From an uncultured Bacteroidales bacterium (GTDB lineage Bacteria > Bacteroidota > Bacteroidia > Bacteroidales > UBA4417): a stretch of DNA of 56,209 nt. The stretch is taken from NCBI GenBank assembly GCA_903913645.1, contig CAIWMA010000268.1, forward strand, positions 1 to 56,209, written 5' to 3'. Of the stretch, positions 1 through 56,209 are shown in pieces (positions within the stretch are counted from its first letter, which is position 1; every line of letters begins with the position of its first letter). The notes beneath the pieces were generated by a model, which saw only the letters and a program-made list of their open reading frames with translations, searched no databases and was not told where the DNA came from. The translations under genes and the position numbers were made by a program.

Positions 1-96
1 CGAACTTTTATAGCTATATAGGATTTCAGCAAGAAAATTGCAAAAAACTATTTCATCTGCACTTTTGAAATATGTTAATAACTATTCATATCTCAA

Positions 97-128
97 TTTC
101 AAAATAACAGAAAGCTATCTTATTTTTG
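97..128 (+). promoter_or_regulatory. Bacteroidota-type promoter for the first TonB receptor
   Basis: A TATTTTTG box (121-128) matches the Bacteroidota -7 consensus TAnnTTTG. It is preceded after 20 bases by TTTC (97-100), one mismatch from the -33 element TTTG. Transcription would begin near 135, giving a leader of about 70 bases before the ATG at 207. Confidence 0.6.
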
Positions 129-206
129 TAGCAATACCAACCTAATTAACCAAACCAACGATCGAAAGTGTAAGCTGCGATTGCAACCAAATTAAAACCA
201 AAATCT

Positions 207-3200
207 ATGAAAAAACGATTACTGTTATGGATGCTGTTCCTCACACTTGGCGGAGTGGCATTTTCACAAGGTGTCACAACTTCATCTCTTGCAGGTAAAG
301 TTGTTGACGAAAAAGGCGAACCGGTCATGATGGCCAGTGTACTAGCCGTTCACACTCCAACAGGCACCGAATACGGAGCTGTAACCAATGATGACGGGCG
401 GTTTGAAATACGAAACATGCGCATCGGCGGACCGTATAAAGTTATGGTAACTTTTGTAGGGTTTGAAACAACCACCGTTGAGGACATATATTTGCAGCTG
501 AATAATACCGCTTCAATTAATATGGTCATGAAAAGTACAGCTGTTGAAATTGGAGGAGTTGTTATACAGGCGAAAAGCCTTAACCGGGAGCAAACCGGTG
601 CAATGACCAATATAGCTAGCAAACAGATCGCAGCTTTACCAACTATTACACGGAGTCAGCAAGACTTAACACGCACCACTCCACAAAGTGATGGTAACAG
701 TTTTGGTGGACGAAATAACCTGTACAATAACTTTTCCTTAGACGGTTCAATTTTCAACAACTCCTTTGGTCTTGATTATGCTACACCTGGCGGTCAGTCG
801 GATGCCCAGCCGGTATCGCTGGATGCCATCGAACAGATACAGGTTTCATTGGCTCCTTTCGATGTACGTGAAGGAGGATTTACCGGGGCCGGAGTTAACG
901 CAGTAACCAAATCAGGAACAAACCAGATTAAAGCTACAGCCTACACCTTTATGAGAAATGAAGGAATGATAGGCAGCAAAGTTAGAGGTGTTAAAGCTCC
1001 TAACGTCAATTTCAGTACTAACCAAACTGGATTGAGCATTGGCGGTCCGATTATCAAAAATAAATTATTTTTCTTTGTTAATGCAGAGTTGGAACGTGCC
1101 AACCAATTGGCTCATGGCTTTGTTGCAGATGATGGTAAAAACCATGGACAAAATGTTACCAGTGTTAAAGCTACCGATATACAGGCTGTCCATGACCATT
1201 TACTAAATGAATGGGGCTACGAAGCTGGTGCATACCAGGGATATACCCACAATAAATCGAATGATAAACTGCTTATTAAACTAAACTATAATATTGCTAA
1301 AAACCACAACCTTGTATTTCGCTACAATATGCTCAATGCCTCAAAGGACATTCTGCCACATCCTGAAGCTGTCGGCGGACGCGGGCCTACCAGTTACAGG
1401 CTGCCTTTCGAAAATGAATCGTATACAATCTTCAACAAAATAAATTCATTTGTCGGCGAATTGAACTCAACCTTTTCCAGTAAGATTTCCAATAAACTTC
1501 TGGTAGGGTACACGATTTTCGATGATCATCGCACGCCCAAATCAGTTCCTTTCCCGGTTATTGATATTCTTAACAGCAATAAAAATATAGCTATAAGCGC
1601 TGGTTCAGAAATGTTCTCTACTAACAATCTGTTAAAGCAAAACGTGCTTCAGTTTACGGATAATTTAACCATTTATAAAAATAAACATACTATTACCGGT
1701 GGTGTTAACTTCGAAAAGTTCCATTTCGAAAACTCCTTTAACCTGTTCTACTACCCGTGGCATACATACAACAGTGTTAGCGATTTCCTTGCTACAACCA
1801 AAACAACTGTTGATTATAATGCCGAAGTAACTGCTGCAAGCGCTAAACCTTTCCAGATGGCTATTCTGGATGTCGCTCAATTGGGTATTTACGGACAGGA
1901 TGAATGGCAGGTAAACAATAAATTTAAAGTTACCATGGGATTAAGAATAGATATCCCACTTTACTTTAAAAATCTTGATGTTACAACTGCTTCGCAGGAA
2001 GCTGCTAACTTTACCGGCTGGGTAAATAAAGATGGTAGCTCTGTTAAACTGGATCCGGCAGTATGGCCTAAATCGAAATTGATGTGGTCGCCAAGGGTTG
2101 GATTTAATTATGATATTAAAGGTGACAACAGCATAGTGCTTCGTGGTGGAACCGGTATATTCACCGGCCGCATACCATTTGTATGGCTTGGCAACCAGGC
2201 ATCAAATCCTGGTATTTTCCCGGGATATACGTTCCAGGTTAACTCAACTGCCGAAAACTTCAGTTTCCCACAGGTTTGGAAAACAGATTTAGCCGTCGAT
2301 TGGAAATTTGGTGAAGGCTTAACCGGATCAGTTGAAGCGATCTACGGTAAAGATATTAATGCAGTGGTGCATCGCAACTACGATATGTTGCCTCCATCAG
2401 GAAAATTGAATGATGGTGCCAATAACCGGGCAATATTCAGTGGTTTCAACGAAACCCATATTTACGCCTCATCGGCTAATAACATTGGTTTCCTCGACGC
2501 AGGTTATATCGTTCTCGACAATGTTAAGGAAGGTCATCAACTTAGTTTAACAGGTAAAATAGCCAAAGATTGGACTACAGGAATGCATATCGACCTGGCA
2601 TATACTTACCAAGATTCAAAAGACTACACCTCTATTCCTGCTGAAATTGCTGCCGATGCTTTTCAACGTAATCCTGTTGTAGGCAATCCTAATATGCCAC
2701 AACTTTCATGGTCGAGATATGGATTGAAGCATCGTTTTATCTCAAGTTGGATGTATACTACTGATTACAACTCAAAATCAACAGCATCTACTTTCGGAAT
2801 GTTCATCGAGATGGGCAAGGGAAATCGGAATTCATATACCTATGCCGGTGATCTTAACAGGGATGGAATAGCAAACAATGACTTGTTGTATGTGCCTGCA
2901 AACCAGTCAGAGATTCACTTTGGAACCGTTGATGGCGAAGGAAATGGAATTACTGCCGCCAATGCAGCAGCTCAATGGACAGCACTGAACGCCTTTATTG
3001 AGCAAGATCCGTATCTTAAAAACCGCAAAGGGCAATACGCTCAACGTAACGGGGTTACATTACCCTGGTTCTCACAAATTGATTTCCGGTTCATGCAGGA
3101 TTTTAATTTTAATGTAAAAGGCAGAAAGAATACCATTCAGGTGTCCCTTGACATTATGAACCTCGGCAACCTGTTGTATTCTGGTTATGGCGTACGCAAG

Positions 3201-3356
3201 CTTTTAAACACTACCAACCCAATCACTGTTAATGGGTTAGACAAAAATAACATACCGTATTACCAGTTTGATACTAACCTTAAAACTTCCTATATTGACG
3301 ATTTTTCGACACGATCTAAATGGCAGATGCAGTTAGGTATTCGTTATATTTTGTAA
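207..3356 (+). CDS. TonB-dependent receptor, Oar-like
   Basis: Outer-membrane receptor that would import a ligand using TonB/ExbBD energy; the ligand cannot be told from sequence. The 1049 residues start with a signal peptide (KKRLLLWMLFLTLGG, cleavage near FSQG). A carboxypeptidase-regulatory-like beta-sandwich follows at about 28-110 (GKVVDEKGEPV..., DDGRFEIRNM), then a plug domain at about 120-240 ending in GAGVNAVTKSGTNQ, then a long beta-barrel ending in a hydrophobic residue (RYIL). Large size, no SusD-like neighbour and the plug wording (NNLYNNFSLDGS) fit the Oar group rather than SusC. It is monocistronic: a strong promoter lies upstream and a perfect hairpin terminator downstream. 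Family call is firm, substrate unknown. Confidence 0.93.
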   Translation: MKKRLLLWMLFLTLGGVAFSQGVTTSSLAGKVVDEKGEPVMMASVLAVHTPTGTEYGAVTNDDGRFEIRNMRIGGPYKVMVTFVGFETTTVEDIYLQLNNTASINMVMKSTAVEIGGVVIQAKSLNREQTGAMTNIASKQIAALPTITRSQQDLTRTTPQSDGNSFGGRNNLYNNFSLDGSIFNNSFGLDYATPGGQSDAQPVSLDAIEQIQVSLAPFDVREGGFTGAGVNAVTKSGTNQIKATAYTFMRNEGMIGSKVRGVKAPNVNFSTNQTGLSIGGPIIKNKLFFFVNAELERANQLAHGFVADDGKNHGQNVTSVKATDIQAVHDHLLNEWGYEAGAYQGYTHNKSNDKLLIKLNYNIAKNHNLVFRYNMLNASKDILPHPEAVGGRGPTSYRLPFENESYTIFNKINSFVGELNSTFSSKISNKLLVGYTIFDDHRTPKSVPFPVIDILNSNKNIAISAGSEMFSTNNLLKQNVLQFTDNLTIYKNKHTITGGVNFEKFHFENSFNLFYYPWHTYNSVSDFLATTKTTVDYNAEVTAASAKPFQMAILDVAQLGIYGQDEWQVNNKFKVTMGLRIDIPLYFKNLDVTTASQEAANFTGWVNKDGSSVKLDPAVWPKSKLMWSPRVGFNYDIKGDNSIVLRGGTGIFTGRIPFVWLGNQASNPGIFPGYTFQVNSTAENFSFPQVWKTDLAVDWKFGEGLTGSVEAIYGKDINAVVHRNYDMLPPSGKLNDGANNRAIFSGFNETHIYASSANNIGFLDAGYIVLDNVKEGHQLSLTGKIAKDWTTGMHIDLAYTYQDSKDYTSIPAEIAADAFQRNPVVGNPNMPQLSWSRYGLKHRFISSWMYTTDYNSKSTASTFGMFIEMGKGNRNSYTYAGDLNRDGIANNDLLYVPANQSEIHFGTVDGEGNGITAANAAAQWTALNAFIEQDPYLKNRKGQYAQRNGVTLPWFSQIDFRFMQDFNFNVKGRKNTIQVSLDIMNLGNLLYSGYGVRKLLNTTNPITVNGLDKNNIPYYQFDTNLKTSYIDDFSTRSKWQMQLGIRYIL

Positions 3357-3408
3357 ATAAAGTTAATTTATTTCAGGGTGTAATGTTTAACCATACACCG
3401 AATGAAGC

Positions 3409-3442
3409 AAAAGGTCATTTATCGAAAGGTAAATGACCTTTT
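3409..3442 (+). terminator. Intrinsic terminator after the TonB receptor
   Basis: Perfect 13-bp inverted repeat: AAAAGGTCATTTA (3409-3421) and TAAATGACCTTTT (3430-3442) around an 8-base loop. It is A-rich on the 5' side and T-rich on the 3' side, about 55 bases past the receptor stop codon, and could work on both strands. Confidence 0.8.
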
Positions 3443-3525
3443 CTGTAAACCCTGCACCTTAACACTGGAATTTCCTACATTTGTTAAGTTAAACTTCATT
3501 GTTTTAATACCTAATCTCTTTATGA

Positions 3526-4197
3526 ATGCTTGAAAATATCGATAATCTGCTCTTTGATCTTGATGGAACTTTAACCGATCCAAAAGAAGGAATAGTTAAT
3601 TCAATTCTGTATGCTCTCACTAAACTTAACATACGCGAAAATTGTATCGAGGAACTCAATTCTTTTATTGGACCTCCGCTCAGAGAATCTTTTGCAGGAA
3701 GGTATAACCTCACAGCCGAAATGGCTGACAAAGCCGTTCGTTATTACCGGGAGTATTATTCCGTAAAGGGGCTTTTCGAAAACAAAATTTACCCGGGGGT
3801 AAAGGAAATGCTGGAATCATTATCATCTCACAATTATCATCTATTTGTAGCTACCTCTAAACCTACTGTATATGCTGTTGAAGTCCTCCGGTACTTTGAA
3901 ATTTACAGCTATTTTAAGGAGACTGTAGGGAGTAACTTAGATAACACCCGTTCAGAAAAAACTGAAATTATTTCTCACCTGATCTCGGAATTCCGCGTGT
4001 TTCCGGGCAGTTCGGTAATGATAGGTGACAGAAAACACGATATAATAGGAGGGAAGAACAATTCGTTGAAAACAATCGCTGTAACATATGGCTATGGCTC
4101 GCGGGAAGAGCTTTCATCGCATCAGCCTGATTTTATTGTAAATAATTGTAAGGAGATTCAAACTCTTTTTGTAAAGCAAAATCTGCTGAAAATATGA
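3526..4197 (+). CDS. HAD-superfamily phosphatase (phosphoglycolate phosphatase/5'-nucleotidase-like)
   Basis: Probable small-molecule phosphate-ester hydrolase in the cytoplasm. Visible HAD motifs: motif I LFDLDGTLTDP with nucleophile Asp11 and acid/base Asp13; a helical cap with the FIGPPLRESF segment typical of the Gph-like branch; motif II ATSKPT; and motif IV MIGDRKHDIIGG, which binds Mg2+. Its 223 residues are normal for the family. The start at 3526 is used because the ATG at 3522 hits a stop after three codons. It lies alone between a terminator and the next promoter. The substrate (phosphoglycolate, nucleotide or sugar phosphate) cannot be assigned. Confidence 0.88.
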   Translation: MLENIDNLLFDLDGTLTDPKEGIVNSILYALTKLNIRENCIEELNSFIGPPLRESFAGRYNLTAEMADKAVRYYREYYSVKGLFENKIYPGVKEMLESLSSHNYHLFVATSKPTVYAVEVLRYFEIYSYFKETVGSNLDNTRSEKTEIISHLISEFRVFPGSSVMIGDRKHDIIGGKNNSLKTIAVTYGYGSREELSSHQPDFIVNNCKEIQTLFVKQNLLKI

Positions 4198-4246
4198 CTG
4201 ATTAAGGGGAGTTTGAGATTATCTAATTATTAAAGCTAGCGATCGG

Positions 4247-4279
4247 GTTGAGAGGACAAATACGAGAGTTGTATATTTG
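4247..4279 (+). promoter_or_regulatory. Promoter for the HAD/CatA-like operon
   Basis: TATATTTG (4272-4279) is an exact TAnnTTTG match. GTTG (4247-4250) lies 21 bases upstream in the place of the -33 TTTG. The predicted start near 4286 leaves a leader of roughly 105 bases before the coding region at 4394. Confidence 0.55.
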
Positions 4280-4393
4280 CCTTCGAAACAGAGAATCCAG
4301 ATAGGTTATTTGCAGAGATAGAAATAATGTAGTTTATACCTATCCTAATCAAATTTGAAGTTATTATTGTAATCCTGATGAGAGTAACCTGAA

Positions 4394-5095
4394 ATGAGTA
4401 TATTTATGAAGAATAAAATAAAAATAATAGGATTTGACGCCGATGATACACTATGGGTAAATGAGCCTTTGTATCGGGGTACAGAAAAGCTGTTTGCAAA
4501 TATTTTATCTCATTATCACCCTGAAAATGAGATAAATAATGAATTATTTAAAACCGAAATGCAAAATCTTGAGATGTACGGTTATGGCGCAAAGGGTTTT
4601 ATGCTTTCGATGATTGAAACCGCATTGCGGATTTCCAACAATAAAATAACTTCACACGAAATTAATCAGATTATTGAACTAGGAAAGGATTTACTGAATC
4701 AGCCTATAGTACTGCTTGATGATGTAGAGATAGTGTTGCGAAAATTACAGCCTGACTACAAGTTAATACTGGCAACAAAAGGCGATTTGCTGGATCAGGA
4801 ACGTAAACTGAAAAAATCGGGATTGATAGCATATTTTCATCACATCGAAATTATGAGTGATAAACATGAAAATAACTACCTGAAACTTGTAAATCGCCTC
4901 GATATAGATCCGGAGGATTTTGTAATGATAGGGAACTCCATAAAATCGGATATCCTACCCGTTATAAACATCGGTGCACAAGCAATTCACGTTCCTTATC
5001 ACACAACATGGCAACACGAAAATGATCATGAAGAAACTGATATCAGCAAATTTGCTACCGTAGAAAAGCTAATTGAAGTTCTTAACATTCTATAG
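4394..5095 (+). CDS. HAD-family hydrolase, YjjG-like
   Basis: Second HAD phosphatase, unrelated in detail to the one at 3526. Motif I is FDADDTLW (Asp15, Asp17), motif II is ATKGD, and motif IV is VMIGNSIKSDILP. The DADDTLW form of motif I is usual in the YjjG/haloacid-dehalogenase-like branch with a helical cap, and 233 residues is typical. The start may instead be the internal ATG at 4406 (MKNKIK), which puts the hydrophobic strand nearer the N-terminus; neither has a clear ribosome binding site. Its stop is two bases before the CatA-like ATG, so the two are almost certainly co-transcribed. Substrate unknown; a housecleaning or nucleotide phosphatase role is an inference. Confidence 0.88.
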   Translation: MSIFMKNKIKIIGFDADDTLWVNEPLYRGTEKLFANILSHYHPENEINNELFKTEMQNLEMYGYGAKGFMLSMIETALRISNNKITSHEINQIIELGKDLLNQPIVLLDDVEIVLRKLQPDYKLILATKGDLLDQERKLKKSGLIAYFHHIEIMSDKHENNYLKLVNRLDIDPEDFVMIGNSIKSDILPVINIGAQAIHVPYHTTWQHENDHEETDISKFATVEKLIEVLNIL

Positions 5096-5097
5096 TT

Positions 5098-5736
5098 ATG
5101 TATACACTACTGAAAATTGAAAACTGGAACAGAAGGGAGCACTTTGCTTTTTTTAACAAATTTGACGAACCTTTTTTCGGGATCGTGGCCGAAATTGATT
5201 GCACCAATGCATATCGGATATGCAAAAATAATACATTACCGTTTTCCATGTACTGTCATTATCAATCAATAACTGCTGTAAATCAAACCGAAGAATTCAG
5301 ATTTAGAATTAAAAATGGCGAAATAGTTATTTTCGATAAAATACACGTTACCACCACGATAGGTAGGGATGATACTACTTTTTCATTTTCATTTATTCCT
5401 TTTACGCAATCTTTGAATGAATTCATAGATACGGCTAATAAAGAAATTGACAGGATTAAAAGCTCATCGGGTTTAGGAGCCAACGAAAATACTGGCAGGC
5501 TCGATGTAATTCACTTTTCAACTGTTCCCTGGATAAGTTTTACGGGTGTAAGCCATCCTCAGGATTTCAGATTTAAAGATAGTATACCTAAAATAACGTT
5601 TGGTAAATATTTTCACAGGAACCACCGAATTATAATGCCTGTTGCAGTAAATGTGCATCATGGATTAATGGATGCATTCCATGTTAGTCAGTTCCTGCAA
5701 TTATTTGAGAAATTATTAAATGGAGAAAATGTATAG
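5098..5736 (+). CDS. CatA-like chloramphenicol acetyltransferase family protein
   Basis: Full-length member of the classical CAT family (212 residues; the family is about 210-220). The family would transfer acetyl from acetyl-CoA to a hydroxyl. Visible marks are the N-terminal NWNRREHFAFFNKFDEPFFG, the core RIKNGEIVIFDKIH and TTIGRDDTTFSFSFI, the SIPKITFGKYF stretch, and the active-site region VNVHHGLMDAFHV with catalytic His (187-188) and structural Asp192. The usual Gly after that Asp is Ala193. It is translationally linked to the upstream HAD gene and lies among ordinary genes, not in a resistance element. Chromosomal CAT homologues in this phylum are often of untested activity, so resistance should not be assumed. 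Confidence 0.85.
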   Translation: MYTLLKIENWNRREHFAFFNKFDEPFFGIVAEIDCTNAYRICKNNTLPFSMYCHYQSITAVNQTEEFRFRIKNGEIVIFDKIHVTTTIGRDDTTFSFSFIPFTQSLNEFIDTANKEIDRIKSSSGLGANENTGRLDVIHFSTVPWISFTGVSHPQDFRFKDSIPKITFGKYFHRNHRIIMPVAVNVHHGLMDAFHVSQFLQLFEKLLNGENV

Positions 5737-5794
5737 AATTACTTGAAGATTAAGAAGATGTGGCACTTTACTAAATTTAGAATCTCTAAAGATC

Positions 5795-5812
5795 ATCAGG
5801 CTTTAACCTGAT
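5795..5812. terminator. Small hairpin between convergent genes
   Basis: ATCAGG-CTTTAA-CCTGAT, a 6-bp stem with a 6-base loop, sits between the CatA-like stop (5736) and the stop of the converging small membrane protein gene. There is no long T-run, so it is only a possible bidirectional terminator. Confidence 0.4.
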
Positions 5813-6066
5813 CAAATGGATTTGTTTTTACCTGTGCTCATCTTATCCTTAACCCAGCACTTAATTTTCGGCAATAATTCTTTCCCTGCAAGTATCGCTC
5901 CAAACCAGAAGATATTAGAACCAATTAACAGGATTGTAATTGTCATGGATGTGGTTCTAAATCCTAATTCTAAAAAGGGAACAACCAGGATCAAACCCCA
6001 GAAAATCCAGGATAATACTATCAGGCTTAATCCAAGGATCTGGGTTTTCTTCAGGTTTTTGAGCAA
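5812..6066 (-). CDS. Small two-helix membrane protein, transporter-suffix-domain type
   Basis: 84 residues with two hydrophobic helices: one at about 11-31 (LGLSLIVLSWIFWGLILVVPF) and one at about 42-62 (ITILLIGSNIFWFGAILAG), followed by a lysine-rich tail (KELLPKIKCWVKDK). This pattern matches what I recall as the transporter suffix domain, a stand-alone or RND-appended two-helix module; the role is unknown. An overlapping plus-strand frame is rejected because its protein is not membrane-like. The gene converges on the CatA-like gene. Confidence 0.7.
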   Translation of the reverse strand: MLKNLKKTQILGLSLIVLSWIFWGLILVVPFLELGFRTTSMTITILLIGSNIFWFGAILAGKELLPKIKCWVKDKMSTGKNKSI

Positions 6067-6157
6067 GGATATAGTATTTAGTTAATTTAGAAAGTTGGGT
6101 TGCAGTGCAGTAGTTACAGGTTGCTGGTTAAGTGTTATAATGTTATGAAAATGAATA

Positions 6158-6391
6158 TTATAAACTGATCAGTGCCGAATAATAATCATCCGTTTTTGCA
6201 AACCTAATGCTCCTGTTAACAGGGACAAGATAATCAGTGAATTCAAAAAAATCACCCAATACCTGTGATGAACCACCAGATGACATTTTATGCTCCGTTT
6301 CCGGATATTGATGATTTACGTGCAAATCAGTCAACACTAAATCAATTGATTTATCAATTTCAGTGATTATAGTAAGCTGGTTTGATTTCAT
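6158..6391 (-). CDS. Hypothetical 77-residue protein
   Basis: Not recognised. The predicted product is soluble, acidic and without signal peptide or membrane segment; it contains a GGSS turn and a short aromatic stretch (LGDFFEFTDYLVPV). It stands alone between the small membrane protein and the glycosyltransferase, on the same strand as both. Only a GATATTTG box, one mismatch from TAnnTTTG, lies upstream. It may be a real small protein, a gene remnant or a chance frame. Confidence 0.35.
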   Translation of the reverse strand: MKSNQLTIITEIDKSIDLVLTDLHVNHQYPETEHKMSSGGSSQVLGDFFEFTDYLVPVNRSIRFAKTDDYYSALISL

Positions 6392-6543
6392 GTTTCTGGA
6401 TATTTATACTACAAATATCAACAAAAGGCAAATAAGTTTGTCCTGGAAAGGAAAATGTAACAATTTCTTAAAAGTAAATTTCCAATAATGTAACATGTTG
6501 TTAATATGGGCTTATAGGGAAGGTTATATTACTTGTGTAATAT

Positions 6544-7719
6544 CTATTTTGAAGGTTTATGAAACTTTATCAGTTCGGTATACCTGTAATAGACATCATC
6601 AATAATTGATTCCCAGGGATGATAGATTGATTTACGGGCTCCTTCACCTGCTATTTTTATTGCATGCTGATTTTGCATCAAAGCCATAAGTTTTTTAGTA
6701 AGGTCGGCAGTTTCATTTTCAATCAGGAAACCATTTACACCGTCTAAAATACTTTCTGCTGATGAACTGTTACGTACTACTATAGAAGGAACTCCAAAGG
6801 CCGCAGCTTCCTGGATTACAAGAGGCGAATTATCGTATACTGATGGAAATACAAACAAGTCAGATGCTGCATACACTTTTTGAAGTTCGTTACGGTCGGT
6901 CATCACGCCAAGGAAAACCACATTATCCTGCAATTCATATTTTCTTACAAGCTTTTTCATATCACCGGCAGCATACCCTTCGCCTACAAACACCATTTTA
7001 AAGGACTTGCCTTTTAGCTTAAGTTGCCTGAGAGAATCAATTATCAGCCTTATATTTTTCTCCCACCTGTGTTGTCCGACAAAAAGCATAACGAATTCAT
7101 CAGTACCTGCATCAATCATTTTCAGACCCTTTTTGCGAAAACTGATAAGTTTTAGCTTTTCCGGTACAATCATATCTGAGCCATTCGGCATAATCTCGTA
7201 TGGACCTTTGAAGCCATATTCCTCCAGCGTTAAGCCGGTTGCTTTGTTTGGCACCAGTACCAGGTCGGCAGCTTTGTAGAAATCAAGTGTAAAATTCACC
7301 AGAAAATCTACAATCAGATCATTATTGATCACCTTCTTGAAGTCATCACGGTACTTGGTATGAAAAGTTGTAACAAAAGGGATATCCAGTTTTTTTGAAA
7401 TATTCAGTGCTAATTGCCCACTGATGAATGGACAATGCGCATGAACCAGGTCGAATCCCACTTTTTTGATTTTCATTTTAAACTTAATATCTATCAATGG
7501 AAGTCCGACACGATAAGGATTCATCCCCGGAAGCAATACCGACTTGAACCTGTATACCTTGTAAGGGACATGATCTTCATAATCGTTTCCCTTAGGTGCA
7601 ACAATCATGCTTTTTCCGTACTTCTCATTAAGCCAGCGTGCATAATTATGCGCCGTCATTCCAACTCCATCCATAATAGGGAAGTAAGAGTCGTTAAACT
7701 GGCCGGTTGTTATTTTCAT
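6544..7719 (-). CDS. GT4-family glycosyltransferase
   Basis: Retaining GT-B glycosyltransferase of 391 residues, probably on the cytoplasmic face of the membrane. The N-terminal acceptor domain has the GVGMTAHNYARWL loop and the DLVHAHCPFISG and TTFHTKYRDDF segments. The C-terminal nucleotide-sugar domain has MLFVGQHRWEKN, VFVGEGY and DLFVFPSVYDNSPLVIQEAAAFG. The last contains the family EX7E motif in the form D-x7-E. Closest in style to diacylglycerol glucosyltransferases and similar GT4 enzymes (TFHTKY region), so a glycolipid acceptor is a reasonable inference but not shown. No other polysaccharide genes are adjacent. Confidence 0.88.
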   Translation of the reverse strand: MKITTGQFNDSYFPIMDGVGMTAHNYARWLNEKYGKSMIVAPKGNDYEDHVPYKVYRFKSVLLPGMNPYRVGLPLIDIKFKMKIKKVGFDLVHAHCPFISGQLALNISKKLDIPFVTTFHTKYRDDFKKVINNDLIVDFLVNFTLDFYKAADLVLVPNKATGLTLEEYGFKGPYEIMPNGSDMIVPEKLKLISFRKKGLKMIDAGTDEFVMLFVGQHRWEKNIRLIIDSLRQLKLKGKSFKMVFVGEGYAAGDMKKLVRKYELQDNVVFLGVMTDRNELQKVYAASDLFVFPSVYDNSPLVIQEAAAFGVPSIVVRNSSSAESILDGVNGFLIENETADLTKKLMALMQNQHAIKIAGEGARKSIYHPWESIIDDVYYRYTELIKFHKPSK

Positions 7720-8164
7720 GTTTCTGATTTTTATGCGAATATCAGAATATCGAAGTTATGTATTTGGGAATTAATGATTTGATAATAGAAGATTAATATT
7801 TGTGTAATCATTAAAATTGATTTCAAGGCCAAACGAAAATTCACTCCGATACTTACTATCCTTATAATTCAAGTAGGACTGGAAAATTAAATAAATAACA
7901 CCAGCGTTGAAAGAATTTATATCTAAAACTTTTAAAAAAAACTTTATGAAAAACCTACTTTACGTAGGAAGCAAGATAATTCCTTTCCTTTAAAAACGAA
8001 ATCGCAAAAACCGATCAGGAGATTAGCCTCTTTGTATGTGAGTTGATGGGTTAATGCAGGAGGAGATAAAGATTATGGAGCAATAAATTACTTTGATTTG
8101 GAGCATTAACAACAACCTTGATTAGCTCAGGGGAATTGAAAATAGTAACGGATTAAAGCAGGTG
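7720..8164. other. Gene-free stretch of 445 bases
   Basis: No ORF with protein-like composition on either strand. The only structure seen is a short hairpin CCTAC-TTTAC-GTAGG at 7954-7968 next to A-rich sequence. The region lies upstream of the glycosyltransferase and downstream of the 57-residue gene, both on the minus strand. Confidence 0.5.
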
Positions 8165-8338
8165 TCAGTCTTCAGCATCAACCTCTGTGTCGTGTTCAGC
8201 CGGTTTCGGTAAGTCATCTTCCTCAATTATTTTTTTCATCAGATCTTTTTTGTCTTTTTGGTTCCGCCAGATTAAAAAAACAATCAGCACAACTGCAGCA
8301 ATAATGACACTTATTATAAGAATCCAGTTTGGTTCCAT
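8165..8338 (-). CDS. Small single-pass membrane protein (57 aa)
   Basis: Found by reading the minus strand: ATG at 8338, TGA at 8165. The product begins MEPNWILIISVIIAAVVLIV, a single transmembrane helix with a short outer end. It continues with a basic stop-transfer segment (WRNQKDKKD), then an acidic hydrophilic tail (IIEEDDLPKP, ending EVDAED). This helix, basic patch, acidic tail layout is common among unnamed Bacteroidota membrane peptides. It lies about 70 bases downstream of the arsenate reductase gene on the same strand, so the two may be co-transcribed. Function unknown. Confidence 0.65.
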   Translation of the reverse strand: MEPNWILIISVIIAAVVLIVFLIWRNQKDKKDLMKKIIEEDDLPKPAEHDTEVDAED

Positions 8339-8411
8339 AATGATTGTTTTTAAAATTGATAAGACCGGAATAATACTTGTGAAGTTCTGTTATTTGCTTT
8401 GCTGTGAATTA

Positions 8412-8852
8412 TTAAAAATTCACAGAGTCATATGTTTTAATGAATTTCTCTACCTCAGATTTGATGCTATCCCGTACCTGCCTTGTTTCGGCGAGTTTTT
8501 CTTCATAGGTTCCCTCAAAAGAAGCCGGATCATTGAATGCCCAATTCAATCGTTTTGTTATCCCGGGAAATATCGGGCAGCGTTCGCCGCTGGCAGCATC
8601 ACAAACCGTGATTACAAACTGAAACTGGCGACCTTGTGTGAAAAAATCAAAGGCACTCTTGGTTTTATTATCAGAAATATCAATTCCGATTTCTTTCATT
8701 GCTTCCACAACCAAAGGATTAAGATTGCCTGGTTCCAGGCCTGCACTCTCGGCAATAAACTCGTCCCCACCCATTTGGTTTAAAAATGCTTCAGCCATCT
8801 GGCTACGGGCTGAATTATGGATACAAACAAAAAGTACTTTGGTTTTATTCAT
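8412..8852 (-). CDS. arsC: Arsenate reductase, thioredoxin-coupled (LMW-phosphatase fold)
   Basis: Reduces arsenate to arsenite with electrons from thioredoxin, or is a related low-molecular-weight protein phosphatase. At 146 residues it carries the P-loop CIHNSARSQ with nucleophile Cys10 and Arg16, and the second and third redox cysteines at 84 (VITVCDAA) and 92 (GERCPIF). The Asp-Pro loop FNDPASFEG is also present. The three-cysteine pattern points to the pI258-type ArsC rather than to a phosphatase. No arsR, arsB or acr3 gene is next to it, which is unusual for a dedicated resistance operon. The downstream partner is the 57-residue membrane protein. Confidence 0.87.
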
Positions 8853-9122
8853 ATTCTATTTAAATTTAGCAATCTTAATTCTTCAATGATACCGATTTTA
8901 TTGTCTGATTATTTTCATCCTTAAAGGAAGTTAAAATACGACATTATTAAGAATTCAGATATTAATATAATGTTATGTTTTTGTTAATTTCCAGTATCGA
9001 GATTATTAGCCTTGGTTTACCCTAAATATCCAGATTGAGGAATATTACCTGGTTTTTGCGGTTATAAATCCTGGTATACATCAATATTGAATAAGTCCGA
9101 CTGTTAGAAATTGAACTTTGCC

Positions 9123-10028
9123 TTATTGTTTCATCACCACTAGTTTACAGGTTCGGGAAAAGTTTTCTCCGGTTACTTTCAGATAATACATACCGCTTTT
9201 ATCTGAATTATCATTTAGAATCCATATCACTTGATTTTGACCCGTGTTTGCATGACCATCAAAAAGTTTCTCTATTAACTTCCCGGAGATGTCGTAAATA
9301 GTAATATTGATATGTCCGGGTTGAAAAAGAGAAAATGAAATGATTGCGGATTGCGAAACTGGATTTGGAATTATTATATCGTTTATGAATATTTTTAGAT
9401 CTTCTCTCAAAGTGGCGACATAGGGAGTTACCTGCATGTTATCGGCCATAAAGATAACGCCATAATCCTGGCATGTAGGCGGTCGGCTGTCGTAATGAAC
9501 AACCACACTATTGAAACCTTGCGTGAAACTGAAGCGTAGCGTATCTGTTGGCCATGTGCCCGGATTGGTTGCGGTCCGTGTATTGGTTCCTGCAAGGCTG
9601 CTGTTCATATAGGCTGTAACCCTCATTGTGGCAGCGTCATCACAGCCTAATTCCTGGCATGCATACATGATCGAGAAATCGGTAAGTGCCTGGTCGAAGC
9701 TGATAAGTAAGTCTGCGGAGTAAACAGAATTCGGATAAATGCACAAGCCGGCGAATCCCAGCGGCGCGAAACCCATCGTATTTGCTTCCTGTATTGAATA
9801 TCCCTGGCCTGTAGCCGAAAAATGGGCAGTTATCCCATTTGCTGTCAGGTCAATAGGAAGAGAAGTATGAATAGGGGCATCGTCGAAGTTAAACATTACC
9901 GCTTGGGCATACGCCGCGGAATCTGTTAAAATCATAATTAAAAATAACAACGTAATGCAAACGCCTCCGCTAGAGTTGCTTTTACCAGATACCTCTCCGA
10001 TTGATTTTTTTACGTCCAGAGTTTTCAT
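9123..10028 (-). CDS. Secreted protein with type IX sorting domain
   Basis: 301 residues. The N-terminus has a long n-region before a hydrophobic signal (CITLLFLIMILTDSAAYAQA); the ATG at 10028 may be upstream of the true start. The middle (about 45-205) is a beta-rich domain beginning VMFNFDDAPIHTSLP with paired cysteines (CQELGCDD, PPTCQDYG), resembling PEP-CTERM-like or carbohydrate-binding sandwiches, but I do not recognise a family. The last 85 residues form a T9SS type A sorting domain (IIIPNPVSQSAIISFSL, ITIYDISGKLIEKL, GMYYLKVTGEN, CKLVVMKQ), so the product should be exported by the Por machinery to the cell surface or medium. Confidence 0.82.
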   Translation of the reverse strand: MKTLDVKKSIGEVSGKSNSSGGVCITLLFLIMILTDSAAYAQAVMFNFDDAPIHTSLPIDLTANGITAHFSATGQGYSIQEANTMGFAPLGFAGLCIYPNSVYSADLLISFDQALTDFSIMYACQELGCDDAATMRVTAYMNSSLAGTNTRTATNPGTWPTDTLRFSFTQGFNSVVVHYDSRPPTCQDYGVIFMADNMQVTPYVATLREDLKIFINDIIIPNPVSQSAIISFSLFQPGHINITIYDISGKLIEKLFDGHANTGQNQVIWILNDNSDKSGMYYLKVTGENFSRTCKLVVMKQ

Positions 10029-10323
10029 GATACGTAATGTTAAGGTTTATATTGCAGAAACCCGGCCTTAGATGCTATAGCTTTTTAAATAAGCGAACAG
10101 ATTGTAGCTCAACTGATTTCCAATACAAATATAATTAAGATTACAGATGTTTCAAAGCTCATGAAATCCGGCTTTGTACAGATGTTGTTTTGCTCCGGGT
10201 TATAATTTCCAATAAACCTTGAAAAGGCTTAAGTAACGCTTACTTTATGCTATTTTCAAATTTTGTATCAGCCTTACAATTAATCTTTTCTCACAGATTC
10301 CCTTTAACCCCCTGGCAAAGTTT

Positions 10324-12567
10324 CTAATCATTCTTAAATATGCCAAATGGAATTTTCAGACTTATGGATACATTTCTGCCTGGATTATAAAGGCCTACTT
10401 CTTTTAGAGTCGAGAGATGATCTATGTATTTCTTATCAAGCAGGTTATTTGCTCCTATGCTGATAGAAACGGATTGGTTTTTACATTTTACATTGCTTCC
10501 TACACTCAAGTCCACCAAAGTGTACCCTTTTGTGGCTGTTTCGTCAACTGCTGTATTGTTCTGATTTAACGCTATGGTAGTATTTACTGCAACAAATGCG
10601 TTTTTCGTAAAGGCAAATTTCTCTTTCTGTGCCCGGATTTCAAAATGAAGTTTATGAGCAGGTATAAAAGGCAAATAGTCGCCATTTTCCTGTTTGCCGG
10701 TCACCGACGAAAAAGTGGTTTCAATGGAGAGCCATTTATAGAAGTGAGGATGAAAATGGAAACCTGCTTCACCGCCATACAGTACCGAATTCGACTGCTT
10801 ATATTTGTAAATATTTACGGCACTTGTTGTTTTAATGCCTGTTGGCGATATATAAATATAATTGCGGATAATGTTATAATATACGGCCAGGTCAAATGTA
10901 AAATTATCAGAATGATAATGAGTGCTTAAATCTGTTTCATATGTATTTTCGGGCACAAGATTTGGGTTCCCTATTTCATAACGTGTTTCGTGTTGACCGT
11001 TCGATGTTAGCTCTGCTAAATTTGGTGTCCGGAAAGCAGTAGCGAAGTTGGCCCTGAACAGAAGTTTGTCCGTGGAATTATAGGTAGCACCTAAAGAACC
11101 GCTAAAACTGCCATAATTTTTATTGATAGCTGGCCGGTAAGTCATTGTATCCGAAGGTAAACCGATCAAAACCGTTGAAATCGATTTAGTATCGTACCGC
11201 ATTCCTGCCTGTACATTGAGTTTACTGAAGAAGGTGTATTTAACCAGCCCCAGGGCCGAGTAATTATTGATCCCCGCATCCGGTAAAAGCCTGGTCTGCC
11301 TGTTATTCAGATTTGTATTTGCCTGGTTAAAACCTTGAAAGCCAATAATATATTCCGAATTCGCTTTCGATGGCAAATGCAGTTTTGTTTCATACGTAAT
11401 TGTAGAAAGTGCCATTTGAATTTCATAAACTCCTGCTTCCGCAAAATGCGTGAGTTCTGTATTCTGATAGGCGGCATTTAAATCCAGTTTATAATTGTGC
11501 AGGTAGAACTTGTTTTCAGATGAAACTAAATGTGTTTTAAACTCCTGGTACCAGATAGCGCTTTCTCTTCCCCTTGCTGTGATTGCTTCAATAGCCTGAT
11601 CTTCGACTAATCCCAGTTTTTCGTGATTGTAATCGTAAAACAATTTGAAACTACCTGTTTTATTTGATGTTCCAATATTCGCTTTAACTGACATTTCGTT
11701 AAAGCGTGAGTTGGGTACAAATTGACCGCCACCTTGCAGGAAATCAGCATTATTCTTTTGCCCGACTCTTATACCTCCAAAAATGTTTTTTAATGCTCCT
11801 TTTATCCCCAGGTTATTTGTTATTCCCACCGTATTAGAGAAAAGCTGCAGGTTATAATCGCCAAGTAATGTACCAACGGGAGCAGGCCTTTCCTTAATAA
11901 AATTTATTACCCCGCCAACAGCATCGCTGCCATACAATAAGGAAGCCGGACCTTTAATAACTTCAACATTTTCAATACCAAATTCATCAATCCCAAGCGG
12001 GTGATGATCCGAATACTGGTAATTTTCGTACCTCACGTCATTATTTAAAATTAGGATATCGTTCATGGATAAACCACGGATTACCGGCTTTGAAACCCCG
12101 CTTCCTTTCGAAATCATATCAACTCCGGGAACTTGGGTTAGCATTTCCGAAAAATTGGGAGTGCTTTTTAACGTAAGCGGATCAAGTTTCAGAACATCGA
12201 TTTTAACCGCGTTCTGGTGCTGGGTCGAATGATAAGCGCCGGATATAACTATTTCGTCGGCTTCAATTGATGTTTGTATAAGCTTGACATTCAATTCTAT
12301 GACCTTTCCTTCCAGTTGAAGAGTTTCTATATTATTAATGAAACCTAGAAATGAAAATTGGATTTTCAGTTTGCCACTTGGCAGGTTTTGGATTTCATAA
12401 TGCCCTTGCTTATCTGAAACTGTTCCTTTATTAAGGTCCGGAATAAAAACAGATGCGTTGACAAGGGGCTGATTATTCTGGTCGGTTATTGTTCCACTTA
12501 TTTTATTTTGTGCGGCAGTGTATTGATATAACGCTATCATAACACATACCAATAGTATGTTTTTCAA
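10324..12567 (-). CDS. TonB-dependent receptor, probable metal or metal-chelate uptake
   Basis: 747 residues: signal peptide (MKNILLVCVMIALYQYTAAQ), carboxypeptidase-regulatory-like domain (about 22-105, ISGTITDQNNQPLVNASVF), plug (about 130-235) with GVSKPVIRGLSMNDILILNN and VEVIKGPASLLYGSDAVGG, and a barrel ending in an LKIPFGIFKND tail. The plug loop YQYSDHHPLGIDEFGIE is His/Asp rich, as in zinc- and copper-type receptors such as ZnuD-like proteins. Upstream, 58 bases away on the same strand, lies a small His/Cys-rich protein, supporting a metal role by inference. No SusD partner is present. Confidence 0.88.
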   Translation of the reverse strand: MKNILLVCVMIALYQYTAAQNKISGTITDQNNQPLVNASVFIPDLNKGTVSDKQGHYEIQNLPSGKLKIQFSFLGFINNIETLQLEGKVIELNVKLIQTSIEADEIVISGAYHSTQHQNAVKIDVLKLDPLTLKSTPNFSEMLTQVPGVDMISKGSGVSKPVIRGLSMNDILILNNDVRYENYQYSDHHPLGIDEFGIENVEVIKGPASLLYGSDAVGGVINFIKERPAPVGTLLGDYNLQLFSNTVGITNNLGIKGALKNIFGGIRVGQKNNADFLQGGGQFVPNSRFNEMSVKANIGTSNKTGSFKLFYDYNHEKLGLVEDQAIEAITARGRESAIWYQEFKTHLVSSENKFYLHNYKLDLNAAYQNTELTHFAEAGVYEIQMALSTITYETKLHLPSKANSEYIIGFQGFNQANTNLNNRQTRLLPDAGINNYSALGLVKYTFFSKLNVQAGMRYDTKSISTVLIGLPSDTMTYRPAINKNYGSFSGSLGATYNSTDKLLFRANFATAFRTPNLAELTSNGQHETRYEIGNPNLVPENTYETDLSTHYHSDNFTFDLAVYYNIIRNYIYISPTGIKTTSAVNIYKYKQSNSVLYGGEAGFHFHPHFYKWLSIETTFSSVTGKQENGDYLPFIPAHKLHFEIRAQKEKFAFTKNAFVAVNTTIALNQNNTAVDETATKGYTLVDLSVGSNVKCKNQSVSISIGANNLLDKKYIDHLSTLKEVGLYNPGRNVSISLKIPFGIFKND

Positions 12568-12625
12568 TTTATTACATTTTATAATTCGACAAAAGTTTAT
12601 TACACATCACTAAGGATGCTGCATT

Positions 12626-12943
12626 TTAAACCAGTCGGGTAGGAGGGGCACGTAATAAAAAAGAAGATTGAGATAACTTACTTAGATACTGGGAGGTATA
12701 TGAATTAAAATAATTGTCAACCGGATTTTCCTTCAGGATGCTTAAATTCCCGAAGCCTGACGAAAAAACAGAAAATTCAAAATTGCAAATTCCACATTTT
12801 TCTTGAATAATATGGAAATGTTTCTCGCTTTTAGCCTTGCATATAGTACTTAGTTCATGCTTATGTTCAAACTTCACTATTGATGGCAATATAAATACCA
12901 GCAATAAAAATAGTGAAATACTATGTTTGAAATTTCTAATCAT
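12626..12943 (-). CDS. Small exported His/Cys-rich protein, probable partner of the TonB receptor
   Basis: 105 residues. A signal-like N-terminal helix (HSISLFLLLVFILPSIV) is followed by FEHKHELSTICKAKSEKHFH and then EKCGICNFEFSVF, giving clustered His and three Cys that could bind a metal ion. The C-terminus is SFLLRAPPTRLV; an R(A/G)PP end also marks DUF2946-type proteins that occur beside TonB receptors in Proteobacteria, so this may be a Bacteroidota counterpart. It is the first gene of a two-gene unit with the TonB receptor. Function not established; copper or zinc handling at the envelope is an inference. Confidence 0.72.
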   Translation of the reverse strand: MIRNFKHSISLFLLLVFILPSIVKFEHKHELSTICKAKSEKHFHIIQEKCGICNFEFSVFSSGFGNLSILKENPVDNYFNSYTSQYLSKLSQSSFLLRAPPTRLV

Positions 12944-13183
12944 ATAAGGTTCAAGCTGTTAGATTTTAGTATTTAAGCTAAATAGGCTTTAACTTTAACC
13001 TTGTACTTAACAGGTATTTATATAAACGGTTTGGCAGTTCATTATGTTCAGTCAGGCATTTTGTGAATACAAAGAGTTTTGAAAAGGGGAAAATGTACAC
13101 TGTTATCTATATGAAAAACAATGCATTATGATTGGATTAGGATTTTAAATGCAAAATTTAATATTCAGTTAACATGGAATGCG
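12944..13183. other. Upstream region of the metal-receptor unit
   Basis: No protein-like frame. It should hold the minus-strand promoter of the small His/Cys-rich gene, but I could not place a convincing TAnnTTTG box. It forms the first part of a stretch of about 430 bases without a gene that continues into the leader described next. Confidence 0.4.
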
Positions 13184-13191
13184 TATCTTTG
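13184..13191 (+). promoter_or_regulatory. TAnnTTTG promoter box upstream of the 47-residue ORF
   Basis: TATCTTTG is an exact match to the Bacteroidota -7 consensus. No TTTG is found at the ideal -33 distance. A transcript would begin near 13198, about 175 bases before the small ORF. Confidence 0.4.
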
Positions 13192-13212
13192 CAGTATAAA
13201 TCAACATTATTA

Positions 13213-13232
13213 AAAGACTTTCTGAAGTCTTT
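13213..13232 (+). terminator. Leader hairpin, terminator- or attenuator-like
   Basis: AAAGACTT-TCTG-AAGTCTTT is a perfect 8-bp stem with a 4-base loop, followed by ATTTTTA. It would form only about 15 bases after the predicted transcription start. A second weaker fold, AACC-TTA-GGTT with flanking G and C, follows near 13265-13280. Confidence 0.45.
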
Positions 13233-13373
13233 ATTTTTAATGAGCGTTAAGAAAATGGGAACCTTAGGTTGCCTGGCTCACACGAAAAAATCAAAACATT
13301 TTACTGAAAGTCGTATTAATAGCGTTTTCGTTATTATCAATTGATTTTCAACAAATTAATGGAGGACACTACA

Positions 13374-13517
13374 ATGTACACACAGATAAACCCCGAATAT
13401 ATAATTGCTTATTTTGAGAAACCAATCAATGTTTCACGCCTGATCAGAGTTTTTCAATACGAAATTTCGAAACGGAGAAGATTTAAATCAATTTCTTCAG
13501 CCTGTGGGATTAGTTAA
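13374..13517 (+). CDS. Possible small ORF of 47 residues
   Basis: Read directly: ATG at 13374, TAA ending at 13517. GGAGGA lies 7 bases upstream (13361-13366), a strong Shine-Dalgarno that is uncommon in this phylum. An in-frame ATG at 13359 would add five residues but would place the GGAGG inside the coding region. The product starts MYTQINPEYIIAYFEKPINV and has a basic middle (EISKRRRFKS); there is no signal or membrane helix. It is plus-stranded among minus-strand neighbours and has its own promoter box. I do not recognise the family; it could be a real small protein or a remnant. Confidence 0.45.
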   Translation: MYTQINPEYIIAYFEKPINVSRLIRVFQYEISKRRRFKSISSACGIS

Positions 13518-13726
13518 ATTTCAGAATTACATACTTCCTTAATTAGCCTCCAGAACCTGCTTAGTTTTCTTAATCAATTAAATTCGAATTGAATTGATTT
13601 GAGTTACTAGTTTTGGATGTAATTCATCACCTTGTCCACTTTTGTTTGTAAGGCGGGTGTGGATAATTATGCCCTGTAACAGCTAAAACTTAATATTTAA
13701 TAGCCAGGTGATTTACACTTTTAGGT

Positions 13727-15322
13727 TCACTTTATAATTACAAAGTTCACATTGTACCACTTATTTGTACTTGAAACAAGTTTTAAATGATACAACCCAT
13801 TTCCTAATCGGGAATTTAAGTTGATTTTCATAATGCCGTTACCTGCAGAAGTAAAACTGACATTTTGTACCAATACACCTGTATTGCTATAAATTTGAAT
13901 TTTTTCTATATTTGTATTCTCTTCACCTGTATCAATTACCAAGTAGTCGGTGGCAGGGTTTGGATATAGTTTAACATGTTGTGCTCCGGCAATCAAATTA
14001 TCCGTACTTAAAGGAACTATAGCAACCTTATTTAACTCATTATCAATCCAGGCCATTCGCGTTGCCATGTATGCTTTTAAATAGTTAACTTCCTTCTGAT
14101 AGGTATCCCTAGTCTGGAAGCCTGCAGTTTCGCGCCACAAGTAGACACCCAGTATCGGCCATTGGCTAAAATTTCGTGCCTGGGCCTGGTTAAGCAGTAA
14201 AGCGCACGAATCGATATACCTGTTAATACTGGCTGTTGAAAGCTTATAAGTCCTAAGTTCCTCCCACTTTAACTTAACCCTGTATTTAAATCGGGCATCG
14301 CTCCACAATCTCGACCAAAAGAGAGGAATATACCCATCATTGTCTGTAAAAATCCAGCCTGATGCAGATGCCCCATTTTTATAGGTTGAGTTGCCTGATG
14401 ATTGGTCAAAATCCCATACCGGTCCGGCATCAAGGTTATTGTTTCTATCCTTATGGAAATAAGCACTCCAGCCATATGCATCGCTGTTGCGCATTGCTTC
14501 CTGTGTAATCAGCTCATCCACAAAGGAGTTAACATTTATGTATTTCTCGTACCCATTATCAACATCAGTGTAGGATGGCGAAAAGATTACATTCCGGAAG
14601 TCGTTATCGTAATTCCTTATATAGTTAAGTTGCTCGGCAGTAACTTCATCCTCTTTTGGATAATTTATTACACGATGCTGGTCGAAATCACCGACCCCAC
14701 CACTAAAACCTGTTACTTCATAAATATACCCGCCGGTTAAATTTTCGCCCGTATTGTCCAGGGTAGCTAATTTGCTGATATTGAGTCTGTTTTTAGTCCG
14801 TTTTATTTTTTCTATAAGGATATAAACTCCCATATAACTGCCATTTACAATCAATTCACAATACCTGGTATGGCTAGTCCATTCGCCGGTGCTTTCCGAA
14901 ATGTAATGGGCAAGAGCATCCCGGATAAAAGTTCTGTCGATATACGATGCTAGCAATATCCAGTCATTCTCTGCCGGCATGCCTATCAAGGAAACATCAA
15001 GATTGTTACCTGTGGCATCGCGCGTTTCAAGTGTATAAGGCTTTTTGCTGAAATTTTGGGTAGAGTTCCCATGAAGCTCAATTCCTATTGCCCCATCATA
15101 ATCATTGAAAGCATCAGTAATTTTGTTGATCCCGTTTGTGTTGGAGATTATGCCCATGTGGGCACCCACTTTAGGATCATTAACAATAGCTGCATTATTG
15201 TTGGTATTGATTACAATAATAGGCAGGTTGGAACTTGTAAGAGTAACAGGCTGTGAAAGAACATCCAGCGTATTTAACAAAAATGAACAAACAATAAAAA
15301 CGAAGGTAAAAGTATTTTTCAA
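13727..15322 (-). CDS. CotH-kinase-family protein with type IX sorting domain
   Basis: 531 residues, exported. A signal peptide (FVFIVCSFLLNTLDVLSQP) precedes a CotH domain at about 30-420: LPIIVINTNN, IGIELHGNSTQNFSKKPYTLE, DWILLASYIDRTFIRDALA, LIVNGSYMGVYILIEKIKR, and GPVWDFDQSSGN holding the metal-binding Asp. CotH proteins are atypical protein kinases that use ATP in spore coats; extracellular bacterial versions have unproven substrates. The final 80 or so residues (VKLYPNPATDYLVI, IQIYSNTGVLVQNVS, GLYHLKLVSS) are a T9SS type A signal, so export by the Por system is expected. It is transcribed alone. Confidence 0.88.
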   Translation of the reverse strand: MKNTFTFVFIVCSFLLNTLDVLSQPVTLTSSNLPIIVINTNNNAAIVNDPKVGAHMGIISNTNGINKITDAFNDYDGAIGIELHGNSTQNFSKKPYTLETRDATGNNLDVSLIGMPAENDWILLASYIDRTFIRDALAHYISESTGEWTSHTRYCELIVNGSYMGVYILIEKIKRTKNRLNISKLATLDNTGENLTGGYIYEVTGFSGGVGDFDQHRVINYPKEDEVTAEQLNYIRNYDNDFRNVIFSPSYTDVDNGYEKYINVNSFVDELITQEAMRNSDAYGWSAYFHKDRNNNLDAGPVWDFDQSSGNSTYKNGASASGWIFTDNDGYIPLFWSRLWSDARFKYRVKLKWEELRTYKLSTASINRYIDSCALLLNQAQARNFSQWPILGVYLWRETAGFQTRDTYQKEVNYLKAYMATRMAWIDNELNKVAIVPLSTDNLIAGAQHVKLYPNPATDYLVIDTGEENTNIEKIQIYSNTGVLVQNVSFTSAGNGIMKINLNSRLGNGLYHLKLVSSTNKWYNVNFVIIK

Positions 15323-15619
15323 GAGAGGCTACTTTATAGATGATGCTTATGGTCTGAAGGCCGTTTTATGAGAGATGGATGTTATACCCAATCCCATATT
15401 CAATGCAAATATGTGCAAATAATACTGTTTGATTTCACTATGGTAATTATTCTTTCAGCCATAGAATGGATAAAAATCAGCAAAGACTTATCAAACAGAC
15501 TGGTCAATAATTTGCAGTAGCTAAAGTACTGACATTTTATTCTCTGCAATACAATTATGCTTCCCAAATTACGAAAAAACCTTCATAGTCATCAATAATA
15601 CCTATATTTAACTTATAGC

Positions 15620-18166
15620 CTATGCCGAGTTCCTGCTTGCATTGATATTCCCGTACAATGAGCGCCTTACAATTTTTTCGTAAGCATTATCAAACTGCGA
15701 TTTCTGTTCTATTTTTTGCAATGCATATTGCTGGATAACGAGCAGCGGCAGAACTATGTGCTCCCTGATTTCGATAGAACTACGGGTAACAGGTTCTTCT
15801 TCCATCAAAACCTGGTATCCGGAAATAAACAGGACCATTTCTTTAGAGAGTTTGTATTCATCGAACAAAATATTCCAGAAATCCTTGTATTCTTCGTCTT
15901 TAGCGATATAAGCAGTTAATTCAAAGAGGCATTTCGACAACGACATCATACTATTCAGGATCAATGCTTTAAAGAATGGAACTTCCCTGAACAGCCTTTT
16001 CAGGTCATCAGATTTCCCTTCAATAATTAAGGTTTGAATGGCTGTTCCAATGCCGAAGAAACCAGGGATATTTTGCTTCAGCTGGCTCCAGGAGCCGACA
16101 AAAGGTATAGCCCTGAGGTCTTTAAATTCAAGTTTTTTCTGATTACCGCGTTTGGCCGGCCGGCTGCCTATATTTGCTGAATTATAATATTTCAATGTGC
16201 TTTTATTCTCCAGGTAGGGGAGAAACATGTTGTGGTTTTTAAGTGCGGTATACTTTTCAAAACTTATACAAGCCAGATCCTCAATCATTTGCCTGGAATC
16301 ATCGGAAATGGCGTTTTCTTTAGCGAAGAAATTATTGGATAATCCGGCTGTAAGCAATTGCTCGCAATTGAAAATAAAATGTTCTTTTGTGCCGTAAGTG
16401 CTGGTAATCGTTTGTCCCTGAACGGTAAGCTGAATTTCGTGGTTGGCAATTTTCTGACTTTGAGCTGCATAAAACCTATGTGTTTTTCCACCACCTCGTG
16501 CAGGAGGACCGCCACGGCCATCAAAAAAAATGGCTTTAATTCCGTGTTGATCACAAACTGCCGACAAATTCTCCTTGGTTTGAAAAATGGACCAGTTAGC
16601 CTTTAGGAATCCTCCGTCTTTGGTGCCATCGGAAAAACCGAGCATAATTGTTTGTTTATTCTTGCGTTCATCTAAATGCGCTCTGTATTCCGGAATATCG
16701 AATAACTCTTTCATAATGTTTCCCGAATTCTTCATGCCTTCCATCGATTCAAAAAGGGGAATAATGTCAAACGATATTTTCTCTTTTCCCCAGCCACACC
16801 ACCTGAAAAGCGCATAAACAAACAGAACAGAGAAAACATCTTCCGAATTACTTATTACATAACGGTTGCAGCCATCTTCCCCGTTTTTCGCCTGTATAAG
16901 TTTGAGTTGCGTAATGTTTGTGATAGTATCTTGAATAAGCTCATCTGTAAACTGATCTGTTGAAATCGTCAATTTTTCAGTAAGCAGAATTGCTGTCAGT
17001 GCTTCTTTAGTAAGTTCATTAAGGCTGTTTTTGATAACATTGACATTCCGAAGTATTTCCTCTATTGTAGTATAATGCACGCTGTGATCCTGCCTGATAT
17101 CGAGTGCGGCGAAATGAGTTTTGAAAATCTTAACTTTATCAATTACATTATCAAGTTCTTCAAGGTAAAGGCTGTTGTATTTACTGATTATCGCAGTTTT
17201 AACATGGTAAAGCGGGTTTATAATATCCTCATAATTAATGGTTTTGGAAGGATCGAACATGGTCGGATAAATTTCGGTCCTCAGGTTTGCCAGAATATCC
17301 TCCACTTGCCGGAAAGTCAGTTTCTGCTCCAGCTTTTTAATGTCATCGTAATAGCATTTCATCAGGGTCATCCGGAGTTCATCGGCAACGTTCATCGTTA
17401 TTCCTGCTGTAACAAACGGGTTGCCATCGCGGTCGCCGCCCGGCCAGAAACCAAGCTTTATGATATTTGGATTATCGAACCCACTGTTGTGGATATTCTT
17501 TTTAATATGTGAATATAATTCGCCTACAGCCTCATAATATATATTCCGTAGGAAGTAAATGATGTTTTTAGCTTCGTCAAGTGGCGTAGGTTTCTTCGCA
17601 TTGATAAGCGAGGTAAGCCCGAGTTGCTGAAGCGTGATATCAATACCATTAATATCATTTTCGGTAATCAATAACCTCAATTTGCTAATGATATCCAGCA
17701 CCGAAGGAGGATAGAACTGTGTAGGATGAGCCGTGAAAACGATTCGTGTTCCAAAAGTGGAAAGCTTTTCAGAGATATTTTCCTCGTTTTTCTTGCTGTC
17801 GATCAGGTGAAAGAAATCTTTGAGCGAAAGGTTAGTAGTATGTCTTTCTATATCGTTAAAAGCTGCATCTTCTACGCTGTCGAACAGTACAATCTGCCTC
17901 TCGACATACTGAATGACCCGGAACATAAAATCGATTTTCCCGTTTTCAGTCTTTATATCGGTATGCATACTGAAAAAGGAATCGAGAATTTCCTGCGGAT
18001 CTTTCCCTCCGTTAAGTCCTTTCTCACAAACATGGTGCATTAGCGGGATTAGCATGCCGACATTGCTGATTCCCTGGAAAGGAAGATTCAGGAAAAGGCT
18101 GTTGTACACATTAAATTTATTCCTGACTGATTTGTCAAACTCTTTAACTCTGATAGGTAGATTCAT
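15620..18166 (-). CDS. ppc: Phosphoenolpyruvate carboxylase
   Basis: Makes oxaloacetate from phosphoenolpyruvate and bicarbonate, refilling the citric acid cycle. 848 residues, a little shorter than E. coli Ppc (883). Catalytic and binding motifs are recognisable: VFTAHPTQF with His147, FWPGGDRDGNPFVTAG, ALDIRQDHS, LGFSDGTKDGGFLKANW, FFDGRGGPPARGGGKTH, IGSRPAKRG and LRAIPFVGSWSQ. The C-terminus NASRNSA replaces the usual MRNTG end. The GFSDGTKDGG and WSQ variants mark a divergent branch compared with GYSDSxKDAG and WTQ of well-studied enzymes. It is single, with large gaps on both sides. Confidence 0.93.
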   Translation of the reverse strand: MNLPIRVKEFDKSVRNKFNVYNSLFLNLPFQGISNVGMLIPLMHHVCEKGLNGGKDPQEILDSFFSMHTDIKTENGKIDFMFRVIQYVERQIVLFDSVEDAAFNDIERHTTNLSLKDFFHLIDSKKNEENISEKLSTFGTRIVFTAHPTQFYPPSVLDIISKLRLLITENDINGIDITLQQLGLTSLINAKKPTPLDEAKNIIYFLRNIYYEAVGELYSHIKKNIHNSGFDNPNIIKLGFWPGGDRDGNPFVTAGITMNVADELRMTLMKCYYDDIKKLEQKLTFRQVEDILANLRTEIYPTMFDPSKTINYEDIINPLYHVKTAIISKYNSLYLEELDNVIDKVKIFKTHFAALDIRQDHSVHYTTIEEILRNVNVIKNSLNELTKEALTAILLTEKLTISTDQFTDELIQDTITNITQLKLIQAKNGEDGCNRYVISNSEDVFSVLFVYALFRWCGWGKEKISFDIIPLFESMEGMKNSGNIMKELFDIPEYRAHLDERKNKQTIMLGFSDGTKDGGFLKANWSIFQTKENLSAVCDQHGIKAIFFDGRGGPPARGGGKTHRFYAAQSQKIANHEIQLTVQGQTITSTYGTKEHFIFNCEQLLTAGLSNNFFAKENAISDDSRQMIEDLACISFEKYTALKNHNMFLPYLENKSTLKYYNSANIGSRPAKRGNQKKLEFKDLRAIPFVGSWSQLKQNIPGFFGIGTAIQTLIIEGKSDDLKRLFREVPFFKALILNSMMSLSKCLFELTAYIAKDEEYKDFWNILFDEYKLSKEMVLFISGYQVLMEEEPVTRSSIEIREHIVLPLLVIQQYALQKIEQKSQFDNAYEKIVRRSLYGNINASRNSA

Positions 18167-18403
18167 AATTCCTATTCTTGATCTGGATTGAAATATACAG
18201 CTTAAAAGTGCGATTATACAGGGAAATAGAATTGAGCTTTAACCTAGCCCAAATGATTTTCTATATCGAACCGATAACTCGAGTATATCATATTTTTAAT
18301 AAACCGTCCAGGGACACAACTTGTTCGCCGGGAATTTATGATCATGGTTAATTTCACAAAAATGCCGGAAACGATTAAGCAGATTGACGAAAATAAAAAT
18401 GAC

Positions 18404-21400
18404 TTACTTAATTAATTCAGCAATCAGAGGCGATTCATCTTTTTCCTGCGGATAATGCCTGTAAACCAATCTAAGCAATGTCGGGTAAACAATTAGCAAT
18501 AAGGGCAGGGCAATAATAAACCCGCCGATTACGGCAATGGCTAAGGGCTGGTGAAGTTGTGCCCCGATTCCGATTCCTGAAGCGATAGGCAGCAAAGCAA
18601 CGATGGCACCAAGTGCGGTCATAAGTTTTGGCCTGAGCCGTGTGGAAATGGCATAGACTATTGCATTATCGATATTATCGGTTTTCAAACTGTGGAAAAA
18701 CTGCAGGTACGTAAAAATAGCATTCTCGCCGATTATACCAACAATCATGATGATACCAGTGTAGCTTCCAACATTGAGCGGCGTATTTGTAATAAACAAA
18801 GCTAGCAGGCTGCCTGCCATTCCTAATACCGATATAAACATTATAAGCAGTGCCACCCGGATTCGTTTGAAAAGGAAAATCATCACCAGGAATACCAGTA
18901 GAATGGCCGAAATCAGAATCAGCAGAAGTTCGCTGAACGATTTCTGCTGTTCCTGGTAGGCACCGCCATAACTAATCTGGTAACCTTGTGGTAGATGAAG
19001 TTTAGTCTTTATTCCGGTTTGAATATCACTCATTACACTTCCAAGGTCGCGGTTGTTAAGGCGGGCAATCACCGGTATCATAGGTTGCAGGTTTTCGCGT
19101 TCTACTTCTGCAACGCCTTGTTCTATCTGGATACTTGCTAATTGAGTAATTGGTTGCAGATTCCCGTTTGGGAGAAATATAGAACCTTGCTTAAATTTTT
19201 CGAGCGGAGTGAAGGCTGCACCAGGATACAACATCCGGATGGAAGTTAGTTGTTCCTTTTCATAAATATCACCAATCAGCGTTCCTTCGAGTTGTGTTTG
19301 AACCTGGTTCTGGAAATCGGCAGGTGTAATGCCAAACTGGGCCAGCCGCTTGTTATCCGGTTCAATGTTTACCGATGGACCGGCTACCGTAATTCCATCA
19401 AAAACATCGGCTGTGCCTTTCACATTTTCAACAATAGCGGCAACCTGTTTAGCCAGACCTTGAAGTACTTTTGGATTGTCACCATAAATTTTCACCTCGA
19501 TAGGTTGAGTGGAAGCCATTAAGTCACCAAGCATATCGCCGATTACCTGCCCGAAATCGATTTGCAAAGCAGGTTGTGTCGATTCTACCTTCTTCCTGAT
19601 AATGTCAATAACTTCTTCAGTCGATAATTTCCTGTCCTTCTTCAGTTGTATAAGGTAATCGCCGTAATTCGGCTCTGTGATAAAAAAGCCCATTTGAGTT
19701 CCTGTGCGGCGGGAATAAGATTCTATTTCAGGAACAGAGGGAAATAATTTTTCCACTTCCCGCAGCATGCGATCTGTTTCCTGCAAGGATGTTCCGGGAG
19801 GAGAAGTATAATCAAGAACAATAGAACCTTCATCCATTTCGGGAAGAAAACCGGTTTCGATCCGCTGCGAAATGTAATATGCAGAAACTATCAGGAAACC
19901 AACAAAAACGAAACTCAATGCAGGCCGTTTTATAAAAAAAGCAATCCATTTGCCGGAATGATGTTTCTGTTTGTGATTCTTCTTCAAGGTTCCGCCCTTT
20001 CCGGAGAAAAGAAGGTAAATTACAGGTAAGCCTATCCATGTGATTAAAAAGGAACAAATCAGGGTAATCATCATTGTATTTGCAAGGATCTTGAAATAAG
20101 CTCCGGCTACGCCGCTCAATAATGCAAACGGTAAAAAGATTACAATTGTACTGATGGAAGATCCCACCATGGCAGGGAATAGGAACTTTATTGATTTTGT
20201 CAGTAAATCTCTTGTCGGGGTTTCGGGATGCTCCTCATGGGTCCGGTGAATCTGTTCAACAACCACAATCGCATCATCGATAATCAATCCAATCGAAGCA
20301 GCAATGGCTCCAAGCGTCATGATGTTGAAATTGTATCCAAAAACATGCAGCATTACCAGGGTAAGCGAAATTGTTATCGGAATGGTAACCAAAATAACTG
20401 CACTGGCTTTTACTGAACGCAGGAAAAGGATGGCAACTACAATGGCAAGTAAAAGTCCGATCCAAAGGCTGTCGCTCACACTCCGGATGGAATCATGAAC
20501 AAAATCGGCCTGCACATAATAAGGTTTCAGAAGTACGCCTTTGGGGAGAATTCCGTGATTAAGTGCATCAATTTTTTTCTGAACATCGTCGGTAAGTTGA
20601 ACGAGGTTGGCATCGGGTTGTTTAACTACAGCTACCAGTAAGGCTTCTTTGCCATCCGCGTTAATACGCACGTATTCAACCTTTTCAGCAATTTTAACTG
20701 TGGCAATATCTTTAAGCAGAATCACGCGTTTGCTGCTGTTGCTGATAACAAGGTTTTTTAACTGATCCATGTTTTCGACTGCTGCATCCGTTACCGTTAA
20801 ATACAGGCGGTTGAAATCAGTCAGGTAACCATTGCTTGTAACAAAGTTAGTCTGGCCCAGAGCTGCAGTGATAATAGCAGGTGTAACACCCAAAGCACTC
20901 ATTTTTCGGGCGTTGAGTTCGATATGATATTCCTTGGATTTACCACCGATTACGCGTACTTCCGATACACCTTCAACCTGTGAAAGAAAAGGTTTAATTG
21001 TATAATTGGCTAGCTGGTTCAGTTCAATATTGCTTCTGCCCTTGGCTTCAATAACATATCCTGCAACCGGCAGGATGGATGGATTCATCTTTTCGACAGT
21101 TACCTGTGTTCCAGGGGGAAGTTCAGCTTGTACCTGGTTGATTGACGATTCAATCTGCTGTTTGCTTAAGTCAATATCAGCGTTCCAGTCCATAAATGCA
21201 GATATTTCGCAGCTGCCACGGCTTGTAATACTACGCACTGTTTTTAGTGAAGGAACCCGTTTGATGGCATTTTCAAGTGGTTTGGTAACCGTGACCATCA
21301 TTTTATTTATAGGCTGAAGACCGTTTTCGGCAATCACCTTGATTTTAGGAAAAGTAACTTCAGGGAACAAAGAAGATTGCATCCGGGAATATGCAAATAC

Positions 21401-21469
21401 CCCGCCAAGTATGACAATGGCGAGTAGAATGGAAACCGGGTTTTTATGTGTAACAAAGAAATTGTTCAT
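18404..21469 (-). CDS. RND efflux pump, inner-membrane permease
   Basis: 1021-residue proton-driven exporter, third gene of a TolC/adaptor/pump operon. It starts with the usual TM1 (NPVSILLAIVILGGVFAYSR) and the SLFPEVTFPKIKV segment, has two large periplasmic loops, and in TM4 carries IGLIIDDAIVVVEQIHRTHEE. The paired Asp there is the proton-relay type seen in HAE-1 and AcrB-like pumps, not the single-Asp form of CusA. Overall wording is nearer the mixed CzcA/CusA/HAE-like group common in Bacteroidota, so substrate (drug, detergent or metal) is open. It begins six bases after the adaptor stop. Confidence 0.93.
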   Translation of the reverse strand: MNNFFVTHKNPVSILLAIVILGGVFAYSRMQSSLFPEVTFPKIKVIAENGLQPINKMMVTVTKPLENAIKRVPSLKTVRSITSRGSCEISAFMDWNADIDLSKQQIESSINQVQAELPPGTQVTVEKMNPSILPVAGYVIEAKGRSNIELNQLANYTIKPFLSQVEGVSEVRVIGGKSKEYHIELNARKMSALGVTPAIITAALGQTNFVTSNGYLTDFNRLYLTVTDAAVENMDQLKNLVISNSSKRVILLKDIATVKIAEKVEYVRINADGKEALLVAVVKQPDANLVQLTDDVQKKIDALNHGILPKGVLLKPYYVQADFVHDSIRSVSDSLWIGLLLAIVVAILFLRSVKASAVILVTIPITISLTLVMLHVFGYNFNIMTLGAIAASIGLIIDDAIVVVEQIHRTHEEHPETPTRDLLTKSIKFLFPAMVGSSISTIVIFLPFALLSGVAGAYFKILANTMMITLICSFLITWIGLPVIYLLFSGKGGTLKKNHKQKHHSGKWIAFFIKRPALSFVFVGFLIVSAYYISQRIETGFLPEMDEGSIVLDYTSPPGTSLQETDRMLREVEKLFPSVPEIESYSRRTGTQMGFFITEPNYGDYLIQLKKDRKLSTEEVIDIIRKKVESTQPALQIDFGQVIGDMLGDLMASTQPIEVKIYGDNPKVLQGLAKQVAAIVENVKGTADVFDGITVAGPSVNIEPDNKRLAQFGITPADFQNQVQTQLEGTLIGDIYEKEQLTSIRMLYPGAAFTPLEKFKQGSIFLPNGNLQPITQLASIQIEQGVAEVERENLQPMIPVIARLNNRDLGSVMSDIQTGIKTKLHLPQGYQISYGGAYQEQQKSFSELLLILISAILLVFLVMIFLFKRIRVALLIMFISVLGMAGSLLALFITNTPLNVGSYTGIIMIVGIIGENAIFTYLQFFHSLKTDNIDNAIVYAISTRLRPKLMTALGAIVALLPIASGIGIGAQLHQPLAIAVIGGFIIALPLLLIVYPTLLRLVYRHYPQEKDESPLIAELIK

Positions 21470-21475
21470 CCTGGA

Positions 21476-22393
21476 TTACTTACTGATCTTTACAAATGCG
21501 GTGTCGGGTAATCCATACTGCCCTGTATAAATAATACGGTCGGCAGGATCGAAAACAGGAGATATGACTTCAATTTTAAGAAGAGTTGAAATTCCTTTTT
21601 TTACCGGAACTTTAACAGCAGTGCTGTCGTTGATAAGTTTCATAACCCAGAAATTTTCCATAATTTCATCGGACAAAACACAGGATTTATCAACTACCTG
21701 GGTATTATGCTTCGTGTTTTTGACAAAAATCACATTAGCAACAAGGTTTTCCGGAAGATTCTGAATGGAAGCGACCCGAACTTCGTAAAGCTGAGTTTGG
21801 GAAACAGCATCCATGGTTGAAAGCTGTGAAAGGACAGTTCCATTTAGTTGAGTGGAGTCGGGTAACATTACCGTACAGTAAGTGCCGACAGTAGTATATT
21901 TTTTAAGTTCAAAAGGCACATTCAGCAGGAATACAAAACTGTTTTGCTGGGCTATGGTTGCCAATGCTTCACCGTCGGCAGCATAATCATTTGAATATTT
22001 ATTCACTTCGGTAACAATACCTGATTCGGGTGCTTTGATTTCTATAAGGCCTTTTACGTGAAAGGAGGTATCGCTGGCATGAAATTTACTCAGCGCTTCC
22101 GCTTCTTTTGTGCGGATATAAAACAAGGGTTTACCCGCTTGCACATATTCACCTACATGAACAAGGCATTGTTCAATATATCCTGTGATATTGGATTTAA
22201 CCTGGTTCTTTTTCAGGTAGGCTGAAGTTGCCGAAAGGTTTATATTTTCGCTGATGCTGCTTAGGTTGATGGTTGTTACTGTAACCGGTGTTTTTACTTC
22301 AGGATCAGCGGCATCTTTAGTTTCAGCGCTATTTTTACAGCCTGAAAATGCCAAACCAAGAATTGCAATTATTGGAAGGAATTTTATTTTCAT
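21476..22393 (-). CDS. RND efflux periplasmic adaptor (HlyD/MFP family)
   Basis: Bridges the inner-membrane pump and the outer-membrane channel. 305 residues with a lipoprotein signal (FLPIIAILGLAFSGCKN, lipobox Cys19), a biotinyl-lipoyl-like half-domain (SNITGYIEQCLVHVGEYVQAG and its partner IKAPESGIVTEV), a very short alpha-hairpin, a beta-barrel domain (VPFELKKYTTVGTYCTVML) and a membrane-proximal domain. The hairpin is shorter than in AcrA-type adaptors. Its start overlaps the TolC-like stop by four bases (ATGA), indicating translational coupling. Confidence 0.9.
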   Translation of the reverse strand: MKIKFLPIIAILGLAFSGCKNSAETKDAADPEVKTPVTVTTINLSSISENINLSATSAYLKKNQVKSNITGYIEQCLVHVGEYVQAGKPLFYIRTKEAEALSKFHASDTSFHVKGLIEIKAPESGIVTEVNKYSNDYAADGEALATIAQQNSFVFLLNVPFELKKYTTVGTYCTVMLPDSTQLNGTVLSQLSTMDAVSQTQLYEVRVASIQNLPENLVANVIFVKNTKHNTQVVDKSCVLSDEIMENFWVMKLINDSTAVKVPVKKGISTLLKIEVISPVFDPADRIIYTGQYGLPDTAFVKISK

Positions 22394-23643
22394 TTCAGGA
22401 AATTCAATTGGTTAATAAGCTGCAGGCGGGTCATTTCAGCAATTGTAAGGCTGTTTTGAGTATTTGTATAATTGTTGATAACTGCCAGGTAATCTGTAAT
22501 CCGTATCAGCGAATTTTCAAGTGCAATAGTTTTATACAGGTCGATGAGTTCCTTTTGCTGAATAAGCTGGAGATTGATATCATTGATCAGTTCGTCATTT
22601 AAGCGGAGTTGCTCTGACAATTGGCGGTATTGTTGCCAGTATTGCGACGAATAATAGTCGCGGTATAGTGTACGCGATTTTTCATTTATTTCAATCTTTT
22701 TATATTCAAGTTCCCGTTGTTTGCCATCATACACAGGAATAGAAAAGTTAAGTCCAAAACTGGTCCCGAAATTTTGTGGGATATTTATTGGATTTATTGC
22801 CATGAAACCTGCATCGGCAAAGGCTTCGAGTTTAGGGCGGTAATTGAGGTCGACCAGGATTTTATAATTGCTGTTTTTCAGGCTGTCAATTTTAGACTGC
22901 AGCATCACAGGCAATTGTTGAATATCGGGAAGTGCAGGTAGTTTCAGATCGGGTTTTGTGAGTTCAACCGTAGTGGTATCAATAATTCCGGATAAAAGAT
23001 TAAGTAAAGCAATATCATTCTTGTATTGTATAAATACCTGCTTGCCGGTAATTTCCTGGGCTTTAATAGTAACAGATAGGTTCAACAGGTCCGTCATCTG
23101 GTAAATTCCGGCTTCCACAAGTTGTTTCACGACTTTCTGCTGGCCATTCAATATTTCAATCGTTTTCCGGGTGAACTGAATCTGGCTATAATCGGCAAAG
23201 GCCGTAATGTATTGTAGAGTTATACTTTTCTTTAAGTCGGTTTGGGTTATTTTCTTATTTACTTCCAAAGTTTGCTTTAGTAAGTTTATATTTTCAGATT
23301 GTGCAGATTTTATTTTAGCATTAAAAAGTGATTGTCTAACACCTATCGTAGCCGCATAATTACCTCCATTCGTTATTGCCTCATCATAGCCGAAGTTGTT
23401 CCCGGCAGGAGCATACAGAACCTGTGAAGTGACATTTACCTGTGGTTTAAAAGCGCACAAGGCAATAAGGCTGTCTATACTTCCCGAATGGAGCTGGTTT
23501 TCATAATCTTTGAGCAAGGAACTGTGATTCAATCCTGATGAGATATAAAAATCGAGGGTACGGTTCTGCGAGTAACTAAAAGCAGTTACTAAAAGAGCCA
23601 AGATTAAAACTAGAAACGACTTTACCATTGGAATGGATTTCAA
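22390..23643 (-). CDS. TolC-like outer-membrane efflux protein
   Basis: 417-residue outer-membrane factor that would form the trimeric exit duct for the RND pump. It has a signal peptide (FLVLILALLVTAFSYSQN) and two repeated long helical regions with conserved features such as LKKSITLQYITAF, YQMTDLLNLSVTIK, LNFSIPVYDGKQRELEY and NSLIRITDYLAVINNY. It is the first gene of the operon. About 130 bases upstream lies a pair of TTCAGCTT direct repeats. Confidence 0.9.
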   Translation of the reverse strand: MKSIPMVKSFLVLILALLVTAFSYSQNRTLDFYISSGLNHSSLLKDYENQLHSGSIDSLIALCAFKPQVNVTSQVLYAPAGNNFGYDEAITNGGNYAATIGVRQSLFNAKIKSAQSENINLLKQTLEVNKKITQTDLKKSITLQYITAFADYSQIQFTRKTIEILNGQQKVVKQLVEAGIYQMTDLLNLSVTIKAQEITGKQVFIQYKNDIALLNLLSGIIDTTTVELTKPDLKLPALPDIQQLPVMLQSKIDSLKNSNYKILVDLNYRPKLEAFADAGFMAINPINIPQNFGTSFGLNFSIPVYDGKQRELEYKKIEINEKSRTLYRDYYSSQYWQQYRQLSEQLRLNDELINDINLQLIQQKELIDLYKTIALENSLIRITDYLAVINNYTNTQNSLTIAEMTRLQLINQLNFLK

Positions 23644-23769
23644 TCAGATAAATTGTACTGCGAAGATAGATAATAATCAGGTTTGGACTTTAAACATTAA
23701 GAAGCTAAAATCATTTTGCAAAACTATAGTAACAATGAAAACTCAGATACCCAAATTTATCCGGAAAAC

Positions 23770-23787
23770 TTCAGCTTGATTCAGCTT
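23770..23787. repeat. TTCAGCTT direct repeats upstream of the efflux operon
   Basis: TTCAGCTT at 23770-23777 and 23780-23787, a 10-bp period, in the gap between the barrel gene stop (23831) and the TolC-like start (23643). The spacing would suit an OmpR-type regulator, but the sequence differs from the operator of the nearby two-component system. Confidence 0.45.
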
Positions 23788-23830
23788 TCATAGCAATTAT
23801 AAGTGTTATACAATTTTATTGACCTGATAT

Positions 23831-26353
23831 TTATTGCTGTGGGTTATTGAGATTGATATCTTCTGATTCCTTTTCTTTTTCATCCTTAAATTCCATCTTA
23901 CCGAATTTATAAGTGAAATTAAATCCAAATGAACGATAAGGTAATTGTCGGTTATTTGTGGTAGTAAAATTTACCCCGGCTATTTCAGTTTTTTGATCTA
24001 CATATTTGCCAAAGAAATTAGTTGCCGTAAGTGCGATACTCCCTTTCCTGTTAAATATCTGTTTGCGAAATGCAATATTATAAGTAGTAAAGGAAGGCAT
24101 AGTTCCCTGGGCATTAATACGAGGCGAATTAAAATTCCCTAATGCTTCAATAATCAGAGTGCTGCTTAACTGGTAAGTGGCGTTTGCATTCATACGGTAA
24201 TTAAATCCCTGTTTATTCCCTCCTGAAGGCAAGCCGGTGATAATGTATCGCTGGAAACAAGAAATATTTGCACGTAGGTTCAATTTTTGAGTTACAGGCG
24301 CTGAGGCAAATAAATTTAAACCATAATTATCTTCGCTTCCAATATTTTCGCGTGTACTTACAGCAACATTGGAATAGGTTGAATCACCAATCTGATAAGT
24401 CGGATAATAATTTGTATAGTTTTGTATATCGTCCCTGTTCCCACGATAGAACATGGTGAGATTTACATTAGCCCCGTTTTTATAGGTCTGGCTGAAGCTC
24501 AATTCGAGTTTGTCGCCTATTTCCGGAAGGAGGCCTGCATTACCCATCGAAACATTTTTCGGGTCACTTGCATTGATGAAAGGATTCAGATCGCGATAAT
24601 CCGGCCGTTCGATACGGTGGCTGTAGCTTAGTTTTAACACCTCGTTGCTTTTAAATGTATGTGAAACTACAAGAGAGGGAACTAATGTATTATAAGCCCT
24701 CAAAGTGACATTCCCTGAGTTTGAAAAATCAGCCTGGCCAGTAGTGTATTCATCGCGGAACCCTGCTTTTACATCCAACTGTTTAAATACTTTGAATGTA
24801 GCCGAAAGATACCCCGCATATATGATACGATGATAATCATCATTTGAAGACAAGCTGGTGCTGTATTCATAGATATCTGTTGTCGTATTCAACAAATAAA
24901 CTTCTGATGTGCTCTTAATATGATCCATTTCAGTTTTAGCGCCGGCTTCTATTTTGGCTTCCTTACCGACTGGCTGAACATAGTTTATTTCAATATTTGT
25001 CTCATTTTCCAGACCGGGATTTGTCCCATTTGAACTGTTAAATACTTCACCATCAGAAATATGCTTTTGTGTTTGATCGTAATACGAGTAGATATTTCCG
25101 TTAGAAGAATTTAAAACTATTTCGAGCTCCTGGTCTTCCTTGTTAAACTTCTTTTTATATGCCAGGTTCCAATCCAGTGAATACTCATGAAAATTATTTG
25201 ATGAATTCAGAACATCCTTTATATCAGAAAGCTGGTTGCCCGAAATATCCTGGTAGAGCGTTTGACGATCAGCATTTCCGGAATTACTCATGCCAAAGTT
25301 ATCGTAACTAAATGTACCCGAAATATTGTTTTTAGGCGTAATATCCCAATCAAAGCCCAGGCCCGATTGCAAACCATGTCTTTTGAAGTCGCTGACGCTG
25401 GATTGAAGTAACTTTGAAAAAGTAGAAGAATCCTGCCGCGTTAAACGGTTCATGTCGTTAAAAGTGGTGGAAAGCAATTGAGCATTACCACTTACATAGG
25501 CATTGGCACCAAAATTCCCTCTGCGGGCATTGAGATTAAATGCACCGTTCTCCAAACGTGTTCCGCCTGACAAAGAAATGTTGCCGTTAATACCATGAGC
25601 AGTTGATTTTTTTAGAATTATATTTATGATACCTCCGGTTCCTTCAGCGTCATATCTTGCACCGGGGCTAGTAATGATTTCGATGGTTTGTATCTGGCTT
25701 GCTGGAATGGATTGTAACACATCGGCTATGTTGCTGCCAAAGAGGGCGGAAGGCTTACCGTCAATTAAAAAGCGTATACTTGAATTGCCTTGCAGTTCGA
25801 CATTCCCATCCACATCAACTGAAACCTGAGGTACTTTTTTCAGTACGTCGGAAGCCACTCCACTTTGAGAAGTAATATCTTTATCGGCATTGTAGACCAT
25901 TTTATCGATTTTATTTTCAATGATGGTTTTGCCGCCTGTTATTGTTACACCTTCTAAAGTAGTTTCGATGGCCGACAATTTTATATCGCCCAGAATGATA
26001 ACAGGATTCGTCTTGCTGATTAAAATATAGCGTTTTTCAAGTCTTTTATATCCGATAAAATAGACAGATATTTTATAGGATCCTTCTGGAATATCGGGTA
26101 GTTTAAACGCTCCTTTGCTATCGGTTGTGGTGCCATTAATTAATTTGTTCTCCTTTTGTGCTAACAGGCTAATAGTAGCATACTCCAGCGGTTGACCTGA
26201 AATGGAATCAATGATTCGTCCTGTAATTTTTCCGGGAGCTGTAATTTTATTTTGGGCTTCGGATGAAAAAGCAAAAAAGAATAAAAGTATCGTAAACCCA
26301 GCTCTGGTTTTTAAAGTATTGGTATAAAATATGAATGAATTAAAGTTTCTCAT
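23831..26353 (-). CDS. TonB-receptor-like outer-membrane beta-barrel protein
   Basis: 840 residues with a signal peptide ending SSEAQN, a carboxypeptidase-regulatory-like domain (about 40-130; TGRIIDSISGQPLEYATISL), a plug (about 150-250; KMVYNADKD, VASDVLKKVPQVSVDVDGNV, IRFLIDGKPSALFG, EIITSPGARYDAEGTGGIIN) and an outer-membrane beta-barrel of the OMP_b-brl_3 type. The C-terminus has a charged tail after the last strand (KFGKMEFKDEKEKESED), so it does not end on an aromatic residue. Neighbours suggest control with or by the two-component system: it follows the PepSY-like gene on the same strand. Ligand unknown. Confidence 0.88.
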   Translation of the reverse strand: MRNFNSFIFYTNTLKTRAGFTILLFFFAFSSEAQNKITAPGKITGRIIDSISGQPLEYATISLLAQKENKLINGTTTDSKGAFKLPDIPEGSYKISVYFIGYKRLEKRYILISKTNPVIILGDIKLSAIETTLEGVTITGGKTIIENKIDKMVYNADKDITSQSGVASDVLKKVPQVSVDVDGNVELQGNSSIRFLIDGKPSALFGSNIADVLQSIPASQIQTIEIITSPGARYDAEGTGGIINIILKKSTAHGINGNISLSGGTRLENGAFNLNARRGNFGANAYVSGNAQLLSTTFNDMNRLTRQDSSTFSKLLQSSVSDFKRHGLQSGLGFDWDITPKNNISGTFSYDNFGMSNSGNADRQTLYQDISGNQLSDIKDVLNSSNNFHEYSLDWNLAYKKKFNKEDQELEIVLNSSNGNIYSYYDQTQKHISDGEVFNSSNGTNPGLENETNIEINYVQPVGKEAKIEAGAKTEMDHIKSTSEVYLLNTTTDIYEYSTSLSSNDDYHRIIYAGYLSATFKVFKQLDVKAGFRDEYTTGQADFSNSGNVTLRAYNTLVPSLVVSHTFKSNEVLKLSYSHRIERPDYRDLNPFINASDPKNVSMGNAGLLPEIGDKLELSFSQTYKNGANVNLTMFYRGNRDDIQNYTNYYPTYQIGDSTYSNVAVSTRENIGSEDNYGLNLFASAPVTQKLNLRANISCFQRYIITGLPSGGNKQGFNYRMNANATYQLSSTLIIEALGNFNSPRINAQGTMPSFTTYNIAFRKQIFNRKGSIALTATNFFGKYVDQKTEIAGVNFTTTNNRQLPYRSFGFNFTYKFGKMEFKDEKEKESEDINLNNPQQ

Positions 26354-26463
26354 AAATGATAGGTATTCTTATTAGCGATTAACTTGTTTAGATTGTTCAT
26401 TTTAAAGGCTATAAGAGCCGAATGTGATTCTGATATTAAAGAAATTTACCAGGTGTAAAGCAT

Positions 26464-26496
26464 AGAAAGACCCTCAGAATTTTTGAGAGCCTTTCT
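26464..26496 (-). terminator. Imperfect hairpin after the PepSY-like gene
   Basis: AGAAAG...CTCA-(7)-TGAG...CTTTCT forms a two-part stem with a 3/3 internal mismatch, located about 90 bases past the PepSY-like stop and before the barrel gene start. It could be a terminator that separates the two genes. Confidence 0.45.
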
Positions 26497-26582
26497 CTGA
26501 ATAGAATTCAACAGATAGCATAATATAATAAATCAAATCATTAAAATTTATTTGATCATGAAGAATGATTATGAATGTTTTA

Positions 26583-27044
26583 TTAGTCTTTGCCTTCTCC
26601 TTTTTCCTTCGAATTTCCTTTTTTAACAAGGGTTCCATCAGGATTTACAGCTACCTCTTTCTTTTTATTGCCGGTTTTGATTTCAAATTCATAAACTTTT
26701 CCTTTAGCGTTTTCAGAGACTTCTGAAACCAGAAGTATGTAACTTGGAAATTCTTTACCTAAAGTTGCTGTAACTGCCACCGGGATTTCATTTGCACTGA
26801 TTGTGTATTCGCTTTCCATCCACTTTCCATCGACGGTATAATTAGCTGAGTAATTTTTTGCATCCATTTTAAACTCAGCTTCCCATTGGGTAGCGTTTTC
26901 TTTACCCCATTTTACGTTTTGTGCTCCGGGAAATTTCGTATCAAACGCGGTTTTAACCTTTGCCGGCACATCTTTGACATTTTGACCACATGCAGTTATG
27001 CTTATTAATATGCCTGCCGCAAAAACAAGAATTAAATTTTTCAT
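26583..27044 (-). CDS. PepSY-like periplasmic lipoprotein
   Basis: 153 residues. The signal ends in a lipobox (SITACG), so a lipid-anchored periplasmic location is likely. Two PepSY-like repeats are visible: VKTAFDTKFPGAQNVKWGKE with WEAEFKMDAKNYSANY, and VTATLGKEFPSYILLVSEV with KVYEFEIKTGNKKKEV. Such proteins often sit next to sensor kinases in Bacteroidota and may be signal modulators or stress-responsive binding proteins; the true role is unknown. The tail is Lys/Glu rich. The promoter box (27072-27079) and a predicted operator (27088-27106) match those upstream of the response regulator gene, so it is the best candidate target of that regulator. Confidence 0.82.
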   Translation of the reverse strand: MKNLILVFAAGILISITACGQNVKDVPAKVKTAFDTKFPGAQNVKWGKENATQWEAEFKMDAKNYSANYTVDGKWMESEYTISANEIPVAVTATLGKEFPSYILLVSEVSENAKGKVYEFEIKTGNKKKEVAVNPDGTLVKKGNSKEKGEGKD

Positions 27045-27071
27045 CTTTTTTTATATTTGTTAAACAGGGTG

Positions 27072-27079
27072 CAAAAGTA
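27072..27079 (-). promoter_or_regulatory. Promoter box of the PepSY-like gene
   Basis: Minus-strand TACTTTTG, an exact TAnnTTTG match, 28 bases upstream of the ATG at 27044. The normal -33 position carries the predicted response-regulator site instead of TTTG, which is what an activator-dependent promoter would look like. Confidence 0.6.
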
Positions 27080-27087
27080 AAAAGTGA

Positions 27088-27106
27088 TTCTAAAGGAATT
27101 TTGAAG
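27088..27106. promoter_or_regulatory. Predicted response-regulator operator, PepSY-like gene
   Basis: TTCTAAAG-GAA-TTTTGAAG, two half-sites with an 11-bp period. It differs at 2 of 19 positions from the site upstream of the response regulator gene (29119-29137), and the distance from its first base to the start of the CAAA promoter element is 16 bases in both places. Confidence 0.65.
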
Positions 27107-27176
27107 TTGAAAATTAAGAAAGCATTTTTAGAGCTTTTGTCGTGTTAAATGCGGCAAACTATTTGAAGTTGAAAAT
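27100..27176. repeat. Pair of 15-bp direct repeats upstream of the PepSY-like gene
   Basis: TTTGAAGTTGAAAAT occurs at 27100-27114 and again at 27162-27176, 62 bases apart. The first copy overlaps the second half-site of the predicted operator; the second lies just past the kinase stop codon at 27183. Confidence 0.7.
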
Positions 27177-27182
27177 CAGGTT

Positions 27183-28424
27183 TTACGTTTTTTGACTGAT
27201 TGTAAAACAATGCAATTCATTTTTAACGTACTTAATTTCAAGAAAGTGTGTACTGCAGATTTGTTTCACGATAGCCAATCCTAAACCATGCGATTTGGAA
27301 TTGCCCTTGATAAACCGTTGAAAAATATCTTCGTTATCCAGCTGGTTTGGCATCCCGGTATTGCAAATTCTGAACGCATCCTCTTTTATTGAAATTTCTA
27401 TCAGTCCATTCTCAATATTATGATTCACAGCATTCGAAAACAAATTATTAATAAGGATATCCGCGAGTTGAACGTTCATTTTTACTTTAAAATCTGACTG
27501 GCTAGTGAAGCTAACTTTGATGTTTTTTTCATTGAAAATAGGTTCAAATTCATCTATTTTACGCTTCACCAGATCGTTCAATATTATAAATTCGCTTGTT
27601 GTGAATTGGTTATTCTCAATCTTAGCAAGCAATAGCAGGTTTTGGTTGAGTAACGAGAGTCGCTTTAATGCATGAATTGCAGTTACAACTTTACTGAATG
27701 ATTCTTCCGTTAATTCCTGTTGCAGTATTTCTTCGAGGTTAAGTGAGGCAATGGCAAGTGGCGTTTGGATTTCGTGCGATGCATTCTCGGTAAATTCCTT
27801 CAGTGAAATAAAATCCTTCTTTAGTTTAGCAGTCAGATTATTTACAACCATGTTTAATCGGTCAAATTCTTCAATTCCAGATGTTTGTAATTGAAGTCCA
27901 GTATTTCTCCGAAAATCAAAATTCTCGATTTCCTTCAGGTTATTTTCAAAAACATTCCAGGTAGTTTTGTTTAATCTTTTGGTGATATAATATGAAATAG
28001 CAAAAGCAGCAAGCAGCAACGAAAAGATAACAGCTGCAATGCTTGCAGCAAGGTCTTCACTTTCTACTGAAGCTTCTCTTAATTTAACCGAGTAGTAAGC
28101 GCCATTTACTTTAATTACATTTGAGTATTCGATAAATGATTCCTGTTCATTTTCATGAGAGTTATATTTAATTTTCTCTTTAAATTCAGGATGGTTAACT
28201 GATTGGTTATTAACCTTGACCACTTCTATTATTGGTTTAAGTGAAGGAATTTGATTGTTTTCAGCTAATTGTTTTTCAATCAGGACTTCCAACGAAAACA
28301 GGTTTTCTCTTGTATTCGCAATTAAAATCGTTTTCAGTACATAATACCCGGAGATAGAAAACACAATAAGGATTACACTGAAAAGGACCAGGTAATTGCG
28401 GTTAATTTTTGTCAGAAACTTCAT
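27183..28424 (-). CDS. Sensor histidine kinase
   Basis: 413-residue inner-membrane kinase. TM1 at about 11-30, a periplasmic sensor segment of about 95 residues, TM2 at about 127-148, and a linker with little HAMP resemblance. The HisKA H-box is FTENASHEIQTPLAIA (phospho-acceptor His217). The ATPase domain has an N-box ILINNLFSNAVNHN and a G-box HGLGLAIVKQICSTHF. It overlaps the response regulator stop by four bases, so the pair is translationally coupled with the regulator first. The small periplasmic domain has no recognisable ligand fold; the neighbouring PepSY-like lipoprotein may take part in sensing (inference). Confidence 0.92.
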   Translation of the reverse strand: MKFLTKINRNYLVLFSVILIVFSISGYYVLKTILIANTRENLFSLEVLIEKQLAENNQIPSLKPIIEVVKVNNQSVNHPEFKEKIKYNSHENEQESFIEYSNVIKVNGAYYSVKLREASVESEDLAASIAAVIFSLLLAAFAISYYITKRLNKTTWNVFENNLKEIENFDFRRNTGLQLQTSGIEEFDRLNMVVNNLTAKLKKDFISLKEFTENASHEIQTPLAIASLNLEEILQQELTEESFSKVVTAIHALKRLSLLNQNLLLLAKIENNQFTTSEFIILNDLVKRKIDEFEPIFNEKNIKVSFTSQSDFKVKMNVQLADILINNLFSNAVNHNIENGLIEISIKEDAFRICNTGMPNQLDNEDIFQRFIKGNSKSHGLGLAIVKQICSTHFLEIKYVKNELHCFTISQKT

Positions 28425-29098
28425 GAGTCAGTAAATTTATAGCCCATTCCATAAAGAGTTTTGATATAGTCGGCTCCGCCTGCCATCTTAATTTTCTTTC
28501 GGATATTATTCAGATGGGTGTAAATAAAATCGTAGGTGTCAGCCAGATCAATGTTATCATCCCAAAGGTGTTCGGCAATGGCTTCTTTGGTAAGAACACG
28601 GTTTGGGTTGATGATCAGGAATAAAAGAATATCATATTCCTTTTTAGTGAGCATAATTTGCTGATCCTTGATAGTGACTGATTTGCTATCCGTGTTAATT
28701 GATATTTCGTTAAAAACAACATTGTTCGAGCCGGCATAATTACGACGGCGGAGCAAGGCTTTAATCCTGGAGTTTAATTCCGATAGTTGGAAAGGCTTTG
28801 TTATGTAGTCATCAGCACCCTGATCGAGGCCGGTGATTTTATCATCCAGAGAATTTTTGGCTGATAGAATTATTACTCCCGCTTTTCGATTATATTTTTT
28901 AATCGTTGTAAGCAATTCGAGTCCGTTCCCGTCAGGCAAGGTTATGTCTAAAAGGATAATATCATATTCGTAAACAGAAGTTTTATCGGATGCTTTTGAA
29001 AAGGACTCGGCCAGTTCACAGATATAATTCTCTTTGGTAAGGTAATTACCAATTGCAATCAGCAATTCAATTTCGTCTTCGATGATCAGGATCTTCAT
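28421..29098 (-). CDS. OmpR/PhoB-family response regulator
   Basis: 225-residue DNA-binding regulator. The receiver domain has acidic residues IIEDE (7-9), phospho-acceptor Asp51 in ILLDITLPDGNG and the conserved Lys in DYITKPFQL. The winged-helix output domain (about 130-225) has LTKKEYDILLFLIINPNRVL, IAEHLWDD and KTLYGMGYKF. OmpR-family proteins bind tandem half-sites at 10-11-bp spacing. Exactly such a site (TTCTAAAG twice, 11-bp period) lies 21 bases upstream of its own ATG and a near copy lies upstream of the PepSY-like gene, suggesting autoregulation. Confidence 0.93.
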   Translation of the reverse strand: MKILIIEDEIELLIAIGNYLTKENYICELAESFSKASDKTSVYEYDIILLDITLPDGNGLELLTTIKKYNRKAGVIILSAKNSLDDKITGLDQGADDYITKPFQLSELNSRIKALLRRRNYAGSNNVVFNEISINTDSKSVTIKDQQIMLTKKEYDILLFLIINPNRVLTKEAIAEHLWDDNIDLADTYDFIYTHLNNIRKKIKMAGGADYIKTLYGMGYKFTDS

Positions 29099-29102
29099 AA
29101 AT

Positions 29103-29137
29103 CAAAGTAACGCATTAATTCTAAAGGAATTCTAAAG
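29103..29137. promoter_or_regulatory. Promoter box and predicted autoregulatory operator of the two-component operon
   Basis: Minus-strand TTACTTTG (29103-29110) is close to TAnnTTTG. Eight bases further upstream come two identical half-sites TTCTAAAG (29119-29126 and 29130-29137) separated by GAA, an 11-bp period. The element lies in the intergenic region shared with the divergent YncE-like gene, so it may also affect that gene. Confidence 0.65.
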
Positions 29138-29255
29138 TAAGTATTTTAATAATATTTAACGCAATAAGTAGTGGAATCAAGGAATAAATTGCATTACTTT
29201 CGCTCCAAATTGCAATTCAAATTAACAAGAATCTTAAATCCTTAATTCCACCAAA

Positions 29256-30284
29256 ATGAAAAAAAATGTTTTTGCTGTTTGCCTTTTTGTTGTATTCAGC
29301 GGCATCATCTCTCTGAATGCCCAAACCTTTCATCCGGGCTATATAATCTCAAACCGGATTCACCTCGAAGGTGATGGGGGCTGGGATTATCTCACCGTTG
29401 ATGCACCCAATAACAGGCTGTTCGTTTCACACAGCACAATGGTGCAGGTTGTTGATCTTGAAAAAAGTACACTTATAACAACTATTGCTGATACCAAAGG
29501 TGTTCATGGAATTGCCCTGGCGGCCGATCTGAATAAAGGATTTATAAGTTGCGGAAAAGATTCTTCGGTGGTGGTTTTTGATATCACATCTTACAAGGTT
29601 ATTGAAAGGGTGAAAGTTACCGGTGCAAATCCGGATGCCATTCTTTACGATCCTTACAAGAAAATAGTTTTTACTTTTAATGGGAGAAGTTCAAACTCAA
29701 CTGTTCTAGATGCAACTACAAATAAAGTGATAGCAACTATTCCTCTTGCCGGCAAACCAGAATTTTCTGCCTCTGACAAAAATGGAAAAGTGTATGTAAA
29801 TATTGAAGATAAAAGCCTTGTCACTGTTATAAATACAAATACGCTGAAAGTTGAAAACAGCTGGTCCTTAGCACCTGGCGAGGAACCCAGCGGACTGGCA
29901 CTTGATAATGAAACACATCGCTTGTTTATGGTTTGCAGCAATAAACTGATGGTTGTTATGAACGCTTTAACCGGCAAAGTAATTACAACCCTTCCGATTG
30001 GCGACCGTTGTGATGGCGTAGCTTTTGATCCGGGCACAAAACGGGCATTTAGTTCAAACGGAGATGGAACTATGACAGTTGTTCAGGAAAATGCAAATGA
30101 TACATATACGGTTGTTGAAAATATAACTACACAAAAAGGTGCCCGTACCATTTCATGCAATCCATTGACACATAAACTTTACTCGCCTACAGCCGAGTTT
30201 GAAGCTCCAGTAGGAAATGCCCGCCCAGCGTTAAAGACCGGAACCTTTGTGATTCTGGAAATGGGAGTCAATCTGGCAAAATAA
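29256..30284 (+). CDS. YncE-family periplasmic beta-propeller protein
   Basis: 342 residues with a signal peptide (FAVCLFVVFSGIISLNAQ) and YVTN-type blades over the rest, for example NNRLFVSHSTMVQVVDLE, KVIERVKVTGANPDAILYDP, NKVIATIPLAGKPEFSAS, GKVITTLPIGDRCDGVAFDP and CNPLTHKLYSPTAEFE. These form a seven-bladed propeller in YncE relatives; function is unproven (DNA or metal-linked roles have been proposed for E. coli YncE). It is divergent from the two-component operon. A TACTTTCG box at 29195-29202, one mismatch from TAnnTTTG, may be its promoter. Confidence 0.88.
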   Translation: MKKNVFAVCLFVVFSGIISLNAQTFHPGYIISNRIHLEGDGGWDYLTVDAPNNRLFVSHSTMVQVVDLEKSTLITTIADTKGVHGIALAADLNKGFISCGKDSSVVVFDITSYKVIERVKVTGANPDAILYDPYKKIVFTFNGRSSNSTVLDATTNKVIATIPLAGKPEFSASDKNGKVYVNIEDKSLVTVINTNTLKVENSWSLAPGEEPSGLALDNETHRLFMVCSNKLMVVMNALTGKVITTLPIGDRCDGVAFDPGTKRAFSSNGDGTMTVVQENANDTYTVVENITTQKGARTISCNPLTHKLYSPTAEFEAPVGNARPALKTGTFVILEMGVNLAK

Positions 30285-30364
30285 TAATTAGAGTCGCAGC
30301 AATCATTGACGCTTGTCGAAATACAGCACTTAATTACTGTCTGAATTTCTTATCAATACTTTAC

Positions 30365-30417
30365 ATCTGCTCTTTTTCGTTTTACCCCATCCTGCGGGAA
30401 ATCGAAAAAGAGCAGAT
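30365..30417. terminator. Long perfect hairpin after the YncE-like gene
   Basis: ATCTGCTCTTTTTCG (30365-30379) pairs perfectly with CGAAAAAGAGCAGAT (30403-30417), a 15-bp stem; the inner ACCCC/GGG bases may extend it. It lies 80 bases past the YncE-like stop between converging genes, so it could end transcription from either side. Confidence 0.65.
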
Positions 30418-30514
30418 AATGGTACTTTCATCTGAGAAAAATACAATTACACCTTAAATAAAGGAAATTTAGACGACTCTCAGTTTTATAAATCTAAATC
30501 TAAGAATCCTTAGC

Positions 30515-30552
30515 CACTAACAATCTCTGCTTTTACGCTGAGATTGTTAGTG
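30515..30552. terminator. Second perfect hairpin between converging genes
   Basis: CACTAACAATCTC (30515-30527) and GAGATTGTTAGTG (30540-30552) form a 13-bp stem with a 12-base loop, about 30 bases beyond the stop of the minus-strand DUF4954 gene. Probably the terminator for that gene, or part of a two-hairpin bidirectional unit with the one at 30365. Confidence 0.6.
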
Positions 30553-30583
30553 AAAATATTTAATTTCCTGTGGAATCATCGTG

Positions 30584-32797
30584 TTAACTGGATAACTCCA
30601 GTCTTTTGCTTAATTCCTCTATGAAAATTGTATCCTTTTTTAGTTTTTCCTGTTGCTGGATTATAAACGGTGTTTTTTCAAGCTTTCCTATAACAGCTTC
30701 CATCTCTTTTTTATCAGCATAAAGCATTTGCCTGAAAGGATTTTCGTAATCTTTCTGCCGCGAATGACGAATTTCAGCCAGCAGATGTTTCCGGAAGTTT
30801 AAGTACCATCCCATCATTTCCTTCAGAGATGAGGAATCAAAAGTTGTGTTTTTGCTCGATTCCTGTAGCGAAGCGATTGCATGATTCAGTTTTTGGCCTG
30901 CATAAGCATTTCCCTGGGAAACATAAAACTCGTGAACCTGCTGCCAGCTGATAATTTCGTACGATACAATTTTCTCCTTCATCTTGTTTAGCTCAACTAC
31001 CGAAATCATTTGTCCGCCTATATTTTCAAATTTCAGACGTATTGCCGGTTTGTTAAGCATTTCAAGTAGTTCTGCAGTTTTTATTCCCGGATTTCTGCGG
31101 CAATGCTCAATAATTAAATCAAAAGCATAATACATAACGTAATCCTGGTAAGCCTGGTAGGCATCAGCAGGTTTCAGCAGTTTAACCTGCCTGTTGCTGT
31201 TTTCGATCGAATGTTTTGCCAGGGAAAGTGACGTTGGTTTATCTGTTTTCTTTGACAGGAATTCCATTCCATAAGCCTGGTACTCAGCTTCTGAAAATGT
31301 CTTTTCCGGAAAGTTTTTATAACAGAAATTCTTCCCGGCATGTAATTCAAGCAACTTCAAAGCATCGAAAATCGAATTAATTGTATCTGGAGCCAGGTAA
31401 TGCGATTCAAGAAACTGTGTTTTTTCGGTACGTTTGTCGCGGCTCTCGCATTTCCAGGAATTACGCTCCAATGCAAACTGGTTGTACATAAGCCAGTATG
31501 CAGGCATAATATGCAATTCGTTATTTGAAGTGTCGTTACTTACCAACGAGAATGGGAAAGGAATATCCATTTCGGATGGATAATCTGCTTTGGTAAGAAT
31601 GGCGAAAGGGGCGAAGCGTGAATTGTGTTTCAGGCTGGTGCATAATGCTGGCCAGAACCCTCTGCCGGCTAAAATTTCACCGTCGGCACCGCGGCTGTTG
31701 TGATTTGAACCGATGGTTGCACCTGCAGCAATATTGCTTTGACCCTCTATGGTTGAAGCAATTAGAAACGAATTGTTATGGTGTTGTTCGTGAGCCGGGA
31801 ATATCAAGGAATTCAATACTTCGCAGCACGAAATGGTTGCATTGTCGCCCAAAAAGGAATTTATCAGCCTCGCACCGTATTTTAGCTGTGAATTAGATCC
31901 CAGCATAAACCGTACAGCCTTTACACCGTAAAATATCCTGCAGCCTTTACCGACTATGCCATTTACAAGTTCACAACCTTCACCAATCTGCGTGATTGCT
32001 TCGGGCGTTGAATTGATCGTTAGGTTTTTCAGCTTATTGGCACCTTTCAGATAGGCATCGGTTCCGGTTTTAACGTCTTTAATTATACTGCAGTTTTTAA
32101 TAACAGTTCTGTCACCGATGGTTCCGTAATATCCGCGTTGATTGTCGAATTTTTTCTCAGTCATTTCGCGGAATCGGCGCTGGAGATCGGTGTTTTGCCT
32201 GTCGCGGCTCCAAAGCCAGGCATCACCGGGAAGCATGCCATCGAAAGGTAACACAGCACGGCCTCCGTTTTCGTTGCATATTTCCATCCATACCCGGATT
32301 TCCTCAGGTTCGCCTTCTGTTAGAATCCCATTGCCGAATTTAGCATGACTGGTAGTTGACATTTCGTTCACGTTGGTGATAATTACCTCATCACCAATAA
32401 TATAGTATGCCATGTAGTTCACATTGTCCACAACAACATTATCGCCAAAATCACAGTTGATAATGATGCTGTTGTATAAACCAACCGGCATGCGCAAATC
32501 GTTAAACTCCAGGAAAAAAGGTTCGAGTTTCCCTATCCGAACGAGCCCGAAAAACTTACAGTTTTTAACCAACTCAGGATTAAAAGCTTCCGAAACCATA
32601 AGGTTATTCCAGTCATCACAGGTATTCCGGTTTCTAACCAGGACTTCAATTTCATGCGCATTCAGATGCCGGTACCGGCTGCTATCCGGGTTTTGTAAAT
32701 AGCGGAGATAGTATTCATCCTTGCCCTGTGGTATATATTCTGCCGGTATAAAATTGTGACCCAGCGAATTGAGAGGTTCTTTCCTTATAATGTTCAT
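30584..32797 (-). CDS. DUF4954 family protein
   Basis: 737-residue protein of a family found mainly in Bacteroidota. The middle (about 100-380) has hexapeptide-like repeats typical of left-handed beta-helix acyl- or nucleotidyltransferases: NSIIINCDFGDNVVVDNV, YIIGDEVIITNVN, CSIIKDVKTGTDAYLKG, SFLGDNATISCCEVLNS and SNIAAGATIGSNHNSRG. The C-terminal half is helical (NKMKEKIVSYEIISWQQVHEF). There is no signal peptide, so it is cytoplasmic. The reaction is unknown; a sugar-nucleotide or acyl transfer role follows only from the fold. It is adjacent to alaS on the same strand but separated by a strong terminator. Confidence 0.88.
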   Translation of the reverse strand: MNIIRKEPLNSLGHNFIPAEYIPQGKDEYYLRYLQNPDSSRYRHLNAHEIEVLVRNRNTCDDWNNLMVSEAFNPELVKNCKFFGLVRIGKLEPFFLEFNDLRMPVGLYNSIIINCDFGDNVVVDNVNYMAYYIIGDEVIITNVNEMSTTSHAKFGNGILTEGEPEEIRVWMEICNENGGRAVLPFDGMLPGDAWLWSRDRQNTDLQRRFREMTEKKFDNQRGYYGTIGDRTVIKNCSIIKDVKTGTDAYLKGANKLKNLTINSTPEAITQIGEGCELVNGIVGKGCRIFYGVKAVRFMLGSNSQLKYGARLINSFLGDNATISCCEVLNSLIFPAHEQHHNNSFLIASTIEGQSNIAAGATIGSNHNSRGADGEILAGRGFWPALCTSLKHNSRFAPFAILTKADYPSEMDIPFPFSLVSNDTSNNELHIMPAYWLMYNQFALERNSWKCESRDKRTEKTQFLESHYLAPDTINSIFDALKLLELHAGKNFCYKNFPEKTFSEAEYQAYGMEFLSKKTDKPTSLSLAKHSIENSNRQVKLLKPADAYQAYQDYVMYYAFDLIIEHCRRNPGIKTAELLEMLNKPAIRLKFENIGGQMISVVELNKMKEKIVSYEIISWQQVHEFYVSQGNAYAGQKLNHAIASLQESSKNTTFDSSSLKEMMGWYLNFRKHLLAEIRHSRQKDYENPFRQMLYADKKEMEAVIGKLEKTPFIIQQQEKLKKDTIFIEELSKRLELSS

Positions 32798-32955
32798 ACG
32801 GGTATATTTAATTTCATAAAATTATTGAAATGCGCCGGATATTGAGTGAGTTTTTAAAATTATTTTAGAATAAATTGTAAATAATTAATAATGATATAGA
32901 TATAAGTTTTTACTTTCAAATTCAGTTTTCACTAAACTTTAGAACAGTCATTAAA

Positions 32956-32983
32956 AAAGCCGGCAAATCTAATCGCCGGCTTT
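32956..32983 (-). terminator. Intrinsic terminator of alaS
   Basis: AAAGCCGGC (32956-32964) and GCCGGCTTT (32975-32983) form a GC-rich stem with a 10-base loop, followed in the minus direction by a run of T. It lies 20 bases past the alaS stop. Confidence 0.85.
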
Positions 32984-33002
32984 CTTACTTTTGCTTTTTT
33001 GA

Positions 33003-35615
33003 TTAAGCTATAAAATTCCTTGCCAGTTTCAATGCATCATCAAGCCCTTGTGGATTTTTGCCACCGGCGGTTGCAAAGCCTGGCTGTCCGCCGCCGCCAC
33101 CTTGTATGGATTTGGCAAGTTCACGAACAATATTACCTGCATTCAAGCCTTTGGAGACGATCAATTCATCGGAAACCAAAACACTTAAAGTTGCTTTGCC
33201 ATCATTTTCGGAACCAAGAACCAGGAAAAGATTGTCAATACCGGCCCGCATTCCAAATGCTATTTCCTTAGCGGCAGATGCATCTGCGTTTATTCGGGTT
33301 GACAGGAAATTGATGCCGTTAATCTGCTCAATTTGGGTAAGCAGTTTGTCTTTCAGTTTCAATGCTTTTTCGTGGTTAAATACTTCGAGTATTTTCCGCA
33401 TCTCTGCATTCTGATCCATCAGTTGCTGAACAGCTTTTAAAGGCTCTGTAGGACTTTTAACCAGTTGTTTCAGGTTCGCGATTATGGATTCCTGTTCATA
33501 AACATATTCTTCCACTTTCGCTGCTGTAATGGCTTCAATACGTCGGATACCGGAGGCGATGGCACCTTCACTTACTATTTTCACCAAACCGATTTGCCCT
33601 GTTGCCTGCACGTGAGTTCCGCCACAGAGCTCAACCGAGTTTCCATAACGGATCACGCGGACCTTATCGCCGTATTTCTCGCCAAAAAATGCCAGTGCAC
33701 CCATATCAACGGCTTCATCCATGGTTACGGAACGATGCTCATCCAACCTGGAATTTTCACGAACCAGACTGTTGGTCATTCTCTCGATGGCAAGCAGTTC
33801 TTCATCTGTAAGTTTCTGGAAATGAGAAAAGTCGAAACGGAAATAATCAGGGCCGACAAAAGAGCCTTTTTGCTCAACATGCGTTCCCAGGGTTTTGCGC
33901 AGTGAATAATGCAGTAAGTGAGTAGCTGAGTGGTTATTGGCAATAGCTGTTCTGCGATCGATATCAACAACCGCCCTGAAAGTAGTTGAAGGATTTTCAG
34001 GCAGGTTTTCAACGATATGCACAATCAGGTTGTTTTCCTTACGGGTGTCAATTACCTGCAGGTTTTCATTTGCTGAAGTCAGGGTTCCGGTATCGCCCGA
34101 TTGTCCGCCACTTTCGGCATAAAATGGAGTGCGGTCAAAAACCAGTTGGTAAACATCCTTTCCTTTCGCCGTTATTTTACGGTAACGGGTAATTTTTATA
34201 TCGGACTGAGTGGTATCATAAGCCAGGAATTCAGTGCTTTCCGATACTGCAAGTTCATGCCAGTCGTCGGTAGAAACCGTGGCGTCGCGGCGTGAGCGGA
34301 TTTTCTGTTCTTCGAGTTTTATCCTGAAATTCTCCATATCCACATCCCAGCCTATTTCGCGGCTCATCAGCTGGGTAAGGTCGATGGGGAAACCAAATGT
34401 GTCGTACATTTCGAATGCAAATTCACCGTTAATCACTTTCTGATCAGGATGCGAGGCAATGTACTGATTGAATTTCACAATTCCTGTTGCTAGAGTGCGA
34501 AGGAAAGATGATTCTTCCTCATGTATAACACGTTGAATAAGTTGCAGATTCCGTGTAAGTTCAGGAAACGATTCACCCATTTGTGTTTCGAGAACTGCGA
34601 CAAGCTTGAACATAAGTGGTTCGCGCATGCCAAGGAACGAATACGCATAACGGACGGCGCGTCGGAGGATACGTCGTATCACATAGCCGGCTTTTACATT
34701 CGAAGGAAGTTGTCCGTCGGCAATGGCAAAAGTTACAGCACGCAAATGATCGGCAATAACGCGCATGGCGACATCACTCTGTTGATTGCTTCCGTATGCA
34801 ATATTTGAAATTTTTGCGATTTCGGCCAGAAGAGGAGTGAAAACATCGGTATCATAATTGCTCTGCTTGCCTTGTAAAACCATGCAAAGGCGCTCGAAAC
34901 CCATTCCGGTATCCACATGTTTTGCGGGAAGCGGAACCAATGAACCATTAGCCTGGCGGTTGTATTGAATAAAAACGTTGTTCCATATCTCAATAACCTG
35001 GGGATGATCATTATTCACCAGTTGATCGCCAGGGATTTTTGCTTTTTCGGCTTCATCGCGAATATCAACATGGATTTCGGAACAAGGTCCGCAAGGACCA
35101 GTATCGCCCATTTCCCAGAAATTATCCTTCTTTGAGCCGCGAAGAATGCGATCTACGGCTATGTATTTCTTCCAGATTTCCAGCGCTTCGGTATCTTCGG
35201 CCATATTATCACTTGCATCGCCGCCAAATATGGTGACATACAATTTATCTTTATCAATTTTATAAACTTCGGTAAGCAGTTCCCAGGCCCAGCCAATGGC
35301 TTCTTCTTTAAAATAATCGCCAAACGACCAGTTGCCCAGCATTTCGAACATGGTATGATGGTATGTATCGTGGCCAACTTCTTCCAGGTCGTTGTGTTTT
35401 CCCGAAACGCGCAGGCATTTTTGCGAATCAGTTACCCTTGGCCATTTGGCAGGTTCGTTCCCCAGAAACCAATCTTTAAACTGGTTCATACCGGCATTGG
35501 TGAACATCAGCGTTGGGTCATTTTTTACCACCATAGGAGCAGATGGAACAACCTGGTGTTGCTTTGAAGTGAAGAATCCAAGGAAAGTGCGGCGTATTTC
35601 GGTACTGGTCATCAT
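33003..35615 (-). CDS. alaS: Alanine--tRNA ligase
   Basis: Charges tRNA-Ala and edits mischarged Ser/Gly. 870 residues, the full bacterial length. The class II catalytic core begins STEIRRTFLGFFTSKQHQVV with motif PTLMFTNAGMNQFKDWFLG and continues GNWSFGDYFKEEAI. The editing domain has HSATHLLHYSLR and CGGTHVQATGQIG, which ligate zinc. The C-terminal C-Ala domain ends GGGGGQPGFATAGGKNP. Two ATG codons start the gene (35615 and 35612) and either could be used. A TAAATTTG promoter box is at 35756-35763 on the minus strand. Confidence 0.97.
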   Translation of the reverse strand: MMTSTEIRRTFLGFFTSKQHQVVPSAPMVVKNDPTLMFTNAGMNQFKDWFLGNEPAKWPRVTDSQKCLRVSGKHNDLEEVGHDTYHHTMFEMLGNWSFGDYFKEEAIGWAWELLTEVYKIDKDKLYVTIFGGDASDNMAEDTEALEIWKKYIAVDRILRGSKKDNFWEMGDTGPCGPCSEIHVDIRDEAEKAKIPGDQLVNNDHPQVIEIWNNVFIQYNRQANGSLVPLPAKHVDTGMGFERLCMVLQGKQSNYDTDVFTPLLAEIAKISNIAYGSNQQSDVAMRVIADHLRAVTFAIADGQLPSNVKAGYVIRRILRRAVRYAYSFLGMREPLMFKLVAVLETQMGESFPELTRNLQLIQRVIHEEESSFLRTLATGIVKFNQYIASHPDQKVINGEFAFEMYDTFGFPIDLTQLMSREIGWDVDMENFRIKLEEQKIRSRRDATVSTDDWHELAVSESTEFLAYDTTQSDIKITRYRKITAKGKDVYQLVFDRTPFYAESGGQSGDTGTLTSANENLQVIDTRKENNLIVHIVENLPENPSTTFRAVVDIDRRTAIANNHSATHLLHYSLRKTLGTHVEQKGSFVGPDYFRFDFSHFQKLTDEELLAIERMTNSLVRENSRLDEHRSVTMDEAVDMGALAFFGEKYGDKVRVIRYGNSVELCGGTHVQATGQIGLVKIVSEGAIASGIRRIEAITAAKVEEYVYEQESIIANLKQLVKSPTEPLKAVQQLMDQNAEMRKILEVFNHEKALKLKDKLLTQIEQINGINFLSTRINADASAAKEIAFGMRAGIDNLFLVLGSENDGKATLSVLVSDELIVSKGLNAGNIVRELAKSIQGGGGGQPGFATAGGKNPQGLDDALKLARNFIA

Positions 35616-35931
35616 TAAATATAATTATTATAGTTAATTGGCTTTTGGTTGGCGGATGCGTATTTAATTGTATCTTAGTGGTTTAAAAGAGGTGAAGTAA
35701 AGATGAACTTTTATTAAAACAAGCATTTAACAATTGTTCACACAAGGAAAGGCTGCAAATTTAAGTTAAATAATTATTTTTGCCGTTACCGGAATGCAAC
35801 TTGAGTTGTAAATTAGCAGAATCACTGGGATATCCGGAGTTTCAAATATTCAAAATAGATCAAAGCTCAAGGTTCAAGATGTGGTATTAAAGTCCTTAAA
35901 ACCTAATCCCAAAAGCCTTTAAAGAAATAAA
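35616..35931. other. Divergent promoter region, alaS / M23 peptidase
   Basis: 316 bases without a gene. Minus-strand TAAATTTG at 35756-35763 (for alaS) and plus-strand TATTTTTG at 35775-35782 (for the peptidase) are both exact TAnnTTTG boxes, 11 bases apart, so the promoters are back-to-back or overlapping. A short three-unit heptad repeat lies at 35861-35881. Confidence 0.55.
35861..35881. repeat. Short heptad repeat (3 units)
   Basis: CAAAGCT, CAAGGTT and CAAGATG follow each other with a strict 7-base period in the leader of the M23 peptidase gene. It is the shortest and least certain of the heptad arrays in this window. Confidence 0.4.
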
Positions 35932-36903
35932 ATGGCTAAAATCAGATACCAGTTTAACACCAAATCGCTTAAAATCGAGAAGGTACAGGTTACTATGAAG
36001 GAACGCCTGAAACGGCTTGCCGGTTCAATGGCTTTCGGATTGGTATTTGGCATGGTAGTTATTGTGCTGGCCTACAATTTCATATCATCTCCACGTGAAA
36101 AAATATTGCTGAACGAGCTTGAGCAATATAAACTTCAGTATAAGATCATGAACGACAGGTTGGATAAGGTGCAAAAGGTACTGGCCGATGTGCAGGATCG
36201 CGACGACAATATTTACCGGGTTATTTTCGAATCAGAACCAGTTCCTTCAGAAATCAGGAAGGCTGGATTTGGGGGAGTCGACCGGTATGAACAACTTGAG
36301 CGTATTCCTAATTCGGAGATAGTTGTAAATACAGCCAAACGGCTTGACCAGATAACCAGCCAACTTGTGGTTCAGAGCAAATCGTACGATGAAGTTTTTA
36401 AATTAGCCAAGAATAAGGAAAAACTTATTGCCAGCATTCCGGCTATTCAACCTGTTGATTTTCATGATTTGCGACGCATTGGCTCGTTGTTTGGCTACCG
36501 AACCGACCCATTTTATAAGGTAATTAAGTTTCATGAAGGCATGGATTTTACAGCTGCTATCGGAACTCCAATATACGCTACCGGTGATGGTGTGGTTTCA
36601 GAAGCTGAATACAACAGCGGCGGTTACGGCAATAAGATTATGATAAATCACGGATATAGTTACGAGACAGTCTACGCCCATCTTTCGAAAATAAAAGTTA
36701 AAGTGGGACAACGTGTAAAACGAGGCGAAATTATTGGTTTGATGGGAAATACAGGGAAGTCAACTGCTCCGCATTGTCATTATGAAGTGCATAAGGCTGG
36801 TGTACCAATGAATCCGATTTATTTCTTCTTCAACGATATTACCCCGGCAGAGTACCAGGCGATGCTTGAAATGTCATCGAACCCTTCACAGACGATGGAT
36901 TAA
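35932..36903 (+). CDS. M23 family metallopeptidase, membrane anchored
   Basis: Peptidoglycan endopeptidase of the LytM/lysostaphin type, facing the periplasm. 323 residues: one transmembrane helix at about 32-50 (SMAFGLVFGMVVIVLAYNF), a coiled-coil at about 58-90 (LNELEQYKLQY, NDRLDKVQKVLADVQ), then the peptidase at about 190-300. Zinc ligands are His201 and Asp205 in HEGMDF and His283 in HCHYEV; catalytic His250 (YAHL) and His281 are also present, so it looks active rather than a degenerate EnvC/NlpD-like activator. The stop codon is directly followed by a heptad array and then a MerR-type gene. Confidence 0.92.
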   Translation: MAKIRYQFNTKSLKIEKVQVTMKERLKRLAGSMAFGLVFGMVVIVLAYNFISSPREKILLNELEQYKLQYKIMNDRLDKVQKVLADVQDRDDNIYRVIFESEPVPSEIRKAGFGGVDRYEQLERIPNSEIVVNTAKRLDQITSQLVVQSKSYDEVFKLAKNKEKLIASIPAIQPVDFHDLRRIGSLFGYRTDPFYKVIKFHEGMDFTAAIGTPIYATGDGVVSEAEYNSGGYGNKIMINHGYSYETVYAHLSKIKVKVGQRVKRGEIIGLMGNTGKSTAPHCHYEVHKAGVPMNPIYFFFNDITPAEYQAMLEMSSNPSQTMD

Positions 36904-36987
36904 AACTGGTAACTGGAAATAGGAGACTAGAAACTGGAGACTAGAAACTGGAAATTAGAATTGGACATCCGACATCCAACATCTGAA
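36904..36987. repeat. Heptad array, 12 units
   Basis: Starting on the first base after the M23 stop codon, twelve 7-base units run without a break: AACTGGT, AACTGGA, AATAGGA, GACTAGA, AACTGGA, GACTAGA, AACTGGA, AATTAGA, then ATTGGAC, ATCCGAC, ATCCAAC, ATCTGAA. The first eight follow RACTRGA; the last four drift to ATCCRAC. It ends 36 bases before the MerR-like ATG. Confidence 0.85.
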
Positions 36988-37023
36988 ACCAAAAATATTA
37001 ACCAAAACACCTTATCATACAAA

Positions 37024-37362
37024 ATGGCCCTTCGCACACAACCTATCGGGAAACTTTATTATCGCATTGGCGAGGTAGCTGATATGTTTAAGGTAAATAC
37101 TTCGTTAATTAGGTTTTACGAAAAAGAATTCGATATAATTAAGCCGCATCGCAATAAGAAAGGAAACCGTCTTTTTACACAAAACGATGTGGATCATTTC
37201 CATACGATATTTCATCTGATTAAAGAGAAAGGCTACACCCTGGAAGGTGCAAAGCTACAGCTGAAAGAAAACCGTGCTGTTAACAACGCTCCTGAACAGG
37301 ATATTAAAAACTCGTTGCTCAGGATGAAACGATTTTTACTGGAATTGAGAGAACAACTTTAA
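37024..37362 (+). CDS. MerR-type transcriptional regulator
   Basis: 112 residues from the ATG at 37024. A longer frame opens with TTG at 36961, but its first 21 codons lie inside or beside the heptad array and add no domain, so the ATG is preferred. A MerR winged helix is clear: KLYYRIGEVADMFKVNTSLI, RFYEKEFDIIKPHRNKKGNR, LFTQNDVDHFHTIFHLIKEKG, YTLEGAKLQLKENR. There is no effector domain and only a short C-terminal helix (LLRMKRFLLELREQL), which fits the small one-domain MerR proteins common in Bacteroidota. It may be cotranscribed with the M23 gene. Target unknown. Confidence 0.85.
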   Translation: MALRTQPIGKLYYRIGEVADMFKVNTSLIRFYEKEFDIIKPHRNKKGNRLFTQNDVDHFHTIFHLIKEKGYTLEGAKLQLKENRAVNNAPEQDIKNSLLRMKRFLLELREQL

Positions 37363-37366
37363 GTTT

Positions 37367-38341
37367 TCAGAAATATTTTTTCTCCACAAGGAACTCAGTC
37401 ACATACTCATAAACACCTTCTTCGAGTGAATAAAACTGGGCAGGATACCCGGCAACGCTTTTGAGTTTTGTCATATCGGCTTCGGTGAAATACTGGTATT
37501 TCTCGCGTATATCAAGTGGAGTATCAACAAATTCTATTTTCTCAGGGATTTCGAGTGCTTTAAAAACTGCTTTGGCAAGGTGAAGGAATGCCCGCGCTTT
37601 ACCGGTCCCCAGGTTGTAAAGCCCGGATTTCGGCCTGGTATGCATCATGAAATACAAAACATCAACCACGTCTTTAACATATACAAAATCGCGCAACTGC
37701 ATTCCGTCGGCAAATCCAGAACGGTGCGAACGGAAAAGCTTTACTTCACCAGTTTCGCGTATCTGCTTGAAAGAATGTAAAATAACCGAAGCCATGCGGC
37801 CTTTGTGGTATTCGTTTGGCCCATACACATTAAAAAATTTCATGCCGGCCCAAAATGGCGGAACTTTTTCCTGCTTCAAAGCCCAGATATCGAAATCATT
37901 CTTTGACTCACCGTACGGATTTAACGGACGAAGACTTTCAACAATGGAATGATCATCTATGTAGCCATGCTCGCCCATGCCGTAAGTGGCAGCCGAGGAA
38001 GCATATATTAGCGGAATTCCATATTGTGAGCATGCTTCCCAAACCTGTTTCGAATAGTTCAGGTTAAAGTGGTTAAATATTGAAACATCAAACTCTGTGG
38101 TATCGGTACGGGCTCCAAGATGAAAAACAGATTCTACTTCATCTTTGTGTTTCTGAAGCCAGTTTATAAACTCATCGCGGTGAACGTGGCCTACTATCGA
38201 TTTATGGTCCAGGTTATGGTTTTTAAAAGGATTGCTGAAATCATCAACCACAATAATATTGGTTAATCCCTTGTTGTTGAGTTTGTTTACCATACAACTG
38301 CCAATAAACCCGGCAGCACCTGTTACCACTGTGTATGTCAT
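37367..38341 (-). CDS. rfaD: ADP-L-glycero-D-manno-heptose 6-epimerase
   Basis: Inverts C6 of ADP-heptose to supply the heptose of the LPS inner core; cytoplasmic and NADP-dependent. 324 residues, usual for the family. Extended SDR features: TGAAGFIGS (7-15) for the dinucleotide, VVDDFSNPFKNHNL, the HLGARTDTTE segment typical of HldD, YASSAATYG, and catalytic NPYGESKNDFD (YxxxK). MKFFNVYGPNEYHKGRMASV is also an HldD hallmark. The gene converges on the MerR-like gene with only 4 bases between stops. A TACCTTTG promoter box lies at 38363-38370. Confidence 0.93.
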   Translation of the reverse strand: MTYTVVTGAAGFIGSCMVNKLNNKGLTNIIVVDDFSNPFKNHNLDHKSIVGHVHRDEFINWLQKHKDEVESVFHLGARTDTTEFDVSIFNHFNLNYSKQVWEACSQYGIPLIYASSAATYGMGEHGYIDDHSIVESLRPLNPYGESKNDFDIWALKQEKVPPFWAGMKFFNVYGPNEYHKGRMASVILHSFKQIRETGEVKLFRSHRSGFADGMQLRDFVYVKDVVDVLYFMMHTRPKSGLYNLGTGKARAFLHLAKAVFKALEIPEKIEFVDTPLDIREKYQYFTEADMTKLKSVAGYPAQFYSLEEGVYEYVTEFLVEKKYF

Positions 38342-38362
38342 AATACTTGTTTTTTCAGATTA

Positions 38363-38370
38363 CAAAGGTA
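38363..38370 (-). promoter_or_regulatory. Promoter box of rfaD
   Basis: Minus-strand TACCTTTG, an exact TAnnTTTG match, 22 bases upstream of the rfaD ATG. No good -33 TTTG is seen. Confidence 0.5.
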
Positions 38371-38414
38371 CGGGAAAAGGGCCTAAATAGTGTTAACGAT
38401 TTGAAATAGAAGAT

Positions 38415-38470
38415 ATGAGTGATGAGTTATGAGTGATGAGTTATGAGTGATGAATTATAAGTGATGAGTT
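38415..38470. repeat. Heptad array, 8 units (4 x 14 bp)
   Basis: ATGAGTG+ATGAGTT repeated four times with three substitutions (units 38415-38428, 38429-38442, 38443-38456, 38457-38470). It lies 50 bases beyond the stop of the LURP-one-like gene, between that gene and the rfaD promoter. Confidence 0.9.
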
Positions 38471-38520
38471 AAAGGTATGAGAAGTTTTTTGGGATATTGA
38501 TCTTCCTTTAATGCTTATCA

Positions 38521-39078
38521 TCAATATTTTGGTTTCCAGTTCAAGTCGATTTTTTTTGCTTGAAAACCAATGTTTCCTAAATCAATATTAACAGCGTTAC
38601 CATCGTTGTCGTTACTTGAGAAATTGTCTATTATTAAACAAAACGAAATCAGTAAGTTAAAATTACAATCCTTGTCGGCTATAATTTTGTAGTTGTCACC
38701 CGCAAACCAACTTACTGCTTTTTTGTCCCAGCAGGCCACTTGAAGATTATTCTTGTAAATTGAATATTTTCTGCCGCGATGACCATAAATATCATAAGCA
38801 TCTTTACCATCCTGGCAGTGGTAATGTAGTTTCCAAAATGAATTAGTTCTAAATTCAAGTACATTATTATCCCATTGAGTAATATCATACTTTGCCTTGA
38901 ACCAGGAAAGTCGTTTGCTAATTATCATTCTTGGCATTCCACAATTATTCTCAAATAGATTAACTACAGGGAGTAGATTAAATAATTCGCTTGCTGCAGA
39001 ATGAGTCGGTTGTCCATCTGTGAAAATTTGATATTTGTCACCAATTGAAATTTTCTTTTGATTTATGTCTATTTCCAT
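38521..39078 (-). CDS. LURP-one/tubby-like-fold protein (tentative)
   Basis: 185 residues, cytoplasmic, no signal. It opens INQKKISIGDKYQIFTDG, then LSWFKAKYDITQWDNNVLEF, FWKLHYHCQDGKDAYDIYGH, RGRKYSIYKNNLQVACWDKK, and FAGDNYKIIADKDCN, ending with a hydrophobic helix (LLISFCLIIDNF). This strand order and the KYxIFxxN, AxWxKK and YxIxAD wording resemble LURP-one-related proteins (YxjI, phospholipid-scramblase-like fold). The role in bacteria is not known. It stands alone; heptad arrays flank it on both sides. The family call is from memory of the pattern and is moderate. Confidence 0.6.
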   Translation of the reverse strand: MEIDINQKKISIGDKYQIFTDGQPTHSAASELFNLLPVVNLFENNCGMPRMIISKRLSWFKAKYDITQWDNNVLEFRTNSFWKLHYHCQDGKDAYDIYGHRGRKYSIYKNNLQVACWDKKAVSWFAGDNYKIIADKDCNFNLLISFCLIIDNFSSNDNDGNAVNIDLGNIGFQAKKIDLNWKPKY

Positions 39079-39099
39079 ATTTTGATTTAAAGTTAATGC

Positions 39100-39141
39100 C
39101 CAACTTACATCTTAACACTTAAATCTTATAAATCCTATCTT
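39100..39141. repeat. Heptad array, 6 units
   Basis: CCAACTT, ACATCTT, AACACTT, AAATCTT, ATAAATC, CTATCTT in strict 7-base register; consensus roughly AAaTCTT. The last unit overlaps the stop codon of the alkaline-phosphatase-like gene (39140-39142), so the array is its 3' end in the minus direction. Confidence 0.65.
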
Positions 39142-40771
39142 ATTCAATCTCCACTTCGCTTACAAAAATCCACGCTTTCTGTCCTGCGCAGGGAAGGGCA
39201 GGAGGGCAGGTGCCGATATTTGTTGCTTTAATACGGATAAATTGCGCTCGCAGGTTATCGAATGCTTTCGAAAGCATTACAGGTCCGTCGGGACTGGTTT
39301 CATCTGTTTCGGAGGGGTAATAGGAACTTAACAGTCTAAACGTAATTCCATCGTCGGAAACATAAAATTCGACTGAAGAAGGAAGAAAAATCAGGGAGGA
39401 AGGTAGTTGCAAAACATCTATTCCCAAAGCGTTCACAGGCTTTATTTCCCCTAGGTCGAAGGTAACTTCAAAATCACCACTTTCGTAGCCCATCCATTGC
39501 TTGTTGGTGTAATTCGATGAACCGATAAGCCCGTCGAATAATCCTGAAACTCCTGTTCCGGGATATTTCTGACTTGGTTCGGTGGTTACGCTGGCTGTTT
39601 TAATACCCTGAACAAAAGTATATATGCGGGTTATAATCTGGCTTGAACTGGCAGCGGATAGGCTGACAGCTTTGAGCGTGCAGTTTGTTGCAATGGTAAA
39701 AGGTGAAATATATTTTTTTGAGGATTTGCCAGGTATTGCGCCATCGAGTGTGAAATAAATCTCAGCGTTCAGGCCCGTGGCTGATAATTCTACCTGCTGC
39801 GGACCCTGGAATGCACCATCGGCCAATGAGCACATTGGCTTTGGGACATATTGATTAGGCTTTTGCATTGGTGTTTTTGAAACAAAAACTTCATTTACAG
39901 GCTTTCCAATCCATTCAGTCGGAGCTTTGAGGCCAAGGATTTTTGCAATAGTCGGCGCTGTATTTGCCAGATCATTAGGCGTTTCGAGCAGCACATTCTT
40001 TTTGATACCGGGTCCGCTGATAATCCATGGCACTTCAATTTCGAGCATACTTTCTCCACCATGACCAAACCCGATTCCGCCATGATCAGAAACAATCATC
40101 AAGGTAGTGTTCTGCATCATTTTAGCTTCCTGAAGGCCCGCTACCAGTTTCCCGATTTCGGTATCAATGTCATTTATAGACTGGTAATATTCTTTCGTAT
40201 TGAAGCCTTTGCTGTGTGCGGTTTCATCAGGATGACCGTAATAAATGAAGGTGAAAAGAGGATTTTCTTTTTTAATATAATTCAGGGCTACAGAAGTTAT
40301 CATAACATGGCCTTCGACGAATTGATCCTTACTGATGTATTTCTTATTCACATAAGTGCCAAGCCATTGCCAGTCGTAAAACATAGCAGTAACGGCCTTA
40401 GGCATTTGTTTACGTATGGTAGTGAAAATCGAGTTGAAATATCCATCAGCATCTTTAACTGTAGGATCAAATCCCTGGTTCATTAAGCTCCAGTTGTTTG
40501 ATGTAACACCGTGTTGCTCAGGACCGGCGCCGGATAATATAGTAGCCCAGTTCGGCGCGCTGACCGTTGGCATAACTCCGCGTGTTTTTAAAGAAATAAC
40601 TCCCTGGCTGATTAGCTTGTTGATTTCTGGTGTGTTGGAATATTGAAATCCTTCGGCAGAAACGCCGTCGATGCCAATTAAAATAAGCCGTTTTGCAGCA
40701 GAGGGTTGAGCCGAAAGAGTTATACTAAATATAAATAAGATGACTAGAATAAGTGAGCTGGAGATTTTCAT
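39140..40771 (-). CDS. Alkaline-phosphatase-fold phosphodiesterase with hexosaminidase-type C-terminal domains
   Basis: 543 residues, exported (signal SLILVILFIFSITLSAQP). The catalytic domain (about 27-300) is a type I phosphodiesterase/alkaline phosphatase fold: metal ligand Asp in LIGIDGVSAEGF, nucleophile loop MPTVSAPNWATILSGAGP, YYGHPDETAHSKGF and VSDHGGIGFGHGG. About 310-390 is a CHB_HEX_C-like domain (AEIYFTLDGAIPGKSSKKY), and about 400-543 an F5/8-type discoidin-like module ending KAWIFVSEVEIE. The same two tail domains occur on the GH20 enzyme in this locus. It probably removes a phosphate-containing substituent from a glycan or related polymer; the substrate is an inference. It is the last gene of the glycan locus. 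Confidence 0.85.
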   Translation of the reverse strand: MKISSSLILVILFIFSITLSAQPSAAKRLILIGIDGVSAEGFQYSNTPEINKLISQGVISLKTRGVMPTVSAPNWATILSGAGPEQHGVTSNNWSLMNQGFDPTVKDADGYFNSIFTTIRKQMPKAVTAMFYDWQWLGTYVNKKYISKDQFVEGHVMITSVALNYIKKENPLFTFIYYGHPDETAHSKGFNTKEYYQSINDIDTEIGKLVAGLQEAKMMQNTTLMIVSDHGGIGFGHGGESMLEIEVPWIISGPGIKKNVLLETPNDLANTAPTIAKILGLKAPTEWIGKPVNEVFVSKTPMQKPNQYVPKPMCSLADGAFQGPQQVELSATGLNAEIYFTLDGAIPGKSSKKYISPFTIATNCTLKAVSLSAASSSQIITRIYTFVQGIKTASVTTEPSQKYPGTGVSGLFDGLIGSSNYTNKQWMGYESGDFEVTFDLGEIKPVNALGIDVLQLPSSLIFLPSSVEFYVSDDGITFRLLSSYYPSETDETSPDGPVMLSKAFDNLRAQFIRIKATNIGTCPPALPCAGQKAWIFVSEVEIE

Positions 40772-40959
40772 TTCTTGCTTTCTTTTATTTGTAAAGGTAG
40801 AAGTTTTTTATGAGTTATATTATAAACGAGGAAGCTGATTCCAAAAGTCTAAACCCTAAACGATGTCTAAAATATGGTGAAACTGAGAATTGCTTTTAAA
40901 ATTACCGAAAATCTGCATTTTCCAGCAAACACAATTCCAGATCTGATCTGCATGTGATG

Positions 40960-43206
40960 CTATTTTACAACTATCTCATCGAGGAATAGCCACGAAAGAT
41001 TGCCTGCCGAGGAATGCCACGAAGGCATTTTTTTAGTTGCGGTAACATCAAAGCGGATGTAACGTTTGTTGTTGAAATCTCCTGTAAACAAAAAGTTCCG
41101 TATTGCATCTTCTTTTTTCTGATCTCCTGCAACTTCAGTTGTGCCGGCACTATCCCAGGTAATTCCATCGGCGGAAACCACACAGGTAACTCGTGAAGGA
41201 TGGAGTATCCAGGAATCAGGGGCCCACAACGAACTGATATTGATAGAATGAAATGTTTTGTTTGCTCCCAAATCGAGTGTAATTTGTGGATCAGCATTTT
41301 CCCAACCCAGCCAATTAACTTTAAAATTATTAGAACCACAAACGCCATTGGTTATAGCCGATATATTCCCATCGCTGTATTTTGAATCTGGTCCGGGGTT
41401 GGCGGTTGCTTTTTTTCGAAATGCAATATCATCGCCGATCTGAACATCAATAGAATGGAGCGTTGCATTGTAGTAGGTTTCTGCCGGAAGGTTCGCTTCA
41501 TTCAGGTATTTAACCCCATTTTTAGTACATGTCGAATTAAAATCTTCAAGTGTAGCCTTCATTTCTGGTTTCAAAATGAATTTCCCGCTCTTTTCGCTGT
41601 ACCAGCCACGTGGTCCGAACATATCATTTTTAGCAATCTCCATTATAGCAAATTCCAACGGCAGCCTGCTTACTTTAACTCTCTGAAATATTTCCGGTTT
41701 GCTTACAACAACAGCTTCGGCTTTATCAAATAAAGTGTTGTAAAAAGCAATATTGTCGGCTGAAAGAAAGGATTTATCATGATACACTGGCTCGCCAAAA
41801 ATGTCGAGACGTTCGCCCGATTTTACCAGTTCCGATTCCATGCGGTCGGTATACTTACGAATATAGGGTGCTGCTTCAGCATAATATCCGTTAAGGAAAT
41901 CAGTCTTCACTGAATCGATATTCACATCCGGATTCCAAAGTAGCCGGGCAAGCAAATAGGATTTCAGTTCAGCCATTTCATTACCTTTCGCGGTATTGGT
42001 TTGCTGAAAATGTTGTTTGGCTCCATTGCGGGTCAGAAACTGAATATTAGGTTGCAACACATGCAGATTCGGGAATGGAGAAACCAGGTTTGTAAAATTT
42101 ACAGTGTAATCCCATATGTACAGATCGTGGGTTATCTTTCCCCAATCGGTAATATCTTTTACGAATGATTGACTTGCAGGGTCGGTTTCAATGCTTTTAC
42201 TCCGGTTCAGTTCAATAGTACATAGCACAATCTGTACATTAGCGGCAGGTTTGGTGATTTTTGGTGCTGAGCGCGAAAACTGGTACGCAAGTGTCGAAAT
42301 GGTTTTGTCGGGAAACCTTGCTGCGACCTGGTTTATAAAGCGAATCAGCGGACCCGATGGAGAGCCTTCCTCATCAATAATGGCCCGGCATTTATCACAC
42401 TGGCAATAGGAAAGGTTATCATTCTGACTTACTGACCATATTTTTTTGTCGGGTTGCTTAGTCATGTCTGCAGCCAGTTTATCGTTGACCAATTTTACAA
42501 CATCCGGATTCGACATACAAAGCTGATCGGGGATACGCTTGCCATTCATAAAGGCAAAATATTCAGGATGCGAACTGAAATACGTATCTGGCGGAAGAAT
42601 ATTGCCTAAGGTGTGAACAAAGTATCCAATGGCGTAAACTTCTTCAATATTGTCAAGGCGCATCCAATCCTTATAAGCATCTTTTTGCGAGAATTGCCCG
42701 TAAACAATCCTAAGTGTATTGACCGGTTTATCCGAATAGTTTAAAGGCTTTAGAAAAATAGTCTTATTCTGAGGAACAAATTCCGCATCGGGCGCATAAA
42801 AGCGACACCCAAATTTTTTTTCGAGCAAATCAACAACCCCGTAATAAATTCCTTTATGGCTTCCGCCAACAATACTCAACTTTTGATTTTTCGTTGTAAT
42901 ACGAAACTCATCAGGATCCATTTTTTCATTACTTCCAGGAAATCTATTGGTTAAGCCGATCGAAATTTCTGTTTTGATAGGTTTAGCTTTATCACTAACA
43001 ATAAGTAGCTTACAACCCGATACTTTTACAATATAGTTTTGCAGAAGTTCAGCCGCCTGGTTTTCAATCAGGGTGCCGTTTTCAGGTACTACGATCACGT
43101 ACGAAGAGTGACTGTTTTTTGTAATTTTCAATGGTTTAGCTGCAAAAACACTGTTTGTAAGAGATAAAACAGCGATGAATATTGCCAGGAAATAGTGGGT
43201 TTTCAT
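40960..43206 (-). CDS. DUF4838 glycosidase-like protein with discoidin-like tail
   Basis: 748 residues with a signal peptide (FLAIFIAVLSLTNSVFAAK). The N-terminal part (about 30-140) is a GH67/GH20-like alpha/beta domain (IENQAAELLQNYIVKVSG, GSHKGIYYGVVDLLEKKFGCRFYAP). DUF4838 follows at about 170-480 (SSHPEYFAFMNGKRIP, WSVSQNDNLSYCQCDKC, LYIWDYTVNF, KGNEMAELKSYLLARLLWNP). The C-terminal 150 residues are an F5/8-like module ending LSWLFLDEIVVK, paralogous to those of its neighbours. Distant relatives are alpha-glucuronidase-like; an exo-glycosidase role is inferred, not known. A minus-strand TAACTTTG box lies at 43292-43299. Confidence 0.85.
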   Translation of the reverse strand: MKTHYFLAIFIAVLSLTNSVFAAKPLKITKNSHSSYVIVVPENGTLIENQAAELLQNYIVKVSGCKLLIVSDKAKPIKTEISIGLTNRFPGSNEKMDPDEFRITTKNQKLSIVGGSHKGIYYGVVDLLEKKFGCRFYAPDAEFVPQNKTIFLKPLNYSDKPVNTLRIVYGQFSQKDAYKDWMRLDNIEEVYAIGYFVHTLGNILPPDTYFSSHPEYFAFMNGKRIPDQLCMSNPDVVKLVNDKLAADMTKQPDKKIWSVSQNDNLSYCQCDKCRAIIDEEGSPSGPLIRFINQVAARFPDKTISTLAYQFSRSAPKITKPAANVQIVLCTIELNRSKSIETDPASQSFVKDITDWGKITHDLYIWDYTVNFTNLVSPFPNLHVLQPNIQFLTRNGAKQHFQQTNTAKGNEMAELKSYLLARLLWNPDVNIDSVKTDFLNGYYAEAAPYIRKYTDRMESELVKSGERLDIFGEPVYHDKSFLSADNIAFYNTLFDKAEAVVVSKPEIFQRVKVSRLPLEFAIMEIAKNDMFGPRGWYSEKSGKFILKPEMKATLEDFNSTCTKNGVKYLNEANLPAETYYNATLHSIDVQIGDDIAFRKKATANPGPDSKYSDGNISAITNGVCGSNNFKVNWLGWENADPQITLDLGANKTFHSINISSLWAPDSWILHPSRVTCVVSADGITWDSAGTTEVAGDQKKEDAIRNFLFTGDFNNKRYIRFDVTATKKMPSWHSSAGNLSWLFLDEIVVK

Positions 43207-43291
43207 GATCTGAATGATTACATTTTTTTACAGGAACAAACCAGGCAGAAATTCAATGATTTCTGTAATATAATTTTGCGCCCTGATACCT

Positions 43292-43299
43292 CAAAGTTA
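43292..43299 (-). promoter_or_regulatory. Promoter box of the DUF4838 gene
   Basis: Minus-strand TAACTTTG (forward CAAAGTTA), an exact TAnnTTTG match and identical to the box upstream of the GH20 gene. It gives a leader of about 80 bases. Confidence 0.55.
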
Positions 43300-43370
43300 A
43301 GAGATAAAATCAGCTAAAATATTCATTGGAAACAAACTTAATTTACATAGGAAATCTGAGCAGGTTTTCT

Positions 43371-45683
43371 TTATTCAACCACCAACTCATCGCAAAATAT
43401 CCAGCAAGGCTTACCTTTAAATTCGTGCCATTCGGGAAGTACTTTCGGGCTGTTACCAGATACTTTTATAAACCTGGCTTCTGTTTCCCTAAAGTTGATT
43501 ACTGCTGGTTTAATCTCTTTTTGTGAAGGTGAAGAAGCGTCAAATTTGATGGGCTCCAGGTTTTTCCAGGTCTTGCCATCCAGGGAAGTTGAAAATACAA
43601 CTTCTGTTGGATACAGCACCCAATCGGAAGGACACTTTACAAAATTAAGTTTCAATGAACTGATTTTCGAAGGCTGAAGTAAGTCCACTGTAAATTCAAT
43701 ATCTGTACCTTCATACCCCTGCCATCCTGATTTATAGGAGTTTGTTCCCATTAATCCATCGGTCATAGCCTGGTCGCCGGTACCGGGATATTTAAATGAG
43801 TAAGGTTTGATGATGGTAACGGGTTTTCCCGATGCTTTATTTACGTTTATATCACGTTGGCTGACACTTCCTGCAATTTTGCCTTTGCTGAATAATGCAG
43901 CTTTCACCAGCGTTGACGCAGTTAGATCAAAAGGTTCAGTATAAAGTGCGGAATTAATTGAAGGATCGCTTCCGTCGGTGGTATAGCGGATTTCCATTTT
44001 ATACGTTTCGCTTGAAAGAACCACCAGGTTAAGGTTTTTATCCCGCTGAGTGCTGATATCAACAACAAATGAGCCTTTGCTATACTTTACACCCATATAA
44101 TCCAGCCTTGGAAACTGCTGGTCCAACCTGGAAATAAAATCGTCCCAGTTGCGCCTGCTTTGTTGCGACCAGGCAATTTCCGCGATGGCTATTGCCCGTG
44201 GGAAAGCCATATATTCTACATCAGCGGGTGTTTTGAGGAATTCGGTCCATACGTTGCCCTGTACACCAATAATATGTTGTTCCTGTTCCGGTGTTAGCAC
44301 CGGGGGAATAGGGTTGTAAGAGTAAACTGTTTTGAGGGTGAGATATCCGCCAATTGCTGCGGGTTCAGTTTCCGGATCACCCTGGTAATAATCGAGATAG
44401 CAGTAGTCGACGGGAGTCATAATAGCATCGTGTCCTTCATTGGCTGCATCAATAGCAGCTTGTATTCCCCGCCAGGCCATAACAGTTGCTTCCGGAGCCA
44501 GACCTCCCTCCAGTATTTCGTCCCAGCCAATTAATCGTCGGTTTTTTGAAATAAGGAACTTTTCAATTCGTTTGATAAAATAACTCTGAAGTTCTGCTTC
44601 GTTTTTCAACCCTTCGTTTTTTATCCGTGCCTGGCATTTCGGGCAGGTCTCCCACCTGACTTTCGGCGCTTCGTCTCCACCTATATGAATATAGGTTGAA
44701 GGGAAAATATCCATGATCTCGGTCAATACGTCCTGCATAAAAGTAAAAACAGAGTCGTTCCCGGCACATAGTATATCATCGGCTACACCCCAGATAGTGC
44801 GTACTTCAAAAGGTCCGCCAGCGCATGAAAGCCGTGGATAAGCAGTTAAGACAGCAATGGAGTGCCCTGGCATTTCAATCTCTGGAATTACAGTAATAAA
44901 TTTAGAAGCAGCATATTCAACTATTTCGCGAGCCTGATCCTGGGTATAAAATCCTTCGTAAGGAACGCTGTCAGATTGTAAAGTCTTTCCTATCTGGCTT
45001 CCTTTTCTGATTGAACCCACTTCCGTAAGCTTAGGATATTTTTTGATTTCAATCCTCCATCCCTGATCATCAGTTAAATGCCAGTGGAACATATTCATCT
45101 TGTACATAGCCATGAGGTCGATGTACTTTTTGATAAATTCAACCGGAAACATATGCCTGCCAACATCCAGGTGCATACCGCGGTACGAAAACCGGGGTTT
45201 ATCCTTTATACTCACTACCGGTAACGAATATGATTTTACCCCGGAACTATGTTTCTCAATATCGGCAGGCAAAAGCTGAAGCAAAGTCTGAAGCCCGTAG
45301 AAGAATCCGTTAGCTGTTGTAGCCCTTAAGGTAACATTCGTTTCCGAAATATCAATTGTATAACCTTCTTTACCTAATGTAACATCAGCGCCAAGGGTGC
45401 TAAATACGATTGAATTATTGGTTGGAAAAGCTGCATTATACGACTTTGTTTCGAGTTTCAAACCTGATGAAAAACTGATTTTTTCGCTCAGTAAATCAGC
45501 CATTTCCTGCGTACCGTTGGTTTCATCAACCAGGATGCGTGTTCCATTTTGAATGGTAAATATACCCTTGCCTTCAGTAACCTGCATCGGGACTGGAATA
45601 ATGTGTACTGAACCGGCAGTAAGGCTATTAAGAGATGTTATCACTATTAAAGTGACCAGGAAAAGCTTAGTTTGTAGATTCAT
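43371..45683 (-). CDS. GH20 beta-N-acetylhexosaminidase
   Basis: Removes terminal beta-linked GlcNAc or GalNAc by substrate-assisted catalysis, probably in the periplasm or at the surface. 770 residues: signal peptide (LFLVTLIVITSLNSLTAGS), GH20 N-terminal domain (about 25-155), TIM barrel (about 165-500) with HWHLTDDQGWRIEIKKYP, PEIEMPGH and the catalytic pair Asp337-Glu338 in IHIGGDEAP, then LIGWDEILEGG and VMAWRG. A CHB_HEX_C-like domain (IRYTTDGSDPSINSALY) and an F5/8-type module (about 630-770, ending CWIFCDELVVE) follow. The tail matches those of the phosphatase and DUF4838 neighbours. Confidence 0.95.
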   Translation of the reverse strand: MNLQTKLFLVTLIVITSLNSLTAGSVHIIPVPMQVTEGKGIFTIQNGTRILVDETNGTQEMADLLSEKISFSSGLKLETKSYNAAFPTNNSIVFSTLGADVTLGKEGYTIDISETNVTLRATTANGFFYGLQTLLQLLPADIEKHSSGVKSYSLPVVSIKDKPRFSYRGMHLDVGRHMFPVEFIKKYIDLMAMYKMNMFHWHLTDDQGWRIEIKKYPKLTEVGSIRKGSQIGKTLQSDSVPYEGFYTQDQAREIVEYAASKFITVIPEIEMPGHSIAVLTAYPRLSCAGGPFEVRTIWGVADDILCAGNDSVFTFMQDVLTEIMDIFPSTYIHIGGDEAPKVRWETCPKCQARIKNEGLKNEAELQSYFIKRIEKFLISKNRRLIGWDEILEGGLAPEATVMAWRGIQAAIDAANEGHDAIMTPVDYCYLDYYQGDPETEPAAIGGYLTLKTVYSYNPIPPVLTPEQEQHIIGVQGNVWTEFLKTPADVEYMAFPRAIAIAEIAWSQQSRRNWDDFISRLDQQFPRLDYMGVKYSKGSFVVDISTQRDKNLNLVVLSSETYKMEIRYTTDGSDPSINSALYTEPFDLTASTLVKAALFSKGKIAGSVSQRDINVNKASGKPVTIIKPYSFKYPGTGDQAMTDGLMGTNSYKSGWQGYEGTDIEFTVDLLQPSKISSLKLNFVKCPSDWVLYPTEVVFSTSLDGKTWKNLEPIKFDASSPSQKEIKPAVINFRETEARFIKVSGNSPKVLPEWHEFKGKPCWIFCDELVVE

Positions 45684-45704
45684 TGATGAACGTATGATTT
45701 TTTA

Positions 45705-45737
45705 CAAAGTTAAACTATAGATGCCTGAAAAATGAAA
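45705..45737 (-). promoter_or_regulatory. Promoter of the GH20 gene
   Basis: Minus-strand TAACTTTG (45705-45712) with TTTC (45734-45737) 21 bases further upstream, one mismatch from the -33 TTTG. The -7 box is the same 8-mer as that of the DUF4838 gene. Confidence 0.6.
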
Positions 45738-45767
45738 ATTTAACAAAACGAAGATGCAAATTTCAAG

Positions 45768-45816
45768 AAGCAGTAACTGGTGACTGCTAACTAGTAACTA
45801 GTCACCAATGACCAAA
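45768..45816. repeat. Heptad array, 7 units, same word family as the 36.9-kb array
   Basis: In register: AAGCAGT, AACTGGT, GACTGCT, AACTAGT, AACTAGT, CACCAAT, GACCAAA. AACTGGT is identical to the first unit of the array at 36904, and RACTRGT fits both. It lies 31 bases beyond the stop of the N-acetylhexosamine kinase-like gene and upstream of the GH20 promoter. Confidence 0.8.
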
Positions 45817-45847
45817 ATCATAATTATCTGCAAGTCGAAAATTATTC

Positions 45848-46936
45848 CTAAATCGATTGCATTACAATCTCATGCATTCTATCTGCATTACGTTCCATAG
45901 CTTCAATAAGACGGAACTGAACTTTTGTCCGAACAAGATTATGGTCAGGATAGGAAGTCCGGAAATAGGTGTCTCCGTCAATAAAATCGGTGAGAAACCT
46001 GAGCCCGATTATAAACGTCATAAACCTGGCTGAAAATGCAAGATTGTTAATCTCAACTTCGTTAAGCGTAGACCGGGTGTTTTTCAGAAACCCCCGTGTG
46101 TAAGCTTCATAAATCGGCAGGTTGATATCCACTTTGGTAAGGTCCTTTTCATCTTCATTGGCCATATTTGCTCCAGTGCGTATAGAATCGCCAAAATCGA
46201 ATAAAATACTGCCAGGCATCACGGTATCCAGATCCACTATACACATTGCATGATCGGAACTATCGAACAAAATGTTATTGAACTTGGTGTCGTTGTGCGT
46301 AATTCGCAGGGGGAGTTTGCCTGCTTTGATAAGATCCGGAATGGTAAGCATTTGCTCCGTCCTGGTTTTTACAAATTCAATTTCACTGGCAACATCTTTA
46401 ACCCGGTTCGCCTTATCTTGTGCAATCGATTTATTGAATTTATCCAGACGTTTCTCCAGGTTGTGGAAATCCGGAATTGTATCCGTAAGTCTGTTTGCAG
46501 ACAGGTCGGCAAGCAGCGACATGAAAAGGCCGAAAGCTTTTCCGCCTTCGTAGGCTATTTCTGTGTTTTCAACTACATTGTAGCCGTGGGCATTGCTGAT
46601 AAAGGTATAAAGCCGCCAGTACTGACCATCAGGATCGCGGTAGAAATTCTTCCCGTCAGTACTTCGTATAACTTCCAGAACTTTAAATGCAAGCTCTTTA
46701 TTTTCGACAAGTTTTGATGCCAGGTGACCTGTAACGGCGCAGATGTTATCCATCAGGCCTTCCACATTCATAAAAATGTTATTGTTGATCCATTGCAGGA
46801 AATATCCCGGATGGTCCGCCGACTTTGTGCTGATAAAATAGGATTCATTTATATGTCCTGTTATGTTTTTTTCAAACGCCAGGCATTCTTCACTTATGTT
46901 AAAATGAGATACTATTTCTTTGATGTTCCGTTCCAT
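45848..46936 (-). CDS. N-acetylhexosamine 1-kinase-like phosphotransferase
   Basis: 362-residue cytoplasmic kinase with the aminoglycoside phosphotransferase/choline kinase fold. The Brenner motif is THNDTKFNNILFD with catalytic Asp216, and the metal site is CIVDLDTVMPGSILFDFGDS. The TxxMPG...DFGDxIRxGAN wording matches NahK of bifidobacteria (359 residues), which phosphorylates GlcNAc and GalNAc at C1 with ATP. The old name mucin desulfatase for such proteins is misleading. Placement five bases after a sugar nucleotidyltransferase and next to GH20 supports the kinase reading. Substrate preference is an inference. Confidence 0.8.
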   Translation of the reverse strand: MERNIKEIVSHFNISEECLAFEKNITGHINESYFISTKSADHPGYFLQWINNNIFMNVEGLMDNICAVTGHLASKLVENKELAFKVLEVIRSTDGKNFYRDPDGQYWRLYTFISNAHGYNVVENTEIAYEGGKAFGLFMSLLADLSANRLTDTIPDFHNLEKRLDKFNKSIAQDKANRVKDVASEIEFVKTRTEQMLTIPDLIKAGKLPLRITHNDTKFNNILFDSSDHAMCIVDLDTVMPGSILFDFGDSIRTGANMANEDEKDLTKVDINLPIYEAYTRGFLKNTRSTLNEVEINNLAFSARFMTFIIGLRFLTDFIDGDTYFRTSYPDHNLVRTKVQFRLIEAMERNADRMHEIVMQSI

Positions 46937-46941
46937 GTGTA

Positions 46942-47850
46942 TTACTTCCAGAGTTTTGCAGGGTAAATACCAGCTTTAATGAGTTGAGCAAGTTTTTCGA
47001 TCACAAGAGGTTTGTCCTCTTTGTAAGTGACCCCGAACCATTTGGCATCGCTGCGAAGTACTTTTACGCTTGCTTCTGCGCTGTTAATCAGGATGTCAAT
47101 GGCATAAGGGATATAGAATTCAGCTTTAAGCGAATCGATATTTGCTTTTACAAAATCGCTGAAAATAGCCTCTGTTTGTTTGAAATATTCAGGAGTAAAA
47201 CCCCAGAAATTCATGGAAACCAGTGTTTCAGGGTTCAGGAAAACAGGTTTGCCTTCAGCTTCCTGGTATGCAATTTTGCCTTCAGCATATTGAATATTTG
47301 TGCGTTCGGTTACTGAAACCAAAAGTTCATGTTCATCTTCCTGGCATACCCCGCGTGAAACTGAACCATAATCCGACATAGTGTTTCCAACCTGGTAACC
47401 AACTAGCGAATATTGAGTTTGCGTATCAGCAGTTAATGAATTCAGGTAATCAGCCATGGTTTGGAATGCTCCGGCACCATAAAAGTCGTCACCGTTAATT
47501 ACTGCGAAAGGTTCATGGATAACATCTTTGGCCATAAGCACAGCATGGGCGGTCCCCCAGGGTTTGGTTCGTTCGGGGGAAACTGCCAGGCCTTCAGGAA
47601 TTCTATCAATTTCTTGAAAAACATACTCAACCGGGATATGTGGCTGCAATTTGGCAATAAATAAATCCTTGAAATCCTGTTCAAAGCTTTTACGGATGAT
47701 GAAAACTACTTTCCCGAACCCAGCCCTGATGGCATCGTAAATGGAGTAGTCGATAATTGTTTCACCCGATGGTCCTACCGGGTCAATTTGTTTCAGACTT
47801 CCGTAACGGCTACCCATGCCGGCTGCCAGAACTAATAATGTTGGTTTCAT
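46942..47850 (-). CDS. Sugar-1-phosphate nucleotidyltransferase
   Basis: 302 residues, cytoplasmic. The N-terminal motif LVLAAGMGSRYGSLKQIDPVGPSGETIIDYSIYDA is the nucleotide-binding signature seen in shorter form as LVLAAGMGSRYGSLKQ (6-21). Other marks are AVINGDDFYGAGAF (metal-binding Asp pair), LVGYQVGNTMSDYG and NFWGFTPEYF. No left-handed helix is appended. Its partner five bases downstream is a NahK-like kinase, so the pair could convert N-acetylhexosamine to its 1-phosphate and then to a UDP-sugar. The nucleotide and sugar used are inferred. Confidence 0.85.
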   Translation of the reverse strand: MKPTLLVLAAGMGSRYGSLKQIDPVGPSGETIIDYSIYDAIRAGFGKVVFIIRKSFEQDFKDLFIAKLQPHIPVEYVFQEIDRIPEGLAVSPERTKPWGTAHAVLMAKDVIHEPFAVINGDDFYGAGAFQTMADYLNSLTADTQTQYSLVGYQVGNTMSDYGSVSRGVCQEDEHELLVSVTERTNIQYAEGKIAYQEAEGKPVFLNPETLVSMNFWGFTPEYFKQTEAIFSDFVKANIDSLKAEFYIPYAIDILINSAEASVKVLRSDAKWFGVTYKEDKPLVIEKLAQLIKAGIYPAKLWK

Positions 47851-47866
47851 AGTATTTTAGAATTTT

Positions 47867-49213
47867 TTATTTAGATTTTACTTTATGTCCAATGGTTGCA
47901 TAATAGATTATGAAAAGGTAAATAGGAACCATAATCCATAATGATTGCTGGAATCCAATAGATTGGCCAAGTTTTGCGTAAGTTGGAGGAATAAGCGCAC
48001 CGCCTGCAATACCCATAATAAGAAGGGCAGAACCTATTTTGGTGAACTTACCCAGATTATTGAGAGCCAGGGGCCAGATTGCAGGCCACATCAGTGCGTT
48101 AGCCCAGCCAAGCAAGGTAACAAAGAAGACTGCGTTCGGTAACAAAGGAATATTGAACCCTGGCAGATTATTCAGCCAGCCGAACATAGTTGTAAAAAGG
48201 TTAGTATCCGTAACAGATGAATTTGCAGCACCCAATGCAAATAATGCTCCCAAAATAGCTGAAACTACCAGGGCTTTCGATTGGCTTATAACTTTTGGAA
48301 TCAGAATTATACCAAGAATATATCCAAATACCATGAATGCCATTGTAAATGCAGTAAGTTTCGGAGCGTAGGCCAAATGCAGTGATCTACCGAACTGTGT
48401 AAGGCTGTCGCCTGCCATAACTTCAACACCAACATAAACAAACAAGGTGATGATACCGAGCAGCAGATGGCGAATTTTCAGTGCATCGGGTATTTGTTTT
48501 ACAAAACCTTTCAGTGTTTCATGATCATCGGCTTCGATATCAATTTCATTCGGTAAGGACGAAAACTTCACCAATACCGCAAATACAGCCAGTAATAAAG
48601 CCATGGCGGTGTAAGGGCCAACAATTCTCGAAGCTAATTCGTTAAGCAATGACTCTTTCTGATCGAAAGTAAGCAAGGCCAGGCTGCTTTCGCTGAATTT
48701 TTCCATCCCGTGAAGAATGAGAGCTGTAAGAACCAGCGGACTGAAAACGCCAGCCATCTTATTACAAATTCCCATGATAGCCATACGTTTGGCTGCGCTC
48801 TCGCGTGGCCCGATAATAGTTATAAACGGATTTGTTGCGGTTTGAAGCAGCGCTAAACCTGTTCCTAATACAAATAAGCCTGCAAGGAAAACACCAAACT
48901 GACGCGTATATGCGGCTGGAATAAAGATCAAAGCTCCTAAAGCCATAATCAGTAAGCCTACAAAAACCCCGTTTTTATACCCGATTTTTTTTAATACGAA
49001 TGACGACGGCAAAGCCATAACAAAATAGGCAATATAGAAAGCAAGTGTAACAAGACTAGCCTGGAAAGGAGTCAACTCACACGCTGTTTGCAGAAAAGGC
49101 ATGAGTGAACCATTCAGCCACGTTACAAAACCGAAAATGAAAAACAGCGCTCCGATTATGGATAGCGACATGATGTAATTTTTACGGTCTACTGCCGTTG
49201 GGGTTGTGTTCAT
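47867..49213 (-). CDS. MFS sugar transporter, FucP/GluP-like
   Basis: 448-residue inner-membrane proton symporter with about 12 helices. Family features: LSIIGALFFIFGFVTWLNGS in TM1, LTPFQASLVTLAFYIAYFVM in TM2, MALGALIFIPAAY, GLALLQTATNPFITIIGP and the SAAKRMAIMGICNKMAG loop, and GWANALMWPAIWPLALNNLG. These fit the fucose/glucose-galactose/N-acetylglucosamine (NagP) branch. As the only transporter in the glycan locus it probably imports released GlcNAc, GalNAc or galactose. It is 16 bases upstream of the nucleotidyltransferase gene and likely in one transcript with it. Confidence 0.92.
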   Translation of the reverse strand: MNTTPTAVDRKNYIMSLSIIGALFFIFGFVTWLNGSLMPFLQTACELTPFQASLVTLAFYIAYFVMALPSSFVLKKIGYKNGVFVGLLIMALGALIFIPAAYTRQFGVFLAGLFVLGTGLALLQTATNPFITIIGPRESAAKRMAIMGICNKMAGVFSPLVLTALILHGMEKFSESSLALLTFDQKESLLNELASRIVGPYTAMALLLAVFAVLVKFSSLPNEIDIEADDHETLKGFVKQIPDALKIRHLLLGIITLFVYVGVEVMAGDSLTQFGRSLHLAYAPKLTAFTMAFMVFGYILGIILIPKVISQSKALVVSAILGALFALGAANSSVTDTNLFTTMFGWLNNLPGFNIPLLPNAVFFVTLLGWANALMWPAIWPLALNNLGKFTKIGSALLIMGIAGGALIPPTYAKLGQSIGFQQSLWIMVPIYLFIIYYATIGHKVKSK

Positions 49214-49312
49214 AGACTTTTAGATTATTTGTAAGTAATTGTTTGGATTTCGATTGTTTTCTGGTAAATATGATTTTTTGTAGATTGGGTATTCAATAAA
49301 TTGTAAATCATC

Positions 49313-49354
49313 CTCTATCTCTCTTCACTTTTCCTTTTTAACTTTTCACTATTC
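49313..49354. repeat. Heptad array, 6 units
   Basis: CTCTATC, TCTCTTC, ACTTTTC, CTTTTTA, ACTTTTC, ACTATTC with 7-base register; consensus ACTnTTC. The last unit overlaps the stop codon of the NagB/PIG-L gene (49349-49351), so the array extends from its 3' end towards the transporter gene. Confidence 0.65.
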
Positions 49355-51310
49355 AACTTCGTACCTCACAAACACTTCAATAGCCTCATATTCTGCCATT
49401 CCAAGCTTATCGTAAAGGCGGGCTGTGTTTTTATTCCGTTCTTCGGCGCGCTGCCAGAATTCGCGTTTGTCGGCGCCCATAAACATGGCTCCATCTTTTT
49501 GCGACTGGTGCCTGAAAATGGCATTTCGTTTTATCACAACTTCTTCGGGGCTAAGGGGAACGGCCATATCAACCATTTCAATATCCCATTCCTGCCATGC
49601 TCCGCGGTAAAGCCATACGCGGCAATCCTTCATCCAGTCCTCATTTTTCATACGTTCGAGTGCCTCGATAATAATATCAATGCAAACGCGGTGAGTTCCA
49701 TGAGGATCGCTCAGATCGCCGGCAGCATAAATCTGGTGAGGCATCAACGAACGAAGAAAAATCATAACTATTTGTATATCAGCTTCACCGGCTGGTGCTT
49801 TTTTTACTGTACCGGTTTCATAGAAAGGAAGATTCAGGAAATGCACATTTTCCTCCTGTAGCCCTATATACCGGCAAGATGCCGTTGCTTCACCGCGCCT
49901 TATCGCAGCCTTTACGGCTAAAAGTTCCGAAGGTTCTACGCTGTCTTTTTTCTTGTTCTTGTAAAAATCTGATGTAGTTTCATACAATGTTTCAGCCTTT
50001 GGTTCAATAATATTATAAATTTTTTCGTAGTTACGAACAAAATCCATGTACCGGATGGCATCATCGTCACTAACAGCAATACTTCCCGATGTCTGGTAAG
50101 CAACATGTACATCATGTCCGTGTTCGACAAGGCGGGCAAAAGTTCCACCCATCGAAATTACATCATCATCAGGATGCGGGCTGAAGAGTGCTACACGTTT
50201 TGGAAATGGCAATGCGCGCTCAGGCCTTGTGGCATCGTCAACATTTGGTTTACCTCCGGGCCAGCCGGTAATAGTATGCTGCAAATCGTTAAAAACCCTG
50301 ATGTTTATCTTGCTGAATACCTGGCTTGTAATAAGGTCCGACAACCCAAAATCATTGTAATCGCGTTCAGTAAGTTTCAGCAACGGTTTTCCGGTCTGAG
50401 TACAAAGCCAAAGAACAGCTTTACGAACCATACGGTCGTTCCATTCGCACTGACCAACGCGCCATGGAGCTTTAAAGCGTGTAAGTTCAACAGCAGCCGG
50501 AGGATCAACAATAAAGGTAGTATTGTGATGATTCTGCAGGAAACTCGATGGTATAACATCCGTAACAGGACCTTCAACTGCCATGCCCACAACTTCGGCT
50601 TTACCTTCGCCCCATGCCATCAGGAAAATCTCTTTGGCAGCTAAAATTGTTCCGACACCCATCGTGATTGCAAAATGAGGAACATGTTCTTCACCATTGA
50701 ACGAATCAGCCGCATCATTGCGTGTCAGCCTGTCGAGTGTAACAAGTCGGGTTTTTGAATTGGATGTTGAACCCGGTTCATTAAATCCGATATGGCCGGT
50801 TCTTCCGATGCCAAGCAATTGAATATCAATTCCTCCAGCTTCAGCAATTTTTCTTTCGTAATCTCGGCAAAATGCAGCTACATCATCCTGATCCACACTT
50901 CCGGAAGGGATATGAATATTTTCCGCTTTTATATCGATATGTTTAAAAAGTCTGTCCCACATAAAGTGGTTATAACTTTGCTGATGGTCATGCTCCAAAG
51001 GATAATATTCATCCAGATTGAAGGTGATAACATTGGCAAAACTAACTCCTTCTTTTTTGTGATAGCGTATCAGTTCATTGTAAACCATTAACGGAGTTGA
51101 CCCGGTAGCTAGACCAAGAACCAGGTTTTCACCTGTTTTATATCGTTCGTGTACCAGTTCAACAATCCTGGCAGCTAACTCGGCAGATCCTGCAGCAGCC
51201 GATGGAACAACTTTTACTGCTATTTTTTCGAAACGGGTAACAAATGCATCATCGTTCCACATTGAACTATTGGGTTTCGACGAATATCCTTTTATATCAG
51301 CTAATTTCAT
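49349..51310 (-). CDS. Glucosamine-6-phosphate deaminase-like / PIG-L deacetylase fusion
   Basis: 653-residue two-domain cytoplasmic protein. The NagB/sugar isomerase domain spans about 25-320 (LGLATGSTPLMVYNEL; Asp100 in FNLDEYYPLEHDHQQSY; LLGIGRTGHIGFNEPGS). The PIG-L/LmbE domain spans about 370-640 (LFSPHPDDDVISMGG with His379; SDPHGTHRV with His537 and His540). Relative to E. coli NagB, Asp72, His143 and Glu148 are kept (100, 173, 178) but Asp141 is Thr171. The fusion is typical of Bacteroidota and may combine deacetylation with deamination of GlcNAc-6-phosphate, standing in for NagA plus NagB; this is inference. It lies 12 bases after GH2. Confidence 0.9.
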   Translation of the reverse strand: MKLADIKGYSSKPNSSMWNDDAFVTRFEKIAVKVVPSAAAGSAELAARIVELVHERYKTGENLVLGLATGSTPLMVYNELIRYHKKEGVSFANVITFNLDEYYPLEHDHQQSYNHFMWDRLFKHIDIKAENIHIPSGSVDQDDVAAFCRDYERKIAEAGGIDIQLLGIGRTGHIGFNEPGSTSNSKTRLVTLDRLTRNDAADSFNGEEHVPHFAITMGVGTILAAKEIFLMAWGEGKAEVVGMAVEGPVTDVIPSSFLQNHHNTTFIVDPPAAVELTRFKAPWRVGQCEWNDRMVRKAVLWLCTQTGKPLLKLTERDYNDFGLSDLITSQVFSKINIRVFNDLQHTITGWPGGKPNVDDATRPERALPFPKRVALFSPHPDDDVISMGGTFARLVEHGHDVHVAYQTSGSIAVSDDDAIRYMDFVRNYEKIYNIIEPKAETLYETTSDFYKNKKKDSVEPSELLAVKAAIRRGEATASCRYIGLQEENVHFLNLPFYETGTVKKAPAGEADIQIVMIFLRSLMPHQIYAAGDLSDPHGTHRVCIDIIIEALERMKNEDWMKDCRVWLYRGAWQEWDIEMVDMAVPLSPEEVVIKRNAIFRHQSQKDGAMFMGADKREFWQRAEERNKNTARLYDKLGMAEYEAIEVFVRYEVE

Positions 51311-51322
51311 TTTCCGATTCAG

Positions 51323-54529
<3,207 letters not shown>

Positions 54530-54591
54530 TTAATTGTAATTAGTGATATGTTTCGATTCGGATGGATTTTGAAATTTTGAAATGCGTAAAC

Positions 54592-54617
54592 TTTGGTATA
54601 GATAATAAGGTATACCA
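54592..54617. promoter_or_regulatory. Predicted operator upstream of GH2
   Basis: TTGGTATA-N10-TATACCAA is a perfect 8-bp inverted repeat located 78 bases upstream of the GH2 ATG and 24 bases beyond the ROK stop codon. It is a suitable site for the adjacent ROK repressor. A single half-site AATACCAA occurs at 55965-55972 upstream of the ROK gene itself. Confidence 0.5.
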
Positions 54618-54641
54618 ATGCCGATGTTCAACTTTTGCTGA

Positions 54642-55868
54642 TTACCCTTTCTGAAAAACTTTATTCATAACCATTGCCACGGTACCCATTAAACCGGCAT
54701 TCTGGCCCAGTCCCGAAGTAATTATCTGAGCATCGCGACGGATTTTTGCGATAGTAAATTTGTTGAGGTTTTGCTGAATAGGGTCAACAATATAGTTTTC
54801 GGCCCGGGTAAGTTCGCCACCGATTATGATGAGTTCAGGATTGAAAAGGTGGATAAGAACTGCAATTCCTCTGCCAAGGTGTTCACCAATGCTGGCTAGT
54901 AAACCGATCGCGAATTGATCGCCATGCTGGGCCGCCTGCAATACCGTTTCGATTGTAATTTTATTGAATTCGCCACCAACCATGGTCCTGATAACTGTTG
55001 TGGCTCCATCACTAATCTCTTTGCGGGCTCTTTTAATCATGGTTGTTCCGGAAGCCAGGGTTTCGAGGCAGCCGATTTTACCACAATAACAAAGCTGTCC
55101 GTCGGGATCAACCTGGATATGACCAAACTCTCCCGAAAAACCTGAATTCCCTTTATAAAGCTTACCGTTGAGTATCATTCCAAGTCCTATTCCGGATCCT
55201 ATATTCAGGCATAATACATTTTCTTTTCCCTGGGCCAGGCCAAATGCCTGTTCGCCAAGTGCCATTACCTTTGTGTCATTTTCAACAAAAACAGGGTAAT
55301 CGAAAATATTCTCGAATTGTATGGTTGCAGGTTTTTCATCCTGAAGGTAACTGTAACTTATTCCGGTATGTAGATCGATAAGGCCCGGAAGTGCAATTCC
55401 TATGCCCATAAGTTTGGTTTTATCAATTCCCGATTCAATAATAAAATCATGAACTGAATCTTTAAGGCTTTTCATGAAATCCTTCGATACTGCCAGCCCT
55501 TCATCTATTACTTTAATAGGTACAACAGGCTGATTAGCGAAATTAAACAGGCCAAGCCTGATATGATTTCTACTGATATCAACTCCTAAAACAAATCGTG
55601 AGGGAGGATTCAATCCGTATAAATTCGGCCTGCGTCCGCCACTTGAAGTTCCTATTCCTTCTTCCAGCAGGAAGCTACTCTCGATTAACTCGTCAATTGC
55701 CCTTGTAATGGTAGGCGTACTCATATGTATAATCTTGCTCAACTCAGGTATGGATTTACATCCATTGTGATATAATTCTTTTAATATCAATAACTTGAGA
55801 CTGTTTTTCTTCGAGCTGTTAGTTCTGGGATCCCCTGCGGTATTACCAAAGAGCATGCTTCTCTTCAT
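54642..55868 (-). CDS. ROK-family transcriptional regulator, NagC/Mlc type
   Basis: 408 residues, cytoplasmic. An N-terminal winged helix at about 22-80 (LKLLILKELYHNGCKSIPEL, SKIIHMSTPTITRAIDELIE) is followed by GGRRPN and then the ROK sugar-binding domain (FVLGVDISRNHIRLGLFNF, FVENDTKVMALGEQAFG, NIGSGIGLGMILNGKLYKG). The ROK zinc motif is GQLCYCGKIGCLETLASG. Family members bind GlcNAc-6-P, glucose, xylose or similar sugars and repress catabolic genes. As the upstream gene of the glycan locus on the same strand it is the likely local regulator. The effector is not known. Confidence 0.92.
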   Translation of the reverse strand: MKRSMLFGNTAGDPRTNSSKKNSLKLLILKELYHNGCKSIPELSKIIHMSTPTITRAIDELIESSFLLEEGIGTSSGGRRPNLYGLNPPSRFVLGVDISRNHIRLGLFNFANQPVVPIKVIDEGLAVSKDFMKSLKDSVHDFIIESGIDKTKLMGIGIALPGLIDLHTGISYSYLQDEKPATIQFENIFDYPVFVENDTKVMALGEQAFGLAQGKENVLCLNIGSGIGLGMILNGKLYKGNSGFSGEFGHIQVDPDGQLCYCGKIGCLETLASGTTMIKRARKEISDGATTVIRTMVGGEFNKITIETVLQAAQHGDQFAIGLLASIGEHLGRGIAVLIHLFNPELIIIGGELTRAENYIVDPIQQNLNKFTIAKIRRDAQIITSGLGQNAGLMGTVAMVMNKVFQKG

Positions 55869-56209
55869 AATAGGTAGCTTAGTAGTTATTCTGTATTCAG
55901 TTTAATATGTTCCAAATCCGACTTAAAGTAAGTAAGAGCGTGTAAATTTACGATAATCATTAAGAATACCAATAAACATAGCGAAAAAAATTATTAAGAT
56001 TACCGAGAATTCAATTTAATTTTTAGTCGGATTAGAAATGTATAGTTAAATATATGATATACAGGTTTATAAAAACTCGTTTCTGTGGATCATCTTCAGT
56101 TCATGTACAAAAAGTATACGGATTATACTATCCCAAAGTGTGATATCATAGGGTTAAAGCTGCAATTTTCGAAAAAATAATTTCATTTATACCTAAACAT
56201 AAGATTTAA
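55869..56209. other. Upstream region of the ROK gene
   Basis: 341 bases without a protein-like frame. Visible elements are a 10-bp palindrome GTAAATTTAC (55942-55951), a half-site AATACCAA (55965-55972), an inverted repeat GTATA-N5-TATAC (56114-56128) and an 8-bp palindrome TGATATCA (56141-56148). It probably contains the ROK promoter, but no exact TAnnTTTG box is evident on the minus strand. Confidence 0.45.

Follow-up and report, generated by a model that had tools for sequence, protein, structure and literature searches.

The G-rich strand points away from the adjoining gene in intergenic seven-base tandem arrays of a Bacteroidales genus

Short tandem arrays lying between the genes of an uncultured Bacteroidales bacterium and its relatives were found to be one-handed beside genes. 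Whenever an array had just one gene end 20 bp or less away, the strand read outward from that gene was G-rich and C-poor, as seen in 84 out of 84 arrays from eight genomes (57 on the stop side and 27 on the start side, overlaps merged). Arrays of this kind are known, and their placement rule is in print for quadruplex-forming words; the new point is this polarity beside genes. Being without exception over 84 arrays, many unrelated words, two unit sizes and a tRNA spacer, it argues for an origin in the formation or growth of the arrays, and against G-quadruplexes or translation alone. The one-handedness suggests that a process running in one direction may underlie a common kind of bacterial repeat, and it makes the old puzzle of the heptamers testable.

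The window is the whole contig CAIWMA010000268.1 (G000:C268; 56,209 nucleotides) of a 5.7-Mb draft genome of 593 contigs. The genus-wide set comprised sampled contigs of this genome (about one-tenth of it) and of eleven further genomes of the same genus (smaller parts), mostly drafts; G labels denote genomes, with G000 for that of the window, and L labels denote sampled loci. Repeats were detected by lag-match scoring at periods 2–24 and genes were called with a custom hexamer script. Counted were segments scoring at least 12, with no more than half of their length within a called gene, in spacers of at least 30 bp, or at least 60 bp for gene-end rates. An artefact of the gene caller is unlikely, because the reading frame fixes the stop codons and just 3 of 129 merged arrays, composed of head-to-tail units and otherwise intergenic, lay inside called genes, so that reversed arrays were not hidden as coding sequence.

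Within the window, high-scoring lag matches occurred only at periods 7, 14 and 21, and three arrays stood out. The first (36904..36983, plus strand, score 22.4) begins at the first base past the stop codon of a peptidase M23 gene (35932..36903, plus strand; PF01551, E 1.1e-35) and passes from G-rich words of the AACTGGA type to C-rich words of the ACATCCG type toward the start of a MerR-type regulator gene (37024..37362, plus strand; PF13411, E 3.7e-18), the 7-base register being kept through the change of word. The second (38406..38469, plus strand, score 26.2), built of ATGAGTK units with a G-rich and C-free plus strand, is placed between the stop codon of the gene at 38521-39078, from which it is 51 bp distant, and the conserved region upstream of an NAD-dependent epimerase gene (37367..38341, minus strand; PF01370, E 5.4e-37), the start of which follows after 64 bp. 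The third (45773..45815, unstranded, GTAACTG type, score 16.2), with G and C near balance, lies 32 bp past the stop codon of a kinase-type gene, the APH-type phosphotransferase upstream of it (45848..46936, minus strand; PF01636, E 5.4e-12). When the 27 spacers of the window (6212 bases) were simulated 500 times with a Markov model, no score reached 16, as compared with the three arrays observed. Their nearness to stop codons is partly automatic, since all three lie between codirectional genes.

A preliminary description of this DNA had listed these three arrays together with others at 39100, 49313 and 35861, which individually were near chance: a stretch at 39101..39128 (minus strand) scored 7.8, a three-unit stretch at 35857..35878 (unstranded) scored 8.4, and one at 49318..49355 (minus strand), which runs into the stop codon of a NagB/PIG-L gene, was not significant alone, with a score of 6.6 within the spacer (49318-49346) and 11.2 when extended into the final bases of the gene next to it. 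As a group some of the weak segments are probably real, because 13 window segments scored at least 6 and 7 scored at least 8, with simulated means of 4.5 and 0.7. The confinement to 35.8–49.4 kb also proposed there did not hold, with a further weak stretch at 12765..12798 (unstranded, score 11.6) and with arrays spread over the sampled genome at the density given below.

In phase-variation repeats the number of units switches the expression of surface or contingency genes; the genes beside the window arrays were, as judged by Pfam, ordinary and mixed housekeeping-type genes. The product of 38521-39078, previously called LURP-one-like, matched no Pfam family at E 0.001, and that name was not confirmed. 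The epimerase gene served as the basis of the synteny search, and its closest named records were uncultured Bacteroidales MAGs. No match to Rfam 15 at gathering score was found in the window. The third array folded as a hairpin (45765-45850, minus strand, z −2.4), as did an array at L074 (z −4.1), the first folded weakly (from 36901, z −1.8), and the second (38400-38475, minus strand) and one at L135 (z 0.1) did not fold. Terminator-like sites in 35600-49500 were in no excess over shuffles, with none listed within the arrays, and neither these sites nor the folds identified the arrays as intrinsic terminators with a stem-loop and a T run.

Merged arrays numbered 24 in 462 kb of the window genome, window included (about 52 per Mb), and the three of the window are thus the number predicted from this density. 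In the 406 kb of contigs from this genome that were unselected for repeats, 15 period-7 and 8 period-8 segments scored at least 14, and long periods were also present, such as period 21 (11 segments). One simulated sequence with the statistics of this set gave a single segment over periods 4–24, having period 20. The simulations, a partial run of the shuffled-sequence test proposed in the preliminary description, returned far fewer period-7 signals than the real DNA and did not refute the observation. Intergenic segments scoring at least 12 across the genus had period 7 in 125 cases, followed by periods 8 (40), 11 (14), 6 and 9 (6 each), 10 (2) and 5 (none). The words were many, including ATGAGTT, AGTGAAA, GTTAATA, GATGTCG, GAAGTCG, TTTAGGA and ATTGCGG, with octads such as TAATGTGA. 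Periods 7 and 8 also led in 72 other Bacteroidota loci (1.07 Mb; 29 and 20 segments). In genomes sampled from seven further families of this order, 460 kb contained 3 period-7 segments, and three more samples (L113-L115) yielded 4 in 39 kb.

Comparison of conserved slots between related genomes revealed that copy number differs at three of them, beside the epimerase, M23 and L121 genes. One and the same word was present at the epimerase slot in about 2–3 units in G013, 4 in G003 and 8–9 in the window, and past the M23 stop codon G005 has CTGGTAACTGG where the window has some eight units of this kind. The gene L121:4994-6289, found in nine genomes (two more gave no match), was followed by an AGTGAAA/AGTGAAT array in four of the nine (G000, G013, G003 and G010). 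A convergent slot held ATTGCGG arrays in G000 and G015 and none in G003; in G013, the leading 560 bp out of 1040 contained none either. One and the same slot could carry other words in relatives (GTTCCAT in G009, GTTTCTT in G015, GGCAGTA in G001), with no array elsewhere, and at two slots relatives had seeds of the same word. Judged from these aligned slots, the arrays appear to grow in place, to be gained and lost, and to switch word, and the earlier suggestion of slippage fits such in-place differences between species.

With regard to placement, among gene ends that face spacers of at least 60 bp, and with contigs picked for the pattern left out, 43 of 670 on the stop side and 18 of 768 on the start side had an array within 20 bp (odds ratio 2.9, p 0.0002). 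This part of the test proposed earlier, run on the sampled contigs, bore out the preference for 3′ ends. Arrays per kb of spacer amounted to 1.08 (++), 0.85 (−−), 0.82 (convergent) and 0.20 (divergent), and of the 60 segments no more than 20 bp past a stop, 48 sat 0–5 bp from the gene edge. Arrays of the same kind also occur, turned round, ahead of start codons as well as next to two tRNA genes, making a pure 3′-UTR element, as once considered, unlikely.

The polarity was seen at both gene ends and in all gene orders with enough cases, whatever the word or the direction of the gene, and it was retained in 61 of 61 arrays when the pattern-picked contigs were left out. For unmerged segments within 20 bp, the outward strand was G-rich and C-poor in 59 of 60 at stops and in 28 of 28 at starts. 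The sole exception (L138, 17968-18018), which touches both genes and was for that reason kept out of the 84, is C-rich away from the stop and G-rich away from the start. A spacer between tRNA-Tyr and tRNA-Gly genes (L140), the only array-bearing spacer found beside 23 tRNA genes scanned, contains octads of the same handedness, which start 5 bp past the first gene and stop 4 bp short of the second. Where two runs faced each other, G came before C in 21 cases and C before G in 2. At 21–100 bp from the gene, G-outward and opposite orientations numbered 17 and 18 on the stop side and 18 and 5 on the start side, the stop-side rule thus fading beyond about 20 bp. Minimal repeats of period 7 with scores of 6–8 had no clear stop-side polarity (6 versus 5), and the rule is therefore seen only for established arrays. 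Outside the genus, polarity was weaker: in the 72 other Bacteroidota loci, 30 segments lay no more than 20 bp from a gene, of which 22 were for the rule, 6 against it and 2 equal.

Composition as the cause of the polarity could be rejected for trailers and holds for leaders. Array-free windows of 25 bases after stops were strongly G in 72 cases and strongly C in 79 (n=897), so that the stop-side handedness belongs to the arrays, whereas array-free leader windows, being G-poor, gave 231 versus 27 (n=1009), and leader composition alone could explain the start-side polarity. The outward A/T skew was +0.13 on the stop side and −0.31 on the start side, and the two gene ends are hence not strictly equivalent.

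Among known repeats, the STRR heptamers of cyanobacteria, said to have been described by Mazel et al. in 1990, are reportedly short intergenic arrays. The cyanobacterial plasmids sampled here (11 stretches from 4 records, 550 kb) share the leading period 7 (26 segments, with 7 of period 8), and their polarity was 2 for, 3 against and 3 equal, in only 8 segments. A close likeness is to the G-rich heptamers GGGAATC of Xanthomonas and GGGGA(C/T)T of Nostoc PCC 7120, which according to Rehm et al. 2015 lie mostly between aligned ORFs and are under-represented between divergent ones, sit closer to whichever ORF neighbours them on the 5′ side, regardless of its orientation, appear on the sense strand after stops and on the antisense strand before starts, and vary in length between species (PMC4692102); the same paper mentions cyanobacterial intergenic heptamers without the STRR name. 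All 84 arrays studied here likewise abut an ORF, and their G-rich strand is the sense strand past a stop codon and the antisense strand ahead of a start codon. However, the Xanthomonas and Nostoc systems use one G-quadruplex-forming word per genome with at least four GGG tracts per array, whereas here many words occur, most of them unable to form quadruplexes, together with octads, one tRNA spacer and a Bacteroidales host.

That no Bacteroidota equivalent had been described, as was first supposed, is contradicted by TAACTGA direct repeats, which MacGregor 2015 places in marine Beggiatoaceae, Cyanobacteria and five Bacteroidetes (PMC4679880), and by the prokaryote-wide heptamers of the SPADE survey (PMC6344855). 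In the former paper, 12 of 14 TAACTGA sets in F. litoralis are forward before starts and one reversed set is right after a stop, the sets are mostly start-side in Beggiatoaceae and few per Bacteroidetes genome, a translational role is proposed, and slippage is reported as a suggestion of Mrazek et al. 2007 (PMC4679880). That system shares with ours intergenic heptamers adjoining start codons, but has one word, which differs from the AACTGGA, ATGAGTK and GTAACTG types of the window. Across 7006 prokaryote genomes, the SPADE survey ranks heptamers first in abundance among intergenic tandem repeats, without a clear indication of what they do; its passages on them give no strand polarity (PMC6344855). 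A polarity rule for non-quadruplex words or for Bacteroidota was not found among the open-licence PMC texts retrieved.

Any account must cover a rule that depends on the gene end, whatever the gene's direction, the word or the size of the unit, and that at stops weakens past about 20 bp. The best reading, which we hold tentatively and with less than even confidence, is that of slippage-born polar satellites stopped by genes. Short seeds in spacers may expand in place, most simply by replication slippage, into non-coding satellites with a unit of 7, less often 8, bases, which would have no dedicated function and one strand of which is G-rich and C-poor. Units would be gained, and spacer DNA removed or overwritten, preferentially toward the 5′ side of the G-rich strand, and the advance would end at DNA protected by selection, protein and tRNA genes acting as barriers; arrays would then pile up at gene ends with the G-rich strand pointing away. 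If stop-side flanks tolerate such arrays best, start-side flanks less and divergent, promoter-only spacers least, the impression of arrays just past a stop codon would follow.

Polar growth fits the polarity at both gene ends and at the tRNA spacer, the unbiased array-free trailers, the same-word growth at the three slots, the pile-up at 0–5 bp, the order of G before C in facing runs, the G skew of free arrays, which is stronger on their 5′ flank (+0.39) than on their 3′ flank (+0.13; swap test p 0.0002, n=63), and the slightly purer gene-proximal units (proximal thirds, 20 versus 8, n=33). Against it, the flank skew can be old decayed units, which would imply growth on the other side, the A/T skew differs between the two gene ends, leader composition could by itself give the start-side polarity, the polarity is weaker outside the genus, and the evidence is a comparison of species with no mutation event observed, the tRNA spacer being one case. 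Broader still, and doubtful in our estimate, is the proposal that a replication-linked step of 7–8 bases with one-sided addition of units, replacing the spacer until a gene is reached, is common to Xanthomonas, cyanobacteria, Beggiatoaceae and this genus; if it were true, the heptamers of all these, Bacteroidales included, would be products of one directional process at the DNA level.

A serious rival, although we consider it on the unlikely side, is selection at the RNA level, by which slippage would make arrays of both hands and those with G-poor, unstructured RNA would be kept in leaders and C-poor ones in trailers, the latter, for instance, because they would escape Rho loading or pairing. 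The G-poor composition of array-free leaders agrees with this, as do the start-side arrays, which also track the A/T composition of leaders, and the fading of the rule past about 20 bp at stops. Such a distance is roughly a ribosome footprint. Array-free trailers, however, gave no sign of C avoidance, the stop-side rule being special to arrays, and the same layout was present between two tRNA genes, in one spacer.

Protein-binding or regulatory arrays, acting in 3′ UTRs or as insulators, are improbable. Some words do persist at one slot, such as AGTGAAA in four of nine genomes and ATTGCGG in G000 and G015, but words vary among the slots of one genome and among species at one slot, or are absent. 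End-healing, in which spacer breaks receive telomere-like G-rich additions on both 3′ ends and are then joined, would give the G-then-C order of facing runs and a G-rich strand running 5′ to 3′ away from genes, this direction being the sole resemblance to telomere-like repeats. We regard it as very improbable, as random break points would not be expected to pile up at 0–5 bp, copy number differs in place at conserved slots, and the words of facing arrays resembled each other little more than expected by chance (both arms of the same spacer, in 12 spacers holding two arrays, compared with arms of different spacers; p 0.06). G-quadruplex elements, for which an equal placement rule is in print for Xanthomonas and Nostoc heptamers (PMC4692102), are scarcely credible and already contradicted as a general cause here, as the rule was obeyed by all although four GGG tracts were absent in 79 of 87 abutting segments (present in 8), four GG tracts were absent in 53, and the 24 segments without any GG or CC followed the rule in every case.

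The spacers could also not be described, as a rule, as inverted repeats with words common to both arms, although single cases were striking, because sharing between half-spacers was modest and was seen without arrays as well. The stop codon itself was ruled out as the seed of heptads, with only 2 of 42 identical at lag 7, and is a possible seed of octads, 5 of 12 being identical at lag 8.

Period 7, followed by period 8, was nearly the sole intergenic period among periods 4-12 in the cyanobacterial plasmid stretches (L303-L313; 11 stretches from four records, 550 kb), and the words ATGAGTA and AATTACG found there were near those of the Bacteroidales arrays. In the draft genome to which the window belongs, the ends of contigs C30, C131 and C433 carried long arrays, and it is therefore probable that arrays have broken this assembly and that their number in it is underestimated.

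Octads made up most of the tRNA-Tyr/tRNA-Gly spacer at L140:11518-11618, being of the TAATGTGA type following tRNA-Tyr and of the CACATTA type ahead of tRNA-Gly. Spacers of the related genome G015 held, alongside heptads, runs of ≈10-base and 21-22-base words (GTTTCAAAG, TTCAATGCTTCGCG; L103:11354-11678 and 12640-13785). A dispersed motif of the CTGAGCGNAGCCGAAG type, resembling REP as judged by eye, was repeated across several spacers, with one occurrence lying within an array region (spacers in L281 and L292; L172:555-731).

Within the window, the phosphodiesterase-type gene (39140-40771) and the GH20 gene (43371-45683) had C-terminal Fn3_assoc/CHB_HEX_C_1 domains in common.
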